The translations under genes were made by a program, and so were the position numbers. The notes under the pieces are model-generated. The model did not search any database. It was not told the DNA's origin and saw nothing but the letters and a program-made list of their open reading frames with translations. Positions 1 to 64,000 of a stretch of 64,000 nt of DNA are shown in pieces. Within the stretch, counting starts at the first letter, position 1, and the number at the start of each line of letters is the position of its first letter. This stretch comes from Azospirillum brasilense. GTDB lineage: Bacteria > Pseudomonadota > Alphaproteobacteria > Azospirillales > Azospirillaceae. The DNA lies in the NCBI RefSeq assembly GCF_022023855.1, contig NZ_CP059449.1, forward strand, positions 310,001 to 374,000. The letters run 5' to 3'.

Positions 1-1560
<1,560 letters not shown>

Positions 1561-1694
1561 GTGACTCGTGCTCCCTCTGGCTGGCGAACAAAGGTGTCGC
1601 GCTCCGTGCGGCGCAGCTCGCGCTGGCTGACGAACGCAACACCCTGTATGTTGGTGCGCATCCTAGCCTCAAGCTTTGGGCCAAGCAAGACCCG

Positions 1695-1743
1695 GCCCAA
1701 GATATTGTGTGCTTGACGCGGGGCTACCTCCTAGATATGGCGC
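1695..1743 (-). promoter_or_regulatory. Tandem NrdR-like boxes upstream of nrdJ
   Basis: Read on the minus strand, 1710-1695 is ACACAATATCTTGGGC, matching about 12 of 16 positions of the NrdR box (acaCwAtATaTwGtgt). A second, weaker copy has its core CCATATCTAG at 1740-1731, matching 8 of 10 core positions. The cores are 33 bp apart, close to the roughly three helical turns seen for paired NrdR boxes. NrdR is the usual repressor of ribonucleotide reductase genes, so the position fits. The rest of the 530-bp gap (1561-2089) shows no gene. Confidence 0.5.
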
Positions 1744-2089
1744 TTCCGGTCAACGGGCCAAGCCGCCGCGGGTTCCCGAGAAAAATCGACCCACCCCCAC
1801 ATCTAGTCCCGCGCCGAAAGCCTCCGGCACCCGATTCCTGTAAGGAATCCGTCACTTTCGCGGGGTCGCCGGCCCCCTCCGACCGCAGGATTCCCGGGGG
1901 ACGAATCGGCGGTACGCCCTTCTCCGCCCCCCATACCCGCCAACCCACTTTTGCCCGCTGGACCGGTCCCGTGGCGAGGTCCCAGGACGGCATCCCGAGT
2001 CGCCACAGGATGTCACAGGCGGTCCCCCGTGACCTTTCCCGCTCTCCCGGTGTTGGAAGGGTCGGTTTCGTGCAACGAGGAGACCTTCC

Positions 2090-2575
2090 ATGCACAAGAC
2101 GGTGATCGCGACCCTGTCCGCCCTGGCGCTGATGACCGGCGCCGCCGCGGCCCAGACCGGCACCGGCGGCTCCACCCAGGCCCCGAGTTCCCAGGCCCCG
2201 AATTCGGTCATCATGGACCAGGGGCAGAGCGCACGGCCGGCCGGCCCCTCGGGCAGCGCCAGCGTCGAGCATCTGATGAGCCGCACGGTGATCGGAGCGG
2301 ACGGCGAAAAGGTCGGCAAGGTGTCCGACGTGATCCTCGGCCCGGACGGCAACGCGCAGCTCCTGGTGATCCAGAGCGGCGGCTTCCTGGGCATCGGCGG
2401 CAAGGAGATCGCCGCGGACATCGCGCTGGCCGACGTGCTTCCGGGCAACGGCCCGATCACGCTGCGCGACGTCACCCAGGCGAGCGTGCGCGACATGCCG
2501 GAGTTCCAGTACAGCGACAGCATGACCTCGCTGAACCGCGGCCCGAAAGGCAGCGGCGAGTCGAACAAGCAGTAA
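2090..2575 (+). CDS. Exported PRC-barrel domain protein
   Basis: A 161-residue protein starting with a clear Sec signal peptide (MHKTVIATLSALALMTGAAAAQ). After a Ser/Pro/Gln-rich linker it has one PRC-barrel-like domain at about residues 60-135: VIGADGEKVGKVSDVILGPD, then LLVIQSGGFLGIGGKEIA. PRC-barrels occur in RimM, photosynthetic reaction centre H subunits and many small periplasmic proteins that appear in stress regulons. The start has a good Shine-Dalgarno (GAGGAGA) about 8 nt upstream. A strong terminator follows directly. The exact function is unknown; periplasmic location is inferred from the signal peptide. Confidence 0.85.
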   Translation: MHKTVIATLSALALMTGAAAAQTGTGGSTQAPSSQAPNSVIMDQGQSARPAGPSGSASVEHLMSRTVIGADGEKVGKVSDVILGPDGNAQLLVIQSGGFLGIGGKEIAADIALADVLPGNGPITLRDVTQASVRDMPEFQYSDSMTSLNRGPKGSGESNKQ

Positions 2576-2588
2576 GGATCAGGGAACG

Positions 2589-2617
2589 CCCCTCTCCCGC
2601 CCTGGGAGAGGGGTTTT
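2589..2617 (+). terminator. Rho-independent terminator
   Basis: A perfect 10-bp stem (CCCCTCTCCC / GGGAGAGGGG) with a 5-nt loop followed by TTTT. It lies between the convergent PRC-barrel and hemerythrin genes and could serve both. Confidence 0.8.
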
Positions 2618-2622
2618 GCCCT

Positions 2623-3087
2623 TTACGCCTCCACCCCGCGCTCGCGCAGGTAGGCGCCCAGCTTGGTGTCCACGCCCAGGATGTGGCCGGACAGCCATTT
2701 GGCGAGGAAGCCCAGCACGAAGGCGCCCTTCTCCCCACCCGCGTCCAGCGCGCTGTTCACGTCGTGCAGCTGGCGGACGAAGCTGTCGTGCAGCGCCTTG
2801 TGGGCGGTGTAGTCAGGATAGCCGTGCTCGCGCATCAGCGTCTCTTCCCGATCGAAATGCGTGTCGGTGTAGTCGAGCAGGTCCCTCAGCACATCCTGGA
2901 TCTCGCTGTCGGCGCGAAACTCGTTCACCGCGGTGACGAACTCGTTGAACAGCTCGAACAGGCGCTTGTGGTCGGCGTCGATCACCGCGTTCCCGACGCC
3001 GAAGCCGTCCTGCCACGCCATCGTCTGCCAGCGCGGGTCGGCAAGGTTCGGCTTCATCGTCTTCGGCTGCGTTGTGTTTAATTGCAT
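2623..3087 (-). CDS. Bacteriohemerythrin
   Basis: A 154-residue single-domain hemerythrin with a non-heme di-iron O2-binding site. All ligand motifs are visible in order: H in DADHKRLFE, HxxxE in THFDREETLM, HxxxH in AHKALHDSF, and HxxxxD in SGHILGVD. The start at 3087 (MQLNTTQ) is preferred over the in-frame ATG at 3111 because AAGGGGG sits 7-8 nt upstream of it. Hemerythrins of this size bind oxygen and are common in microaerophiles that move through oxygen gradients. No sensor or signalling domain is attached, so storage, delivery or sensing cannot be separated from sequence. Confidence 0.93.
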   Translation of the reverse strand: MQLNTTQPKTMKPNLADPRWQTMAWQDGFGVGNAVIDADHKRLFELFNEFVTAVNEFRADSEIQDVLRDLLDYTDTHFDREETLMREHGYPDYTAHKALHDSFVRQLHDVNSALDAGGEKGAFVLGFLAKWLSGHILGVDTKLGAYLRERGVEA

Positions 3088-3185
3088 GACGTTTCCCCCT
3101 TCAGGAAACATCCTTATAAGCCGCCGCCCACCCGCAGCCGGGGCGACAGATAGTCACACTTACAGTATGGTTATAGGATTGCCGG

Positions 3186-4199
3186 TCAGTTCATCTGCGC
3201 CAGGGGCAGGTTGACCAGCAGATTCTGCGGCTTGAGGCGCAGCTTGCGGTCGGCGGTCATCGCCAGGGCGAGATAGACGGGCCGCCCGGCGATGTCGGCG
3301 CGCATGGCCGCCGGATCGGCGAACTCCAGCCGGAACAGCGACAGGATGCGGGCCAGCCGGTCCTCCCCCACCTCGGCCCCGTTGTAGAGGTCGTTGAGGA
3401 TCGCCGTGGCCTCGCCGTCCAGCCCGACATGCCAGACCCAGCGCTCGTCGCTGATCCGCTGCACCGGCTGGATCGACACCGCCACCCCCAGGAAATGGGC
3501 CACCCAGCCCTCCAGGACGCGGCACAGCGCGTCCAGACCGGCCGCGGCGAAGGTCACGTCCAGCACGGTGTCGTGCCGCGAATCGCGCTCCCAATAGCGG
3601 GGGTGGTTGGTCTCGTCGAGGATGTCGAGATCGACGGAGCGCGGGGCGGTCCCGGCCTCCACCACCAGCCGGCCCAGGCTGCCGAAGCCGCCGGTCGCGG
3701 CCAGCATCTCCACCGTCTCGCTGTCGGCCAGTCGGACGCGCCCGTCGTCCACCGACACGGTCTGGGGCCGGAAGAACAGCTCGCCCGCCCGCGCCCGCAG
3801 GCCCGACGGCGTGCCGTCCAGGAGGTTGCGCAGGATCACATGGGCCATCTGGTCGATGAACAGCCCCGGCACGCCCCGCGCGCCCTCGCGGAACAGGCGG
3901 AGGTAGCAGCCCTCCACCGTGCCGGCGGCCAGCAGCCGGTCGCGGAAGCCCAGCCAGACCGCCCAGTTCTCCCGCGCGTCCGCGTCGGCCAACGCCTCCA
4001 CCATGCCCGGCGGCACGGGGCGGGCGGGATCGTCGAGCAGGCCGGCGAACAGCGTGTGCTCGGTCTCGCAGGCGTCCTCGGGCGGGCGCATCTCCGGCCG
4101 CATCAGATAGGCGCGCAGGAAGTCCGGCGTGACCGCCAGCCAGCCGTCGGCGTCGCGCGTCAGCAGATGGAAACCGGACTCTTTCCAGAAATCGGACAT
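3186..4199 (-). CDS. DUF6352 family protein
   Basis: A 337-residue protein beginning MSDFWKESGFHLLTRDADGW, the characteristic start of a conserved alphaproteobacterial family that I recall as DUF6352. No signal peptide, membrane segment or catalytic motif stands out; the protein looks soluble and cytoplasmic. The longer in-frame start at 4271 is less likely because conserved sequence begins at 4199, where CAAGGG lies about 9 nt upstream. The hemerythrin gene follows about 100 nt downstream on the same strand. Function unknown; the family name is from memory, not from a search. Confidence 0.75.
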   Translation of the reverse strand: MSDFWKESGFHLLTRDADGWLAVTPDFLRAYLMRPEMRPPEDACETEHTLFAGLLDDPARPVPPGMVEALADADARENWAVWLGFRDRLLAAGTVEGCYLRLFREGARGVPGLFIDQMAHVILRNLLDGTPSGLRARAGELFFRPQTVSVDDGRVRLADSETVEMLAATGGFGSLGRLVVEAGTAPRSVDLDILDETNHPRYWERDSRHDTVLDVTFAAAGLDALCRVLEGWVAHFLGVAVSIQPVQRISDERWVWHVGLDGEATAILNDLYNGAEVGEDRLARILSLFRLEFADPAAMRADIAGRPVYLALAMTADRKLRLKPQNLLVNLPLAQMN

Positions 4200-4305
4200 G
4201 GAAGGCAGACCCTTGAGCAGAGAAGCGGTCGCAAAGCGTCCCTCATGTGGGCGCGTGGCCGCCGTCGCCAAGGACCTAGCACAGCCCGGCCCACAGATGC
4301 CCAGT

Positions 4306-5247
4306 TTACAGAAGTGTGGCGGCCAGGAACTCGTCGATGTCGGCCCACACCCGGTCGCGGATGTCGTCGCGCTCCATCAGCAGCTCGTGCTTGGCGTCGG
4401 GATGCTCCTTCAGAACGGCGTTGCCCAGCCGGGCGGCGGCCAGCCGGTGCGACTCCGAGCGGACGATGGCGTCGGCCGGGGCGCTCAGCAGCAGGATGGG
4501 GGTCGTCACCCGCTCCAGCGGCGCGGTGAAGCGGATGTGGTCGGCTGCGCGGAGGGCCGCCCGCACCCAGCCGAAGCTGACCCCGCCCACCCGCAGTTCG
4601 GGCCGGTCGCGGAAGGCGTCGTGGTAGGTGGCGTAGCGGCGGGGGTCGGAGGTGATCGGGTTGACCGGGGTGAACAGCCCCTCCACCGGGTCGTAGTCGT
4701 GCTGGCCGAAGGCGTATTCGGCGCCCCGTCCGCGGGCGCACAGGCGTTCGGCCAGCCAGACCGCCATGCGGCGCGGCACCGGGCCGGTGAAGATGTCGAA
4801 CATCGGCGCCGTCAGCACCGCCGCGTCGCACAGGGCCGGGTTGCGGAGCAGGGCCATCAGGGCGACCAGCCCGCCCATGCTGTGGGCGACCAGCAGCAGC
4901 GGCCCGCGCTGCCGCGGCCTCACCAGCTGCTCCACCACCTCGTCAAGATCGCCGGCCAGCGTGTCGAAGCTGTCCAGGTGATGGATCTGAGGGTTGGGCA
5001 GGGGTCGGTCGGACAGGCCCTGGTTGCGCCAGTCGAAGGCGAAGACCTCGAAGCCGCGGGCAAGCAGCTCCCCCACCGTCTCGGCGTATTTCTCGATGAA
5101 CTCCGCCCGGCCGGTCAGCAGCAGCGCGGTGCCGCGCGGCGGGACTTTGGTGGCCGTCCAATGGGCGGTGCGCAGCCGCGTCCCATCCCCCATCGTCACC
5201 CAGCCGAACCGTGGCTCCACACCCAGATCCGCCACGCTCACGGCCAT
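4306..5247 (-). CDS. Alpha/beta hydrolase (lysophospholipase-like, PldB/monoacylglycerol lipase type)
   Basis: A 313-residue serine hydrolase. The nucleophile elbow is AHSMGG, the acid probably the Asp of SAPADAIVRSE, and the His that of HPDAKHELLME, a complete triad. It also has GTALLLTGRAEFIEKYAE near the N-terminus and FAFDWRNQGLSDRP, typical of the Hydrolase_4/lysophospholipase group. I chose ATG 5247 because GGAG lies about 8 nt upstream; the ATG at 5262 is an alternative. It is divergent from rlpA across a 141-bp gap. The substrate (lysophospholipid or monoacylglycerol) is inferred from family resemblance only. Confidence 0.85.
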   Translation of the reverse strand: MAVSVADLGVEPRFGWVTMGDGTRLRTAHWTATKVPPRGTALLLTGRAEFIEKYAETVGELLARGFEVFAFDWRNQGLSDRPLPNPQIHHLDSFDTLAGDLDEVVEQLVRPRQRGPLLLVAHSMGGLVALMALLRNPALCDAAVLTAPMFDIFTGPVPRRMAVWLAERLCARGRGAEYAFGQHDYDPVEGLFTPVNPITSDPRRYATYHDAFRDRPELRVGGVSFGWVRAALRAADHIRFTAPLERVTTPILLLSAPADAIVRSESHRLAAARLGNAVLKEHPDAKHELLMERDDIRDRVWADIDEFLAATLL

Positions 5248-5388
5248 TCCTGCGCTCTCCATCTTTGAGGGGATGATTGAACCATCATCGGACCGGGCGG
5301 GTCCAGCCCACGGCGGCGGTGCAGGTGGTCCAGTGGAACCCCCGACCTCCCACGGATGTTGTCCAGGTCCAATGGGAGGTACATTCGA

Positions 5389-6009
5389 ATGCACATGGCG
5401 CGTACACTGTCCATGGCGCTCTGCGCCTTGTCCCTGTCCTTGCCTCTGTCCCCCATGGCCGCCCAGGCCCAGCCCTCATCCAAATCACAAAGCCCCAAGG
5501 ACGCGTCGGTGCCCCCGATCGCCGTGGAACGCACGGACGAGGGCGAACCGGTGATCGTCCATGAGGGCGAGGCGTCTTTCTATGGCGGCTCGTTCCACGG
5601 CAAGAAGACGGCCAGCGGCGAGCGCTTCGACCAGAACAAGCCGACCGCCGCCTCGCGCGAGCTGCCGCTGGGCAGCAAGGTCACCGTGACCAACCAGGAC
5701 AACGGCAAGAGCGTCAACGTCATCGTCAACGACCGCGGCCCCTATGTGGACGGACGGGTCATCGACCTGTCGAAAAAGGCCGCCAAACAGCTCGACATGA
5801 TCGAGGACGGCGTGGCCCCGGTGCGCGTCGAGGCCAAGCCGTCCGAACAGCCGACCGAGTCCGTGAAGGAGAAGGTCGAGGCCAAGGCCGAGAAGGCCGA
5901 CAAGACTCAGGTCGCCGAACAGCCTTCGTCCGAGAAGAAGGGGACCGGCGCCGCCCGGTCCGGTTCGTCGCGCGCCGATCAGCAAAGCGGGTCGGGGTCC
6001 GACCGCTAA
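5389..6009 (+). CDS. rlpA: RlpA-family septal ring lytic transglycosylase-like lipoprotein/exported protein
   Basis: A 206-residue exported protein with a signal peptide ending near MAAQAQ. A double-psi beta-barrel domain at about residues 50-140 contains [19 protein letters not shown], then [16 protein letters not shown] and [17 protein letters not shown]. RlpA proteins bind or cleave glycan strands lacking stem peptides at the division site. The C-terminus is a Lys/Glu-rich low-complexity tail ([12 protein letters not shown]) with no SPOR domain, so septal targeting is uncertain. The start at 5389 has GGGAGG about 10 nt upstream. Its stop codon overlaps the stop of the convergent SDR gene by 4 nt. 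Confidence 0.85.
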
Positions 6010-6827
6010 TCTATCTCTCGCGGCGGACGGGCGGTCCTGCGCGAGCGCTGGCTGCGGTCGAAGGCGGCCAGCAGCGCCCCCAGCCCGTCCGACGCCGCGT
6101 GGCGTGACCACAGGAAGGGGCGCAGCATGTTGCGGGTGCCGAAGCCGTGCACATGCACCGTGCGGCGCCCCAGCGCCTGCAACCCCTCCCGCGCCACGTC
6201 CAGCGGATCGGCGGCCCCCGGCAGGGCGTTCAGGGCGAAGCCGGCGCGCTTGCCGAAGGCGGTGCGGGTGGCGCCGGGGCACAGGACCAGCACATCCACC
6301 GGCTTGCGCTTCAGCTCCGTCGCCAGCGCCTCGCCATAGGCCAGGATGAAGCTCTTGCTGGCGCAGTAGGTCCCGAGGAACGGGATCGGCTGGAAGGCCG
6401 CCGTGCTCGACAGCAGGATCAGCCCCGCCCGCCGCCCGTCGCGGGCCGCCCGCTCGATCATGCCGGGCAGCAGTGCGCGGGTCAGCACCGTGGTCGCCAC
6501 CACGTTCAGCTCCACCGTCGTCCGCTCCGCCTCCGGCGCGTTGTCGAGCACCGGCCCGAAGGCGCCGGACCCGGCGTTGTTGATGAGCAGGTCGATCTCC
6601 AGCGTCTCCGCCTTCTGGATCAGGGCGTTCCGTCCCTCGTCGGTGGTCAGGTCGGAGGCCAGCACCTCCACCCGGCGTCCGGTGGCCTCCAGCTCCGTCT
6701 TTGCGGTGGTCAGGGCCTCGGCGTTGCGGGCGGCCAGCAGCAGGCCGGTGTCGGGGGACAGGGCACGGGCGAAGCCGGCGCCGATGCCGGAGGTGCCGCC
6801 GGTGACCAGCGCGAAGCGGTGGGGCAT
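6006..6827 (-). CDS. Short-chain dehydrogenase/reductase
   Basis: A 273-residue classical SDR. The Rossmann motif is TGGTSGIG, the structural motif NNAG, and the active site combines Ser in LLSSTAAF with YCASK. The C-terminal extension (about 60 residues, basic at the end) is longer than in the shortest members and resembles YqjQ/DltE-like SDRs. The substrate cannot be told. The start at 6827 ([11 protein letters not shown]) is set by the conserved N-terminus; a longer open frame upstream has no family signal. It is divergent from the PhaJ-type hydratase gene across a 353-bp spacer. Confidence 0.86.
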
Positions 6828-7039
6828 GGGTCGGATTCCATCGCGGTTCGGGGGATGAGAGGTGACGGTTGGCCGCGGCGGCGCGAAGTCAAGCCATCGC
6901 CCCCCGAGTCGCCCCGCATTCTGCGGTGCAGCAGGCCGAATTGTCAGTGTACATATTAACTGGAGCCGCTCCGGACTTTTACTGTCACGGGACTGAAATC
7001 GCCGGACCAAAGGAAATAGGCAGGACGCCTCGACTGCCT

Positions 7040-7055
7040 CCTCTTTCGAAAGAGG
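7040..7055. promoter_or_regulatory. 16-bp perfect palindrome in the SDR/hydratase divergent spacer
   Basis: CCTCTTTCGAAAGAGG is a perfect 16-bp palindrome about 125 bp upstream of the hydratase gene. It is followed by a T-rich stretch (ggttttttcactttttc), so it could be an operator or a small terminator. The rest of the spacer (6828-7180) holds no gene. Confidence 0.35.
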
Positions 7056-7101
7056 TTAGCGGTTTTTTCACTTTTTCAGGCGAGTCGTGTTGCCATCACG
7101 T

Positions 7102-7129
7102 GGTTGCAGTGCATATATCGCATTGCACC
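7102..7129. promoter_or_regulatory. TGCA-rich imperfect inverted repeat upstream of the PhaJ-type gene
   Basis: Two arms, TTGCAGTGCA and CGCATTGCAC, face each other across an ATATAT core 50-80 bp upstream of the hydratase start. TGCA-rich inverted repeats are typical targets of PhaR-like regulators of polyhydroxyalkanoate metabolism in this class, which would suit a phaJ-type gene. The regulator assignment is inference. Confidence 0.3.
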
Positions 7130-7180
7130 ATACGTGTTGTCGCACCGCTCTGCCGGTGCTTGATGAAAAGGAACCGCGGT

Positions 7181-7630
7181 ATGGATGATGTTCGCCAAGT
7201 CCTGAAGGACAACGAGGGCCACTGCATCGAGGATTTGACCGTCGGAATGACGGCGTCCTTCGCGAAGACGGTTACCGAGGCGGACATCGTGTTGTTCGCC
7301 GGCATCTCCGGCGACACCAACCCGGTCCACCTGAACCAGGAATACGCCAGCGGGACCATGTTCCAGGGCCGCATCGCCCACGGCATGCTGAGCGTCAGCT
7401 TCATTTCCGCCGTTCTCGGCACCAAGCTGCCCGGTCCGGGCGCCATCTACATGAGCCAGACCGTGCGCTTCAAGGCGCCGGTCCGCGCCGGCGACACGGT
7501 GACCGCCCGCGCCACCGTCACCGAGATCATCCCGGAGAAGCGCCGCGCCGTCGTCCGCACGGTCTGCACCGTCGGCGAGACGGTGGTGATCGAGGGCGAA
7601 GCCCTGCTGATGGTCCCGTCGCGCGGGTGA
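7181..7630 (+). CDS. phaJ: MaoC-family (R)-specific enoyl-CoA hydratase, PhaJ type
   Basis: A 149-residue single hot-dog domain. The hydratase-2 signature is complete: FAGISGDTNPVHLN (catalytic Asp45 and His50) followed by GRIAHGML. Family members hydrate trans-2-enoyl-CoA to (R)-3-hydroxyacyl-CoA, feeding beta-oxidation intermediates into polyhydroxyalkanoate synthesis. The start at 7181 is chosen for AAGGAA about 9 nt upstream; an ATG at 7163 is in frame but lacks a good site. No PHA synthase lies nearby, so a PHA role rests on family resemblance. Confidence 0.85.
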   Translation: MDDVRQVLKDNEGHCIEDLTVGMTASFAKTVTEADIVLFAGISGDTNPVHLNQEYASGTMFQGRIAHGMLSVSFISAVLGTKLPGPGAIYMSQTVRFKAPVRAGDTVTARATVTEIIPEKRRAVVRTVCTVGETVVIEGEALLMVPSRG

Positions 7631-7695
7631 TCCCGTCAAGCCCTTAGGGCGGGCAAGCCTTCAACAAGCGAAATAACTTGCCGGTCGCCGGTGCG

Positions 7696-7724
7696 TAGAC
7701 CACGCGCCGGCTCCGGTCTATATA
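7696..7724 (+). promoter_or_regulatory. Candidate sigma-70 promoter for ribF
   Basis: A good -10 (TATATA, 7719-7724) lies 17 bp from a weak -35 (TAGACC, 7696-7701), 86 bp before ribF. A GC-rich 8-bp hairpin (7740-7757) sits in the leader. No FMN riboswitch conserved sequence is visible. Confidence 0.35.
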
Positions 7725-7809
7725 AGACGCCCATGGCATGGCCCGCCCCGGCGGGCCGCCATCGTTTCCGGGGGCCGTCCGCGGCCCACAGACCATCAGG
7801 GCGTGACGC

Positions 7810-8772
7810 ATGCGATTGTTCCGACACACCGCCGACCTGCCGGAGGACGCCCGCGGGGCCGTCGTCGCCCTGGGCAACTTCGACGGGGTGCACCGCGGCC
7901 ATCAGGCGGTGATCGCCACCGCCCAGCGGATCGCCCGCGATCTCGGCGCGCCCTCGGCGGTGATGACCTTCGAGCCGCACCCCCGCTCGGTCTTCCGTCC
8001 GGACGACGCCCCCTTCCGCCTGTCGCCCTTCCGCGTCAAGGCCCGCCACATCGAGGCTCTGGGGGTGGACCTGCTGTTCGTCTGCCATTTCGACGAGAGC
8101 TTCCTGCACAAGACCGCCGACGCCTTCATCCAGGAGGATCTGGTGGCCGGGCTGGGCGTGCGGCACGTCGTCTGCGGCTACGACTTCCTGTTCGGCCATG
8201 GCCGCGGCGGCGACCCCGCCCTGCTGCGGCAGGCCGGCGCGGCCCACGGCTTCGGCATGACCGAGGTCGGGCCGGTGGCCGACGACGCGGACGGCGTCTA
8301 TTCCTCCACCCGCGTGCGCGACGCGCTGGTCGCCGGCAACCCGCGCGAGGCGGCCCGGCTGCTCGGCTCCCCCTGGGAGATCGAGGGGCGCGTGGAGCAT
8401 GGCGACCACAAGGGCCGCACCATCGGCTTCCCCACCGCTAATGTGGAGCTTGCCGACTATCTGCGCCCCGCCTTCGGCGTCTACGCGGTGCGCACCGGCG
8501 TGGACCAGGGGGCGGGCACGGTCTGGCGCAACGGCGTCGCCAACCTGGGCCGCCGCCCGACCGTGGGCGGAACGGTGGAGCGGCTGGAGACCCACATCCT
8601 CGACTTCGACGGCGACCTCTACGGCCAGCATCTGCGCGTGCAGCTCATTGAGTTCCTGCGGCCGGAGCGCAAGTTCGGCAGCTTCAACGAGTTGAAGGAC
8701 CAGATCGTCCAGGACGCCGCCGCCGCCCGCGCCGTGCTGGCCAAGGAGCCGGCCGGCGGAGCGGAGGGCTGA
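7810..8772 (+). CDS. ribF: Bifunctional riboflavin kinase / FAD synthetase
   Basis: A 320-residue protein that phosphorylates riboflavin to FMN and adenylylates FMN to FAD. The N-terminal FAD synthetase domain has the nucleotidyltransferase motif GNFDGVHRGHQ at residues 22-32 and YSSTRVRDALVAG near 160. The C-terminal flavokinase domain has HGDHKGRTIGFPTANV and ends with the typical FLRPERKFGSFNELKDQI. Length and domain order are normal. A 58-codon gene follows 6 nt downstream and pyrE comes next. Confidence 0.97.
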   Translation: MRLFRHTADLPEDARGAVVALGNFDGVHRGHQAVIATAQRIARDLGAPSAVMTFEPHPRSVFRPDDAPFRLSPFRVKARHIEALGVDLLFVCHFDESFLHKTADAFIQEDLVAGLGVRHVVCGYDFLFGHGRGGDPALLRQAGAAHGFGMTEVGPVADDADGVYSSTRVRDALVAGNPREAARLLGSPWEIEGRVEHGDHKGRTIGFPTANVELADYLRPAFGVYAVRTGVDQGAGTVWRNGVANLGRRPTVGGTVERLETHILDFDGDLYGQHLRVQLIEFLRPERKFGSFNELKDQIVQDAAAARAVLAKEPAGGAEG

Positions 8773-8778
8773 GCGACG

Positions 8779-8955
8779 ATGGACCGCGTGATCCTGCTGC
8801 TGTTCATCCTGAACCAGGGCGGCCCGACCACCATCGAGTTCCAGACGATGGAGCAGTGCAAGGCCGCCGAGCCCGCCATCGTCCAGGCCTACCGCGAGAT
8901 GACCGGCAACCCGGTGCTGACCCGCTGCATCGCGCTGGCCCTGCCGGGGAAGTGA
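8779..8955 (+). CDS. Small conserved-looking hypothetical protein
   Basis: A 58-codon frame starting 6 nt after the ribF stop: MDRVILLLFILNQGGPTTIE, then TMEQCKAAEPAIVQAYREM and a Cys near the C-terminus. The N-terminus is hydrophobic, like a short signal or anchor, and two cysteines could pair. Small proteins of the type hydrophobic start, EF.....C....., C-terminal C are common in alphaproteobacteria. Tight spacing to ribF supports translation. No function assigned. Confidence 0.6.
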   Translation: MDRVILLLFILNQGGPTTIEFQTMEQCKAAEPAIVQAYREMTGNPVLTRCIALALPGK

Positions 8956-9043
8956 CGGCGCAGGGCCAGCCCGCCCCATTGCGATTCGCACGCCGGGGGG
9001 CTACACACGGGGCAGTTTGAGCCTCCCTGGGAGCCGTTAGGCC

Positions 9044-9739
9044 ATGACCACCGCCGCCGCCCTGCCCGACCGGGCCACAATTGCCGCCACCGCCGCGAAG
9101 ATCCTGCTGGAAATCAAGGCGCTGCATTTCAACGCCGAGACGCCCTTCATCTTCACCTCCGGCTGGGCGAGCCCGGTCTACACCGACTGCCGGCGCATCG
9201 TGTCCTTCCCGCGCGCCCGCAAGGCTCTGATGGACTTCGCCGTCCAGACCATCGAGCGCGAGATCGGCTATGAGAGCATCGACGCGGTGGCCGGCGGCGA
9301 GACGGCGGGCATCCCCTTCGCCGCCTGGATCGCCGAGCGGCTGGAACTGCCCATGCAGTATGTCCGCAAGAAGCCGAAGGGCTTCGGGCGAAACGCCCAG
9401 ATCGAGGGCGTGCTGACCGAGGGGCAGCGGGTCATCCTGGTCGAGGACCTCGCGACCGACGGCAAGAGCAAGGAGAACTTCGTCACGGCGCTGCGCAACG
9501 GCGGCGCCACCGTGACCGACAGCTTCGTGATCTTCCATTACGGCATCTTCCCGCAGTCCAAGACCAACATGGACCGCATCGGCGTCCGCCTGCACGAGCT
9601 GTGCACCTGGTGGGACGTGTTGAAGGTCGCCCGCGAGAACCGGTACTTCGACGAGAACACCCTGTCGGAAGTCGAGAAGTTCCTGAACGACCCGGTCACC
9701 TGGTCCGCCGCCCACGGCGGCAAAGCCAGCTTCGACTGA
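9044..9739 (+). CDS. pyrE: Orotate phosphoribosyltransferase
   Basis: A 231-residue enzyme that makes orotidine-5-phosphate from orotate and PRPP in pyrimidine synthesis. The PRPP-binding loop reads [17 protein letters not shown], with the upstream [14 protein letters not shown] and the lysine pair in [18 protein letters not shown]. Length fits the longer alphaproteobacterial form. ATG 9044 starts the conserved region. Gene order ribF - small ORF - pyrE on one strand suggests cotranscription, though the 88-nt gap before pyrE could hold its own signals. Confidence 0.96.
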
Positions 9740-9844
9740 CGCCGCCCGGAGGCGCCGCGCCTTGACCGCACCGCCCACACCGCTAATATCCCGCGCGATG
9801 CTGCATCCGGCGTGGGTCATGGCGCGTATGGCGCGAATTACCAA

Positions 9845-9868
9845 CCCGGCCTCCTGAGGGGGGCCGGG
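9845..9868 (+). other. Strong GC hairpin in the ileS leader
   Basis: CCCGGCC at 9845-9851 pairs with GGCCGGG at 9862-9868, and inner pairs extend the stem to about 10 bp with a 4-nt loop. There is no following U-run, so it is not a classical terminator. It lies about 80 nt before ileS and could shape the leader RNA. Confidence 0.4.
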
Positions 9869-9947
9869 ACCGCCTCGTTTGTGCGTGCGTCGGGGGCCTG
9901 ACCGCTGCCGCCCGACGGTTCTGCTTCAGGTTCAGGATATCCCCGAC

Positions 9948-12803
9948 ATGACCCGCGACTACAAGTCCACCGTCTTCCTGCCCCGCACCGACTTCCCCAT
10001 GCGCGGCGGCCTGCCCACCAAGGAGCCGGAGCTGCTGAAGCGCTGGGAGGACATGGGCCTCTTCCAGCGGCTGCGCGAGACGGCCAAGGGCCGCGAGAAG
10101 TTCGTCCTGCACGACGGCCCGCCCTACGCCAACGGCAACATCCACATCGGCCACGCCGTCAACAAGGTGCTGAAGGACGTCATCGTCCGCTCGCGCCAGA
10201 TGCAGGGCTTCGACTCCAACTACGTCCCCGGCTGGGACTGCCACGGCCTGCCCATCGAGTGGAAGATCGAGGAGAAGTACCGCGCCGAGGGCAAGGACAA
10301 GGACGAGGTTCCGCTCAACCAGTTCCGCGCCGAGTGCCGCCAGTTCGCCCAGAAGTGGGTGGACATCCAGGCCGGCGAGTTCCGCCGCCTGGGCGTCGAG
10401 GGCAACTGGGCCGACCCGTACCTGACCATGACTCTGCCCGCCGAGGCGCAGATCGTCCGCGAGATCCACAAGTTCGCCATGAACGGCGGCCTCTACAAGG
10501 GCGCCAAGCCGGTCATGTGGTCGGTGGTGGAGAAGACCGCGCTGGCTGAGGCGGAGATCGAGTACCACGACCACACCTCGACCACCGTCTTCGCGCGCTT
10601 CGCCATCTGGGGCTCGCCGGCGCCGGAGGTCGACGACGCCAACATCGTCATCTGGACGACCACGCCCTGGACCCTGCCGGGCAACCGCGCCATCGCCTTC
10701 GGCGACGAGATCGAATACGCGACCTACAAGGTGCTGGCGGTCGAGGAGGGCAGCCTCGCCGAGGTCGGTGAGCGGCTGGTCGTCGCCACCGCGCTGGCCG
10801 AGAGCGTCTTCAAGGAAACCAAGATCAAGGACGCGCGGCTGCTGCACCGCTTCCCCGGCTCGCGTCTGGCCGGCGGCTACTGCCACCACCCGCTGACCCG
10901 CAGCGGCTACGACTTCAAGGTGCCGCTGCTGGCCGGCGACTTCGTGACGACCGACGCCGGCACCGGCTTCGTCCACATCGCGCCGGGTCACGGCGAAGAC
11001 GACTTCCATCTCGGTCAGGCCAACGGCATCGAGGTGCCGCAGACGGTCGGCGAGGACGGCCGCTACTACGACCACGTCCCGCTGTTCGCCGGACTGCGCG
11101 TCTACACCGCCGAAGGCAAGCCGGGCGAGGCCAACGGCGCCGTTCTGAAGGCCTTCCAGGAGGTCGGGGCGCTGCTCGCCAAGGGCCGCGTCAAGCACAG
11201 CTACCCGCACAGCTGGCGCTCGAAGGCCCCGCTGATCTTCCGCACCACGCCGCAGTGGTTCATCTCCATGGAGACGAACGACCTGCGCAAGACCGCGCTG
11301 CAGGCGATCTCCGACACGACGTGGTTCCCGGCTCAGGGTGAGAACCGCATCCGCGCGATGATCGAACAGCGCCCGGACTGGTGCATCAGCCGCCAGCGCG
11401 CCTGGGGCGTGCCGATCGCCCTGTTCGTCCGCAAGGACAACGGCGCGATCCTGCGCGACGCCGAGGTGTTCAACCGCATCGCCGACATCTTCGAGAAGGA
11501 AGGCAGCGACGCGTGGTTCGCCCGCCCGGCGCAGGACTTCCTCGGCAACGCCTACCGCGCCGACGATTACGAGCAGGTCAAGGACATCGTCGACGTGTGG
11601 TTCGAGTCCGGCTCGACCCACGCCTTCGTGCTGGAGCAGCGGCCGGAGCTGAAGTGGCCGGCCTCCCTCTATCTTGAGGGCTCCGACCAGCACCGCGGCT
11701 GGTTCCACTCCTCCCTGCTGGAAAGCTGCGGCACGCGCGGCCGGGCGCCCTATGACGCGGTGCTGACGCACGGCTTCACGCTCGACGAGCAGGGCCGCAA
11801 GATGTCCAAGTCGCTGGGCAACGTGGTCGCCCCGCAGGAGGTCTGCGACAAGTACGGCGCCGACATCCTGCGCCTCTGGGTGGTCAGCACCGACTACACC
11901 GAGGACCAGCGCATCGGGCCGGAGATCATCAAGTATCAGGCCGACCACTACCGCCGCCTGCGCAACACGCTGCGCTACATCCTCGGCGCGCTGGCCGACT
12001 ACACCCCGGCCGAGCGCATCGCCGTCGCGGAGATGCCGGAGCTGGAGCGCTGGGTCCTGCACCGCCTGTCGGAGTTGGACGCGCTGATCCGCGCCAAGAT
12101 CGAGGCCTACGACTTCCACGACCTGTCGGTGGCGATCCACAATTTCTGCGCTGTGGAGCTGTCGGCCTTCTACTTCGACGTCCGCAAGGACAGCCTCTAC
12201 TGCGACGCGCCGGGCTCGGTGCGCCGCCGTGCGGTCCGCACGGTGATGGAGCATCTGCTCTCCACCCTGACCGCGTGGCTGGCCCCGATCCTCTGCTTCA
12301 CCGCGGAGGAGGCGTGGCTGGCCCGGCCCGAGGGACTGACCGGCACCGAGGGCTGGAGCGAGGAGAGCGTCCATCTGCGTGTCTTCCCGGCCATCCCGGC
12401 GGAGTGGCGCAACGACGATCTCGCCGCCAAGTGGGAGTCCATCCGCACCGTCCGCCGCACCGTCACCGGGGCGCTGGAGCTGGAGCGGGCCAACAAGAAG
12501 ATCGGCTCGTCCCTGCAGGCCAACCCGACCGTCTTCGTGGACGCGGCGACCAAGGCATTGCTCGACGGCGTGGACTTCGCCGAGATCTGCATCACCTCGC
12601 AGATCACCGTGGCGGAGGGCACGGCGCCTGAGGGCGCGTTCGTCCTGCCCGACGTGGCCGGCATCGCGGTGGTGCCCGGACTCGCCGAAGGGGGCAAGTG
12701 CGAGCGCTGCTGGAAGATCCTTCCGGAGGTCGGCACGAACGCCGCACACCCGACGCTGTGCCTCCGTTGCGCCGAAGCCGTGGACGCGGACCCGGCGTTC
12801 TAA
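9948..12803 (+). CDS. ileS: Isoleucyl-tRNA synthetase
   Basis: A 951-residue class I synthetase. The HIGH signature is GNIHIGHAVNK near residue 65 and the KMSKS loop is GRKMSKSLGN near 620. The editing domain contains WTTTPWTLPGNRAIAF and GTGFVHIAPGHGEDD. The C-terminal zinc finger is present (CERCWK...CLRCAEAV). ATG 9948 (MTRDYKSTVFLPRT) starts the conserved N-terminus; an in-frame upstream start at 9879 gives unconserved sequence. lspA follows after a repeat-containing spacer, a common gene order. Confidence 0.98.
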   Translation: MTRDYKSTVFLPRTDFPMRGGLPTKEPELLKRWEDMGLFQRLRETAKGREKFVLHDGPPYANGNIHIGHAVNKVLKDVIVRSRQMQGFDSNYVPGWDCHGLPIEWKIEEKYRAEGKDKDEVPLNQFRAECRQFAQKWVDIQAGEFRRLGVEGNWADPYLTMTLPAEAQIVREIHKFAMNGGLYKGAKPVMWSVVEKTALAEAEIEYHDHTSTTVFARFAIWGSPAPEVDDANIVIWTTTPWTLPGNRAIAFGDEIEYATYKVLAVEEGSLAEVGERLVVATALAESVFKETKIKDARLLHRFPGSRLAGGYCHHPLTRSGYDFKVPLLAGDFVTTDAGTGFVHIAPGHGEDDFHLGQANGIEVPQTVGEDGRYYDHVPLFAGLRVYTAEGKPGEANGAVLKAFQEVGALLAKGRVKHSYPHSWRSKAPLIFRTTPQWFISMETNDLRKTALQAISDTTWFPAQGENRIRAMIEQRPDWCISRQRAWGVPIALFVRKDNGAILRDAEVFNRIADIFEKEGSDAWFARPAQDFLGNAYRADDYEQVKDIVDVWFESGSTHAFVLEQRPELKWPASLYLEGSDQHRGWFHSSLLESCGTRGRAPYDAVLTHGFTLDEQGRKMSKSLGNVVAPQEVCDKYGADILRLWVVSTDYTEDQRIGPEIIKYQADHYRRLRNTLRYILGALADYTPAERIAVAEMPELERWVLHRLSELDALIRAKIEAYDFHDLSVAIHNFCAVELSAFYFDVRKDSLYCDAPGSVRRRAVRTVMEHLLSTLTAWLAPILCFTAEEAWLARPEGLTGTEGWSEESVHLRVFPAIPAEWRNDDLAAKWESIRTVRRTVTGALELERANKKIGSSLQANPTVFVDAATKALLDGVDFAEICITSQITVAEGTAPEGAFVLPDVAGIAVVPGLAEGGKCERCWKILPEVGTNAAHPTLCLRCAEAVDADPAF

Positions 12804-12808
12804 CCGGG

Positions 12809-12907
12809 TGCCCCCACCCTAACCCTCCCCCGCTGGGCGGGGGAGGGGACAAGGGACGCCCCATTCTCCCTCCCCCGCCCAGCGGGGGAGGGCCGGGGTG
12901 GGGGCAC
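12809..12907. repeat. 99-bp nested inverted repeat between ileS and lspA
   Basis: The outer arms (12809-12834 and 12882-12907) are 26 nt with 3 mismatches and begin GTGCCCCCACCC. Each half contains its own hairpin, CCCTCCCCCGC facing GGGGGAGGG around a TGGGC or CCAG loop (12823-12847 and 12868-12892), giving a symmetrical two-hairpin structure. It resembles the dispersed GC-rich intergenic repeats (REP/BIME-like) found in many copies in such genomes. It separates two core genes on the same strand. Confidence 0.8.
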
Positions 12908-12933
12908 CGCACGACAACTCTCCGGAGTCCAGA

Positions 12934-13437
12934 ATGAGCAGCCTCTCCACGTCCGGCAGCCGCAGCTACACGGTCTTCGGCCTGTCCGTCGCCGCGCTGG
13001 TGGTGGTCCTCGACCAGCTCACCAAATGGTGGATCCTCGACGTGGTCATGCAGCCCTATCCACGGGTCGTCGAGGTCACGCCTTTCTTCAATCTCGTGCT
13101 GGCCTGGAACACCGGGGTCAGCTTCGGCACCTTCGGCAGCTCCCACGCCTGGATGCCCTACGTGCTGGCCGCGGTGGCCTTCGCCATCGTCGTGGCGCTG
13201 CTGCTCTGGCTGCGCCAGGCCGACCGGCGCTACCTCGCGCTGGCGCTGGGGATGGTCATCGGCGGGGCCATCGGCAACGTGATCGACCGCTTCCTCTACG
13301 GGGCCGTCGCCGATTTCCTCGATTTCCACATCGGGGGGTGGCATTTCTGGGCCTTCAACGTGGCAGACAGCGGAATCAGCGTCGGCGTGGCGCTTCTCGT
13401 GCTGGATGGGCTGTTCGCGGGCCGCGAAAAGTCGTAA
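12934..13437 (+). CDS. lspA: Lipoprotein signal peptidase (signal peptidase II)
   Basis: A 167-residue inner-membrane aspartic protease that cleaves prolipoprotein signal peptides. The two catalytic Asp lie in GNVIDRFLYG and FNVADSGISVG. Four membrane segments are visible, and VVVLDQLTKWW and NTGVSFG are typical. The start at 12934 has GGAG about 8 nt upstream. It precedes a lipoprotein gene that would be a substrate. Confidence 0.97.
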   Translation: MSSLSTSGSRSYTVFGLSVAALVVVLDQLTKWWILDVVMQPYPRVVEVTPFFNLVLAWNTGVSFGTFGSSHAWMPYVLAAVAFAIVVALLLWLRQADRRYLALALGMVIGGAIGNVIDRFLYGAVADFLDFHIGGWHFWAFNVADSGISVGVALLVLDGLFAGREKS

Positions 13438-13515
13438 TAGTTCACGCGACGGAGCCGCTATAAGGGACGCGGCCCGACGACAAGCGGCCTGACGACTAGA
13501 CGACGGGACTCGAAC

Positions 13516-14133
13516 GTGACCATGCTTTCCTTCGCCTCCTCCATCGCGCGGCGCTCCACCCGTTCCCTGGGGCGGGGTCCGCTGCTGGGCTTGGCGCTCG
13601 TCGCGCTGGCGCTCACCGGATGCACCGACGTCCGCCGCTCCATCGGCCTCGACCGCACGAGCCCGGACGAGTTCACGGTCGTGTCCCGCGCGCCGCTGAC
13701 CATGCCGCCGAGCCTCGCCCGCCTGCCGGAGCCGCGCCCCGGCGCGGCGCGCCCGCAGGACGCCACGTCGGCCGCGGTGGCCGCCGCCTCAGTCTTCGGC
13801 GGCTCCTCGCGCGCCACCGCCGCGGGCGGCCGGACGGCTGCCGGTACCGCCGGCGAGTCGGCCCTGATCGCCCAGGCCGGCGCCAAGAGCGGCATCGAGC
13901 CGGGGATCCGCAACAAGGTCGACCAGGAGACGACCCAGCTCGTCGTCGCCGACAAGAGCTGGATCGACTCCCTGCTGTTCTGGCAGACGCAGGAGCAGCC
14001 CTACGAGGTCGTCGATCCGAAGAAGGAAAACCAGCGCCTGCGCGAGGCCCAGGCCACCGGCAAGGCGCTGAACGACGGCACCGTCCCGACCATCGAACGC
14101 AAGCGCCGGGCGCCGTTGGAAGGGCTGTTCTAA
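13516..14133 (+). CDS. DUF3035 lipoprotein (BamF-like beta-barrel assembly component)
   Basis: A 205-residue lipoprotein with lipobox LALTGC (acylated Cys near residue 36). The mature part starts TDVRRSIGLDRTSPDEFTVV, then PLTMPPSLARLPEPRP, the characteristic segment of DUF3035 proteins. This family has been linked to the alphaproteobacterial BAM complex (BamF). The link is from memory and should be treated as likely, not proven. The GTG at 13516 is used as start; ATG 13522 is equally possible. The central Ala/Gly-rich linker is low complexity. A strong terminator follows. Confidence 0.8.
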   Translation: MTMLSFASSIARRSTRSLGRGPLLGLALVALALTGCTDVRRSIGLDRTSPDEFTVVSRAPLTMPPSLARLPEPRPGAARPQDATSAAVAAASVFGGSSRATAAGGRTAAGTAGESALIAQAGAKSGIEPGIRNKVDQETTQLVVADKSWIDSLLFWQTQEQPYEVVDPKKENQRLREAQATGKALNDGTVPTIERKRRAPLEGLF

Positions 14134-14207
14134 GCCGCTTTCAGGGTCCCAATTCAGGGCGCCAACTCGGGGCATTGTTCCGGGCGCTTCGCCGCACCAG
14201 TATCTAG

Positions 14208-14239
14208 GGGGGCGTTCCCAGACGGGGACGCCCCCTTTT
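14208..14239 (+). terminator. Rho-independent terminator after the DUF3035 gene
   Basis: A 12-bp stem (GGGGGCGTTCCC / GGGGACGCCCCC, one wobble or mismatch) with a 4-nt loop and TTTT. It ends 35 nt before the M16 peptidase start. Confidence 0.8.
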
Positions 14240-14273
14240 GCATTCCCGTCCCTTCGCTCCCAACGAGAGGCCC

Positions 14274-15680
14274 ATGCTCCCCAACGGCCCCACCGCCCCG
14301 CCACCCTGGAAACGGCCCTGGCGTCGGCTTGCCGCCGCGGGCGTCCTGGCGTTCGCCCTGGCCGGCGCCACCCCCGCCGCCACCCCCGCCTTCGCCGCCG
14401 AGAAGGGCGTCTTCTTCCCGGAGACCTTCACCCTGTCCAACGGCATGCAGGTCGTGCTGGTGACCAACCAGCGCGTGCCGGTGGTCACACACATGGTCTG
14501 GTACAAGGTGGGCGCGGCGGACGAGCCGCGCGGCGTGTCGGGCATCGCCCATTTCCTGGAACATCTGATGTTCAAGGGGACGGAGGAGGTTCCGCCCGGC
14601 GCCTTCTCCCGCATCGTCGCCAAGAACGGCGGGCGCGACAATGCCTTCACCTCCTGGGACTACACGGCTTATTTCCAGAACGTGGCGCGCGACCGGCTGG
14701 AGCTGGTGATGAAGATGGAGGCCGACCGCATGTCGAACCTCCGCCTCACCGATCAGCTGGTCTACCCGGAGCGGGACGTCATCATCGAGGAGCGCCGCCA
14801 GCGCATCGAGAACGAGCCCGCCGACCGCATCGGCGAGCAGATCAACGCCACCCTCTACGTCCACCACCCCTACGGCACCCCGATCATCGGCTGGCCGCAG
14901 GAAATGGCCACACTGACGCGGGAGGAGGCGGAGTCCTTTTACAAGAGCTGGTACGCGCCCAACAACGCCGTGCTGGTGGTGTCCGGCGACGTGACGGCGG
15001 AAGAGTTGAAGCCGCTTGCCGAAAAATACTACGGCAGCGTCGCCGCCCGCCCGGTGCCCGAGCGCGTCCGCGTGCAGGAGCCGCCGATCAGCGCCGCCCG
15101 CCGGGTGATCCTGCGTGACGACGAGGTGCGCCAGCCCTCAATCCGCCGCAACTGGCTCGCCCCCTCCTACCGCACCGACAAGGAGGGTTACGCCTACCCG
15201 CTCCAGGTGCTGTCGGAGATCATGAGTGGCGGCCCGACCTCCCGCCTCTACCGCAGCCTCGTCGTCGAGCAGCGCATCGCCACCTCGGCCTGGCTGGGCT
15301 ACAGCCCGTCGTCCTGGGACATGACCTCGCTGGCGGCGGGCGCCTCGCCGGCTTCCGGCGTCACCATGGAGAAGCTGGAAGCGGCGCTGGAAGCCGACAT
15401 CCGGACGCTCGTCGAAAAGGGCGTGACGGAGGAGGAGGTGGCCACCGCCAAGAAGCGCATGCTGGCCGAGGCCGCCTACGCCCGCGACAGCCTGACCGGC
15501 CCGGCCCAGACGCTGGGCGCCGCCATCGCCACCGGCCAGAGCATCGACGACGTGGAGAACTGGCCGGTGCGCATCGACGCGGTGACCGCCGATCAGGTCA
15601 ACGCCGCCGCCCGCGCCGTTCTGGGCCAGACCAACCACGTCACCGGCCTTCTGCTGCCGCTCCAGGACAAGGGAAGCTGA
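14274..15680 (+). CDS. M16 family zinc metallopeptidase (catalytic subunit)
   Basis: A 468-residue exported peptidase. The signal peptide is followed by the inverted zinc motif HxxEH in IAHFLEHLMFKGT (about residue 95) and the distal Glu region PERDVIIEERRQRIEN. This is the active partner of the tandem M16 pair found in many proteobacteria. Heterodimeric bacterial M16 enzymes need the second subunit for activity. The next gene starts 1 nt after this stop, supporting coupled translation. Substrates are unknown. Confidence 0.93.
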   Translation: MLPNGPTAPPPWKRPWRRLAAAGVLAFALAGATPAATPAFAAEKGVFFPETFTLSNGMQVVLVTNQRVPVVTHMVWYKVGAADEPRGVSGIAHFLEHLMFKGTEEVPPGAFSRIVAKNGGRDNAFTSWDYTAYFQNVARDRLELVMKMEADRMSNLRLTDQLVYPERDVIIEERRQRIENEPADRIGEQINATLYVHHPYGTPIIGWPQEMATLTREEAESFYKSWYAPNNAVLVVSGDVTAEELKPLAEKYYGSVAARPVPERVRVQEPPISAARRVILRDDEVRQPSIRRNWLAPSYRTDKEGYAYPLQVLSEIMSGGPTSRLYRSLVVEQRIATSAWLGYSPSSWDMTSLAAGASPASGVTMEKLEAALEADIRTLVEKGVTEEEVATAKKRMLAEAAYARDSLTGPAQTLGAAIATGQSIDDVENWPVRIDAVTADQVNAAARAVLGQTNHVTGLLLPLQDKGS

Positions 15681-15681
15681 G

Positions 15682-17046
15682 ATGATCGTCCTATCCAAGC
15701 GCCTCGTGTCCAAGCGCATCTTCGGCGCCTGTCTTTTCCTTTTCGCCTTTGTCATCACCACTCCGGCAGCCGCCATCGAGATCAAGCGGGTGGTCAGCCC
15801 CGGCGGGATCGAGGCGTGGCTGGTCGAGGACCACAAGGTCCCCATCATCGCCCTGGAATGGGCCTTCGAAGGGGCCGGCGCGTCCGACCCCAAGGGCAAG
15901 GAGGGCCTCGCCAACCTCGCCGCCCGCACGCTGGACGAGGGCGCCGGTCCCTATGACAGCCAGTCCTTCGCCGCGCGGCTTCAGGACAACGCCATCGCGC
16001 TGGGCTACGACGCCGGGCGCGACGGCTTCGGCGGCAGCCTGCGCACGCTGAGCGACCGCCGCGACGAGGCGTTCGAGCTGACCCGCCTGTCGCTGGCCGA
16101 GCCGCGCTTCGACGCGGAGGCGGTGGAGCGCATGCGCGCCGCCGTGCTGTCCAGCCTGCGCCGCGATCAGGCCGATCCCAACTACGTCGGACGGCGGCTG
16201 TTCTATTCCACCGCCTACCCCGGCCACCCCTACGGCGACGAGATCCGCGGCACGCTGGAGTCGCTGCCGACGATCACCCCGGACGATCTGCGCGGCTTCG
16301 TGAAGAACGGCTTCGGGCGCGACCGGCTGGTCGTCGCCGCGGCGGGCGACATCAGCCCGGAGGATCTGGGCCGCGCGCTCGACCATGTGTTCGGCGGCCT
16401 ACCCGCCACCTCCGCGAACGCCGCCATCCCCGACGTCGAGCCGAAGGGGCTGGGCGAGACGCTGGTCGCCACCCGGCCGACCGCGCAGACCGTCATGCTG
16501 ATGGGCCAGACCGGGCTCAAGCGCGCCGATCCCGACTGGTACGCGGCGACCGTGATGAACTACGTCCTGGGCGGCGGCGGCTTCGGCTCCCGCCTGATGG
16601 AGGAGGTTCGGGAGAAGCGCGGCCTCAGCTACGGCGTCTACAGCTACCTGATCCCGATGGACCATTCCGCGCTGGTCATGGCCGGCGGCAACACGGTGAA
16701 CGCCAAGGCCGGGCAGGCGTTGGACATCATGCGCCAGGAGTGGAAGCGCATGGCCGACGAGGGCGTGACGGAGGAGGAACTGGCCGACGCCAAGACCTAC
16801 CTCACCGGCAGCTTCCCGCTGCAGCTCGGCAGCACGCAGGCGATCGCAGGCATCCTGCTCCAGGTCAAGCGCGACCAGTTGGGCATCGACTATCTCGACC
16901 GCCGCGACGCCTTCATCAATGGCGTCACCCAGGCCGACGTGCAGCGCGTGGCGAAGCGGCTGCTCGACCCCAACCGGCTGCTGACCGTGCTGGTCGGCCG
17001 TCCGGAGGGCGTGACGGCGACGCGGACCATCGACGGGGGGAGCTGA
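15682..17046 (+). CDS. M16 family peptidase-like protein (non-catalytic partner)
   Basis: A 454-residue exported M16-fold protein with a signal peptide (ending TTPAAA). It has no HxxEH motif where the zinc site should be (LANLAARTLDEGAG). It keeps the C-terminal R/Y-type elements, with EKRGLSYGVYSYL near residue 310. It is therefore the structural or substrate-binding half of the pair made with the preceding gene, from which it is separated by one base. A perfect 11-bp hairpin follows its stop. Confidence 0.92.
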   Translation: MIVLSKRLVSKRIFGACLFLFAFVITTPAAAIEIKRVVSPGGIEAWLVEDHKVPIIALEWAFEGAGASDPKGKEGLANLAARTLDEGAGPYDSQSFAARLQDNAIALGYDAGRDGFGGSLRTLSDRRDEAFELTRLSLAEPRFDAEAVERMRAAVLSSLRRDQADPNYVGRRLFYSTAYPGHPYGDEIRGTLESLPTITPDDLRGFVKNGFGRDRLVVAAAGDISPEDLGRALDHVFGGLPATSANAAIPDVEPKGLGETLVATRPTAQTVMLMGQTGLKRADPDWYAATVMNYVLGGGGFGSRLMEEVREKRGLSYGVYSYLIPMDHSALVMAGGNTVNAKAGQALDIMRQEWKRMADEGVTEEELADAKTYLTGSFPLQLGSTQAIAGILLQVKRDQLGIDYLDRRDAFINGVTQADVQRVAKRLLDPNRLLTVLVGRPEGVTATRTIDGGS

Positions 17047-17052
17047 GAAAGT

Positions 17053-17078
17053 CGCCGCGGTGGCCCCCCACCGCGGCG
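17053..17078. terminator. Convergent hairpin terminator candidate
   Basis: A perfect 11-bp stem (CGCCGCGGTGG / CCACCGCGGCG, loop CCCC) sits between the convergent M16 and 55-aa genes. There is only a weak T-run, so termination is likely but not certain. Confidence 0.55.
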
Positions 17079-17085
17079 CCCCTTC

Positions 17086-17253
17086 TTACGCCAGATCCGG
17101 CTGGCTTCCTGGAAAGCGCGGATCGCCGGGATCGATGGGGCGGCCCGGCACCTTGCCAGGGATGATCCCCACCTGATCGGGCCGCTCGTCCTCGCGGCGC
17201 TCCTCCTCGGCCGGAACCGGCGGATTTTGCTCGGGCTTGTTCGGATCGCTCAT
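17086..17253 (-). CDS. Small proline-rich hypothetical protein
   Basis: A 55-residue hydrophilic protein: MSDPNKPEQNPPVPAEEERR, then EDERPDQVGIIPGKVPGRPI, ending DPRFPGSQPDLA. It has an excellent Shine-Dalgarno (AGGAGGTGACC) right before ATG 17253, which decides the start against the longer open frame. The sequence looks disordered and acidic at the start. No domain recognised. Confidence 0.7.
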   Translation of the reverse strand: MSDPNKPEQNPPVPAEEERREDERPDQVGIIPGKVPGRPIDPGDPRFPGSQPDLA

Positions 17254-17428
17254 GGTCACCTCCTGTCCCGAAAAGAACACAAGGCGGCGGTTGCCGGTTT
17301 CATCGTCCGCCCCGCATAGTCCGCTCACCCTAGACCTTTGTGCACGTTGGATGCGCCGCTTTGGCGCGTACCCGGCGCGCACCGATCGGTGCTAGGCTCC
17401 GCGCACGCGAGAAGGAGGCAAAATCCCG

Positions 17429-19072
17429 ATGTCAGCGCTCACCCGTTCGCCCGCCTGGGAAGCCCTGGCCCGTCATCGCCAGGACGTTTCGACCCTCCAT
17501 ATGCGCGACCTGTTCGCCGCCGACGCCGACCGCTTCAACCGCTTCTCCCTGGAAGCCTGCGGCCTGCTGTTCGATTATTCGAAGAATCGCATCACCGAGG
17601 AGACTCGCACCCTTCTGCTCGACCTCGCCCGCCAGCAGGACGTGGAAGGCTGGCGCGACCGCATGTTCGCCGGGGAGCGGATCAACATCACCGAGGACCG
17701 CGCCGTCCTGCATACCGCGCTGCGCAACCGCTCCAACCGCCCGGTCGTGGTGGACGGCCAGGACGTGATGCCGGAGGTGAACGCCGTCCTGCACCGCATG
17801 GAGCGCTTCGTCCGGCAGGTCCGCGACGGCGCCTGGACCGGCTACACCGGCCACCCGATCACCGACATCGTCAACATCGGCATCGGCGGGTCCGACCTCG
17901 GCCCGGTGATGGTGACGGAGGCGCTGACCCCCTACCTGCACCCGCAGATCGGCGTGCATTTCGTCTCCAACGTGGATGGCACCCACATCAGCGAGACGCT
18001 GGAATGGCTGGACCCGGAGACGACGCTGTTCGTCATCGCGTCCAAGACCTTCACCACCCAGGAGACGCTGACCAACGCCCACACCGCGCGGCGCTGGTTC
18101 CTGGAGAGCGCCGGCGACCCCGCCCATGTCGCCAAGCATTTCGTCGCCGTCTCCACCAACGAGGCGGAGGTGCGCAAGTTCGGCATCGACCCGGCCAACA
18201 TGTTCGGCTTCTGGGATTGGGTCGGCGGGCGCTATTCGCTGTGGTCGGCGATCGGGCTGTCCATCGCGCTCGGCATCGGCATGGACCGCTTCACCGAGCT
18301 GCTGGCCGGCGCCCACGATATGGACGAGCATTTCCGTACCGCGCCGCTGGAGCGCAACATGCCGGTGCTGATGGCGATGCTCGGCGTCTGGTACGTCAAT
18401 TTCTGGGGCGCCAAGTCCCACGCCGTGCTGCCCTACGACCAGTATCTTCACCGCTTCCCGGCCTATCTCCAGCAGTTGGACATGGAGAGCAACGGCAAGA
18501 CGGTGGACCGGCAGGGCGCACGGGTGGATTACGCCACCGGCCCGGTGGTCTTCGGCGAGCCGGGCACCAACGGCCAGCACGCCTTCTACCAACTCATCCA
18601 CCAGGGGACGGAGCTGGTGCCCGCCGACTTCCTCGCCCCGGCGGAAACCCACAACCCCATCGGCGACCATCACCGCATCCTGCTGTCGAACTTCTTCGCC
18701 CAGCCGGAAGCCCTGATGCGCGGCAAGACCGCCGACGAGGTGCGCGCCGAGATGACCAAGTCCGGCAAGCCGGCCGACGCCATCGAGCCGCTGGTCCCCC
18801 ACCGCGTGTTCGAGGGCAACAAGCCGTCCAACAGCATTCTGTTCAAGAAGCTGGACCCGCACACGCTGGGCGCCCTGATCGCGCTGTACGAACACAAGGT
18901 GTTCGTCCAGGGCATCGTGTGGGCCATCAACAGCTTCGACCAGTGGGGCGTGGAACTGGGCAAGCAACTGGCCGGCAAGATCCTGCCCGAACTCCAGAAC
19001 GGCCCGACCGCCGCGTTGGGGCACGACAGCTCGACCAACGGGCTGATCGGCTGGTACCGCAAGCACCGCTGA
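17429..19072 (+). CDS. pgi: Glucose-6-phosphate isomerase
   Basis: A 547-residue cytoplasmic enzyme interconverting glucose-6-P and fructose-6-P. Family signatures are visible: [43 protein letters not shown] and [13 protein letters not shown]. The active-site Glu/His/Lys regions all lie in these blocks. Length is normal for the long bacterial form. AAGGAGG lies about 10 nt before ATG 17429. Confidence 0.98.
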
Positions 19073-19166
19073 GCGGCGAAGGGTCGCCTTGCGGTTTTAT
19101 TGCCGAAGGGGAAAAACAACCGTAAAATCATCGTCACGGGATTGCTCGACCGTGAGGGATGCTCTG

Positions 19167-19970
19167 ATGGACGCTTTATCCCCTTTGGCTGGCGCCCCGG
19201 CCGTCGCCACGACGAAGACCATGTCGGCGGCCCAAGGCGCCGCAATCAGCTCTCCTGGGGCGGCAACGACCGCCACCACCACAGGCGCCAAGGACACGCT
19301 GTCCCTGAGCCCCCTGGCGGCGAGCCTGAAGGGGCCTTCGCTGGATCTGTTCAACAAGCTGAAGCAGAACGAGCGCACCCTGCTCAGCGGCCTCGTGGAC
19401 AGCGGCAAGGTCACCGGCGACGACGTGAACAACGCGCTGATGGGCAGCCTGAAAATGGCTCGGTCCACGGCCTTCATGAACGGAGGCCGGATGTTCGAAT
19501 CCCAGAATCGCGGCCTCTTCGCCCGCGCCAACACCGTCACGGCGGATGAGATGCTGAAGGCAACCGACGACACGCTGGCCCGGCGCAAGGAACTGGTCGC
19601 GCGGCTGGGAGAATTGGACAAGAACGGCCAAGGCGGCTCCGACGACTATGGCGAGATCCTGCGCGCCCTTTCCGCAGTGGAGCCCGGCGCGGGCACCGGG
19701 CTACCCAACGCGGAACCCCATGGCAACAGCCGGGCGACCGCCCATTTACGCCAGACCCGGCTCATCTCGCCCTATTACATGAAGTTGGGTGACCCTTTTT
19801 TCATCCGCAGCGGCGAAGAGGAAGCGGCAAGCAACAAGCTGAAGGACGCCGGCGTCTCCCTGTCCAGCCTCACAGACGCCGCCCGCGGCATGGGCGAAGA
19901 CGATGTGGCTGACATGGCACAGGAACAGGCGTCGCATAGGGCGGAGATCATGCGGAGGAACGGCGGCTGA
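19167..19970 (+). CDS. Hypothetical protein with SLSP motif
   Basis: A 267-residue soluble protein with no recognised domain. The N-terminal 45 residues are Ala/Thr-rich and disordered, then AKDTLSLSPLAASLKG, followed by helical Lys/Leu-rich sequence. I chose ATG 19167 because GAGGGA lies about 9 nt upstream and the extra N-terminal frame from 19089 has poor composition. The same SLSP feature recurs in the protein at 22124-22966, so the two may belong to one family or regulon. LSLSP-type N-termini occur in flagellar and secreted proteins, but that is only a hint. Confidence 0.6.
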   Translation: MDALSPLAGAPAVATTKTMSAAQGAAISSPGAATTATTTGAKDTLSLSPLAASLKGPSLDLFNKLKQNERTLLSGLVDSGKVTGDDVNNALMGSLKMARSTAFMNGGRMFESQNRGLFARANTVTADEMLKATDDTLARRKELVARLGELDKNGQGGSDDYGEILRALSAVEPGAGTGLPNAEPHGNSRATAHLRQTRLISPYYMKLGDPFFIRSGEEEAASNKLKDAGVSLSSLTDAARGMGEDDVADMAQEQASHRAEIMRRNGG

Positions 19971-20133
19971 GTCGGCGCAGCCGGGCGGATGAGATCAGGT
20001 TGGATGGACAATGCGGCGTCCATCCGGGCGCCGCTCCATCCGGTCCGCCAATTTAGTGCAATCGCTTATCGCCGAGGCGGTTGTCTGACGTGGCCATGAC
20101 CGGGAAGCCGGCCGACGCCCCCGCAGGAAGCCC

Positions 20134-20162
20134 TTGTGCAGCGCGGCGATCCGGCGTAGGGT
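20134..20162 (+). promoter_or_regulatory. Promoter for a leaderless leader-peptide transcript
   Basis: TTGTGC (20134-20139), a 17-bp spacer, then TAGGGT (20157-20162). The ATG of the leader peptide is 8 nt after the -10, so transcription would begin at or next to its A. Leaderless trpL transcripts are known in rhizobia. Confidence 0.5.
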
Positions 20163-20169
20163 GCGAGCC

Positions 20170-20244
20170 ATGAACCCCGTGCGCCTCACCTCTCCCGCCC
20201 TTCTGGGGCGATTTTGGTACCGCTGGTACACACCGGCGGCCTAG
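20170..20244 (+). CDS. Aromatic-amino-acid leader peptide (TrpL-like)
   Basis: A 24-codon frame, MNPVRLTSPALLGRFWYRWY then TPAA and stop. The cluster FWYRWY contains one Phe, two Trp and two Tyr codons, very unlikely by chance in GC-rich DNA and diagnostic of an attenuator leader. The downstream RNA can form either an antiterminator or a terminator. Unlike trpE-type loci, no aromatic biosynthesis gene follows: the next frame is a 39-codon ORF and then a convergent protease gene. In Sinorhizobium the released trpL RNA and peptide also act in trans, which would explain an orphan copy. That function is inference here. Confidence 0.7.
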   Translation: MNPVRLTSPALLGRFWYRWYTPAA

Positions 20245-20302
20245 GTATCGCACACCCACGATGCACCCAAAGCCGCCCGACCCGAGGCGGCTTTTGTGTT
20301 TT
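20235..20302 (+). promoter_or_regulatory. Transcription attenuator with competing antiterminator
   Basis: The terminator is AAAGCCGCC (20269-20277) pairing with GGCGGCTTT (20286-20294), followed by TTGTGTTTT. GGCGGC at 20235-20240, inside the end of the leader frame, can pair with GCCGCC at 20272-20277 instead, forming the antiterminator. A ribosome stalled at FWYRWY would leave 20235-20240 free, as in classical trp attenuation. Confidence 0.7.
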
Positions 20303-20371
20303 CAGCACGCGGTGCACGCAAAATCCTCCTGACGGTCACGGCGGCCTCCCTTACCAACCGGAGGTCACATC

Positions 20372-20491
20372 ATGTCCGATTTCGATTTCGACGTCGTCAC
20401 CGGCCCGTCCCGCGCCAGTTGCCCCGCCACCCCCAGCAAACCGGAAACGCAGGAGGACGGCCACCCCGCCGACAAGACCGGCCCGGCGTGA
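20372..20491 (+). CDS. 39-aa small ORF downstream of the attenuator
   Basis: MSDFDFDVVTGPSRASCPAT continues to ADKTGPA and stop. It has a good Shine-Dalgarno (CCGGAGG, 8 nt) and is the only frame that the attenuator could control before the convergent gene. It is acidic at the N-terminus with one cysteine and is Pro-rich. It could be a small secreted or precursor peptide, or the decayed start of a lost gene. No family recognised. Confidence 0.45.
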   Translation: MSDFDFDVVTGPSRASCPATPSKPETQEDGHPADKTGPA

Positions 20492-20559
20492 CCGCCCCGT
20501 GCCTGGAACCACCCCGCCCTTCCCGCCCCGCCATGGCGGTACGGGACGGCGGGGCGGTC
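20490..20559. repeat. Inverted repeat between convergent genes
   Basis: GACCGCCCCG (20490-20499) and CGGGGCGGTC (20550-20559) are perfect 10-bp inverted copies around a GC-rich core. It lies at the convergent end of the small ORF and the aspartic protease and could act as a bidirectional terminator. Confidence 0.45.
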
Positions 20560-20581
20560 CCTACGCAAGAACGGCCGCCGC

Positions 20582-21787
20582 TTACGGCAGCGTGACCGGC
20601 GCGGCGGTGGCGAAGCCGAACTGGCCGAGTTGCGCGTCGAAGAAGTAATTGTGGGCCAGCAGCAGGTTGATGCCCGTGTTGACGAAGGCGATGTCGGCGT
20701 CCGGCACGACCGGTTCCAGCGACGCCGGAGCCGCCGCTGTGGACAGCGCGGTGTTTATGGCGAAGATGCCCTTGACCGGGGCCGCGCTGGACATGGAGAA
20801 GCTGTAGGTCATCACCGGCTCCGCGTCGGGGCTGGACCCGTTCGGCACGGCGATGGTGATTTCCGCTCCGCCGAGATTGGCTGCCCAGTTCTTCACCTGC
20901 GGAACGCTCATCATCGCCCCGGTGACCCCGCTGTCGAGCAGCAGCGTGGCGCTCAGCGGCAGCGCGTCGTTGATCGTGCTGACGGTGATGATCGCCGGGC
21001 CGGTCAGCCAATAGGGCTGGGCCGGCGCCGCCGGCCAGGAGGTTCCCGACGCCGGGGCGCAGTTGCAGTCGTTGGTGACGTTCGGCGTGACCGGCGGCTT
21101 GGCCGAGGTCAGCGCAACGGTCTGGCCGTTGAAGGGGGCGGCCGTGAACTCGGCGGTCGTGACGCCCAGCGCTATGTAGCCGCTCGCCCCGCTCCCCGCC
21201 GAGGACAGCAGATAGGACGGGTAGAGCGGCTGGCCGTCCACCGACGCCGAGAGGAACGGGTTGCTCAGCGTGTAGACCACCGGATCAGATTGACCGGCGT
21301 TCGCGGTGTAGCTCAGCGCCGGGCGGCCGAAGCCGACGCCCATCATGCCCATGCCCGGATCGACCGGGTTCTGGACGCCGGGCGTGCCGGTGTTGCCGGC
21401 ATATTGCGCGCCGAAGACCACCAGCGGCCCGGCCTCGCAGACGGAAACGACCTGCTTCGAGTCGTTCAGCGACGCGCCGAGCGCCAGGCTGGGCACGAGA
21501 TAGAGGCAACCGGCCAGCGTGTTGCCCGACGGGTGATAGGTGATCTGCGCCGGCCCGAGCGACACAACGCCCGCGGCCAGCCCCTTCGACGTGTCGCCGT
21601 CGACCATCAGCAAAGTTGCGGGGATGACGATGCCGGTCGAACCGGTGTCGACCTGCACCTCGTGCAGCAGGCCACTCGGCGTGCCGATGGTGACGTTGAG
21701 AGAGTTGCTGTAGCCCGGCAGGTTGAAGGGCTGGCGGACCACCGGAATATCGACTGGCGCGGCGTAGGTGATAGGGGTATCGGACAT
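20582..21787 (-). CDS. Pepsin-like aspartic protease homologue
   Basis: A 401-residue protein with two aspartic-protease active-site triplets, as in bilobal pepsins: VQVDTGSTGIVIP (Asp47) and ATLLLDSGVTGAMM (Asp285). The hydrophobic-hydrophobic-Gly element expected after the first triplet is present in GMGMMGVGFGRP. The spacing of about 240 residues fits the two lobes of A1-type enzymes. No signal peptide or anchor is seen. Pepsin homologues are rare in bacteria; DUF3443-type proteins, which also carry DTG, are an alternative. The start at 21787 has GGGAG about 8 nt upstream, buried in a hairpin. Confidence 0.7.
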   Translation of the reverse strand: MSDTPITYAAPVDIPVVRQPFNLPGYSNSLNVTIGTPSGLLHEVQVDTGSTGIVIPATLLMVDGDTSKGLAAGVVSLGPAQITYHPSGNTLAGCLYLVPSLALGASLNDSKQVVSVCEAGPLVVFGAQYAGNTGTPGVQNPVDPGMGMMGVGFGRPALSYTANAGQSDPVVYTLSNPFLSASVDGQPLYPSYLLSSAGSGASGYIALGVTTAEFTAAPFNGQTVALTSAKPPVTPNVTNDCNCAPASGTSWPAAPAQPYWLTGPAIITVSTINDALPLSATLLLDSGVTGAMMSVPQVKNWAANLGGAEITIAVPNGSSPDAEPVMTYSFSMSSAAPVKGIFAINTALSTAAAPASLEPVVPDADIAFVNTGINLLLAHNYFFDAQLGQFGFATAAPVTLP

Positions 21788-21822
21788 GTGCTGCTCCCAC
21801 AAGAAATCGGATGGAGCAGCAC
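21788..21822 (-). promoter_or_regulatory. RBS-sequestering hairpin before the aspartic protease
   Basis: In the mRNA, GTGCTGCTCC (21822-21813 read on the minus strand) pairs perfectly with GGAGCAGCAC (21797-21788), loop 15 nt. The 3' arm contains the Shine-Dalgarno GGAG and ends directly at the AUG. Such a stem should block initiation until opened by temperature, a ligand or an RNA. The remaining gap to 22123 is AT-rich near 21840-21930 and holds no clear gene. Confidence 0.6.
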
Positions 21823-22123
21823 ATTTCCTCAGATCAAATGAATATTCAAACATCTCGTCAATACGCACGCATTTGTATTATTATATCTTCCTAGGAAAAA
21901 AGGAGGATGAGACCAAGAATGCTTGATGGCTTATATTTTCACGGACCACGATGACGATTCGTCCTTCAGTTTATTGCCCCCAAGAAAAGAAGCGGGCGCC
22001 GACACGCGCCATCCGACCGGACGCTTCCGCCGCATGGACAACCGACCCCGCCCCCGGCATCATCGCTCACCACCTCGGGATGCATCCCGAAGGCCGCACC
22101 ATCGAAAAGCGGGGGAAGCGCGC

Positions 22124-22966
22124 ATGTCCATCACCGACGTCACCAGCAGCACGCCCGCCGCTTTCGGCGCCAACGCCAAGCCGGCTCCGGCAAAGGGACC
22201 CGATGCCGCCACGTCGGGAACCGCCGCGCCCACGATCGGCCGCAACGGCACGGTGGACATGGTCAGCCTGTCTCCCGACGCGGTCCGGGCCATGAAGGCC
22301 GGGGCCATCTCCTTCACGGTGCCAAAGGCCGACGAGGCGGCGGTGAAGGACCCGGTGGCGGCGCGCATGGAAACCATGCTCGCCCGCCGCGACTACGACC
22401 TCAAGCAGGCCGACTACATGCGAGAGGCGATGGGCATGCTGCGCCAGACGCTCAACCTGCCCGAGGACCAGCCCATTTTCCTGGGTGGCGCTGCGCATGG
22501 CCTGCTGGACAAGCTGGCGGCGAAGAACGGCCTCAGCAAACCCGAGATGCCGGACGCGCTGCGCGCCGCCGGGGTAAAGGACCCGTTCGCAGAGGACGCC
22601 GACGCCGAGTCCGGCGTGATCGGCGTCGGCATGCCCAACAGCGGCAAGGAGATGCAGGTCGTCTTCGACCGGCTCGGCCTCGCCGGCTGGTCCGCCAAGA
22701 CGGACGATCCGCTGCGCATGATCGCGCTGAAGGACGGGAGCGACCACAGCGGCCCGCTGCTCGGCGCCATCAAGGAGGGAACGCTGGGACGCCTCACCGA
22801 CACCCGGCCGGACCAGGGCGCCAGCCTGTGGGCGGTGACCGACCGAGATGGGGAATCGAACGCCCGGGTCCTCGCCTCCGTCCGCTCGGTCGGCATGGAC
22901 GACGTCGCCACCGACATGGCCACGAACCTGCTGAAAGGGTTGAAGGGGCTGTTCGCCGGGGACTGA
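22124..22966 (+). CDS. Hypothetical protein with SLSP motif
   Basis: A 280-residue soluble protein. A disordered Ala/Pro/Thr-rich N-terminus leads to VDMVSLSPDAVRAMKAG (about residue 45), then mixed alpha-helical sequence ending NLLKGLKGLFAGD. No domain recognised. The start at 22124 (MSITDVTSSTPAAFG) has GGGGGAAG 7 nt upstream. The frame is open further upstream to 21923 but that part is Arg/His-rich and unlike a protein. It shares the N-terminal layout of the 19167-19970 protein. Confidence 0.6.
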   Translation: MSITDVTSSTPAAFGANAKPAPAKGPDAATSGTAAPTIGRNGTVDMVSLSPDAVRAMKAGAISFTVPKADEAAVKDPVAARMETMLARRDYDLKQADYMREAMGMLRQTLNLPEDQPIFLGGAAHGLLDKLAAKNGLSKPEMPDALRAAGVKDPFAEDADAESGVIGVGMPNSGKEMQVVFDRLGLAGWSAKTDDPLRMIALKDGSDHSGPLLGAIKEGTLGRLTDTRPDQGASLWAVTDRDGESNARVLASVRSVGMDDVATDMATNLLKGLKGLFAGD

Positions 22967-23042
22967 GGGCCGCCGCGCCGGTTCGCCGCGCACGCCCCCG
23001 CTCATGGTGGCATTCCTGGCGTGAGCCTACTATATTTGGCGG

Positions 23043-24947
23043 ATGCCGATCCGCATGTTGCCCGACACGCTCGTCAACCGCATCGCCGCCGGCGAGGTGA
23101 TCGAGCGGCCCGCCGCCGCCGTCAAGGAACTGGTGGAGAACGCCATCGACGCCGGGGCCACCCGCATCGACGTGGTGGTGCGTGATGGCGGCAAGTCGCT
23201 TATCACCATCACTGACGACGGCTGCGGCATGGGGCCGGACGATCTGGCGCTCGCCGTGGAGCGGCACGCCACCTCCAAGCTGCCGTCCGACGACCTGCTC
23301 GACATCCGCTCCTTGGGCTTCCGCGGGGAGGCGCTGCCCTCCATCGGTGCGGTCAGCCGCCTGACCCTGACCAGCCGCCCGCGCGGCGCCGACAGCGCCT
23401 GGGCGTTGACCGTGGACGCCGGCCTGAAGGGCGCGCCGCAGCCCCCGCCGCGCTGGCCCAGGGCACCCGCGTCGAGGTGCGCGACCTGTTCGCCGCCGTG
23501 CCCGCCCGGCTGAAGTTCCTGAAGGCCGCCCGGACCGAGTTCGACCACATCGGCGACTGCATCGAACGGCTGGCGATGGCCCATCCCGGCGTGGCCTTCA
23601 CGCTGGACGGCGACAACCGCTCGACGCTGCGCCTGTCGGCCGGCGCAGGGCGACCTGCTCGACGCCCGGCTGACCCGGTTGGGCGCCCTGATGGGCCGCG
23701 ATTTCCAGGACAACGCCGTGCCCGTGCAGGCGGCGCGCGAGGGGGTGACGCTCGCCGGCTGGATCGGCCTGCCCACCCTGCACCGCCCCACCGCCCGCCA
23801 CCAGCATCTGTTCGTCAACGGCCGCCCGGTGCGGGACAAGCTGATGGTCGGCGCGGTGCGGGCGGCCTACGCCGATTTCCTGCCGCGCGACCGCCACCCC
23901 ATGCTGGCGTTGTTCCTTGACCTCGACCCGCAGGAGGTGGATGTGAACGTCCATCCCGCCAAGGCGGAGGTGCGGTTCCGCGACCAGGGCCTGGTGCGCG
24001 GGCTGATCGTCGGCGCGCTCAAACACGCGCTGGCCGAGGCCGGGCATCGCGCCTCGACCACCGTGGGGTTGGCGACTCTGGGTGCGCTGCGCCCGGAGAG
24101 CAGCGAGATGGACGCGGACGGAGCCATTCCATTGCCTTCCCCCCTGCCCTACCGCAGCCCGGGGCACCAGCCGGCGCAGTCCTGGGGCGGCAGCTACGGC
24201 TCCGTCGTTCCGCGCGGGCTGGCCGACCGGGCGACCGCCTTCCAGGCGCCCCATCAGGCGCCGCTCCCTCCCTTGCAGGGCCGCCTCGCCGGCTGGCAAG
24301 CCGCGCCCGCCGCGCGCCCGCCGGACTACTCGGCGCAGGCCGCCGCCGCTGCTCCGCCGCTGGACAGCCACCCGCTGGGCGCGGCCCGCGCCCAGGTCCA
24401 CAACACCTACATCGTCGCCCAGACCAGCGAGGGCATCGTCATCGTCGACCAGCACGCCGCCCATGAGCGGCTGGTCTATGAAAGGATGAAAACCGCCCTC
24501 TTGGAGGGCGGCGTGAAGCGGCAGGCCCTTCTGATCCCAGAACTGGTGGAGTTGGACGAACCATCCGCCAACCGCCTGCTGGGCCGCGCCGCGGAACTGG
24601 CCGAGCTGGGCCTTGCGGTTGAGGGTTTCGGCCCCGGCTGCGTCCTGGTGCGCGAAGTGCCCGCGCTGCTGGGCCAGAGCGACGTGAAGAGCCTCGTCCG
24701 CGACCTCGCCGAAGAGTTGGCGGAGCTGGGCGATGCGCTGTCGTTGAAGGAACGGCTGGAGCATGTGTGCGGCACCATGGCCTGTCACGGCTCCGTCCGC
24801 GCCGGACGGTCGCTCAGCGTCGAGGAGATGAACGCCCTGCTCCGCCAGATGGAGGCCACCCCCCACAGCGGCCAATGCAACCACGGCCGCCCGACCTATG
24901 TGGAGCTGAAGCTGTCCGACATTGAGCGGCTGTTCGGGCGCCGCTAG
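23043..24947 (+). pseudogene. mutL: DNA mismatch repair protein MutL, frame-disrupted
   Basis: MutL links MutS recognition to strand nicking. The N-terminal GHKL ATPase is clear ([34 protein letters not shown]). The C-terminal domain has the endonuclease motif [12 protein letters not shown] plus CHGS and CNHGRPT. As written, the frame breaks twice: about one base is missing near 23,440-23,450, and one G is extra near 23,655-23,662 (tcggccggcgcag). The middle part ([19 protein letters not shown]) is therefore in another frame. A stop is met at 23513. The breaks compensate and all three segments stay conserved, so sequencing error or very recent mutation is likely. The stop codon is at the edge of the island insertion. 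Confidence 0.85.
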
Positions 24948-24950
24948 ATT
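24945..24950. repeat. Left direct repeat (target duplication) of the island
   Basis: TAGATT, overlapping the mutL stop. The same hexamer follows the right end at 39568-39573. Identity extends to 13 bp (TAGATTTGTCGGA at 24945-24957 and 39568-39580). Confidence 0.65.
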
Positions 24951-25020
24951 TGTCGGACCACAGATAGACTGACCCTGAACCACACACGAATTGACTCTGA
25001 AACCACAATAAGACTGACCC
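24951..25020. repeat. Left end of the island with three tandem 18-bp repeats
   Basis: The terminus begins TGTCGGA and runs into CCACAGATAGACTGACCC (24958-24975). Related copies follow at 24980-24997 (CCACACACGAATTGACTC) and 25003-25020 (CCACAATAAGACTGACCC), spaced 22-23 bp. Multiple transposase-binding repeats at a TG...CA end are the pattern of IS21, Tn402/Tn5053 and Tn7-type elements. Confidence 0.7.
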
Positions 25021-25557
25021 GGAGACGGCTCGCTTCGGCGTCGCGCCAGCACTCATTGGATGGGCGCTGACCGGCCTCCTCTCGCCGCAGATCGCGCTAT
25101 GAAACGGGCGGCGCGACGAAGGGAGCAAGCCGTCATGAGAATGATCGGCGAGTGCCCCGCCAACGGGCCGATAGGCAAAGGAATTTATCTGCAACGGTCA
25201 GCTTGCTGGCTGGGATGACGGGGAAGCGCCAACCAAATCGAGCGGCGGCAACAGACCGTCATGCGTGATTGAGCCCCTCCCTGTGAGCAACCGCACTGCC
25301 CAGTGCAGAAGCAAGATTCACACACGAATCCGCTCGCCAATCTCGAGTTAACTCTAAAGCAAAATTCTTCGTGCTTCAGCGCTGTCAATGGACCAATGAA
25401 TGAGAAAGCAACTCAACGCTTTGATTAGAAATTATTTGCCAACACCATCAACAACAGTTGATCATTTTGAGTTAATAATATTCAATTGAGTCTTTGGAAG
25501 AAATTGTTGGCGAGGCCGACCCATTACCGTGGGGAAAATCCTGAATATTCAACGGAT
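25021..25557. other. Gene-free segment at the left of the island
   Basis: About 540 bp with no convincing gene. The first 340 bp are moderately GC-rich with only short frames. From about 25,370 to 25,550 the sequence becomes clearly AT-rich, unlike the surrounding genome. Confidence 0.6.
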
Positions 25558-26368
25558 CTAGGGCCTGTTAGCGCTTGATCCAATCGAGGGCGGCGGCGAG
25601 GCAAAGGACGCCCGTGAAGAAGTTGGCAGTTTTCTCGTAGCGGGTGGCAATTGCCCGCCACTCCTTGATCCTGGCCCAAAAGCGCTCGACGAGGTTGCGG
25701 TTGTTGTAGATCCACGCCGGACAGGCGACCGGCGCATCGGTCTTTTTGTGCGGGATCGCCGGTCGTGCGCCGGGCTCCCAGATCCGCTGACGGAAGGCGT
25801 CCGAAGCGTAGCCACGGCCCCCCCACCACCCAGCCGGGAACCTCCGGCAGGATCGCCAGCAGAACGGGGGCGAGCGGCAGTTCACGGGCTTGGCCAGGCG
25901 CCAGGGCGAAGCCGAGCGCCGGCCCACCGCCATCCACGATCACGCAGGCTTTTGTGCCCCCGCTGTGCTCCAGATCCCCTTTTTTCGACGCGCCCGCCGC
26001 CTTCGCGTGCGCTCGGATATTCGTGCCGTCCAGGACGGTCATGCCGAGCGCGACGCCGCGCTGCTGGGCCAGATCGAGCAAGCGCTCCCACACGCCCAGC
26101 CGCGCCCAGCGGATGAAGGTCTGCGCCGCCATCCACCACGGCCCCAACTCCGACGGGATGGCGCGCCACTTGGCTCCGTTCGTATGCCGCCAGAGGATCG
26201 CCGTAACGGTGCGGCGCAGATGCTGGGGTGGTGTCTTGCCGCGCGGGCGGCAGGCTTCGATCAGCGGATGCAGAATCGCCCATTCCGCGTCCCTCAGAAC
26301 CTCGTTTCCGTACTCAACTCCCATCCCGAACAGATGGGCACAGACATCAAGCGCTAACAGCGCCCTAG
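25558..26368 (-). mobile_element. IS5-family insertion sequence (IS427-like), copy 1
   Basis: Terminal inverted repeats are near perfect: GGCCTGTTAGCGCTTGAT at the left, and the right end read inward is GGCGCTGTTAGCGCTTGAT. Both ends are bordered by CTAG, matching the short CTAG/TA target preference of the IS427 group. Length is about 810 bp with one transposase. Confidence 0.8.
25568..26324 (-). CDS. IS5-family transposase, frameshifted
   Basis: DDE transposase in two overlapping frames. The N-terminal part has LRDAEWAILHPLIEACRPRG and the first Asp in TVLDGTNIRAHAKAAG. Near 25,820 the frame shifts at a run of seven G. The second part has RGYASDAFRQRIW and NNRNLVERFWARIKEWRAIATRYEK, containing the catalytic Glu. 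The split at a homopolymer may be a programmed slip, as in several IS5-family elements, or an inactivating mutation or sequencing error. Confidence 0.85.
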
Positions 26369-26480
26369 AGCTGCCAAAGTAGTGCTAGGTAAATAGAAAA
26401 TATAGGCTGGAAATCCGTAGCGCTTTTTTGGGCGTTGCGTTCGGTGTTCCTTCCTCACGCTGTTCGAGTCGGCCTGACAC

Positions 26481-27719
26481 CTACTCCGGGTCGTACACCA
26501 CCTCCAGACGCTCGGCGAAGGCGCCGCGCTTGCGCAGATGGCCGTCCGGTCCGGGGGCTCGCCGCAGCCCGCGCCGCTCCAGAAGTGGCTTGAGCATCAT
26601 GGGCAGGATCGCGTGGTTGATCTGCAAGCCGAAGCAGGTGTGGAGACCATGCCCGAAATGCATGTACTCATGGGCCAAGCGACGTGGGTTGAACCGCCTG
26701 GGATCGGGCACGCGCCGTTCGTCCATCATCGCCGAGCTGAAGGCAACGAGCAGAGTCGCCCCTTCGCGCACGTTGGTGGCCCGGCGGCTGCCGGCCGCGA
26801 TGAGCTCGTCCCTCACCGCAACCCGCGGCAGTGTCGGGGCGAGCGGGTCAAAGCGCATGGCCTCCAGTACGTATCCGAGAAGCAGCGCGTCGTCACCAGC
26901 CAGCGCTGCCTTCCGTGCGCCCTCCAACTCGGCTGGCCGGCGCAGCAACTGCTCGAGGGCTTGGGGCACGACCATCGGTGGCTGCGGCGGTCCACCCACC
27001 ACGAAGCCGGTCAGGGCGGCACGGATCTGGCCGTCGGAGAAGCCCGGATCGCCGCGGCTCTGGCGGTCCAGGCAGCGCCCGAGAACGTCGTCCCCGAACG
27101 CGCCGGAGGCGCGGCGGGCTTCGATCAGCCCTTGGATGTGGGCGCGCAGGGCCGGTGCGATCGCGTCGACCTCGGCGCGCAGATCCGGGTCGTCGCCGGG
27201 GTCGGCAAACTGGAATTCGAAGAGCCGGGACGCCCAGATCCTCAGATCGCCGTCCGGCGGGTCGGACACACCGAAGTACCGGCCCAGGACGGCGAAGGTG
27301 ACTTCGCGGACGAGGTCGTTCACCACTTCAATGCGGCCGCCGCCCGCCCGCACCGCCTCGGCGGCGAGACGCCCAGCCTCCGCAGCGAGCGCGGGAAGGT
27401 CGTCGGAGCGGACAACCGTCCTCATCGCCGCCGTGTCGCGGCGGTAGTCGGACGTGTCGCGCATCCCCAGAAAGAACGGCTGCCCGCCCATGATGACGTC
27501 GAGCTTCCTCGCGTAGGGAACCGCGAAGGCGTCGTCGTTCAGGAACACCTCGCGCACGTCATCGTAGCGGGTCACCACGACCGTATCGCCAATGCGCAGA
27601 ACCGGCGATACGGCGCGCAGGACCCGGAACACCGCCGGAAGGCTTCGCATCATCCAACCGGCGAGCGCGCCTTTCAGCCCGCCGGGCCGCCCCCTGGGTC
27701 CGACGCCTTCGACCCGCAT
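26481..27719 (-). CDS. Cytochrome P450 lacking the I-helix acid-alcohol pair
   Basis: A 412-residue soluble P450. The heme-thiolate loop FGHGLHTCFG (Cys362) and the ExxR pair EAMR (Glu286-Arg289) are intact. The I-helix, normally AGxDT, reads TGFVVGGPPQPPMV (residues 237-250), so the acid and the threonine for O2 activation are absent. P450s of this type (CYP152, CYP74, the Ppo P450 domain) work on peroxides rather than O2 plus a reductase. No ferredoxin or reductase gene lies nearby. The start is 2 nt after the DyP stop, so the two are cotranslated. A role in converting a hydroperoxide made by a partner peroxidase is inference. Confidence 0.9.
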   Translation of the reverse strand: MRVEGVGPRGRPGGLKGALAGWMMRSLPAVFRVLRAVSPVLRIGDTVVVTRYDDVREVFLNDDAFAVPYARKLDVIMGGQPFFLGMRDTSDYRRDTAAMRTVVRSDDLPALAAEAGRLAAEAVRAGGGRIEVVNDLVREVTFAVLGRYFGVSDPPDGDLRIWASRLFEFQFADPGDDPDLRAEVDAIAPALRAHIQGLIEARRASGAFGDDVLGRCLDRQSRGDPGFSDGQIRAALTGFVVGGPPQPPMVVPQALEQLLRRPAELEGARKAALAGDDALLLGYVLEAMRFDPLAPTLPRVAVRDELIAAGSRRATNVREGATLLVAFSSAMMDERRVPDPRRFNPRRLAHEYMHFGHGLHTCFGLQINHAILPMMLKPLLERRGLRRAPGPDGHLRKRGAFAERLEVVYDPE

Positions 27720-27721
27720 GA

Positions 27722-29266
27722 TCACAGGCTTTCCAGATAGGCCAGTGCCCGGATGCCGGGAAGGAAGAAATACTCCCCGCCCACCAGCTCGATGTAGGTT
27801 TCCACGTCCACGATCCTCCGCAACGGGTCCTGGGGGATCGTCAGCGGGCCGTTGGGACCGACCAGCGGGTCCCTTTCCTGATAGAGCGTGGCAAAATTCG
27901 GGTTGAGGAGCCACGTCTGCTGAACGAACTCGAACTGCCGGGCGATGTCCGTGTTGAGGCAGATGAAGAGGAGGCCGCGTTCCTCCCCATCGTCGTGGCG
28001 CGGGTCCGCGATCACCCTGCCGAACTTGCGGCCGCGGCGCATGATGCGGTGGTTGTTCGCCGCCGCCCGAAGCGTCTCAGCGGAGTCTTCGTCCGGGGCC
28101 AGCCCGTCCCGCGGATTGGCGCGCCGGACGTGGGAGCCGAGGGGGCACCCGAACCCGTGCGGGTCCCGGGAACGGAACCCGAAGCGGTTGTCGCCCTCCG
28201 CCACCGAGGTTCCAACGGGGCACAGGAGGCGGCCGTCCCGGTCCCGCCCGACGATGCGCTCCGCCAGCCACTCCGCCGTGACCTGACCAGCGTCGCCGCC
28301 CTGCCGTCGCAGGATGGCGGCCTGATTGTCCAGCGAGGTCCAGAAGCGGCCGACATCCTGCCGGAGTTCGCGCACGACCATATAGGTGCCGTTCAGGCCG
28401 AGATCGCGGAATCCCTCGGGTGCGTTTCCGGGATCCAGGAGTTCCCAGCGGGCCGCGCTGTCCGTTGCCGGAACCTGTGGACCCGGCGCGATCTCCGCAT
28501 GGGCGTTCCTGTAGCCGATCAGGATCTCCCCGAGGGGGATCTCGTTCCAGGGATCGTGGCCGGGCGGCCCGTCGCGCCCGTTGTCGAGGTATGGCAGCGG
28601 CTGGGAGACGCCGTCGGCGAAGCCGAAATGCTCGCGCACCTTCCCGCACTGGTCGGGTTTTATGTCCAGTTTGATCTCGCGGACGATCGCGACCTTTTGG
28701 GCCAGAAGCGTTCCGCGGGCCTCCTCCGCGTATCGGTCGAGGTCCGCTTCGCTGCGGTGGTAGACGAGGAGCAGGGCATGGACGGTGGCCGGCGTCTCCA
28801 GCGACGTGGGGGTGTTTCCGCTCCACTGCGGCCCGCCGTCGACGACGGTCGGCCCGTCGTCGCCCAATCGGCGGCGGCGGTTCTGCTGGTGCATGCCTTC
28901 CCGGAAGGGCAGCGAAAAGGTCCTGAGCGCATCCTCGCCGAGGCCCATCGCCGCCAGGCCGGTGCTGGTAAAGGCGATGGCCGCCGCCTTGTCGACACAG
29001 ACCTTCGGCTCGACGATCGGACGCCCGTCGGTGATCGGTGCCACGGCGCGCAGCGACGTGAGCCAGCCGGACTGCGCGTGCGTCAGGTCCAGGAACAGGG
29101 CCCGAGCCCAGGGCAAGGTACCGTATCCGCTGTAGACCAGACCCTGGACCTCGGCCCACGCGTCCGTTGCAAGCCCCCAGCCGTGCGTGGAAATGGCATC
29201 GCGGTCGACGTCGCACTCCCGGCCCGCCGCCACCCCGGCGGCCGGCGCTACAGGTCCCGAGCCCAT
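27722..29266 (-). CDS. DyP-type heme peroxidase
   Basis: A 514-residue member of the dye-decolorising peroxidase superfamily. The GxxDG motif is GFADG (215-219, catalytic Asp218). The heme-ligand block is CPLGSHVRRANPRD (His379). HRIMRRGRKFG follows, matching long class C/D-type enzymes. There is no Tat or Sec signal, suggesting cytoplasmic action. AGGAGGG precedes ATG 29266, and this start overlaps the end of the upstream gene by 19 nt, while P450 starts 2 nt after the stop. The protein is long for a DyP; the N-terminal 50 residues are not recognised. Confidence 0.92.
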   Translation of the reverse strand: MGSGPVAPAAGVAAGRECDVDRDAISTHGWGLATDAWAEVQGLVYSGYGTLPWARALFLDLTHAQSGWLTSLRAVAPITDGRPIVEPKVCVDKAAAIAFTSTGLAAMGLGEDALRTFSLPFREGMHQQNRRRRLGDDGPTVVDGGPQWSGNTPTSLETPATVHALLLVYHRSEADLDRYAEEARGTLLAQKVAIVREIKLDIKPDQCGKVREHFGFADGVSQPLPYLDNGRDGPPGHDPWNEIPLGEILIGYRNAHAEIAPGPQVPATDSAARWELLDPGNAPEGFRDLGLNGTYMVVRELRQDVGRFWTSLDNQAAILRRQGGDAGQVTAEWLAERIVGRDRDGRLLCPVGTSVAEGDNRFGFRSRDPHGFGCPLGSHVRRANPRDGLAPDEDSAETLRAAANNHRIMRRGRKFGRVIADPRHDDGEERGLLFICLNTDIARQFEFVQQTWLLNPNFATLYQERDPLVGPNGPLTIPQDPLRRIVDVETYIELVGGEYFFLPGIRALAYLESL

Positions 29267-30918
29267 AGGGTGCCCTCCTCTTTGGTCAGGGAACGCCGGC
29301 GCAACCCGTCGGCAACGCGCGCGTGGCGTTCGATCTGGTCCACGGTGTAGTCCTTGTAGGCGCTGTACCAGAACAGGCTCACCGTCATGGAATGGCGGGC
29401 CCAGGCCTTGAACTTCCGGCCTTGGGTCGCCCCATCCAGCAGCAGGAAGCGCGCGGGCGGGAAACCCGTGGCGTTGCCCCACGCCAGTGTGAGACCGGAA
29501 TGCGCCTTCTCGATGAAATCGTCGAGATAGCTCTCCCAACTGCCGTCGAAGTTGCTGAAGAACATCAGCCGACCGCCGTTGTCGATGAGCGCCCAGTGCG
29601 CGAAATGAATGGTCCGCATGCTGCCCAGATACCCACGCCGCGCCCACTCGGTCACGCGCAGCACGAGCCCAAGTCCGCGCAGGCCGACGCGCAGCAGCAC
29701 CGCACGCAGCACCCCGGGCTTGACGAGGACAAGGCTCCCCATGTGGTTCTGGGCGATGTGATCCTCGCGCTCCATCATCGCCCGCAGTTTCCCCTCGTCG
29801 AGGCGGGGATGGTCATGCGACGCGTCGCGCGCTTCCAACCGGCGCAGCCACCACAGGATCGCGAGCGCACTGGCGGGCACGCTCGCCAAACCGGCGCCGA
29901 GGACCTGGGCCGACGCGCGGAAGATGTCGCCGAATCCGGCGCCGGTCAGCGGCGCCACCACCGCTGCGGCGGCGGCTGACGGAATGGCGAGATAGACCCC
30001 GATCACGGCCACGACACCGGCCGAGCCCTTGAGAGCGGTGACGAGGCGCGAGCCAGCCGTCGGGCGTGGGCGCGCATCGGCCGGCGCCGCGCCGTCCGAC
30101 GTGCCGAAAAAGCGGAGCAGGTCGCCGAGATCCCGGATCGACGCCGCGAACGCCGCAGCCGCGACGAGGGACAGGAGAACCGCCACCCACCACGGGCGGA
30201 GCATGAGGCCGAGCAGCACCCCGGGAAGCGACAGGGCGAGAAGCAGGAGGGCGAGGAAGCCGCCGAGCCGCAGCCAGTCGCTCCGGTTCTCGTGGGCCGG
30301 AATGCGGGCGGGCGCCGGCTCGTCGAGCCAGGGGAACGACGCCAGGAGCGCGCCACGAAGGTCGGCGTGGATCGCCGTTGCGCTGGTTGCGGAGCGGTAC
30401 GGATTGGGGGCGGTTCTGTCGGCGTCCGCCAGGATCGTCCGCGCGGCATGGAAGAGATCGGCCTCCCGCAGGATGCGGTCACGGTCGAGGCCACGGTTTC
30501 CGAGGTGGACGATCAGGGGCTGGAAGCTGTGGCCCTCCAGCAGCGGCGCGATCGGCTGGCGCGAGTCCGCCGCGACGACGCGGTCGAACAACGCCCCGGT
30601 CGGGCCGGAGGGCCTTTCGCAGAAGCGCAGGATCGCGCGGAGATCCTCGCCGACGGCCGCCTCGAGCTGAGCCCAGAACGGGCCGGGCGGTCCATCGAAG
30701 TTCGTTTCGATGACGAGGATCGGATCGTAACGATCGTCTTCGAACACGCTGAGCGCCATGAAGTGCAGCAAGGGGACCCGGACCTTCAGCCGCCCGTATT
30801 TCTCTCCCTGCGGCCCGACAAGGCTCTCTTCGTCCTGCCGCAGTTGGACGATGCGGGCGACGAGCATGTCCTTGCTGTCGGGCTGGACCTCGAAGACGGT
30901 GGAAAGCACTGACTGCAT
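29248..30918 (-). CDS. Membrane protein with duplicated flanking domains, unknown function
   Basis: A 556-residue protein. Two related soluble domains flank a membrane region. The first (residues 30-120) contains LHFMALSVFEDD and VIETNFDGPPGPFW. The second (about 430-540) contains IHFAHWALIDNGG and MFFSNFDGSWESYLDDF, followed by RKFKAWARHSMTVSLFWYSA. Between them are about four hydrophobic segments (for example LGGFLALLLLALSLPGVLLG). The shared HF-N-FDG pattern shows an internal duplication. Translationally coupled with the DyP gene (19-nt overlap), it probably serves as its membrane partner. Function not recognised. Confidence 0.75.
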   Translation of the reverse strand: MQSVLSTVFEVQPDSKDMLVARIVQLRQDEESLVGPQGEKYGRLKVRVPLLHFMALSVFEDDRYDPILVIETNFDGPPGPFWAQLEAAVGEDLRAILRFCERPSGPTGALFDRVVAADSRQPIAPLLEGHSFQPLIVHLGNRGLDRDRILREADLFHAARTILADADRTAPNPYRSATSATAIHADLRGALLASFPWLDEPAPARIPAHENRSDWLRLGGFLALLLLALSLPGVLLGLMLRPWWVAVLLSLVAAAAFAASIRDLGDLLRFFGTSDGAAPADARPRPTAGSRLVTALKGSAGVVAVIGVYLAIPSAAAAAVVAPLTGAGFGDIFRASAQVLGAGLASVPASALAILWWLRRLEARDASHDHPRLDEGKLRAMMEREDHIAQNHMGSLVLVKPGVLRAVLLRVGLRGLGLVLRVTEWARRGYLGSMRTIHFAHWALIDNGGRLMFFSNFDGSWESYLDDFIEKAHSGLTLAWGNATGFPPARFLLLDGATQGRKFKAWARHSMTVSLFWYSAYKDYTVDQIERHARVADGLRRRSLTKEEGTLWARDL

Positions 30919-31168
30919 GTGTCTGCGCCTCGAATGTCGGTGGTGCCGCGAAGCCCTTACCATTTCGCCGCGTGGCGAACCGTGCCCCGGCACCGGGTTG
31001 GGGAGCGGCTCCCGGAGATGGAGGTCCTGGCGTGGCAGCGGGATTGCGTCCTTGACCCGGCTCCCCACGGCCGCCGATGCGCACCGCGGCACAGCTTGAT
31101 CCGAACGCATGGCGCTGTCTGCATCGCTGGCCATCCTCCCGTCTTGCCCTCGGGTTGCCGATGTCGCA

Positions 31169-32716
31169 TCAGCTCTGCCCGGCGCGGCCGGTCAGCACAC
31201 GATCGATCGGCACAAATCCGGGAATTGGGGGCGCGGGCACAGCCTTGCGCGATCCGCTGGCCGCTTTCTGGTTCTGCTCCTGCACGGCCGCTTCCCGTAC
31301 GACCAGGAAATCGCACATGCGCTGGCGCAGACCCTTTCGCGGGTCCCCAGCACCAATCTGCGCCTGCTTTTCTAAGCACCTTTTCGCATCGGACAACGTC
31401 TCAGCGACATTCTGTGCGAGTTCCCGAGGTGCCGACAGTTCGAGAAGGTCGTTGCAGAAGTCCATGACATCCGCGACATCCCTGGCGTCCTGCGGCAGCA
31501 ACGCGTTCTCGGCCGGAAAAACGAGGCTCGTACCGGCTCCGACAGCCAGGGGCCGCGGGAACTGGGACGACAGGGAGGTTCCACCCAGTGAACCGATGGC
31601 GAGCGTCGTGTGGCCGCCCGCCGCCTTGCCGGTTTCCCCGCCCGTCACGCTCGCGAGCAAGGCATTGACCGAGGCGCGGACACGGGCTGCTTCGCTGGTT
31701 TCCGCCGCAGCCAGTGCTTCGGTTTTGCCGGTCGGCAGGCTCGGCACAGTGGGAGCCTGCGGCTGGCCTTCCAAGACGCTTGTCGCATGGATCGCGAGAC
31801 GGAGCGCCATCTCGGCGCTTCGGGAGAATTGGTACTCGACTTTGCCGGCGTAGAGAACGCGTGTGGCGATCGCGACCGACATTCCGTCGCGGATCTTCGC
31901 GAAATCTCCCCGGCACAGGTGCTTCGTCCCCTCGGGCCAGCGTCGCGCCATGATGCGCACGACCGCACCGGGACGCACGGCCGTATCGGCAACGACCAAC
32001 CGACGCAGCATGTCCATCGCGATAGGGAGCTCAAGTTGAAGTTGCTGGAGATCCTTCAGCTCGATCGTCAGCGCCACGTTGCTGCCGCTGGCGAATCCCA
32101 GATTTGCGCCGAAGTTGCCAAGCAGGCCGGATGCGCCGACCTGCGCCTCTGTAAGCCGGGCCGCGGTGAGTTTCGGAATGCTTGCATGACCCAGACGAAA
32201 ATCGCTGGTGCTGTCCGTGGCGTCGGCGAGACGGATCGATGAAGGGAACGGTCGATTGTCTTGCCAAGCCGCCATGATCATCGTGCAGGGGCTGGACGCC
32301 GGTGATGCAATGACCGTCGTCTTCTTGGCATCAACCGTCTTCTCGGAAACGGTGGCCTTGGCCTCCCGGTTCTCCGTCGCCACGCTGCGCGGTTCGGCGA
32401 AGGCTATGAATAGCCTTTCCTTCTGGCTGTCGCAGAGTCCCCGCGCCACCTCGATCTTGGGAGTCCGGGCAATCCGTACGAGATCGAAGTTGCCGTCATC
32501 GCGCGACGTCGGCGCTCCCCGTGTGTTCAGGAAAACGTCTCCGACCATGACGTCCTCGTCGAGCGGAAAGAACGCGAACATGGACTGGCGCGCCATTGCA
32601 TTGGTCCATTGCTCCTCAATGTCCAACTCGGGCAGCGTTGGCGTGCCGCAGCCTATAAGTCCTCCAACGCACAGACCTATAGTAGAGACGTTCGAAAGCA
32701 TTCTTCTGCCTTTCAT
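31169..32716 (-). CDS. Lipoprotein of unknown function
   Basis: A 515-residue lipoprotein with signal MKGRRMLSNVSTIGLCVGG and lipobox LIGC (Cys23). A very strong Shine-Dalgarno (GGGGGAGGGGG) precedes ATG 32716. The mature protein has an Ala/Ser-rich middle part and coiled-coil-like stretches (LKDLQQLQLELPIAMDMLRR), with no domain I recognise. It ends in a Lys/Ala/Pro-rich tail. It lies 250 nt before the duplicated-domain membrane protein on the same strand. Periplasmic or outer-membrane location is inferred. Confidence 0.75.
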   Translation of the reverse strand: MKGRRMLSNVSTIGLCVGGLIGCGTPTLPELDIEEQWTNAMARQSMFAFFPLDEDVMVGDVFLNTRGAPTSRDDGNFDLVRIARTPKIEVARGLCDSQKERLFIAFAEPRSVATENREAKATVSEKTVDAKKTTVIASPASSPCTMIMAAWQDNRPFPSSIRLADATDSTSDFRLGHASIPKLTAARLTEAQVGASGLLGNFGANLGFASGSNVALTIELKDLQQLQLELPIAMDMLRRLVVADTAVRPGAVVRIMARRWPEGTKHLCRGDFAKIRDGMSVAIATRVLYAGKVEYQFSRSAEMALRLAIHATSVLEGQPQAPTVPSLPTGKTEALAAAETSEAARVRASVNALLASVTGGETGKAAGGHTTLAIGSLGGTSLSSQFPRPLAVGAGTSLVFPAENALLPQDARDVADVMDFCNDLLELSAPRELAQNVAETLSDAKRCLEKQAQIGAGDPRKGLRQRMCDFLVVREAAVQEQNQKAASGSRKAVPAPPIPGFVPIDRVLTGRAGQS

Positions 32717-33591
32717 GCCCCCTCCCCCACACGTCACTTTGAAGGTTTCCAGGTTTTTGTACGAAGCTCTGGAGCAGCCTCTTATGCTGCGCGGAGCAAG
32801 CGCGCCTAGAGAGGCAGAACAGCGGGATTTCTTTCCAACCCGCCAAGCGCCAGAGCGGATTGTCCTATGCACGGCAATTCATTTTGATGATCTATTCAAG
32901 AATAGAAGCAGCTTTTATCTTTAACAATCAAGACAAACCTGATTGATAAAAATATATACGCATAAATCAAGTTCTATCTTCAGCCTTTTAAATGAGAATG
33001 CCGCAGGAATTGCCGAAGTTTTGCAGATTCTACTAAGTCCACACTTGCTGAATTGGAATAAAAATAATATACCAGCCGCCAATTGTTCCGTAAGCCAATC
33101 TTGCATTTGATAATATATCGCCAGCAATTCGCTTAACGGAGTATATCCTAAAGAAATTCCGAACCTGCATACTACCGTATGCCAATTGCAAAAAGGCTCC
33201 AAGCTCAAAAATGACTGAACCCATGCGAGGCTTCTTTTCAATTACCCAATGATCGACGGCATGACCTGAGCATTGGCCTTATTTCGAACTCCGAAGCAAT
33301 CTCTCAGGCGATGATCGGCAGCGTGCCAACCAGGTTTAAAAAAGACTCTTCCCGGTGCTGACGCCCGCAGAATGGACGGTGCCCCCCTACCCGGCTGGCC
33401 CGACGGCTGTTGACGATGCTCAGCCATTACCTGGACGTCGTTACCTGAACGGCCATCCGGCGCAGCCCCCGCCGCAGCTTGAAAGCGCATCCCGCGCGGC
33501 GCCGGCTGGGATGGCCCCGCCACGGACAAATTCAGTGAAACCCTCAAATCCCTACGGCGTATGCCACCGAGGACGTGTCTCATCCGGACGG
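32717..33591. other. 875-bp spacer with an AT-rich core
   Basis: The part at about 32,880-33,320 is strongly AT-rich compared with the genome. It contains two overlapping minus-strand frames (106 and 63 codons) without good ribosome sites or recognisable products. The part at 33,340-33,590 returns to high GC but holds only shadow frames. A promoter for the lipoprotein operon probably lies here. Confidence 0.5.
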
Positions 33592-34914
33592 TTAATGCGT
33601 GTCGGGCTCGCTCCTCCCGGACGGTTGCGAGGGAGCGATCAGGGACGGCGCGGCCCTGCCAGCATCCGCCTTCGTGGCTCGCATGACAAACCCATCGAGC
33701 AGGTCGAAGATGTATTGGACCGAATACCCCCCAACGAAGGCCAGGAGACCCAGGGAGAGCTTGAGATCGCCGATATCGCTGCTCCCGGGCTCGAAAATGA
33801 GGCTCGCCAAGCCGCCGAAGATGAGGCCGAGCATCGGTCGCAGCCAGACGAGGATTCTCTCCCGGCTGTCGAGGGTCCACTCTTCCAGGTGGGTCGCCAA
33901 GCGGCGGAAGACAAAGATCACCGCGCCGATAAAACCAAGCAACGTCGGTATGCCGTAGTTCGACATGCCCGCGAGCATCGCCTCGGTTCGGAGTTCCGTC
34001 CGATCCCAATCCGACGTCAACCGCCTCACGAGCTTTTGCAGCTCCTGCGTTGCGTCGCCGCCGGGCGGGCTCGGATCGAGGTTTCGGTACAGCAGCGCGG
34101 CCTCGTCGCTCATGATCCGGTCGATCGACGGCCTGAAAACGAGATTTGGGATGAGAAAGAACCGATCCGCGGTCCGGTTCCAGACCTCAAGCTGCAAGTA
34201 CGTAAGTTGCCTTTTCCGCGCGAGGTCGGTCGCGCGGTCGCATACGCCATTCTGCATCGCGGACAGGCCTGGAGACTTGCTGCCGCATGACGGCCTCTCA
34301 CTGTTGCCTTCCGGAGGCTTGGAACCGACTTCCGGGAATGCCTGGGCGGTGAGCAAGTGTATGGTGGTCTGTGCCGAGGCGAGTTCGGTCAGCCGCTGAA
34401 GGATCAGCCGACCCGTGAAGACGTGGTGCAGCAGGAGCATCGCGCCGAACACCGCAAGCAGCCCAAGGGCGCACAAGACGATGTACATCCGTTTCAGCCA
34501 CTTGGCGCGCCTTGTCCGGGAGAGTCTGCCGGGAGCGTCGTCGCGGACGTCTCCGCCCCCATCGACATAGGCACGGGTGAACCGGATCGATTCCACCGTG
34601 GCAGGACGGGCGATGTCGGCAAGCTGGTCGATGGCCGCAAGGAGGACGGCCCAGTCCTTGGGCCTCGCGTGGATCTCCGCGGGTGTCCTCCGCAGGATCG
34701 CCAGGAGTTCTTCGGTCGTCCAACTCGCGCATCCGTTTCGCGCGCCTGGTCCCTCCTGATAGCTTGGTTCCTTGCGCTCGGAAACGAAGTTGAGGAGCAG
34801 CACGGCGTCCAGCCGGGCCTTCTCGATTTCCTCCAGGAGGACATCCTCCTCGGCCAACATCGATGCATTGTCGGGTCCGCCGCGGTCCTGCGGAGGCATT
34901 TCTGAACCGTCCAT
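33592..34914 (-). CDS. Multi-pass membrane protein, unknown function
   Basis: A 440-residue protein. The first 190 residues are soluble and acidic at the start. A membrane segment YIVLCALGLLAVFGAMLLLH is followed by an extracytoplasmic loop of about 140 residues with two Cys. Three more segments near the C-terminus include IPTLLGFIGAVIFVF and LVWLRPMLGLIFGGLASLIF. The C-terminal group resembles pore or scaffold segments but no family was recognised. ATG 34914 is chosen for GAGG 6 nt upstream; in-frame ATGs at 34929 and 34944 are possible. It follows the heme peroxidase by 175 nt. Confidence 0.7.
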   Translation of the reverse strand: MDGSEMPPQDRGGPDNASMLAEEDVLLEEIEKARLDAVLLLNFVSERKEPSYQEGPGARNGCASWTTEELLAILRRTPAEIHARPKDWAVLLAAIDQLADIARPATVESIRFTRAYVDGGGDVRDDAPGRLSRTRRAKWLKRMYIVLCALGLLAVFGAMLLLHHVFTGRLILQRLTELASAQTTIHLLTAQAFPEVGSKPPEGNSERPSCGSKSPGLSAMQNGVCDRATDLARKRQLTYLQLEVWNRTADRFFLIPNLVFRPSIDRIMSDEAALLYRNLDPSPPGGDATQELQKLVRRLTSDWDRTELRTEAMLAGMSNYGIPTLLGFIGAVIFVFRRLATHLEEWTLDSRERILVWLRPMLGLIFGGLASLIFEPGSSDIGDLKLSLGLLAFVGGYSVQYIFDLLDGFVMRATKADAGRAAPSLIAPSQPSGRSEPDTH

Positions 34915-35089
34915 GGCCACCTCGCCCATTCCGGATGGCTCCATCTCATTCGGCCATCCCACTCGTGTCGTCCCCGCGGATGGTCCGCCAGACCGTGCCG
35001 GGATGGGCAGCGGCCTGAGCGGTGGATGCGCGGAGAAGCCGGCGCGCGACCGGGGCAAGCGTCGGTCACGCCTGCCCGGCAGCGACCTC

Positions 35090-36700
35090 TCACACAGTTG
35101 GCGCCTGCGACAGGTTGGCCGGGTCGTCGACGGGGCTGAGCAGTGGCTTCATGGTCTCCTCGTCGGTTCCGTCGGGAACACCGCTCGCGATCCGGATCAA
35201 GTCGGCGAAGCCGAACCTCCGGTCGGCGCCCTCGAGGGCAAGTCCCGTGATCGGCTCGCCGAAGCGCCACGTTGGATCGCGGCTCAGGATGCTCTGCGGA
35301 TCACCCTGCATCATGCCTATGAAGGTCTCGGCGACGATCAGGCTGCCGAGCGGCCCAAGACGCCGCCCTCCCTGCCGGATCTGAGCCTCCTTCAGGACGT
35401 AGTACCAGAGCGGCGTCCGCAGGTGCAGGCCGAGCTTGGCGGCGACGGCGCCATCGTCGCCGGACGATGCAATCTCGTCGGCCGCGAGCGGTTCCACCCC
35501 CGTGAAGCGGACGACGTCCTGCGCCGCAGGCAGCATCATCTTGACTCCACGCCGCAGGTTCATCACGGCAAGGCTCCGGTCGGCGCTCGCGTCGCCTTGC
35601 CCGACCTCGCCCGGTTTCCCTTTGAGCCGGTGCAGCGCCGGCGACAGGTAAGGGTCGATTGTCCGCGTCAAATTGAGCCTGAAGCCGTCACTCTTGTCGG
35701 TGGTTCGGAAATCGACGTACCGCCGCCAGTCGATCACCCAGTCGCTCGGCAGCGCGACCGCCTCGCCCGGCATGCCGATCACGCCCGACTTTCCGGTGAA
35801 GCGGAAGAAGACGTCCAGCGAGGACCCGAAGGTCTCGGGACGGAAAACCCGATTGTGGCTGTAGTCCTGGCGCACCATGGTGTGTCCAAAGCGATAGGCG
35901 GCCACGGAGAACTCGACGGGAATGTACGGCTGGGCGAACCTTCCGAAGGTCTCGAACCGGAAAAACCTCCTCCGCTCGATCGCCGCCGCGAGGTCGTTCA
36001 CGTCGCAGATTCTTGCCAGGAAGTCGCGGATGACCATTGCTTGGTACAGTTCGACGACAGCGCGCCGGGCGGCGGCGAAGAGATCGTCCTTCCCGACGGT
36101 CCCCTCGAGGCGATCCACCATGGCGTTGTGGAAGCGGAGGAAGGCAACATGGGTCTGCGCGACGAGCAAGTTTTCGTCGTTCCGCTCGTCGCCGATGATC
36201 GCGAGCCCCTGGGCGTTGCGCGGCAGGTCGTGCTGGAGACCGGATCTGACTTTGGGGTCGCCGCCGCCCACGTCCGTCAGACCGACCAGCAGCTTCGCGG
36301 ACCCGGGGCTGTGGCGGTCGTAGAGCGATGGATGAACGCGCGGACCCAGTCCGTAGACGCTGTCGAGGTCGAGCCGCGGCGTACGGAAGTTCTCGACCGA
36401 GGAGGGGTCCTGGACCGTCTCCATCAAGGTCGTGGTGTCCAGCGTGACGTCGTGGTCAATGAACTGTCCGAGGTAGGTGAAGCCCGCGGGGATGTGCGCG
36501 TTGTCCCCGGCTCCCGGAGCGGTGCCGCCGTCGACCATGGACAGGCCGAGTTCAACCAGTTGCTCGTCCGGCGGCGCAAGCGGCACCGCCAGTTCCGGAA
36601 ACATCCGGCCGAAGCGTCCGGCCCGGAAGGTCACGCCGGTCGGGGGTACGTTCCTTTCCCGAACCGCGTGGCCATGAAATCCCTCGTCGCTCTTGCCCAT
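35090..36700 (-). CDS. Animal-type heme peroxidase (peroxidase-cyclooxygenase superfamily)
   Basis: A 536-residue protein with all key elements of animal heme peroxidases. The distal His/Ca site is GQFIDHDVTLD (His83). A Ca-loop-like LDLDSVYG follows at about 111-118. The distal Arg/Glu block is GDERNDENLLV (Arg173, Glu176) with THVAFLRFHN, and the proximal His is in YRFGHTMVRQDY (His273). No signal peptide is visible, so it is probably cytoplasmic. Bacterial members include fatty-acid dioxygenases and halide peroxidases; the substrate cannot be read from sequence. It is the first gene of the minus-strand cluster, divergent from a LuxR regulator. Confidence 0.93.
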   Translation of the reverse strand: MGKSDEGFHGHAVRERNVPPTGVTFRAGRFGRMFPELAVPLAPPDEQLVELGLSMVDGGTAPGAGDNAHIPAGFTYLGQFIDHDVTLDTTTLMETVQDPSSVENFRTPRLDLDSVYGLGPRVHPSLYDRHSPGSAKLLVGLTDVGGGDPKVRSGLQHDLPRNAQGLAIIGDERNDENLLVAQTHVAFLRFHNAMVDRLEGTVGKDDLFAAARRAVVELYQAMVIRDFLARICDVNDLAAAIERRRFFRFETFGRFAQPYIPVEFSVAAYRFGHTMVRQDYSHNRVFRPETFGSSLDVFFRFTGKSGVIGMPGEAVALPSDWVIDWRRYVDFRTTDKSDGFRLNLTRTIDPYLSPALHRLKGKPGEVGQGDASADRSLAVMNLRRGVKMMLPAAQDVVRFTGVEPLAADEIASSGDDGAVAAKLGLHLRTPLWYYVLKEAQIRQGGRRLGPLGSLIVAETFIGMMQGDPQSILSRDPTWRFGEPITGLALEGADRRFGFADLIRIASGVPDGTDEETMKPLLSPVDDPANLSQAPTV

Positions 36701-36849
36701 GCCGCAACCCTTTCGTAGATGTCCCAAAGTGAAAGGGCATCGCCATTCGTCGAGGCGCGATGCTCGTCTGATCGCCATAAGCAAAACAGCCTAAGATCTT
36801 GCCATTGGCGAGTTACTCAGACGTTATCCTCAGATTCTGTTCCTTGCGC

Positions 36850-36884
36850 CTCCCAAATGGGAGGATATGGACAAATATTTGTCA
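36850..36884. promoter_or_regulatory. Two palindromic operator candidates in the LuxR/peroxidase spacer
   Basis: CCTCCC-AAAT-GGGAGG (36850-36865) and the perfect 14-bp palindrome GACAAATATTTGTC (36871-36884) lie 6 bp apart. They fall in the 253-bp divergent region, about 70-100 bp before the LuxR gene and 150-185 bp before the peroxidase gene. The surrounding sequence is AT-rich and promoter-like. LuxR-family dimers bind such dyads, but binding by this protein is inference. Confidence 0.5.
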
Positions 36885-36953
36885 GGCCGGTAGATTGTTT
36901 TTCATCACAGTTATTATCACTTCGCATAACTCACGCTGAATACGGGGGTATGC

Positions 36954-38132
36954 ATGGACAGCGGCCTTCTATCCCATGCCATTGACTTGGCTTACTCTAC
37001 CGTGGATGACGTCGTTTCTTGGGATGAGTTCGTCAGGCAACTGCAACGGCTGCTGCGTGCTGACAGCGCTCTGTTGTTCACACCAAAGGGTACCGACGAC
37101 GCGACCGCAATGGATGTCCGGATCGGCATGGATGAGTGGTCGCTCAAGGCGTACCGCGACCACTACAAGGACCATGATCTCTGGTACCGCGGCTCGAAGG
37201 CCCGAAACCTCGACCGGCCGGGCACGGTCGTGGTTGGGGAGGAACTGGTGGACGAGCCGGAATTCAGGAGGTCGGAATGGTTCAACGATTTCCTGAAGCC
37301 CTCGCGGCAGTGCCGCCTCCTCGGCGTGAACCTGGAAGAGGGTTGGTCCGGAAGCGGCCCGGCGTTCCTGAATTTTTACAGAAGCGCTGAGTGCGATTCA
37401 TTCAACGAGGAGGATCGAGCGAACATCCTGCTGCTGCTGCCGCACATCCAGAGGGCTTTCCGCATGAAGACGGACCGGCTGCTAGAGCGCCGGAGAAGGA
37501 CGCTACTGGAAGGCACGCTCGCGGCGTGCGGCACCGCTTGCATCGCGATCGACCGCCGGATGCACCTCCTGCTGTGCAACGGCATGGCTTCCGACATCCT
37601 CGCGGAGAGGGATGGCCTGCATCTCGGTCGGGACGGCAGGGTCCTCTGCGATTGGCCGGGTGATGGCGAGCGAATGGCGGCCATGGCCGCAACCCTCCTG
37701 AGCACAGCGCGGACGGCCCAAGCCCACGAGACCAGCCAAGTGCTGCTGCGACGGCGTTCCGGGGGCGGCGCTCTCTTTGTTCAGGGAGGGCTTCTGAAGC
37801 GGATGGAGGGGGAAGACTGCGTCATCGCCACGCTCGTCGTCTTGAAGCCCGGAAGTCGGCGCACGTCCGTCCCCATCCTGCGGGGGCTCGGCCTGTCCGC
37901 CGCCGAGGCGCGCCTAGCTGCGATCGTCGGCTCGGGGTGTTCGCCGGTCGCCGCGGCCGAGGAGTTGCGTATCTCCGAGGGAAACGTGCGCACCGCCCTG
38001 AAGAAGATTTTCTGCAAGCTCGGCATCAACAGACAAAGCGAACTGGCAACGCTCGTAACCAGGATCGGCGAGGGGGAGATCCGCGGCAGGCCCGCGCTGC
38101 ATGGCGACGAGGCCGATGCTCATACCGGGTAG
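36954..38132 (+). CDS. LuxR-family transcriptional regulator
   Basis: A 392-residue regulator. The C-terminal LuxR helix-turn-helix spans about 310-375: GLSAAEARLAAIVGSG, then EGNVRTALKKIFCKLGINRQ. The N-terminal 290 residues do not show the AHL-pocket pattern; they look like a PAS/GAF-like sensor pair. A GGGGGT site precedes ATG 36954. It is divergent from the peroxidase cluster and is the obvious candidate controller. The recognised signal is unknown. Confidence 0.88.
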   Translation: MDSGLLSHAIDLAYSTVDDVVSWDEFVRQLQRLLRADSALLFTPKGTDDATAMDVRIGMDEWSLKAYRDHYKDHDLWYRGSKARNLDRPGTVVVGEELVDEPEFRRSEWFNDFLKPSRQCRLLGVNLEEGWSGSGPAFLNFYRSAECDSFNEEDRANILLLLPHIQRAFRMKTDRLLERRRRTLLEGTLAACGTACIAIDRRMHLLLCNGMASDILAERDGLHLGRDGRVLCDWPGDGERMAAMAATLLSTARTAQAHETSQVLLRRRSGGGALFVQGGLLKRMEGEDCVIATLVVLKPGSRRTSVPILRGLGLSAAEARLAAIVGSGCSPVAAAEELRISEGNVRTALKKIFCKLGINRQSELATLVTRIGEGEIRGRPALHGDEADAHTG

Positions 38133-38292
38133 GCTTTGCCGCCGAACCTGCGCCGATCCGTGGCATGACGATGCTACGGCCGCCTCTCCACGCTCACTGT
38201 CGAACGTTGCAACGCAACCCGCGTGATGCGGCCTTCCATGCCCACCACCCTCGGTTCATTCAGATCGTCGCAGATAATTTCTCCTGGGAAGC

Positions 38293-39400
38293 GACGTTGG
38301 TGCAAAAAGGCCGAGCTTGTGGCGTTCGGGAGGGCGAGCGGGTATAGAAGCGGCCGGCTGAATCCGAGACCCCGATGCCCCACAAGGCCAACGAGCCGAG
38401 CCGCCACAAGATCCCGAAGGCCCGGTACCGTGTGGAGAACCGGGCAGCCTACGATGCGGCACTGCGCCGGCGGGAAGACCTGACGATCTGGGTGACGCCA
38501 GAGGTGATCGCCGCGTGGACGACGCCCGTCACGGGGCGGGGGGGGCTGGCCTCCCCGATACTCGGACTTGGCGATCGAGGCCGGGCTGATGCTGCGGCTG
38601 GCGTTCGATCGGCCGTGGCGCCAGACCGAGGGTATGCTGGGCTCGCTCATGCGCCTGCTCGGCCTGAACCTGCCGGTTCCCGATCATACGACGTTTTCCC
38701 GGCGCAGCACCGATCTGGCCGTCGCGTCGGCGCTGGCCAGGACGAACGGGCCGGTCACCGTGGTCATCGATTCCACCGGGCTGAAGGTGTTCGGCCGGGG
38801 CGAGTGGCACCTGAAAAAGCACGGCGGCACAGCGCGCCGATGCTGGCGCAAGCTGCACCTGGCCGTCGATCCCGCCACCGGCGAGATCCTCGCCTCGGCG
38901 TTGACGGGCAACGAGGAGGGAGACGCCTCGCTGGTCGGTCCATTGCTCGACCAAGTCACGGGCCCGATCAGCGCGGTCCTGGCGGACGGCGCCTACGACG
39001 GCGAGCCCGTCTATCGTGCTGTCGCCGAGCGTGCGCCGGACGCCGAGGTGATCATCCCGCCGCGCGCGACCGCCGAGGTGAGCGACACCGCCAAGAGCGC
39101 GCCCACCCGGCGCGACCGCCACATCCAGACAATCAAGGAGCGTGGTCGGCTGGGCTGGCAGCGAGCCGTCCAATACGGCAGGAGATCGTTTGTCGAGGTG
39201 GCGATGCTTCGGTACAAGGTTTTGATCGGACGCAGCCTGCGCGCCCGCACTCTGTCCGCACAAAAAGCCGAAGCCAAGGCTGCCTGCGCCGTCATCAATC
39301 GCATGACCAACCTCGGCATGCCAACCTCCCGGAGGGTCGCCTGATCTCCATCGCCTCTAGGCGAAATCCGTCCGCAGGCTAAGTTCTGCACCAAAGTCGT
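38293..39400 (+). mobile_element. IS5-family insertion sequence, copy 2
   Basis: The left end contains GACGTTGGTGCA (38293-38304) and the right end read inward is ACGACTTTGGTGCA (39400-39387), an imperfect terminal repeat. The boundaries are approximate to a few bases. One transposase lies inside. This element is not closely similar to the IS5-family copy at 25558. Confidence 0.7.
38375..39344 (+). CDS. IS5-family transposase, frameshifted
   Basis: A DDE transposase of the group starting MPHKANEPSRHKIPKARYRV. The first frame runs about 55 codons and breaks at a run of eight G near 38,540. The catalytic part is in a second frame with VIDSTGLKVFGRGEW (Asp), VLADGAYDG (Asp) and RRSFVEVAMLRYK (Glu). 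Joined by a one-base slip, the protein is of normal length. Programmed slippage or a disabling error cannot be separated from sequence. Confidence 0.87.
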
Positions 39401-39442
39401 CCGGACCCTAAGGCGTTGGCGCATAAAGCGAGGATCTGAGTC

Positions 39443-39567
39443 GGGTCGGTCTTGTTGTGGAAGTGCCGGAATCAGGTCAGTCCACCTGTGGAAACCGGGG
39501 CATGACAATTCAGGTGAACTCAGCCTTTTCAGCAGGTTAATCGGGTCAGTCTATCTGTGGCCTGACA
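39443..39567. repeat. Right end of the island with three 18-bp repeats
   Basis: GGGTCAGTCTATCTGTGG (39543-39560) is the exact reverse complement of the left core. Related copies are AGGTCAGTCCACCTGTGG (39474-39491) and GGGTCGGTCTTGTTGTGG (39443-39460). The end finishes CCTGACA and is followed by TAGATT (39568-39573). Confidence 0.7.
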
Positions 39568-39630
39568 TAGATTTGTCGGACACCACCTACGCCCACCATG
39601 GCCGAGAGGACTGAGGTTCTGCCCGGTTCG

Positions 39631-40527
39631 TCACTGTGATCCTCGCGCTTCTCCGGCAAGCCAGTCGACGAAGCCGGCAACCAGCTTTCCGGCAGCGGCC
39701 TGACGTGGAATAAGCGCGACATACCCCGTCCTCGGAACCCGGATCTCCGGCAGCGGCGTCATCAGCCTTCCGTTGGCAACGTCGATCTCGAGCATTGGCA
39801 ACGGACCGATCCCAATGCCAAGCCCATCTTCTACCGCCTGTCGGGTCACGAAAAAGTGATCAAATATCTGGCGGGGGTGCCCGGCAAGGTGTTCGAGCCC
39901 TGCCGCCTCGAGCCAGTTCGCCCAATCGCCGGCACGGGTTTCGCTTGCAAGCAGCGTATGCTCCTCAATGTCGGCGGGCTTCAGGATCGGCCGTTGCGCG
40001 AACAGCACCGGGCTCATGATCAGCGTATCCACATCATCCAGCACCGGGACGACGCGATGGTGAGGCCACGCATCGTCCCGAGCAACGCCGCGCCGGATCG
40101 CCACGTCGACCCCACCGCGCAATTCCTCAAGCACGGTCGAAACCGTCGTAACCGCGACTTCGACCTGCGGATGGTCGGCGTGGTACCGGTTGAGGCGCGG
40201 GATCAGCCAGCGCATCGCGAAGCTGGTCGGGGCGCTGACACGCAAGATGCGGCGCGCGTTGGGCCGGCCGCACGCTTCCGCCGCGACGGCCAGGCGATCG
40301 AAGGAAAGGCCGACCTCGGCGGCGAAGATTCTCGCCATCGGCGTCGCGACCATGCGGCGCCCATCCTTCATGAAAAGCCTCTGCCCGAGCCAGCTTTCAA
40401 GCGCAGCGATCTGGCGGCTTACCGCGCCATGGGTGAGGCCGAGTTCGGCTCCGGCTTCGGCATAGCTGCCGGTCCGAGCCGCGACCTCGAAAATGCGCAA
40501 GGCATTCAAGGGGGGAAGGCGGCGCAT
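39631..40527 (-). CDS. LysR-family transcriptional regulator (GcvA-like)
   Basis: A 298-residue regulator with an N-terminal winged HTH: LNALRIFEVAARTGSYAEAG, then LTHGAVSRQIAALESWLGQRLF. A periplasmic-binding-like effector domain follows, typical of the GcvA subgroup. The start at 40527 (MRRLPPLNALR) is the usual GcvA-type N-terminus; upstream in-frame sequence is not conserved. It is divergent from an MFS transporter and an SDR gene, which are probably its targets. The effector is unknown. Confidence 0.92.
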   Translation of the reverse strand: MRRLPPLNALRIFEVAARTGSYAEAGAELGLTHGAVSRQIAALESWLGQRLFMKDGRRMVATPMARIFAAEVGLSFDRLAVAAEACGRPNARRILRVSAPTSFAMRWLIPRLNRYHADHPQVEVAVTTVSTVLEELRGGVDVAIRRGVARDDAWPHHRVVPVLDDVDTLIMSPVLFAQRPILKPADIEEHTLLASETRAGDWANWLEAAGLEHLAGHPRQIFDHFFVTRQAVEDGLGIGIGPLPMLEIDVANGRLMTPLPEIRVPRTGYVALIPRQAAAGKLVAGFVDWLAGEARGSQ

Positions 40528-40629
40528 GTGCGATCCGTGAGAAAAATGAACGGTATCCGTGACACAATGCATGCTAGTCGATGAAACCTCACACGTATAC
40601 CATGCTGTTGAGATGAGGCCCGCCGAGCA

Positions 40630-41865
40630 ATGCCTGTTGTGTCTGCGAGAAATCCATCAACGATGAAATCGAGACATTGCGGGAATCAACGAAAGAGAAG
40701 TCTGGTGGGGGCGTGCCTCGCCCACGCGCTGCACGACGGATATACCGACGCTCTCTATGTTTTCCTGCCGGTATGGCAGGCGCAGTTCAGCCTTTCCTAT
40801 GCAGCGCTTGCCGTCGTCCGCGCGCTCTATTCCGGAACGATGGGAGGCCTGCAAATCCCGGCCGACCGAGTTCTCCGCAGCTTGTCACCGCGAGCGGCAT
40901 TGATCCTGTCGACCATCCTCGCATCGACGGGCTTGCTGATCATGGCATTGCCGTTCGGCTTTGTGGGTCTTTGCGTCGGCCTCGTGGTAGCCGGCATCGG
41001 ATCGAGCATTCAGCATCCATGTGGCTCGATGCTCATCACCGCCAGTTATGGCTCGGCATCGCGACATCCACTCGGCATCTACAACTTTTCGGGCGATCTC
41101 GGAAAAGCCGCGTTGCCGGCGCTCGGCGCGGTGCTGTTGCCAATCTTCGCTTGGCAGTCGGTGCTGGGGCTGATGGCGGTGCTTGGAATCGTCCTGTCGG
41201 TTGCCCTGGTGCCGCTGACGCCGGCGTCCCCCCTCCCCAGGACCGCCAAGACAGGGGCGGCTTCCGGTCAAGGCCGCGGCGGCTTCGGCATTCTGACGGC
41301 GATCGGCGCGCTCGATACGGCGACCCGCATGGGCTATCTGCTGTTTTTGCCCTTCCTCATCCATGGACAGGGCGGGGATTCGGCGACGGTCGGAATCGCA
41401 CTCGCCCTGCTGTTCATCGGCGGAGCGTTCGGAAAGGCGACGTGCAGCCGGCTTGGGGAGCGGCTGGGTGTCGTCGGCAGCGTCATGGTGACCGAAGCCG
41501 CAACAGCCTTGCTGATCACGGCGACGCTGTTCACGCCGTTGACGCCAACGCTCATCCTGCTGCCGCTGCTCGGCATCGTGCTCAACGGCACCTCTTCGGT
41601 GCTCTACGGCACCGTGCCAGAGCTTTCCGACGGCGACACGGGCCGGGCCTTCGCGGTTTTTTACACGAGTGTGATCGGTTCCGGAGGCGTTGCACCGATC
41701 CTCTACGGCGCGATTGCCGATCACAGCACCCAGACGATTGGCGTGATGGCCTCGGCGGCGACCGCCGCCCTGATCGTTCCGCTTGTCCTGACGCTGAGGC
41801 CCCATCTGAGCAGTTCCACCGCGGGACCGTACGGGCAGGCCGGCTTTTCCCGGCACCGGAGTTGA
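40630..41865 (+). CDS. MFS transporter (fosmidomycin-resistance Fsr-like)
   Basis: A 411-residue inner-membrane permease with 12 predicted hydrophobic segments. ACLAHALHDGYTDALYVFLP near the start and GIGSSIQHPCGSMLIT are typical of Fsr-type MFS exporters. ATG 40630 or ATG 40663 could be the start; neither has a strong ribosome site. It is divergent from the LysR gene and followed 91 nt later by an SDR gene. The substrate is unknown. Confidence 0.87.
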   Translation: MPVVSARNPSTMKSRHCGNQRKRSLVGACLAHALHDGYTDALYVFLPVWQAQFSLSYAALAVVRALYSGTMGGLQIPADRVLRSLSPRAALILSTILASTGLLIMALPFGFVGLCVGLVVAGIGSSIQHPCGSMLITASYGSASRHPLGIYNFSGDLGKAALPALGAVLLPIFAWQSVLGLMAVLGIVLSVALVPLTPASPLPRTAKTGAASGQGRGGFGILTAIGALDTATRMGYLLFLPFLIHGQGGDSATVGIALALLFIGGAFGKATCSRLGERLGVVGSVMVTEAATALLITATLFTPLTPTLILLPLLGIVLNGTSSVLYGTVPELSDGDTGRAFAVFYTSVIGSGGVAPILYGAIADHSTQTIGVMASAATAALIVPLVLTLRPHLSSSTAGPYGQAGFSRHRS

Positions 41866-41956
41866 GGTGGATTGGCCAAGGCCGGCAATGAGCCATCTGT
41901 ATTCCGCCGCTCCCGGATCCGCATGAATTTCACGCCACCGCATGAAGGTTCTTCCA

Positions 41957-42718
41957 ATGAACACCATCCCCCAGGCGCCGCTGATTCTGATAACGGGTGG
42001 AGGGCGTGGCATGGGTGCGGCGACCGCACGGCTTGCCGCCGCCCAGGGCTACGATGTCGCGATCAGCTTCGTCGCCAACGAGTCCGCCGCTCGTGCGGTG
42101 GTGGCGGATGTGGAAGCTCTGGGGCGCCGGGCTTTGCCCGTGCGCGCCGACAGTGCGGACCCGGCGCAGGTCGCCCAGCTGTTCGCCGCGATCGACCGGG
42201 AGTTCGGCCGGATCGACGTCCTGGTCAACAACGCCGCGGTGCTTGCGCGGCACTCCCGGACCGAGGATCTCGACTTCGAGCGGATGCAGCGCATCTTCAC
42301 GGTGAATGCGATTGGCCCGATCCTCTGCGCACAGCAGGCAGCAAAGCGCATGTCGTATCGACACAACGGGCGGGGCGGCGTTGTGATCAACATCTCATCG
42401 GCATCGGCCCGGCTCGGCAGTCCAAACGAATATGTCGACTACGCCGCCTCGAAGGGGGCTCTCGAAACCTTCACGACCGGCTTCGCCAAGGAGGTCGCGC
42501 GGGACGGCATCCGTGTGAATTGCATCCGCCCCGGCCACATCTACACGGACATGCATGCGAGCGGCGGAGAGCCGGGACGGGTGGATCGAGTCAAGGACTC
42601 GATCCCCATGGGACGAGGCGGTCAGCCTGAGGAGGTCGCGCGGGCGATCCTATGGCTGGCAAGCGCCGAGGCTTCCTTCATCACCGGCACGTTCCTCGAT
42701 GTCACCGGCGGCAAGTGA
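41957..42718 (+). CDS. Short-chain dehydrogenase/reductase (glucose dehydrogenase / 3-oxoacyl reductase-like)
   Basis: A 253-residue classical SDR: TGGGRGMGAATARLAA cofactor loop, NNAAV, Ser in NISSASARLG, YVDYAASKGALE, and the C-terminal SFITGTFLDVTGGK. The family covers many sugar and alcohol dehydrogenases. The start at 41957 (MNTIPQAP) has AAGG 9 nt upstream. It is probably cotranscribed with the MFS gene and regulated by the divergent LysR protein. Confidence 0.9.
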   Translation: MNTIPQAPLILITGGGRGMGAATARLAAAQGYDVAISFVANESAARAVVADVEALGRRALPVRADSADPAQVAQLFAAIDREFGRIDVLVNNAAVLARHSRTEDLDFERMQRIFTVNAIGPILCAQQAAKRMSYRHNGRGGVVINISSASARLGSPNEYVDYAASKGALETFTTGFAKEVARDGIRVNCIRPGHIYTDMHASGGEPGRVDRVKDSIPMGRGGQPEEVARAILWLASAEASFITGTFLDVTGGK

Positions 42719-42787
42719 GCAACGGGATCGGCGTCGGATCCTCCCCTCGACGAACCGTGCCAACCCGGATCATATCAGCGTCTTGGC

Positions 42788-42920
42788 GTGTGCGAGCGTC
42801 CGGCGCGTTGCAAGAGGACCCGCGCCCTGCTGATCGCTGCCGGGTACGCCGATGCCGACGACAGCGATACCCTGCGCAGCGATCCCGTGTTCATCACCGC
42901 CCTGTTGGGATCGGCTGCCC
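42788..42920 (+). pseudogene. IS1380-type transposase remnant
   Basis: The reading frame gives ALLIAAGYADADDSDTLRSD then [11 protein letters not shown], the conserved region of IS1380-family transposases (GYEDxxDxxxLRxDPxF). Nothing before or after is transposase-like, so only a fragment remains. It overlaps the 3' end of lipA, whose last codons may derive from the junction. Confidence 0.5.
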
Positions 42921-43811
42921 TGCGCTTCGCACCAACGCCGCGAAGTCCTGTTCGGCGTGGTAGGAGGAGCGGGTCAGCGGGCTTGCCGAAACCATCCGGA
43001 AACCCTTGGCCCGCGCCACCCGTTCGTATTCGGCGAATTCCTCCGGCGGGGCGTAGCGCGCCACCGGGTGGTGGCGCGGCGTAGGCCGCAGATACTGGCC
43101 GATGGTCAGGAAATCGACGCCCGCCACCCGCAGGTCGTCCATGACCTGAAGCACCTCGGCGCGCTCCTCGCCGAGGCCCAGCATGATGCCGGATTTGGTG
43201 AAGATCTCCGGGTGCCGGTTCTTTGCCTGATCGAGAAGGCGCAACGAGTGATAGTAGCGCGCCCCCGGCCGCACCGTCGCGTACAGGCGCGGCACGGTTT
43301 CCAGGTTGTGGTTGAAGACGTCCGGCCGGGCATCGGCGACGGTCTCTATGGCTCCCGTCTTGTTGCGGAAGTCGGGGGTCAGGATCTCGATCGTCGTCGT
43401 GGGCGAGACGGCGCGGACCCGTTCGATGCATCGCACGAACTGCCGGGCACCGCCGTCCGGCAGGTCGTCGCGGTCCACCGAGGTGATGACCACATGGCGC
43501 AGGCCGAGTTCCAGAACCGCCTCGGCCAAGCGGTCCGGTTCTCGCGGATCGAGCGCGTCGGGCCGTCCGGTCGCCACGTTGCAGAAGGCGCAGGCCCGCG
43601 TGCACACGCTGCCCAGGATCATCACCGTCGCGTGCCGCTTGCTCCAGCATTCGCCGATGTTGGGACAGGCGGCCTCCTCGCAGACCGTGTGCAGGGCATG
43701 TCGGCGGACGAGGGCACGGGTGTCCTCATTGGCACCGGTCGACGGCGCGCGGGCTCGAAGCCAAGCCGGCTTCTCGGCCTGATGAACAAACGCAGTGGGT
43801 GACGCGGGCAT
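42894..43811 (-). CDS. lipA: Lipoyl synthase
   Basis: A 305-residue radical-SAM enzyme that inserts two sulfurs into octanoyl-protein. The radical cluster motif is CTRACAFC. The auxiliary cluster has [12 protein letters not shown] (CX4CX5C), and the C-terminal [10 protein letters not shown] gives the third-cluster Ser. Length is normal. It lies at the end of the acetoin operon and would serve the lipoyl domain of AcoC. It may be a second copy next to a housekeeping lipA elsewhere. The start at 43811 is 5 nt after the preceding small ORF. Confidence 0.95.
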
Positions 43812-43816
43812 GGCCG

Positions 43817-43915
43817 TTACTCCGCCGCGACGGCCGGGGCCGCCGGCTGCACGATGATCTCCTCATTCCGGTCCTTGCTGTGGACCAGTTCTTCGAACCC
43901 GCGCGAGACGATCAT
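43817..43915 (-). CDS. 32-aa small ORF in the acetoin operon
   Basis: [20 protein letters not shown] then [12 protein letters not shown] and stop. It has a textbook ribosome site (GGAGGAAACGAAC) and ends 5 nt before lipA, whose own Shine-Dalgarno (GGAG) is inside its last codons. It could be a coupling leader for lipA or a small protein. No family recognised. Confidence 0.45.
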
Positions 43916-43992
43916 GTTCGTTTCCTCCAATTATGTCGTTGCCAATTTTGCCGTTGAACGGTGCGCGTCGGCTCGAAATCGCCGGGTTGCGG

Positions 43993-44778
43993 TCAGGTGA
44001 AGACCATTCCGCCGTCGACCAGCAGGGATTGGCCGGTCATGAAGTCGGAATCGGACGAGGCGAGGAAGCGGGCCACCCCCACCAGATCCTCCGCCGTCGA
44101 AGGACGGCCCAGCACGGCACCGGCCGCGAAATGGTTGAACGCCTCGTCCTCGGCCGTCGTCAGGCCGGTGTCGCGGAAGCCCTTGTCGATGATCTTCCAC
44201 ATCTCCGTCGCGACGACGCCGGGGCAGATCGCGTTGGCGGTGATCTTCTCCTTGCCGAAGGCCCGCGCGGCCGCCTGGGTCAAGGCAACCACCGCGAACT
44301 TACTGGCCGAGTAATGGGCGAGCGGTTCGTACCCTTGCTTGCCGGCGATGGAGGCGGTGTTGATGATCTTCCCACCCCCGCCTTGCGCGCGGAAGGTCTT
44401 GATCGCCTCCTGCATGCCGATCAGCACACCCAACGCGTTGACGTCGGTGACGAAACGCCAGTCCTCCTCCGTGATGTCGAGGAAGGGCTTGGTCTGAGCG
44501 ACGCCCGCGTTATTGAAGATGACGTCGAGGCGTCCGAAGGAGGCGACGGCCGTGTCGATCATGCGGCGGACCGCGGCGCGGTCGCGGACGTCGACCGTAA
44601 CCGCGACGGCGTCGCCACCCTTCGCGCGGATGGACTCCGCCACCGTCCGCGCATCCTCCTCCGTGCGATCGGCGACGATCAGCCGCGCGCCGTCGGCCGC
44701 GAGCGCGCGGGCCATGGTGGCGCCGATCCCGCGGCCGGCACCGGTGACGATGATGCTCTTGTCCTTGAGGTTGGGCAT
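43993..44778 (-). CDS. Acetoin(diacetyl) reductase, SDR family
   Basis: A 261-residue SDR: TGAGRGIGATMARALA, NNAGVAQTKPFLD, Ser in INTASIAGKQGYEPL, HYSASKFAVV, and C-terminal MTGQSLLVDGGM. The pattern (GxQGY, SASKFAVVALTQ) matches acetoin/2,3-butanediol dehydrogenases of the BudC/ButA type. Position between acoC and lipA supports a role in interconverting acetoin, diacetyl or butanediol before cleavage. Confidence 0.88.
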   Translation of the reverse strand: MPNLKDKSIIVTGAGRGIGATMARALAADGARLIVADRTEEDARTVAESIRAKGGDAVAVTVDVRDRAAVRRMIDTAVASFGRLDVIFNNAGVAQTKPFLDITEEDWRFVTDVNALGVLIGMQEAIKTFRAQGGGGKIINTASIAGKQGYEPLAHYSASKFAVVALTQAAARAFGKEKITANAICPGVVATEMWKIIDKGFRDTGLTTAEDEAFNHFAAGAVLGRPSTAEDLVGVARFLASSDSDFMTGQSLLVDGGMVFT

Positions 44779-44838
44779 GGTGCGTCTCCAAGGGCCGGCC
44801 TGGGGGAGAACCGCAAGCCGGCCGGATGGGTGGAAAGG

Positions 44839-45972
44839 TCAGGCGTTTTTCGTGACATGGTCCTTGATGAGGGTGTTCACCTTCCCGGCCGCCTCCATCT
44901 GCACCATGTGACCGGCGTTCGGGACCACCTCGACCCGCGCGGCGGAGCCCAGCGCCGTGGCGTGGCCGGCGGGGATGACGCGATCCTCCGCGCCCCACAC
45001 GACCAGCGTCGGCACCTTCGCGGCCCCGACCTCCGCACCGAGAACGGCCGTCTGCTCGCCGTTCCCGAACATCGAGGACGCGATGGCCCGAAGCGCACCG
45101 TCCACGCCGTCCAGCCGCTTGTACTTCAGCAGGTCGTCGGTCATCTGGCGGCTGACGAGTCCGGTGTCGGCGAACAGGGTCTCCAGCACCGGCTTCAGGT
45201 CGCGGCGCGAGGTCGCGCCGATGAAGCCCGTGATGTAGTCCTGGTTGATCTCCCGCCCCAGGCCGGCCGAGCAGATCAGCGACAGCGACGCCACCCGCTC
45301 CGGCGCGTCGAGCACCGTGCGCATGGACACCGCACCGCCCATGGAATGGCCGACCAGATGCGCGGCCCCGATGCCCACCGCGTCCATGAAGTCCCGCACC
45401 GCCTTCGACAGGCCGGACAGCGTCGGGTCGGGCAGCGTCTTGGCGGACTGGCCGTGCCCCGGCAGATCCAGCGCGTAGACCGTGGCGCCCTCCGCCAGGG
45501 CGTCGATGGTGAACAGCCAGTTGTCGAGGTCGCCGCCGAAGCCATGGACCAGCAGCACGGTCGTCGGGCCGTCACCGCGCTTGGCGTAGCGGATGGTGCC
45601 CGCCGCCGTCTCGGCGAACTCGTAGCGCGGACCGGCATCCGCCCCGTCCTCCTCGCCGTCGGCGGCGGGGACGGCGTAGCCGGCGATGAAGGCATCGATG
45701 TCGCTGTCCGGCACGTCGGGTTCGGCCAGCACGGCGATCAGCGCCTTCACCGGGTAGACGGTGCCGGGCTCGCCCAGCACCCGGCGCAGGACGCCGGTCT
45801 CGCCGGCCTCGACCACGTTGGTGATCTTGTCGGTCTCGACCTCCAGAAGGTCGTCACCCAGGTTGACGGTGGCCCCCGGCTGCTTCAGCCAGCCGGTGAC
45901 CTTGCCCTCCGACATGGACAGGCCCCACTTGGGCATGACGATGGGCTTGATGCGCTCGTTGAGAGTGGTCAT
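44839..45972 (-). CDS. acoC: Acetoin dehydrogenase E2 component (dihydrolipoamide acetyltransferase, AcoC type)
   Basis: A 377-residue protein. Lipoyl domain at residues 8-85 with lipoyl-Lys49 in EVETDKITNVVEA. The C-terminal half is an alpha/beta-hydrolase fold with VHGFGGDLDNW, the elbow GHSMGG, WGAEDRVIP and NAGHMVQME. AcoC proteins have this hydrolase-type catalytic domain instead of the usual E2 core. It starts 18 nt after acoB. It transfers the acetyl group from acetoin cleavage to CoA. Confidence 0.95.
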   Translation of the reverse strand: MTTLNERIKPIVMPKWGLSMSEGKVTGWLKQPGATVNLGDDLLEVETDKITNVVEAGETGVLRRVLGEPGTVYPVKALIAVLAEPDVPDSDIDAFIAGYAVPAADGEEDGADAGPRYEFAETAAGTIRYAKRGDGPTTVLLVHGFGGDLDNWLFTIDALAEGATVYALDLPGHGQSAKTLPDPTLSGLSKAVRDFMDAVGIGAAHLVGHSMGGAVSMRTVLDAPERVASLSLICSAGLGREINQDYITGFIGATSRRDLKPVLETLFADTGLVSRQMTDDLLKYKRLDGVDGALRAIASSMFGNGEQTAVLGAEVGAAKVPTLVVWGAEDRVIPAGHATALGSAARVEVVPNAGHMVQMEAAGKVNTLIKDHVTKNA

Positions 45973-45990
45973 GAAAAAGCGGCTCCGGGA

Positions 45991-47022
45991 TCAGGCGGCG
46001 AGGGTGCTGCGGGGCGAGGGGGCCATCGTGCGGCGGACGGCGGCGGCGACGGCCTCGGCGCTGGGGATGTAGAGGTCCTCCAGCGAGGGCGAGAAGGGCA
46101 CCGGCGTGTGCGGCGGCGTCACCATCTGGATGCCGGACTTCAGCGCGCCGAAGGCGTTCTGCGCCACGAAGGCCGAAATGTCGGTGGCGAGGTTGCAGCG
46201 CGGGTGCGCCTCGTCCACCACGACCAGCCGGCCGGTGCGCTCCACGCTGTCGATGATGGTGTCCCAGTCGATGGGCGACAGGGTGCGCAGGTCGATGACC
46301 TCCGCCTCCACCTTGTCCCTGGCGAGCGTGTCCGCCGCCTCCATGGCGCGGTGGACGGTCAGGCCGTAGCTGACGATGGTGACGTGATCGCCGTCGCGGA
46401 GCACGTTCGCCTCGCCGAAGGGGATGGCGTAGGACTCCGCCGGCACCTCGGTCTCATGACCGTAGAGGTTCTTGTGCTCGCAGAAGATGACCGGGTCGTT
46501 GTCGCGGATCGACTGGATCAGCAGGCCCTTGGCGTCATAGGCGTTCGACGGGCAGACGACCTTCAGCCCGGGAATGTGGGTGAACAGCGGGGTGAGCATC
46601 TGCGAATGCTGGGCCGCCGCGCGGAAGCCCGCGCCGACCATGCCGCGGATCACCACCGGCGTTTCCGCCTTGCCCCCGAACATGTAGCGGAACTTGGCCG
46701 CCTGGTTGAAGATCTGGTCGAAGCAGACGCCCATAAAGTCCATGAACATCAATTCCGCGACCGGGCGCATGCCGCAGGCGGCGGCGCCGATGGCCGCACC
46801 GATGTAGGCGGACTCCGACAGGGGCGTGTCCAGCAGGCGGTCGCCGTGCTTGGCGAACAGGCCCTTGGTGACGCCCAGCACGCCGCCCCAGGCGTCGTCC
46901 TCGCCGGGCGCGCCGGTGCCCCCGACGATGTCCTCGCCCATGAGGATGACGGTCGGGTCGCGGCGCATTTCGAGGTCCAACGCCTCGTTGATCGCCGTCT
47001 TCATGCTGATTTTGCGGGACAT
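45991..47022 (-). CDS. acoB: Acetoin dehydrogenase E1 beta subunit
   Basis: A 343-residue transketolase-like subunit: AINEALDLEMRRDPTVILMG, DTPLSESAYIGAAIGAA and RGMVGAGFRAAAQHSQML. GGAGGAAACACC precedes ATG 47022. It pairs with AcoA to form the TPP-dependent E1 that cleaves acetoin to acetaldehyde and an enzyme-bound hydroxyethyl group. Confidence 0.95.
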   Translation of the reverse strand: MSRKISMKTAINEALDLEMRRDPTVILMGEDIVGGTGAPGEDDAWGGVLGVTKGLFAKHGDRLLDTPLSESAYIGAAIGAAACGMRPVAELMFMDFMGVCFDQIFNQAAKFRYMFGGKAETPVVIRGMVGAGFRAAAQHSQMLTPLFTHIPGLKVVCPSNAYDAKGLLIQSIRDNDPVIFCEHKNLYGHETEVPAESYAIPFGEANVLRDGDHVTIVSYGLTVHRAMEAADTLARDKVEAEVIDLRTLSPIDWDTIIDSVERTGRLVVVDEAHPRCNLATDISAFVAQNAFGALKSGIQMVTPPHTPVPFSPSLEDLYIPSAEAVAAAVRRTMAPSPRSTLAA

Positions 47023-47063
47023 GGTGTTTCCTCCGGTGAATGCCGTTTTTTGGCGTGGGCCGC

Positions 47064-48047
47064 TCAGTAGGCGACGTAGACGTCTTTCAGCAGGTCGGCG
47101 GCGACGGGCAGCGGGGCCGCCTTGGCGCAGCGCACGGCGTCCTCGATCAGCGCGTTCACCTCGCGGTCGATGGCTTCCAGCTCGGCGGGGGCGACGGTGC
47201 CGGTCTCGGTCAGGCGCTGGGCGAGCAGCTTGATGCAATCGCGGTTGGCGCGCAGGCTCTCCACCTCGCCCTTGGCGCGGTAAGTCTGGGCGTCGCCTTC
47301 GAAATGGCCGTAGAAGCGGACCATGTTGCACTCCAGCAGCGCCGGGCCGCCGCCTTCGCGGGCGCGCCGGATGATTTCGCCGGCCGCCTCGTGCACCGCG
47401 AAGAAATCGGTGCCGTCCACCGTCACGCCGGGCAGGCCGAAGCCGGTGGCGCGGTCGATGTAGCTGTCGCATGAGACCGCCCATTCCATGGCAGTGGATT
47501 CGGCGTAGCCGTTGTTCTCCACCACGAAGATGACCGGCAGGTTCCACACCGCCGCGAGGTTCATGCTCTCCAGGAAGGTGCCCTGGTTCGACGCGCCGTC
47601 GCCGACGAAGGTGATGCCGACCCCGCCGTCGCCCCGGAACTTGGCGGCCAGCGCCGCCCCGCAGATCAGCGGCGCGCCGGCGCCCAGGATGCCGTTGGCG
47701 CCCATCATGCCCTTCGACAGGTCGGCGATGTGCATCGACCCGCCCTTGCCCCGGCAGGCGCCGGTGGAACGGCCGTAGATCTCCGCCATCATCTCATGGA
47801 CATCGACTCCCTTGGCGATGCAATGACCGTGGCCGCGATGGGTCGAGGCGATGCGGTCGATGTCGTTCAGGTGCATCATGATGCCGGTGGCGCAGGCCTC
47901 CTCACCGGCGTAGAGGTGCACGAAGCCCGGAATGTCGCCCTTGGCGAAGTCGATGTGCAGACGCTCCTCGAACTCGCGGATGGTCCGCATGGTCCGGTAG
48001 GCTTGCAGCAGGTCCGCTTTGTCGAGTGGATAAGGATTGTTGGTCAC
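47064..48047 (-). CDS. acoA: Acetoin dehydrogenase E1 alpha subunit
   Basis: A 327-residue TPP-binding subunit with HRGHGHCIAKG, the TPP motif GDGASNQGTFLESMN, and VVENNGYAES. I set the start at GTG 48047 (VTNNPYPLDK), preceded by AGGGGAG at the right distance; the longer ATG frame from 48119 is Arg-rich and overlaps acoX. Acts with AcoB. Confidence 0.94.
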   Translation of the reverse strand: MTNNPYPLDKADLLQAYRTMRTIREFEERLHIDFAKGDIPGFVHLYAGEEACATGIMMHLNDIDRIASTHRGHGHCIAKGVDVHEMMAEIYGRSTGACRGKGGSMHIADLSKGMMGANGILGAGAPLICGAALAAKFRGDGGVGITFVGDGASNQGTFLESMNLAAVWNLPVIFVVENNGYAESTAMEWAVSCDSYIDRATGFGLPGVTVDGTDFFAVHEAAGEIIRRAREGGGPALLECNMVRFYGHFEGDAQTYRAKGEVESLRANRDCIKLLAQRLTETGTVAPAELEAIDREVNALIEDAVRCAKAAPLPVAADLLKDVYVAY

Positions 48048-48087
48048 TGACGTTTCTCCCCTGTCAGGTTTTTCGAAGGCAGGTTTT

Positions 48088-49131
48088 TCAAGGCTCGGCC
48101 GTGACCGGCGCCGGGGCACCGGTCAGCAGCCTGTGTTGGGCGGCGTGCTGCATGCAGCCGCCCACGTTCACGGTGCGGAAGGCGTCGTCCCGAAGCGTCA
48201 GGGACACGCGGTCTTGCGCCGAGAATGCGATTTCCCGCTCGCCGTCGAGCGCGATGGAGCCGGCCTTCACCTCCGGCACGAAGGGCACGCCGGCCGGCAT
48301 GCGGCGCCAATCAGCGACGCCGACCGAGGCCATCAGCCCAGGCGCGATGGGTGCGCGCAGCACCGTTACGCCGGACGCCGGTGTGCCGAGACGCACCATC
48401 AGCCCGCCGCTCTCCTCCCGCGTCACGGGCTCCAGCAGGCCGGCGATGGCCGACATGCCGATGACCTCCGGGTCGGCGAAGGTGACGAACAGCTCGCGGA
48501 AGCTTTCCGGCTTCCACAGGGCGCGGGCCCCGACGTAGCGCTCGGTCACCAGAGCGACATCGACCAGCGCGATCTCCTCCACCCGGCCGTTGAGCGACAC
48601 GTCGATGCGCTTGTTCGCCGCGAAGGCGATCTCCGCGGGCACCTGCCCGGTCACGGCCAGGCCGGTCGCCAGCCCGGTGATGGTCGGTTCGCGGTGTTCG
48701 GGAAAGGCGTTGTTGGTGCCGGTGGAGATGCCGGCCACGGGCACTGCCCCGCAGTGCGCCACCACGGCGCGGTGCGTGCCGTCGCCGCCCAGCACGACGA
48801 TGGCGGCGACTCCCGCCCGGCGCATCGCGTCCGCCGCCCGATGGGTGTCGGCGACGGTGCCGGTGACCGGCATGGGCAGCGGGTGAATGGTGGGATAGGG
48901 GGCCTCGCCGTGCGCCGCCGCCCGTGACAGCCCGCGCGCCACATGGCGCCCGATGCCGCCATGCTCCGGCATCATCAGGACATCGGTGACCCCGCAGGCG
49001 CGCAGCGCGGCCAGCACCCGCAGGACGATGTTGGCGCGATCCGTGATCTGGAGGTTCGCCGCGTTCGCGACGACCCGGCGGATGTCGCGTGCGGATACTG
49101 GATTGGCAATGATGCCGATGACCGGTGCCAC
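48088..49131 (-). CDS. acoX: AcoX, ATP-NAD kinase-like protein of acetoin operons
   Basis: A 347-residue protein with an NAD-kinase-like fold: IGIIANPVSARDIRR, the GGDGTHRAV motif, and STGTNNAFPE. It is the first gene of the acetoin operon, as in Ralstonia and Pseudomonas acoXABC. Its exact role is not settled. It starts 41 nt downstream of a near-consensus sigma-54 promoter. The stop overlaps no other start; acoA begins 40 nt later. Confidence 0.92.
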   Translation of the reverse strand: MAPVIGIIANPVSARDIRRVVANAANLQITDRANIVLRVLAALRACGVTDVLMMPEHGGIGRHVARGLSRAAAHGEAPYPTIHPLPMPVTGTVADTHRAADAMRRAGVAAIVVLGGDGTHRAVVAHCGAVPVAGISTGTNNAFPEHREPTITGLATGLAVTGQVPAEIAFAANKRIDVSLNGRVEEIALVDVALVTERYVGARALWKPESFRELFVTFADPEVIGMSAIAGLLEPVTREESGGLMVRLGTPASGVTVLRAPIAPGLMASVGVADWRRMPAGVPFVPEVKAGSIALDGEREIAFSAQDRVSLTLRDDAFRTVNVGGCMQHAAQHRLLTGAPAPVTAEP

Positions 49132-49171
49132 GCGTCCTCCCCTTCGCTTCGATGTTTTGAAGGGGTCTGGG

Positions 49172-49186
49172 GCAAGAGCCGTGCCA
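49172..49186 (-). promoter_or_regulatory. Sigma-54 (-24/-12) promoter of the acetoin operon
   Basis: On the minus strand the sequence is TGGCAC-GGCTC-TTGC, a full match to TGGCAC N5 TTGC. It lies 41 nt before the acoX start, with the AcoR-type activator gene adjacent. Confidence 0.9.
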
Positions 49187-49257
49187 AATGTGCGTATAGC
49201 TGACTATCGTGGTTCCGCAACGGTTTGCGCGACGAGTGGCGGTGTTGCGATCGCCTC

Positions 49258-49299
49258 ACCTGTTGCATGACCTGTTGCAGGGGCGTTGCAACAGGTGTG
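49258..49299. promoter_or_regulatory. Upstream activator site, probable AcoR binding
   Basis: ACCTGTTGCA (49270-49279) and TGCAACAGGT (49287-49296) form a perfect 10-bp inverted repeat with 7 bp between. A further direct copy, CACCTGTTGCATGA, starts at 49258. They sit about 75-120 bp upstream of the sigma-54 promoter, the usual distance for an enhancer. AcoR binding is inferred from position. Confidence 0.7.
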
Positions 49300-49306
49300 G
49301 CATGCC

Positions 49307-51241
49307 TCAATCCAGCCGGTGCGGCGGGACGATGCCGAAACGGCGCATCTGGCGGTGGATGGTCGAGCGGTCCACGCCCATGTCCCGCGCCGCCGCCGAC
49401 ACGTTCCAGTGCAGGCGGCGCAACACCTCGCGCAGGCGGACGGCGGGGTCGTCGCTGTCCGGGGCGGGCGTCGGAGCGCTGGCCGGCCACGCCTCGAACA
49501 CGCCGCTGCGCTGCACGGGGTCGGGAATGTCCATCAGTTCGATCAGCCCGTCGGTGCAGACGGCGCAGGCGTAGTCGAGCGCGTTCACCAGCTCGCGCAC
49601 GTTGCCGGGCCAGCCGTGGGCGCGCAGGGCCGCCAGCGCCGGAGCGGCGATGGTGTAGCCGATGCCGTCCCGTTCCGTCCGCTCGGCCAGCAGCCGGTCG
49701 ATCAGCCAGTCGAGGTCGCCGCGCTGGCGCAGCGGCGGCACGGTGAACACCGCGCCGTTGAGACGGAAATACAGGTCGTCGCGGAACGTCCCGGCCTTGA
49801 TCAGTTCGACAAGATCGCGGTGGGTGGCGGCAATGACGCGCACGTCCACCGACACCGCCTTGGTGCGGCCGATGGGGGTGACCTCCCGCTCCGCCAGGAC
49901 GCGCAGCAGGCGTGTCTGCGACGACAGCGGCATGTCGCCGATCTCGTCCAGGAACAGCGTGCCGCCGTCCGCCTCCAGGATCAGCCCCTTCCTGCCCCGC
50001 GACGTGGCCCCGGTGAAGGAGCCGGGCTCATGGCCGAACAACTCGCTTTCGATCAGCGCCTCCGGCAGCGCGGCGCAGTTCACGGCGATGAAGGGCTTGG
50101 CCGCGCGCACGCTCGACCGGTGCAGGGCCTTGGCGAGGTGTTCCTTGCCGGTGCCGGTCTCGCCATGGATCAGCAGGCTCATCCGCGTGTTCACCAGCTT
50201 CGCCGCGCGCGTCAGCACCGCTTTCAGCGCCGGATCGCCGCCGCACATCGCCTGGAGCGGCTTGGGCAGGCTTCCCTCGTCTTCTTTGCGTGGGCGCGGG
50301 ACAGCGATGGCCGGTGGCGGCATCGCCTGCGCGAACAGGGGTGTCCCACTGCGCCGCAGGCGGAGGGTGCGCTGGTCGGTGGGCAAAGAGCGCACGAACC
50401 GCACCAGATCGTCCACCTGGCAGTCGAACAGGTCGGAGAAGGACCGCCCGATGAGATGCTCCCGGTCCTCCCCTTCGCCGGCCAGCAGTCGACACGCACG
50501 GTGATTGAAGCCGATGATCCGCCCGGCGCCATCCAGCGCGATCACGAAGTCCGGATCGACCTCCGCGAACTCCTGGGAGGCGGAGAGCTTGACCACCCAC
50601 TCCCGGCGGAAATTGTTGTAGAGGTTGGCGTTTTCGATCTTGTGCGTGTAAGCCTTGACCAGTTGGAGGGCCAGATACTGGCTGATCTTGGGCTCCGGCG
50701 AACGGAGCGCGGAGATGTCCAGCACCGCCGCAAGCCCGCCGCCGCTGTGGAACACCGGAGCCGCCGTGCAGGTGAGGGGAATGTGGGTCGCGTCGAAATG
50801 GTCCGTCTGGTGGACGGTCAACGCCTCGCCCGTGGCGATGCAGGTGCCGACCGCGCAGGTACCGGCCCGGCCCTCGTTCCAGTCCGCGCCGAGATAGAGG
50901 CCGGTCCGGCGCAGGTCGTTGTCCGACGCCCGGTCTCCGATGAAATCGACGGTGACGCCGTTGCTGTCGGTCAGCAGCAGGGCGTAGCCCATGCCGGCCA
51001 CCTGATGATACAGCGCCTCCAGCCCGAAGCGGGCCATGCGCAGGAACTCGTCCATCGCGTCGCGGTGCAGGCACAGGCGCTCGTGCGGCAGAATGTAGGC
51101 CTCGCGCCGGACGGTCGGATCCAGCTTGTGGTCGGCCACGCACCGGCGCCAGGATGCGGTGATGATGGCGTCGCGCTTCGACGCGATCCCTTCCGAGACG
51201 CGGACCAATTCGTTGATGTGCGCCGCTTTGGCGTTCTCCAT
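49307..51241 (-). CDS. acoR: Sigma-54-dependent activator of acetoin catabolism
   Basis: A 644-residue enhancer-binding protein. An N-terminal GAF-type sensor ([20 protein letters not shown], about residues 100-200) is followed by a PAS-like segment. The AAA+ domain has Walker [10 protein letters not shown] and Walker [14 protein letters not shown]. The sigma-54 loop reads GSFTGA instead of GAFTGA. A Fis-type HTH ends the protein ([20 protein letters not shown]). GGGAGG precedes ATG 51241. It is adjacent to the sigma-54 promoter it should control. Confidence 0.94.
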
Positions 51242-51329
51242 CAGCGTATCCTCCCTGGAGCGCAATCGCTCTGATCTGGTCAGCCAGATCGGAGCAATAT
51301 ATCAAGCGCGTCGTCACACAGGCAATTTG

Positions 51330-51344
51330 TGCAATAGTATTGCA
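51330..51344. promoter_or_regulatory. Palindrome upstream of acoR
   Basis: TGCAATA-G-TATTGCA is a perfect 7-1-7 palindrome 90 bp before acoR. Its TTGCA arms resemble the TGCAAC arms of the acetoin activator site. The remaining gap (51242-51670) contains no convincing gene; a 78-codon minus frame there is rejected. Confidence 0.4.
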
Positions 51345-51670
51345 GGCACTTGTGCCGCGGCCCGGAAGTGAGCCCCTCGGCTGGTCCTGTTCAGGTTCCG
51401 GCAGCTTTCGTGCAAGCCTCCGTTTTGGAGGTGAAGGATGCGGCGCCGCACCGCTCTTCGACCAGTGACGGCGACTTGGTTGCGCGCCGCAACGCTCCGG
51501 CGGCGTCCCGCTGACCAAAAGCCATGGTGAAAGCCGCAGCGATCGACTGTTGAAGCCAGGAACCATGCGGGACAACAACGTGCCGACGCACCGGCCTGCC
51601 TTCGGACCCTTCATTCTTGGGACTCATCGGCCATAAGGCAGCCTAAGCGTTCGGATCGGGGGCCAGGAAC

Positions 51671-54010
51671 ATGAGTCGAGATCCGCACGTCGGGGGAAGC
51701 GCACAGGGGAGCACACGGGCGTCCACCCGGCCGCCCGCCCGGTATGATGACGAGTTGGAACAGGCGCTCACCGCGGCCGAGGATGCCCGCGATGAGGCCA
51801 TGCGCATGGCCCGGGAGAGCGACCGTCTCCAGGCGCTTCTGATCGACCGCGATCGCGAGGTGGCCCGTTTGCGGGCGGAAGCCGAGCAACGCGAGGCGAT
51901 CTCCCGGATGCTGTTGAGTCAGGTCGAGACGACGGTGCGCGACCGGCATTTCCGGGACGCCAGCACAGCCGAGGAGTTGCAGGTCGCCTTGGAGGAGTTG
52001 GAGGTCACCAACGCCGCCCTTGCCCAAGCCAACGAAGAGCTTGAGAAGAAGATCGTCGAGAGGACCGCGGCCATCCGCGCGAGCGAGACCAAATACCGCC
52101 TGCTGTTCGAGGCGATGGACGAGGGCTTTCTGCTCGGCGATGTCCTCTTTGACGAAGCCGACCGGCCGGTCGACATCCGGTTTCTTGAGGCGAATCCCTC
52201 CGCGACCCGCTTGATGAGGCAGGATGTCGTCGGGCGGCGGCTTCGGGAGATCGATCCGTCCTTCGAGCCCCACTGGTACGAGGTCTTCGGCCGCGCCGCG
52301 CGCGCCGGCAAGGCCACCCGTGCGGAGTTGTGCGCGAAGCCGTTGCGCGCCTGGTTCGACTTTTGCGTCTTCAAGGTGGGCGATGCCGACGACCGGCGTG
52401 TCGCCATCGTGTTCAAGGACGTCACCGAGCGCAAGCGGATCGAAGACGCGCTGAAGCGGTTCAATGCCACCCTGGAAGAGCGGATCGCCGAGCGCACCCG
52501 CGAGCGTGACCACCTGTGGGAGCTCAGCGAGGACCTCCTCGTCTATGCCGATTACGACGGCCGCCTGCTGCGGATCAGCCCGTCCTGGTCGCGCCTGCTG
52601 GGCCATGAGCATGCGGCGTTGCTCGCGCGTCCTTACAGCGAGATCATTCACCCGGAAGACATTGGGCTGGTGCGGGCGGCGCTGGACGAGCTTCGCGACC
52701 GCCGCCGCCCCATGCGGCTCAAGTGCCGGATCCTGGCGGCGGACGGCTCCTGGCGCTGGATCGCCTGGGTCCTCTCGCCCGATCCGGACGGTTGCCACCT
52801 GCACGGCGTCGGCCGCGACATCACCGCCGAGGAGGCGGCCAGGGCGGCGCTTCACAACGCCGAGGAGCAGCTTCATCAGGCGCAGAAGATGGAGGCGGTG
52901 GGCCAGTTGACCGGCGGTGTCGCCCACGACTTCAACAACCTGCTGATGGCGGTGCTCGGCAACCTCGATCTGCTGCGCAAGCACTTGGCCACCGACCCCA
53001 AGGCCAAACGGCTGATCAGCGGCGCCATGCAGGGCGCGCAGCGCGGGGCGACGCTGACCCAGCGGCTTCTCGCCTTCGCCCGACGCCAGGATCTGCAGAC
53101 GCAGCCGGTTGCCTTGGGTGCCCTTCTGGACGACATGAGGAATTTGCTGGAACGCTCGGTAGGCCCGCGCATCGTGGTTCGCCTGAAGGTGCCCGCCGCA
53201 CTGCCGCCGGCCCTGGTCGATCCCAACCAACTCGAACTGGCGATCCTCAATCTGGCGGTCAACGCCCGCGATGCCATGCCGGAGGGCGGCACGCTCACCT
53301 TCGACGTCACCGAAGCAGCCGGAACCGCAGCGGGCGGGCGCGCATCCGGCCCCTTTCTGCGCCTGAGCGTTCAGGACACCGGCATGGGCATGGACGCGGA
53401 CACGCTCGCGCGGGCCGTCGAGCCGTTCTTCTCGACCAAGGGCGTGGGCAAGGGCACGGGGCTCGGTCTTTCGATGGTGCACGGGTTGGCGGTGCAGTCC
53501 GGCGGGGCGTTTCGGCTGTCCAGCGCGCCCGGTCGGGGGACCCTCGCGGAGCTGTGGCTGCCGGTGGCCGCCACGCCGGCCGAAGCCGCGGAGCCGACCA
53601 TGGACCCCGCTGTGGACCCCGCTGTGGACCCTGCTGTGGAACCGGTCGTGGAAGCAGCCCCGGCCACGATCCTCGTTGTCGATGACGACGCGTTGATCGC
53701 CATGAGCACCGTCGACATGCTCACCGATCTCGGCCACACCGTCCTTGAGGCGAACGCCGGCCCGCTGGCGCTCGATGTGCTGAGAGGGAACCAGGACATC
53801 GACTTGCTCGTGACCGACTACGCGATGCCCGATATGACGGGAGCTGAACTCGCGTGCGAGGCGCACAGGATCCGCCCCGATCTGCCGGTGCTGCTGGTGA
53901 CCGGCTACGCGGATCTTCCCGACGGGGCCATCATCGATGTGCCGCGGCTCGCCAAGCCGTACACGCAACAGCAGCTCGCCATGGCGGTGGCCAAGCTGCT
54001 GGCGGGGTAG
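51671..54010 (+). CDS. PAS-domain hybrid histidine kinase with C-terminal receiver
   Basis: A 779-residue soluble sensor kinase. An N-terminal coiled coil (residues 25-135) is followed by two PAS domains (about 140-270 and 290-400). The dimerisation/His box is VGQLTGGVAHDFNNLLMA, then the ATPase boxes NLAVNARDAMPEGG and GTGLGLSMVHGLAVQSGG. After a linker of (DPAV)n repeats comes a receiver domain with VVDDD and the phospho-Asp in LLVTDYAMPDMTG. No membrane segment is visible. The input signal and target are unknown; no response regulator gene is adjacent. Confidence 0.94.
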   Translation: MSRDPHVGGSAQGSTRASTRPPARYDDELEQALTAAEDARDEAMRMARESDRLQALLIDRDREVARLRAEAEQREAISRMLLSQVETTVRDRHFRDASTAEELQVALEELEVTNAALAQANEELEKKIVERTAAIRASETKYRLLFEAMDEGFLLGDVLFDEADRPVDIRFLEANPSATRLMRQDVVGRRLREIDPSFEPHWYEVFGRAARAGKATRAELCAKPLRAWFDFCVFKVGDADDRRVAIVFKDVTERKRIEDALKRFNATLEERIAERTRERDHLWELSEDLLVYADYDGRLLRISPSWSRLLGHEHAALLARPYSEIIHPEDIGLVRAALDELRDRRRPMRLKCRILAADGSWRWIAWVLSPDPDGCHLHGVGRDITAEEAARAALHNAEEQLHQAQKMEAVGQLTGGVAHDFNNLLMAVLGNLDLLRKHLATDPKAKRLISGAMQGAQRGATLTQRLLAFARRQDLQTQPVALGALLDDMRNLLERSVGPRIVVRLKVPAALPPALVDPNQLELAILNLAVNARDAMPEGGTLTFDVTEAAGTAAGGRASGPFLRLSVQDTGMGMDADTLARAVEPFFSTKGVGKGTGLGLSMVHGLAVQSGGAFRLSSAPGRGTLAELWLPVAATPAEAAEPTMDPAVDPAVDPAVEPVVEAAPATILVVDDDALIAMSTVDMLTDLGHTVLEANAGPLALDVLRGNQDIDLLVTDYAMPDMTGAELACEAHRIRPDLPVLLVTGYADLPDGAIIDVPRLAKPYTQQQLAMAVAKLLAG

Positions 54011-54147
54011 CCAGAGCCGCTCGAACGTGAAACAAGCGGGCGCGGGAGGTGTGCACAGGATGCCTTCCCGGACGCGATATGCCTTTTGAACCAGCGCTCC
54101 AGGGTGTTGCTGACATGTTGGCGGAATAGCCGGTTGTCGGCAGAGGC

Positions 54148-55059
54148 TCAATACCCCCCCGCCAGCACCTCCAGACAGGCAGCCGGTGGCTCGGGGATGG
54201 CTTTGGGTGGCCGGGGCACCGGCGCTTCCTTCGGCGGCTCGAACCAACTCAGAAGCTCCTGGCCGCAGCCGTCGCCCGGCGGAATGGGGGCTTGCGGGAC
54301 GCAGGCCGTCGATCCGGCCGGGCAGTTCATCCGCACGTGGAAGTGCGAGTCGTGCCCACCCCACGGGCGCACGGCGTTCAGCCAGGAGCGGTTGCCCTGC
54401 TCGCTCTGGCACAGCGCCAGCTTGATCGCCGGGTTCACAAACACCCGCGCGACCTTCGGGCTCGTCGCCGCCAGTTGCAGAAGGCGGGCCTGACGCGGAC
54501 CGAAGCGCTCCGGCAGAACGCGCTGCGTCTGCCGGTTCACCATGGTCGGGAAGTCCTTCCGCTCCCGCGCGTCACGCGCGAGCGGCGGCTGGTCGAGATC
54601 GAACCACACGTCGACGTCGAGACCGATCTGGTGACTGGCGTGTCCGCTTTCCATGCGGCCGCCATAAAGCTTGGAGATGTCGCCGATGGCCAGCCGCCCG
54701 AGCCGCTCGGCCTGCGCCTGGCGGGCAAGGTCCTGAACGAACGCGATGGTATCGGGGTGGCCGTGATTCCGGTTCCGCGACAGGTTGACCGCCTGATAGC
54801 CGAGGCCCTCGGGAGGCAGCGTCTGCGCGCCGCGAATGCAGCCGTTGGCGTAGCTGCCGATCGGCTGTGCCGAGAGGGACGGCATCGGCGGCTGCAAGGC
54901 CACCGTGCTTAGGTCCATCGGCACGGCGCCGGAAACCGGGGACGACGATCGGGGGGCCGCATCGGCCGCCGTCGCGTCACCGGTGAACCAAACCCCGCAA
55001 AGGATAGTCAGCGCAGCGAAAGACCATCGTCGAACCATGACCGGCCTGAAACCTCTCAT
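54148..55059 (-). CDS. mepA: Penicillin-insensitive murein endopeptidase (MepA/M74 family)
   Basis: A 303-residue exported metallopeptidase with signal peptide (GVWFTGDATAADA). Zinc-site blocks are ASHQIGLDVDVWFD and GGHDSHFHVRMNCP, plus LPPEGLGYQAVNLSRNRNHG. MepA cleaves D-Ala-mDAP cross-links in peptidoglycan. Starts at 55059 and 55038 are both possible. The C-terminus is Pro-rich (PPKEAPVPRPPKAIPEPP), which is unusual. Confidence 0.92.
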   Translation of the reverse strand: MRGFRPVMVRRWSFAALTILCGVWFTGDATAADAAPRSSSPVSGAVPMDLSTVALQPPMPSLSAQPIGSYANGCIRGAQTLPPEGLGYQAVNLSRNRNHGHPDTIAFVQDLARQAQAERLGRLAIGDISKLYGGRMESGHASHQIGLDVDVWFDLDQPPLARDARERKDFPTMVNRQTQRVLPERFGPRQARLLQLAATSPKVARVFVNPAIKLALCQSEQGNRSWLNAVRPWGGHDSHFHVRMNCPAGSTACVPQAPIPPGDGCGQELLSWFEPPKEAPVPRPPKAIPEPPAACLEVLAGGY

Positions 55060-55199
55060 CTTTGAGCCGACCCGACATTAGCATGGGGCTTGTGGTCTGG
55101 GCGTGCATTGCGTGGGAGGTCGGGGTCTCATCACCAAAGCCGCCCGGCGCACACCCGCGAACCGTTGGACGGGGGGTGCGCCGGCAGCGGCGGGTGTCG

Positions 55200-56048
55200 T
55201 CAGAGGCCGTGTTGATCGAGCAGCAGTTGCCCGTCGCGCGCCACGTCGTCGCCATGGTCGAACAGGTTGCGCCAGGACGCGACGCCCGCGGTGATGTCCG
55301 GGTGCGACACGGCGGAGGAGAAGGCTTCGACGCCGATCAGTCCCTGATAGTTGGCCGCCTTCAAGCGGCGCAGCATCGGGGCGAAGTCGATGGACCCCTC
55401 CGTCAGGCGGCCACGATGGTTCTGGTCGATCTCGAAATAGCCGAGATGGGGCATCGCCAGCTCAAGCGCGCCCAGCAGGTCGTTCTCCTCAATGTTCATG
55501 TGGAAGGTATCGAGATGGATGCGGACGTTGTCGGCGCCGATCAGCTTGACCATCCGGACAGCCTGCTCCGCCGTGTTGATCAGGTTGCTCTCGTACCGGT
55601 TGACCACTTCGAGCGCCAGCAGCATCCCGTAGGACGCGGCCCGTTCGGCGACGATCCGCAACCCGTCCGCCGCCGCCTGGAAGTTGGCGTCGCTCGGCAC
55701 CCTCGACGCCTTCCCGAAGGCGCTGTAGAGGATGCCGCCCATGCGATCCGCGCCCATGTCGCGCGCCAGGGCGAGCGCCGCGCAATGCCGCTCGACCCCG
55801 CGGCGGTGCACCTCCGGGTCGGTGCTCGAAATGTCGTTGTCGACCTGAAGCGGCGAGGTCGCCACGGGGCGCACCCCCGCCCGCTCGCAGAGCGCGGCGA
55901 TGGCCGCCGGTTCGATGCTGTCATGGTCGCGGATCGGCACGACGAGCTGGCCATAGCCGAAGGCCGCGGCGCGCTCGGCCGCGTAGGCGCCGTCCTTGGT
56001 GGACCATTTCGGGATCCAGGTGTAGCTGTGGATCGACCGTCTGTTCAT
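55200..56048 (-). CDS. Sugar phosphate isomerase/epimerase (D-tagatose/D-psicose 3-epimerase-like TIM barrel)
   Basis: A 282-residue AP-endonuclease-2-type TIM barrel. Metal ligands are visible as Glu in LALEVVNRYES, Asp in RIHLDTFHMN, His in QNHRGRL, and Glu in IGVEAFS, in the order of D-tagatose 3-epimerases. The start at 56048 has AGGAGGAAACGAG directly upstream. It lies downstream of the GntR gene on the same strand and probably acts in the sugar pathway served by the divergent TRAP system. The exact substrate is unknown. Confidence 0.88.
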   Translation of the reverse strand: MNRRSIHSYTWIPKWSTKDGAYAAERAAAFGYGQLVVPIRDHDSIEPAAIAALCERAGVRPVATSPLQVDNDISSTDPEVHRRGVERHCAALALARDMGADRMGGILYSAFGKASRVPSDANFQAAADGLRIVAERAASYGMLLALEVVNRYESNLINTAEQAVRMVKLIGADNVRIHLDTFHMNIEENDLLGALELAMPHLGYFEIDQNHRGRLTEGSIDFAPMLRRLKAANYQGLIGVEAFSSAVSHPDITAGVASWRNLFDHGDDVARDGQLLLDQHGL

Positions 56049-56222
56049 CTCGTTTCCTCCTGATTGCGCCCGCGTGCGGGGTCGTTGTCTTGCCGACGGT
56101 TCGCAAAGGGCAAGCGGCCCCCTTCCCCGCCGGCGGTCCAACCGGCCTGGGTCTGTGTCCGTCAGCGATGCCCGGATCAACCGTCCGGCGGTGAGGCCCC
56201 TCGGTGGGGTCCCGGACGGGGT

Positions 56223-56918
56223 CTATTCGAAGAGAATGTCGTGACGCTTGAGGATGTCGTCGCGCATCGCCTCGATCATCTTCAAATGGGCCAGCAGGAG
56301 CGACTGGGTTCCCGCGACGTCGTTCGCCATGATCGAGCGCATCAGCTTGACGTGGTCGGCGATCGCATCGTCCTCATGATGGGCCTCCTGAAGCTCAAGG
56401 AAGCGCACCCGTGTCAGATGCGTCCTCACGTCGCTCAGCATCTCCAGCAGCATGGCGTTTCCCAAAACCCCGATGACGGTGTCGTGGAAGGCCACGTCCA
56501 GTTCGGTGAAACCGACATAGTCCTTCTCCCGCACGACCTGTCTCTGCTGCTCGATCAGCGACAGCGCCTTGCTTTGCGCCACGCTGTGATCGGCGGTCTT
56601 GTTCCAGATGCGCGCCACCTCCCCGAATGCCGACACCTCCAGCGCCTCCCGGATGAACTGGGCCTCCTTCACCTTGGCCACGGACAGGTGGGACACCTGC
56701 GCCCCGCGCTGCGGCAGGATGCTCAGCAGCCCTTCGTTCGCCAGCCGGGAAAAGGCCTGACGCACCGGTGTCCGGCTGACGCCGTATTCGTCGGCGACGG
56801 CATTTTCGTAGATCATCGAGCCGGGCTGGAACGACAGCGAAATGATCCTCTTCCGCAGTTCCCTGTAGATCACGCTGTCCAGCGTGTTGCGCTCCAACAC
56901 CAGCCGTTCGTTCTTCAC
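56223..56918 (-). CDS. GntR-family regulator, FCD subgroup
   Basis: A 231-residue regulator. Winged HTH at about 15-75 (YRELRKRIISLSFQPGSMIY, then YGVSRTPVRQAFSRLANEG). The FCD effector domain has likely metal ligands in ELDVAFHDTV and LLLAHLKM. I start it at GTG 56918 (preceded by GGGGGAACACG), which gives normal family length; the ATG frame from 57026 is longer than usual. It is divergent from a TRAP operon, with a 28-bp dyad between. Confidence 0.92.
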   Translation of the reverse strand: MKNERLVLERNTLDSVIYRELRKRIISLSFQPGSMIYENAVADEYGVSRTPVRQAFSRLANEGLLSILPQRGAQVSHLSVAKVKEAQFIREALEVSAFGEVARIWNKTADHSVAQSKALSLIEQQRQVVREKDYVGFTELDVAFHDTVIGVLGNAMLLEMLSDVRTHLTRVRFLELQEAHHEDDAIADHVKLMRSIMANDVAGTQSLLLAHLKMIEAMRDDILKRHDILFE

Positions 56919-57196
56919 CGTGTTCCCCCAGCCGCCGTGCAAGCGGACATCGCCCTTTCCGAGCCCACAATCGCGATTATCGCCGGAGCGGACGAACCCA
57001 CGCAAGGTCGCAGCGCTGCTGAACACAGTCCGGAACGCGGGTGGAACCGGACCGATGACTGATACAGCCGGGCGAACACTTTGACATTACTGGTTGCACC
57101 TCCCATCCGCTACGCCGCCCTTGCCCGGCGGAATCCCACCCGTCCGCGCGTTCGATTGGACACCAATCAAAACGCCTTATGGATGATCCGTAGCAC

Positions 57197-57224
57197 CTTG
57201 CATCCTTGGATACAAGTGTGCAAG
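57197..57224. promoter_or_regulatory. 28-bp dyad operator candidate in the GntR/TRAP spacer
   Basis: Left arm CTTGCATCCTTG and right arm CAAGTGTGCAAG match 10 of 12 when inverted, around GATA. It lies about 170 bp before dctP and 280 bp before the GntR gene. Long dyads with CTTG/CAAG ends suit an FCD-type GntR repressor. The rest of the spacer (56919-57390) shows no gene. Confidence 0.55.
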
Positions 57225-57390
57225 ATAACCGAACGTTGCACTGGCCGAGCCGTTCGCCGTCCATGCATGGCCTCTCCGTTTCCCGTGGGCGGTCAGTAAA
57301 CGAACGAAACAAGGGCAGTTCGAGGCTCCACGTTCAAAGCAACGAGCGCTCTTTTTATCCGAACTCATAAGAAATTCTAGGGAGTAGGAA

Positions 57391-58389
57391 GTGACCAACA
57401 TGTCCAAGCGCCTTGGCGCTCTTCTCGGAGCCACCGCACTGACGCTGATCGCGGGCATGGGATTGGCCCAGGCCCAGACGCAGAAGCACATCCTGCGCAT
57501 GAACCATGTCCACAGCCCGGTCGAAGCCTATCATTCGGCGTTCCAGGAATGGGCCAAGCGCGTCGAGGAGCGGACCAACGGCGGCCTGAAGATCGAGGTC
57601 TTCCACAGCGCCCAGCTCGGCAACGAAGAGGACATCATCGAGCAGATCCGCCAGGGCGCCAACATCGGCCAGAACACCGACGCGGCGCGCCTCGGCAACT
57701 ACGTCCGCGAGATCGCGGTCCTGAACGGCCCGTACTTCGTCGAGACGCTCGACGAGGCCTTTGCGCTGTCGAAGCTCGACATCGTCAAGAAGTGGAAGAC
57801 GGAGCTGGCGGACAAGCACGGCCTCCAGGTCGTCTGCTTCGACTTCGTGCAGGGCAAGCGCCATGTCTTCGCCAACAAGCCGGTGCGCAATCCGGGCGAC
57901 TTGTCCGGGCTGCGAATCCGCACCCCGCCCGCCCCGATCTGGCAGGAATCGGTGCGCGCCATCGGCGCGGCCCCGACGGCGATGAGCTTCGGCGACATCT
58001 ACCCCGGCCTTCAGCAGCGGGCCGTCGACGGTGCGGAACTGACCTACGCCAACATCCGTCCGGGCAATCTCCAGGAGGTCGTCCGGAACGTCAGCGAGAC
58101 CGGTCACATCCTGCTGATCAACTTCGAGGTCGTAAGCGCCGCCTGGTTCAAGAAGCTGCCCGCCGACTACCAGACCGCGCTGGTCGAGGAATGCAGCGCC
58201 GCCGGCCAGAAGGTGTCGAAGGTGCTCGCCGACGCCGCCGAAGGTGAGAAGGCCGCGCTGGTCAAGGGCGGCATGAAGGTGACCGACAACGTCGATCTGG
58301 AGGCCTTCCGCAAGGCCGGTGACGCCGCGTACCAGAAGCTCGGCCTCACCGAGGTGCGTGCGGCCGTCTACAAGGAACTTGGGCGCTAA
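57391..58389 (+). CDS. dctP: TRAP transporter solute-binding protein (DctP family)
   Basis: A 332-residue periplasmic protein with a Sec signal (LIAGMGLAQAQTQ). Family blocks are visible: GGLKIEVFHSAQLGNEEDII and GLRIRTPPAPIWQES, whose Arg usually binds the carboxylate, then IYPGLQQRAVDGAE. It binds an organic or sugar acid for uptake. Start GTG 57391 or ATG 57400; GGAG lies 6-10 nt before the GTG. It is first in a TRAP-SDR-dehydrogenase operon. Confidence 0.94.
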   Translation: MTNMSKRLGALLGATALTLIAGMGLAQAQTQKHILRMNHVHSPVEAYHSAFQEWAKRVEERTNGGLKIEVFHSAQLGNEEDIIEQIRQGANIGQNTDAARLGNYVREIAVLNGPYFVETLDEAFALSKLDIVKKWKTELADKHGLQVVCFDFVQGKRHVFANKPVRNPGDLSGLRIRTPPAPIWQESVRAIGAAPTAMSFGDIYPGLQQRAVDGAELTYANIRPGNLQEVVRNVSETGHILLINFEVVSAAWFKKLPADYQTALVEECSAAGQKVSKVLADAAEGEKAALVKGGMKVTDNVDLEAFRKAGDAAYQKLGLTEVRAAVYKELGR

Positions 58390-58417
58390 GTCATCCGAAG
58401 CCGGCGAGGCCTGTCTT

Positions 58418-58921
58418 ATGAAGACTCTCTACGACTATGTCCTGAAGCTGGAGGCGATCCTCGCCGGCTTGTTCCTGATGCTGATGGTGGGGTTGCTTCT
58501 GCTGGGCGGCGTGGCGCGGATGATGCAGCACCCGCTCAACTGGACCATCGATCTGGCGACCTGCTTCTTCGCCTGGGCGGTGTTCCTGTGCGCCGACATC
58601 GCCTGGCGCAAGGACATGCTGATGTCCCTCGATCTGGTGACCGCGAAGCTGTCCGAGCGGTACCAGCGGACCCTGCTGTTCGTGAACTACGCGGCGATCG
58701 CGCTGTTCCTCTGCTACGCCGTCTACGGCGGCATCCTGCTCGCCTGGACCAGCCGGTCCCGGACCTTCAACGGCATTCCCGGCGTCAGCTATTCCTGGGT
58801 CACCTCCAGCATCGCCGTCGGGGCGGCCCTCATGCTCATCACCACGATTCTCAAGATACGGGCCCTGATGCGGTCCGACGGCGTTCCGTGCGCCGCTGCC
58901 GCCAGCGGGGAGACCGCCTGA
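58418..58921 (+). CDS. dctQ: TRAP transporter small permease (DctQ family)
   Basis: A 167-residue membrane protein with four hydrophobic segments, starting ILAGLFLMLMVGLLLLGG. DctQ proteins form the small membrane subunit of TRAP transporters. It sits 28 nt after dctP and 2 nt before dctM, which fixes its identity. Confidence 0.92.
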   Translation: MKTLYDYVLKLEAILAGLFLMLMVGLLLLGGVARMMQHPLNWTIDLATCFFAWAVFLCADIAWRKDMLMSLDLVTAKLSERYQRTLLFVNYAAIALFLCYAVYGGILLAWTSRSRTFNGIPGVSYSWVTSSIAVGAALMLITTILKIRALMRSDGVPCAAAASGETA

Positions 58922-58923
58922 CC

Positions 58924-60204
58924 ATGCTGCTCGTCGTTCTGGCCTTCGCGGTCTTCCTTCTCATCGGCATGCCGGTCGCCTTCGCGATCGGCATCTCGGG
59001 GGTGCTGTTCTTCCTGCAGCACCCGGAGCTGCCCTTCACCATCCCGCTCCAGGTGACGGTGTCCCAGACCCAGAATTTCGCCCTGCTCGCCGTTCCCCTG
59101 TTCATCATGGCGGGCAACTACATGAACCGGTCGGGCATCACCGAAAGCCTGCTGAATCTGGCGTCGGTGGCCACCGGACACTTCAAGGGCGGCCTCGCCC
59201 AGATTTCGATCGTCCTGTCGGCGCTGATGGGCGGCGTGTCGGGATCGGCCATCGCGGACGCGGCGATGCAGTCGCGCATCCTCGGCGAGGAGATGACGAA
59301 AAGGGGCATGTCGCGCGGCTTCACCGCCGGCGTGATCTCCTTCACCTCGCTTCTCACCCCGCTGATCCCGCCGGGCATCGGCATGATCCTGTACGGGACC
59401 ATCGGCCAGGTGTCGATCGGGCGGATGTTCGCGGCGGGCTTCGCCCCGGCGCTTCTGCTCGGCATCGCCATGAGCATCGCCGTCTGGTACACCTCCAACA
59501 AGCGCGGATACCCTCCCGAGCGGGCGAAACGGGCGTCCCTGTCGGAGGTCGGCAGCGCCGTGAGGGGCGGTGTCTGGGCTCTGCTGTTCCCGGTCATCCT
59601 GCTCGTCGGATTGCGCATGGGCATCTTCACGCCCTCGGAGATCGGCGCCTTCGCGGTGCTGTACGCGCTGTTCATCGGCTTCGCCATCTACCGCCGGCTC
59701 AAGGCGAAGAGTTTCGTCGAGGCGCTGGAGGTCAGTCTCGCCGACGTCGGCTCCGCGATGTTCCTGATCAGCCTGTCGGCGATCTTCAGCTACGGCATCG
59801 TCTTCGAGCGCATCCCGGAAGTCATCGCCTCGTCCCTGACCAGCCTCACCGACAACGTCCAACTGGTGATGGTGCTGATCGTCCTCCTGGTCCTGGTGGC
59901 GGGCCTGTTCATCGACGCGACGGTGATCATCATCATGATGACCCCGATCTTCCTGCCCGCGGTGCGGGCGATGGGCGGCGATCCGGTGCATTTCGGCATC
60001 GTCTTCATCGTTGCGGCGACCATCGGCAACTTCACGCCTCCGGTCGGGGCGGCAATGTTCACCGTCTGCTCGATCCTGAGGGTGTCGGTGGGCGCCTATG
60101 TGCGGGAGTCCCTGCCCCTGATGATCGCCATCGGGCTGACGACCCTGCTTCTGATCTTCGTGCCCGAGGTCATCCTCCTGATCCCGAACCTGCTCTTCGG
60201 ATGA
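58924..60204 (+). CDS. dctM: TRAP transporter large permease (DctM family)
   Basis: A 426-residue permease with about 12 hydrophobic segments. GGVSGSAIADAAMQ and LIPPGIGMILYG are DctM signatures, as is FIDATVIIIMMTPIFLPAV. It drives Na+-coupled uptake with DctP and DctQ. It starts 2 nt after the dctQ stop. Confidence 0.96.
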   Translation: MLLVVLAFAVFLLIGMPVAFAIGISGVLFFLQHPELPFTIPLQVTVSQTQNFALLAVPLFIMAGNYMNRSGITESLLNLASVATGHFKGGLAQISIVLSALMGGVSGSAIADAAMQSRILGEEMTKRGMSRGFTAGVISFTSLLTPLIPPGIGMILYGTIGQVSIGRMFAAGFAPALLLGIAMSIAVWYTSNKRGYPPERAKRASLSEVGSAVRGGVWALLFPVILLVGLRMGIFTPSEIGAFAVLYALFIGFAIYRRLKAKSFVEALEVSLADVGSAMFLISLSAIFSYGIVFERIPEVIASSLTSLTDNVQLVMVLIVLLVLVAGLFIDATVIIIMMTPIFLPAVRAMGGDPVHFGIVFIVAATIGNFTPPVGAAMFTVCSILRVSVGAYVRESLPLMIAIGLTTLLLIFVPEVILLIPNLLFG

Positions 60205-60319
60205 TGGCGGCACGCCGGGAGGGCGGCGGAGACGACGCGCTCCCGGCCCCTGGGCACATCGAATCCCTGCGTCCAACCCGGCGCCCGCTGCGGCGCCGAC
60301 TGGTGGAGTTCCAAACACG

Positions 60320-61063
60320 ATGACCGGCAGACTAGACGGAAAACGGGCGCTGGTGACCGGCGCGGGACAGGGCATGGGACGGGCCATCGCGCTCGCCTTC
60401 ACCCGGGAGGGGGCCAGCGTCGTCGCGGCCAGCCGCACGCTGGCCAAGATGGAGGATCTGCCCCGCATCGATTCCAAAATCACCCCGGTCGCTCTCAACG
60501 TGACCGATCCAGCGGCGGTGCGGCGCGTCGTCACCGAGGCCGGGCCGCTCGACATCCTCGTCAACAACGCTGGCTGGGTGCACAACGGCACCATCCTGGA
60601 CTGCAGCGACGAGGATTGGGCGCGCAGCCTGGACCAGAACGTCACCTCGATGTTCCACACCATCCGGGCGGCGCTTCCCGGCATGATCGAACGGCGCCGG
60701 GGCTCCATCGTGAACGTCGCCTCGGTGGCGTCGAGCCTGACCGGCGTCGCCAACCGCACCGCCTACGGGACCAGCAAGGCGGCGGTGATCGGCCTGACCA
60801 AGGCCGTGGCCCGCGACTTCATCGGCGCCGGCGTCCGCTGCAACGCGCTGTGCCCCGGCACCACCCACTCGCCGTCGCTGGAGGAACGCATCCAGTCGAG
60901 CGCCGACCCGGAGGGCATGCGGGCGCAGTTCATCGCGCGCCAGCCGATGGGCCGCCTGGGCACCGTCGAGGAGATGGCCGCCGCCGCGGTGTATCTGGCC
61001 AGTGACGAGTCCGGCTTCATGACGGGCAGCCTGCTCGTCGCCGACGGGGGGCAGACGCTGTGA
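60320..61063 (+). CDS. SDR similar to 2-keto-3-deoxy-L-fuconate dehydrogenase
   Basis: A 247-residue SDR: TGAGQGMGRAIALAF, NNAGWVHNGTILDCSDEDW, NVASVASSLTGVANR, YGTSKAAVIGLTK, and CPGTTHSPSLEERI. This resembles the DHRS6/2-keto-3-deoxy-L-fuconate dehydrogenase subgroup. Its stop overlaps the next start by 4 nt (GTGA), so the two enzymes are made together. Substrate assignment is by similarity of motifs only. Confidence 0.88.
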   Translation: MTGRLDGKRALVTGAGQGMGRAIALAFTREGASVVAASRTLAKMEDLPRIDSKITPVALNVTDPAAVRRVVTEAGPLDILVNNAGWVHNGTILDCSDEDWARSLDQNVTSMFHTIRAALPGMIERRRGSIVNVASVASSLTGVANRTAYGTSKAAVIGLTKAVARDFIGAGVRCNALCPGTTHSPSLEERIQSSADPEGMRAQFIARQPMGRLGTVEEMAAAAVYLASDESGFMTGSLLVADGGQTL

Positions 61064-62145
61064 CCGGACCGGCTCACCCGACCGCCCGCTATGGCGCGGA
61101 TGCCCTGGACTCCTTCTGCCGCGCGGTGTTCCTGGCCGCGGGAGCGGACGAGGCGACGGCGGACGCGGCCACCCGCGCGATGATGCACGGCTCCCGGCTG
61201 GGGGTCGACAGCCACGGTGTGCGGCTGCTCGGGCACTATGTGGCCACCATGACCCAGGGACGGGTGAACCCGCGCCCCGCCCCGCGCATCCTGTCGGAAT
61301 TCGGCGCCGTCGCCACGCTGGACGCCGGCAACGCCCACGGCGCGCTTGGTGCCTACCGCGCGCAGGAGAAGGCGGTCGAGCTGGCCGGCCGGTTCGGCAT
61401 CGGGGCGGTCGCCATACGCAACAACTCCCATTTCGGTCCGGCCGGCGCCTTCGCGCTCGCCGCGGCGGAAGCGGGCTGCATCGGCATGGCCGTCTGCAAC
61501 TCCGACAGCTTCATGCGGCTGCACGACGGCGCCGAACGCTTCCACGGCACCAACCCGATCGCCATCGCCGTTCCGGTGAAGGACGGCGATCCGTGGCTGT
61601 TCGACATGGCCACCAGCGCCATCCCCTACAACCGCGTCCAGCTCTACCGCAGCCTCGGGCTCGCGCTTCCCGAAGCCACCGCGTCGGACCCCGAGGGGCG
61701 CAACACCACCGACCCCGAACGGGCCGAGATGCTGGCGCCGCTGGGCGGCGAGTTCGGCTTCAAGGGGGCCGGGTTGGCGGGATTCGTGGAAATCCTGAGC
61801 GCCGTCCTGACCGGCATGAGGCTGAGCTTCGAGATCCTGCCGATGCCCGGACCGGACCTGAGCACGCCGCGCGGCATGGGCGCCTTCGTGATGGCGATCC
61901 GTCCGGAGGCCTTCCTGCCGCAGGAGAGCTTCCAGGACAACATGGCGCGCTATCTGGCCGCCCTGCGCGGGTCCCAGGCCGTACCGGGCCGAATGGTCAT
62001 GGCGCCCGGCGACCGCGAATGGGCCGAGGCGGAGCGTCGCAGGACGCTTGGCATTCCCATCGACCAGACGACCGTCGATAGCTTCAACCAACTCGCCCAT
62101 GCCTATGGCATTCCCGCTCCGGCCCCGGCGGCCTCACCCGCATAA
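61060..62145 (+). CDS. Ldh2-family NAD(P)-dependent oxidoreductase (malate/L-lactate/ureidoglycolate dehydrogenase-like)
   Basis: A 361-residue enzyme of the Ldh_2 family, not related to classical lactate dehydrogenase. Typical blocks are SRLGVDSHGVRLLGHYV (active-site His), GIGAVAIRNNSHFGPAG and DPWLFDMATSAIPYNRVQLY. GTG 61060 is the start and overlaps the upstream stop. Likely the second oxidation step of the sugar-acid pathway in this operon. The exact substrate is unknown. Confidence 0.92.
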   Translation: MTGPAHPTARYGADALDSFCRAVFLAAGADEATADAATRAMMHGSRLGVDSHGVRLLGHYVATMTQGRVNPRPAPRILSEFGAVATLDAGNAHGALGAYRAQEKAVELAGRFGIGAVAIRNNSHFGPAGAFALAAAEAGCIGMAVCNSDSFMRLHDGAERFHGTNPIAIAVPVKDGDPWLFDMATSAIPYNRVQLYRSLGLALPEATASDPEGRNTTDPERAEMLAPLGGEFGFKGAGLAGFVEILSAVLTGMRLSFEILPMPGPDLSTPRGMGAFVMAIRPEAFLPQESFQDNMARYLAALRGSQAVPGRMVMAPGDREWAEAERRRTLGIPIDQTTVDSFNQLAHAYGIPAPAPAASPA

Positions 62146-62237
62146 GGCCGGGTGGAATGGAGAAGGTGGCGCCGGAGGCGATCCGGGGCTGACGGTGTCG
62201 TGGTTGGTCGCCGGGCACAGCGTCCACCGGACCCCGA

Positions 62238-63365
62238 TCAAGGCACGGAGGAAGCGTCGCCCGGCTCGTTTCCTCCGCTCCATTCCCGAATGAGGCCATA
62301 CGCCACGGCGAGCAGCGTCGGGCCGAGAAAGATGCCGATCAGGCCGAAAGCGATGAGACCGCCGACGATGCCCAGGAAAATGATGATGAAGGGAAGATCG
62401 CTGCTTCGACCGATCAGGATCGGGCGCAGGATGTTGTCGAGGCTGCCGACCAGCAGGCCGACCCAGGCCACCAGGAAGATCGCCATGCCGGTGCTGCCCT
62501 GGCTGGCCAGCCAGATCGCGGCGGGCAACCAGATCAGCGCCGGCCCCATCGGCACCAGCGTCAGGAAGAAGGTGACGAAGCCGAGGAGCAGGGCGCCGGG
62601 GAGCCCCACGATCCAATAGCCCACGGTGGCGGCGATGGCCTGAACCAGCGCGGTGCCGAGCACGCCATGGACAACCCCGTTGATCGTCTCGGCGGCGACG
62701 TCGAGGGATTGCCGCGCGCGGTCGCCGGCGATCCGCCCCACGATGCTGCGCAGCCGGCGCACGGCGGTGCGACCGTCCCGATAGAGGAAGAAGGCGATCA
62801 GAACGCTCAGCGCGATCAGTGACGTCCCTGAGAGAAGATGCCCGCCGCTCGCCAGCACCCCGTCGCGGATCTGGCCGAGATAGGGTTGGAGCGTCGTGCG
62901 CAGATTGGACTCGCCGCTCGCCAGCACACTCCAGGCCTCCCGCAGCTGGTCCCCGAAGATCGGAATGCCGACCAGCCAGTCCGGCAAGGGTGGAACCCCC
63001 CGGTCCATGGCCGCGTGAAGCGTCTCGAAGACCTGGAAAACACTCTCCGACAGCTTCATTCCAAGCGCGACGAGAGGCACGACGAGAACCGCCATGATCG
63101 TCAGCGTCATGATCGCCGCCGCCAGCGTCGTGCGGCCGCCGAGCGCGCGCTCGATGCGCCGATGCAGCGGCCAGGTGCTGAAGGACAGGATGACGGCCCA
63201 CAGGATCGCCGCGATGAAGGGGCGCAACACGACGAAGCAGCCGATCAGCAGGACCAGCATCATGGACAGGACGAGCGCCTTGCGGACGTAGCTCATCTCG
63301 TGCCGCTCCGGGACCTCCGAGGCGTCGGCGTGCGGCATGAACCGGTCGTGAATGAAGTCCGCCAT
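62238..63365 (-). CDS. AI-2E family transporter (PerM/YdiK-like permease)
   Basis: A 375-residue inner-membrane protein with about eight hydrophobic segments, starting VLSMMLVLLIGCFVVLRPFI. PLGPALIWLPAAIW-like sequence (MGPALIWLPAAIWLAS) and GVIAFGLIGIFLGPTLLAV-like sequence near the end are typical. Some members export autoinducer-2; others are Na+/H+ antiporters. GGGACAG precedes ATG 63365. Confidence 0.93.
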   Translation of the reverse strand: MADFIHDRFMPHADASEVPERHEMSYVRKALVLSMMLVLLIGCFVVLRPFIAAILWAVILSFSTWPLHRRIERALGGRTTLAAAIMTLTIMAVLVVPLVALGMKLSESVFQVFETLHAAMDRGVPPLPDWLVGIPIFGDQLREAWSVLASGESNLRTTLQPYLGQIRDGVLASGGHLLSGTSLIALSVLIAFFLYRDGRTAVRRLRSIVGRIAGDRARQSLDVAAETINGVVHGVLGTALVQAIAATVGYWIVGLPGALLLGFVTFFLTLVPMGPALIWLPAAIWLASQGSTGMAIFLVAWVGLLVGSLDNILRPILIGRSSDLPFIIIFLGIVGGLIAFGLIGIFLGPTLLAVAYGLIREWSGGNEPGDASSVP

Positions 63366-63492
63366 GGCTTCTGTCCCTTTCAGCGCGCAATGGTCCGAGC
63401 AACGCCAGTCTTGCGGAAATTCATCGGGTGGGAATTCGACTGCCGCACACGCATGATATCGAGCCGGACATGGCGGCAGGATCGGCGGGTGG

Positions 63493-64000
63493 TCACACGC
63501 CGCTCGTCACCCCCTTGGTGGGCGCCGCACCCGGCGGGTGCATGGCGCCGTCGTACCTCGGCTTGGCGCGCTCCTCCGCCGCCGGTTCCCGGATCCGGAA
63601 CCAGGCGACGTAGAGTGCCGGCAGGAAGAGCAGCGTCAGCAGGGTCGCCACGATCAGGCCGCCGATGATCGCGTAGGCCATGGGACCCCAGAACACCTCC
63701 GGCGCGATGGGGATCATGCCCAGGCTGGCCGCCGCCGCCGTCAGCAGGATCGGCCGCACCCGGTGCATGGTGGCGTTGATGACGGCGTCCCAGGGATGCT
63801 CCCCGGCCTCCAGATGCTCGTCGATCTGGGCAATCATGATGACCGAGTTGCGGACGATCATGCCGATCAGCGCGACCACGCCCAGAATGGCGACGAAGCC
63901 CAGCGGCGTGCCGGTCGGCAGCAGCGCCGCGACGACGCCGATCAGGCCGAGCGGCGCCACGCTGATGACCAGGAACAGCTTCTGGAAGCTTTGCAGCTGG
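63493..64000 (-). CDS. RND efflux transporter permease, C-terminal part
   Basis: The last roughly 165 residues of an AcrB/HAE-type or heavy-metal RND pump, cut by the window edge. Visible blocks are LGVVALIGMIVRNSVIMIAQ, ATMHRVRPILLTAAAASLGM and YAIIGGLIVATLLTLLFLPA, corresponding to TM10-TM12. The C-terminal tail is Pro/Gly-rich. Substrate class cannot be decided from this part. Confidence 0.93.
   Translation of the reverse strand, partial: QLQSFQKLFLVISVAPLGLIGVVAALLPTGTPLGFVAILGVVALIGMIVRNSVIMIAQIDEHLEAGEHPWDAVINATMHRVRPILLTAAAASLGMIPIAPEVFWGPMAYAIIGGLIVATLLTLLFLPALYVAWFRIREPAAEERAKPRYDGAMHPPGAAPTKGVTSGV

Follow-up and report, generated by a model that had tools for sequence, protein, structure and literature searches.

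The conserved element in this 64,000-nucleotide stretch of Azospirillum brasilense DNA (the window) is, as judged by sequence comparison, a three-gene operon encoding a membrane protein, here called MemA, a DyP-type peroxidase and a cytochrome P450; it is fixed, co-evolving and tightly packed. All seven ORFs reported in an earlier note (six on the minus strand, one divergent) were found where it had placed them, and its assignments of P450, DyP and animal haem peroxidase domains hold, with PF00067, PF20628 and PF03098 matches all above their cut-offs. The operon and its surroundings are as follows:

25524..26324, minus strand, IS5-family transposase (NF033580, PF13340), left flank, between mutL and the P450 gene
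26481..27719, minus strand, cytochrome P450 (PF00067), third gene of the conserved operon, start ATG at 27719
27722..29266, minus strand, DyP-type peroxidase (PF20628), second operon gene, start ATG at 29266
29248..30918, minus strand, MemA, membrane protein, first operon gene, no Pfam, NCBIfam or PDB sequence family
31169..32716, minus strand, lipoprotein with lipobox LIGC, family unassigned by Pfam or NCBIfam
33592..34914, minus strand, MemB, second multi-pass membrane protein, no Pfam or NCBIfam family
35090..36784, minus strand, animal-type haem peroxidase (peroxidase-cyclooxygenase superfamily, PF03098), probable start ATG near 36700
36954..38132, plus strand, divergent LuxR-type regulator, weak HTH match
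38568..39344, plus strand, IS5-family transposase (NF033579), right flank

The MemA and DyP genes overlap by 19 nt and the gap from DyP to P450 is 2 nt. The lipoprotein gene lies 250 bp from this triplet, and MemB another 875 bp on, across a low-GC gap. In the nearest relative (G019) the operon is present and exactly 33590-39255 is absent; the end of MemB coincides with the break, the LuxR gene falls inside the missing segment, and the right-flank IS5 transposase is truncated at the deletion junction. Because MemA, DyP and P450 are coupled with the other genes spaced off, and because MemB, the animal-type peroxidase and the LuxR gene sit in the segment that G019 lacks, the seven genes are not one unit: of the isolated seven-gene unit proposed earlier, the coupling of the triplet stands, and the lipoprotein, MemB, animal-type peroxidase and regulator fall apart from it. 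Full-length MemA was found in 2/45 genomes of the genus (the window genome and G019), a count that leaves out the remaining within-genus matches, which cover the C-terminal domain only. Another genome (G040) is 95% identical through mutL and diverges at 25393, and the cluster was not traceable there in the 19 kb compared. The rarity of full-length MemA and the lack of the cluster in G040 mark the region as accessory.

An unbiased genome scan with MemA alone returned 62 loci, patchily spread and mostly in alphaproteobacterial genomes. DyP adjoined MemA in 59/62 and the P450 then came next in 49, with median spacings of -12 nt and +18 nt, respectively. Pairwise distance correlations were 0.973 for MemA/DyP, 0.946 for MemA/P450 and 0.942 for DyP/P450, values reached in 0/999 permutations. 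The earlier suggestion that a six-gene set might co-occur in other genomes was therefore borne out for the triplet and not for the other genes. No gene family recurred beside the triplet (maximum 3/97 neighbours, for the 25 commonest of 132 families), and no recurrent redox partner was found beside it; a search of positions 18001-46000 of the window for a 2Fe-2S ferredoxin motif was likewise negative, in agreement with the earlier note, which had seen no electron-transfer partner. About eight MemA-DyP loci with room for a P450 show no adjoining one, so the P450 is not obligatory; it lies upstream instead in one locus (L023), and a P450 fragment is retained in another (L011). In many Sphingomonas loci a ferredoxin-motif ORF (~105 aa) occurs several kb downstream. 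In other proteobacteria (L176, L178, L179) the same parts are present as ABM, ABM, DyP and P450 genes.

The three components also occur as single chains. In Rhizobium-type genomes, Sulfitobacter and Novosphingobium, MemA, DyP and P450 form one protein of ~1450-1620 residues, with the domain order P450-MemA-DyP in fusions from three genomes and in those of Sulfitobacter pontiacus (WP_243252073.1, in which DyP and P450 ends were identified) and Novosphingobium aromaticivorans (WP_011907039.1). No reductase domain was detected in the fusions by Pfam or NCBIfam. Open-access full texts yielded no P450-DyP fusion or operon, a search that does not prove novelty, subscription journals and preprints being outside its scope. 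A role in anti-phage defence was considered and rejected, as none of six proteins examined had a PADLOC match and no phage record carried MemA.

The P450 matches PF00067 at 30.5 bits (cut-off 22.8) and has the Cys loop FGHGLHTCFG (FxxGxxxCxG) and the ExxR motif (EAMR); the Cys ligand, haem-binding loop and ExxR are kept across the family. As the earlier note had observed, the O2-activation pair is missing: the acid-alcohol pair of the I-helix is replaced by GGPPQPP (residues 242-248). The motif GGPPQPPM is found in 45/50 family members, and Pro occupies the acid position in the operon set, in three fusions and in the L176/L178/L179 set; a related operon, ABM-DyP-P450 (L071), has a normal GAVDTTN I-helix. 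In the AlphaFold model (pLDDT 91.3), a helix at 229-242 is followed by a break at 243-246 and a helix at 247-259. The closest folds are P450BioI (Z 37.4) and CYP109E1 (Z 36.5), which are tied; this closeness to lipid-handling P450s (P450BioI, CYP109) is also tied with many others. The window P450 resembles the CYP152 peroxygenases (P450BSbeta, OleT) in being a P450 without the acid-alcohol pair that is expected to use peroxide. However, CYP152 has Arg-Pro where that pair would be, whereas the window P450 has Pro-Gln within GGPPQPP and so departs from the CYP152 pattern, and CYP152 was not among its best PDB sequence or fold matches. Peroxide-driven chemistry, as the earlier note expected, would be the natural reading where a peroxidase is paired with a P450 that has neither O2-activation residues nor a redox partner; loss of the acid-alcohol pair would not in itself prove that the P450 uses peroxide.

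The DyP has a PF20628 (DyP C-terminal) match of 24.1 (cut-off 20). It scores 83.1 bits against TIGR01413, under the cut-off of 100.5, which fused relatives pass (102.4 and 102.0 bits). The catalytic Asp (GFADG, GXXDG), proximal His (GSHVRRANPR) and distal Arg region (NNHRIMRRGR) are conserved in 60 members. Bacterial and fungal DyPs with solved structures share this Asp, His and Arg and match the DyP profile (8re3 at 3.5e-74), but the window DyP differs from them in that an operon, or in relatives a fusion, links it with a P450 and a membrane protein.

MemA consists of an ABM-like alpha+beta domain (1-140), a helical membrane segment (208-363) and a second ABM-like domain (~385-540). In its AlphaFold model (pLDDT 86, pTM 0.83) it is a predicted pseudo-dimer, in which some four membrane helices lie between two alpha+beta-barrel halves of ABM-like type. 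VIA-align matched the model to the WhiE-ORFI ABM/SchA-like domain (Z 13.7, 227 residues spanning model residues 1-521) and to Abx(+)O (Z 10.8). MemA shares with these ABM/SchA-like proteins the two-domain dimeric alpha+beta barrel fold, but in MemA the halves are separated by about four membrane helices and there is no sequence match to those families. None of the 38 MemA members scanned matched a curated ABM family, no Pfam or NCBIfam family covers MemA, and a PDB sequence search returned chance matches only. Pectate_lyase22 and other Pfam matches were judged to be chance (best ~0.02, save single-member matches), and the top Foldseek matches, RND pumps at TM 0.13-0.15, were meaningless. A modelled ABM fold would say nothing certain about the substrate.

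The remaining genes belong outside the conserved module and may or may not feed into it as local additions. The lipoprotein was found only in the window genome and one genome of the same genus (G019). MemB occurs in 13/385 alphaproteobacterial genomes, the window genome included, the others matching mostly residues 310-435; its distant relatives share the C-terminal domain only. The lipoprotein and both membrane proteins are without a Pfam or NCBIfam match, as previously noted. The LuxR assignment is partly upheld, by HTH similarity that scores 16.7, under the cut-off of 23.5. The animal-type peroxidase (PF03098, 75.1 bits, cut-off 25) does carry the active-site residues attributed to it: GQFIDHD, GDERNDE and YRFGH supply the catalytic Gln/Asp/His, Arg, Glu and proximal His. 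Its PDB sequence relatives are lacto-, eosinophil and myeloperoxidase and peroxinectin A, and it shares GQFxDHD, GDxRNDE and RFGH with the bacterial animal-type haem peroxidases (peroxicins, peroxinectins); unlike the window gene, which stands beside the module, such genes are solo elsewhere, and its own relatives likewise stand alone, in different settings. None of the MemA or ABM/DyP loci searched contains it, nor does the G019 operon region, and the idea of a three-hemoprotein set was abandoned; the gene is only a local neighbour, present by chance or specific to the lineage.

We consider it about an even prospect that MemA, DyP and P450 work together as a single two-haem oxidation module, anchored in the membrane, driven by peroxide and acting on a membrane-derived substrate, a chemistry that we infer from sequence. 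The ABM-like domains of MemA, at the membrane face, would take up a hydrophobic substrate from the membrane (a lipid, terpenoid or quinone-like compound), and MemA would dock both haem enzymes. DyP would form Compound I with peroxide and carry out a first oxidation, or manage the peroxide supply. The P450 would take peroxide or a substrate hydroperoxide, rather than O2 and electrons, for a second oxidation, isomerisation or cleavage. More tentatively, the proteins may represent a new class of haem machine, single- or three-chain, in which P450 and DyP sit on a membrane ABM-TM-ABM scaffold and an intermediate, hydroperoxide or radical, moves from one haem to the other. It would be a convergent bacterial counterpart of the cyclooxygenase/Ppo cascades, constructed from another peroxidase superfamily, and its products would be oxylipin-like or isoprenoid signals not yet described.

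The fungal DOX-CYP enzymes (linoleate diol synthase, Ppo), in which a dioxygenase that acts on polyunsaturated fatty acids is fused to a P450, are reviewed in PMC13049297. Like them, the module joins a haem peroxidase-type domain to a P450 needing no redox partner, exists in single-chain versions, and has a P450 I-helix that departs from the usual O2-activating pattern. In contrast to DOX-CYP, whose peroxidase belongs to the peroxidase-cyclooxygenase superfamily, the module has a DyP (peroxidase-chlorite dismutase superfamily) and an extra ABM-membrane-ABM component, in the order P450-MemA-DyP. In COX (YxWH) and LDS (YxW) a catalytic Tyr stands three residues before the proximal His (PMC13049297). 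In 35090-36784 that position, in a register set by sequence, is Arg (YRFGH), and its relatives have mostly [YF]R[FL]GH. Since it is without the tyrosyl-radical residue, the Ppo comparison drawn earlier fails as a claim of homology; what survives of it is the fusion of DyP, not the animal-type peroxidase, to P450 in relatives.

Of the alternatives, defence against lipid peroxides, though unlikely, fares best. MemA would extract membrane lipid hydroperoxides, DyP reduce peroxide and the P450 act as hydroperoxide lyase or isomerase, with no specific product or signal. The same sequence evidence would fit, as would the patchy, mostly alphaproteobacterial distribution and the lack of any recurrent biosynthetic, transport or modifying gene beside the triplet; however, such a defence should be widespread in the genus, where full-length MemA is rare, and detoxification needs less than a docking protein and a pair of dedicated haem enzymes. 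Less probable still is that a specific hydrophobic small molecule is made or modified by an ordinary O2-dependent P450, its redox partner encoded at a distance, with DyP as a tailoring enzyme. ABM-like folds often occur among polyketide cyclases and cofactor-free oxygenases, the P450 fold is ordinary, and GMC oxidoreductases lie beside ABM-DyP in L169 and L170, but the loss of the acid residue is conserved, the I-helix is broken, no redox partner recurs in the neighbourhoods, and Pfam and NCBIfam show no reductase domain in the fusions. It is improbable that the P450 has no catalytic activity and serves as a P450-derived scaffold or DyP activator. Its unusual I-helix would suit such a role, as would a weak TIGR04515 match (45 bits, cut-off 343) to P450-derived activators of glycosyltransferases, but the haem-binding loop with its Cys ligand and the ExxR motif are kept throughout the family. 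A bacterial Ppo divided over separate genes is very improbable. In it the animal-type peroxidase would dioxygenate unsaturated fatty acids and the P450 would rearrange the resulting hydroperoxide, aided by DyP and envelope proteins. All the genes are co-located here and the peroxidase has intact haem ligands, but it was not found beside the module in the other loci searched, is missing from the G019 cluster and has Arg for the catalytic Tyr.

If the two-haem oxidation module is real, proteobacteria would have independently evolved an enzyme that couples a peroxidase to a P450 on a scaffold in the membrane. MemA would found a membrane-protein family so far without description, and the P450 would be a natural O2-independent enzyme with a new I-helix motif. 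Many 1500-residue proteins whose sole label is now 'cytochrome P450', 'DyP' or 'hypothetical' would gain a function. The module occurs in Sphingomonas, Rhizobium-type and Novosphingobium strains that can be cultured, and is thus directly testable.

The seven open reading frames described in the earlier note are all present, two of them with refined starts:

26481-27719 (-), P450, start at ATG 27719
27722-29266 (-), DyP-type peroxidase (DyP), start at ATG 29266
29248-30918 (-), multi-pass membrane protein (MemA)
31169-32716 (-), lipoprotein
33592-34914 (-), second membrane protein (MemB)
35090-36784 (-), animal-type peroxidase
36954-38132 (+), LuxR-type gene

P450, DyP and the animal haem peroxidase passed Pfam cut-offs, and the earlier family assignments stand; the LuxR HTH match fell below threshold in the family search, which returned no family for the lipoprotein, MemA or MemB. 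The genome (7.39 Mb, 8 contigs) belongs to an alphaproteobacterial genus.

A search of 84,980 species genomes with MemA alone, in which neighbours were typed with our own profiles, recovered 62 loci, from Sphingomonas, Methylobacterium, Rhodobacterales, Acetobacterales, Reyranella and Qipengyuania and from one record each of Citrobacter, Pseudomonas and Acidobacteria. DyP lies immediately 3′ of MemA on the same strand in 59 of them and P450 follows, also on the same strand, in 49 (median gaps -12 nt for MemA/DyP, +18 nt for DyP/P450). Skermanella (Azospirillaceae) has the same operon, its MemA 56% identical. Several exceptions to this order are contig ends (L041, L054, L048); L011 retains a P450 fragment, and in L023 the P450 is upstream. 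Pairwise distance correlations among the three proteins, which partly reflect common ancestry of the genomes, were 0.94-0.97 over 48 loci (999 permutations, all ≤ 0.34). Judged from sequence comparison, the three genes are linked and have co-evolved, and no other recurrent partner was found among the triplet's neighbours. Many Sphingomonas loci have, several kb 3′ of the operon, a 105-aa ORF whose Cys pattern resembles that of 2Fe-2S ferredoxins (e.g., L016 16243-16560).

Relatives of the MemA C-terminal domain, sought by profile, occurred in 27 of 398 proteobacterial genomes, in three layouts. The first joins P450, MemA and DyP, in that order, on one polypeptide of 1450-1540 residues (L165, L166, L167). 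Such fusions also occur in Sulfitobacter pontiacus (WP_243252073.1, 1620 aa, annotated 'cytochrome P450') and on Novosphingobium aromaticivorans pNL2 (WP_011907039.1, 1443 aa); NCBIfam recognises both the DyP and P450 ends in these two and in L165, and MemA-type matches on Rhizobium and Sinorhizobium plasmids point to the same fused protein. The second has two alpha+beta-barrel-type (ABM) genes, DyP and P450, all separate (L176, L178, L179), and the third an ABM-ABM protein and DyP without P450 (L169 3589-5580, L170 8581-10326, L172). GMC-family oxidoreductases, a possible peroxide source, adjoin this layout at L169 and L170. A class III cyclase with TPRs adjoins the fusion gene of L165 and a SARP-family regulator (by annotation) that of pNL2. 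In L171, where P450, ABM and DyP are separate genes, a class III cyclase-AAA-TPR protein of 1064 aa is encoded close by (1442-4636, +). These neighbours hint at expression under signal control. In a same-genus genome (L072 5004-10276), ABM-DyP adjoins a CxxCH haem-c-motif protein and a hydrolase-like protein.

The earlier note had proposed a three-haem-protein set. P450 and DyP belong to the conserved module; the animal-type peroxidase lies outside it and, like the lipoprotein and LuxR gene, was not found in the MemA loci, for the peroxidase even by profile search. MemB gave a single weak 50-bit match there, on the opposite strand (L035), and among 61 genomes searched the lipoprotein recurred only in a same-genus genome, G019. 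Relatives of the animal-type peroxidase occurred in 28 of 385 alphaproteobacterial genomes; in the 16 neighbourhoods read (L113-L114 in part), the gene stands alone among unrelated ones. The window's protein retains the GQFIDHD and GDERNDE motifs together with the proximal His, and its PDB matches are lacto-, eosinophil and myeloperoxidase and peroxinectin A; Arg occupies the position of the catalytic Tyr of COX and fungal dioxygenases (motif YxWH; PMC13049297).

G019 carries lipoprotein-MemA-DyP-P450 at the same site beside mutL, with DNA identity of 97% over window 25959-31079 and 87% over 31155-33589. Alignment resumes at 39256-39570, so that G019 lacks 33590-39255, which comprises MemB, the animal-type peroxidase, the LuxR gene and the 5′ part of an IS5 transposase gene; because the transposase gene is truncated at the junction, the comparison favours deletion in G019 over insertion in the window. 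A second same-genus genome, G040, is near-identical at mutL, and the 19 kb of it that were read contain nothing of the cluster. These two comparisons mark the region as an accessory, IS-flanked island of two separable halves. The window's mutL (23043-24947, +) is in two frames (ORFs of 156 and 422 aa), with extra bases near 23445 and 23641 relative to G019 and G040, and is a single open frame in relatives; it is either a broken mismatch-repair gene or an assembly error. Window 20582-21868 (-) encodes a 428-aa aspartic-protease-like protein with DTG and DSG motifs. In G019 (L070 1-6160), the cluster's other neighbours are an apparent two-partner secretion pair (~1452-aa filamentous protein, 597-aa transporter) and an AraC-type regulator.

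In an AlphaFold model of MemA from 38 sequences (pLDDT 86, pTM 0.83), two alpha+beta domains, the first of them N-terminal, flank long membrane helices (208-363). VIA-align placed residues 1-521 on WhiE-ORFI (ABM/SchA-like; Z 13.7, 227 residues, rmsd 4.0) and MemA on Abx(+)O (Z 10.8); in the model, the two halves pair into a pseudo-dimeric alpha+beta barrel. At L071 and L072, standalone relatives with a single domain lie immediately 5′ of DyP.

DyP active-site residues are invariant or almost so across the family, and its profile matches solved DyPs. P450 has an ordinary bacterial fold, closest, with ties, to P450BioI and CYP109, and retains the Cys loop and ExxR. Its I-helix reads GGPPQPPM in 45 of 50 family members and is modelled as helix 229-242, a break at 243-246 and helix again from 247. 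Pro also fills the acid position in the fused proteins and in the second, separate-gene layout (GFIPT, GFAPT, GAIPT); L071 is an outlier that retains GAVDTTN.

The acid-alcohol pair protonates bound O2 in P450s (PMC9112060). Since this pair is gone and a redox partner does not recur, the P450 may run on peroxide. Substrate would be drawn from the membrane, as MemA is membrane-embedded and retained within the fusion, and the fusion itself suggests hand-over from one haem to the other. The two-haem principle operates in fungal dioxygenase-P450 fusions (PMC13049297), to which the earlier note had likened the cluster; the principle would be alike, whereas the module's peroxidase is from a different superfamily. 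Against the libraries and open-access papers searched, the MemA-DyP-P450 module looks undescribed, and its interest lies in the single-chain versions, the interrupted I-helix of the P450 and MemA as a family, not in the animal-type peroxidase.
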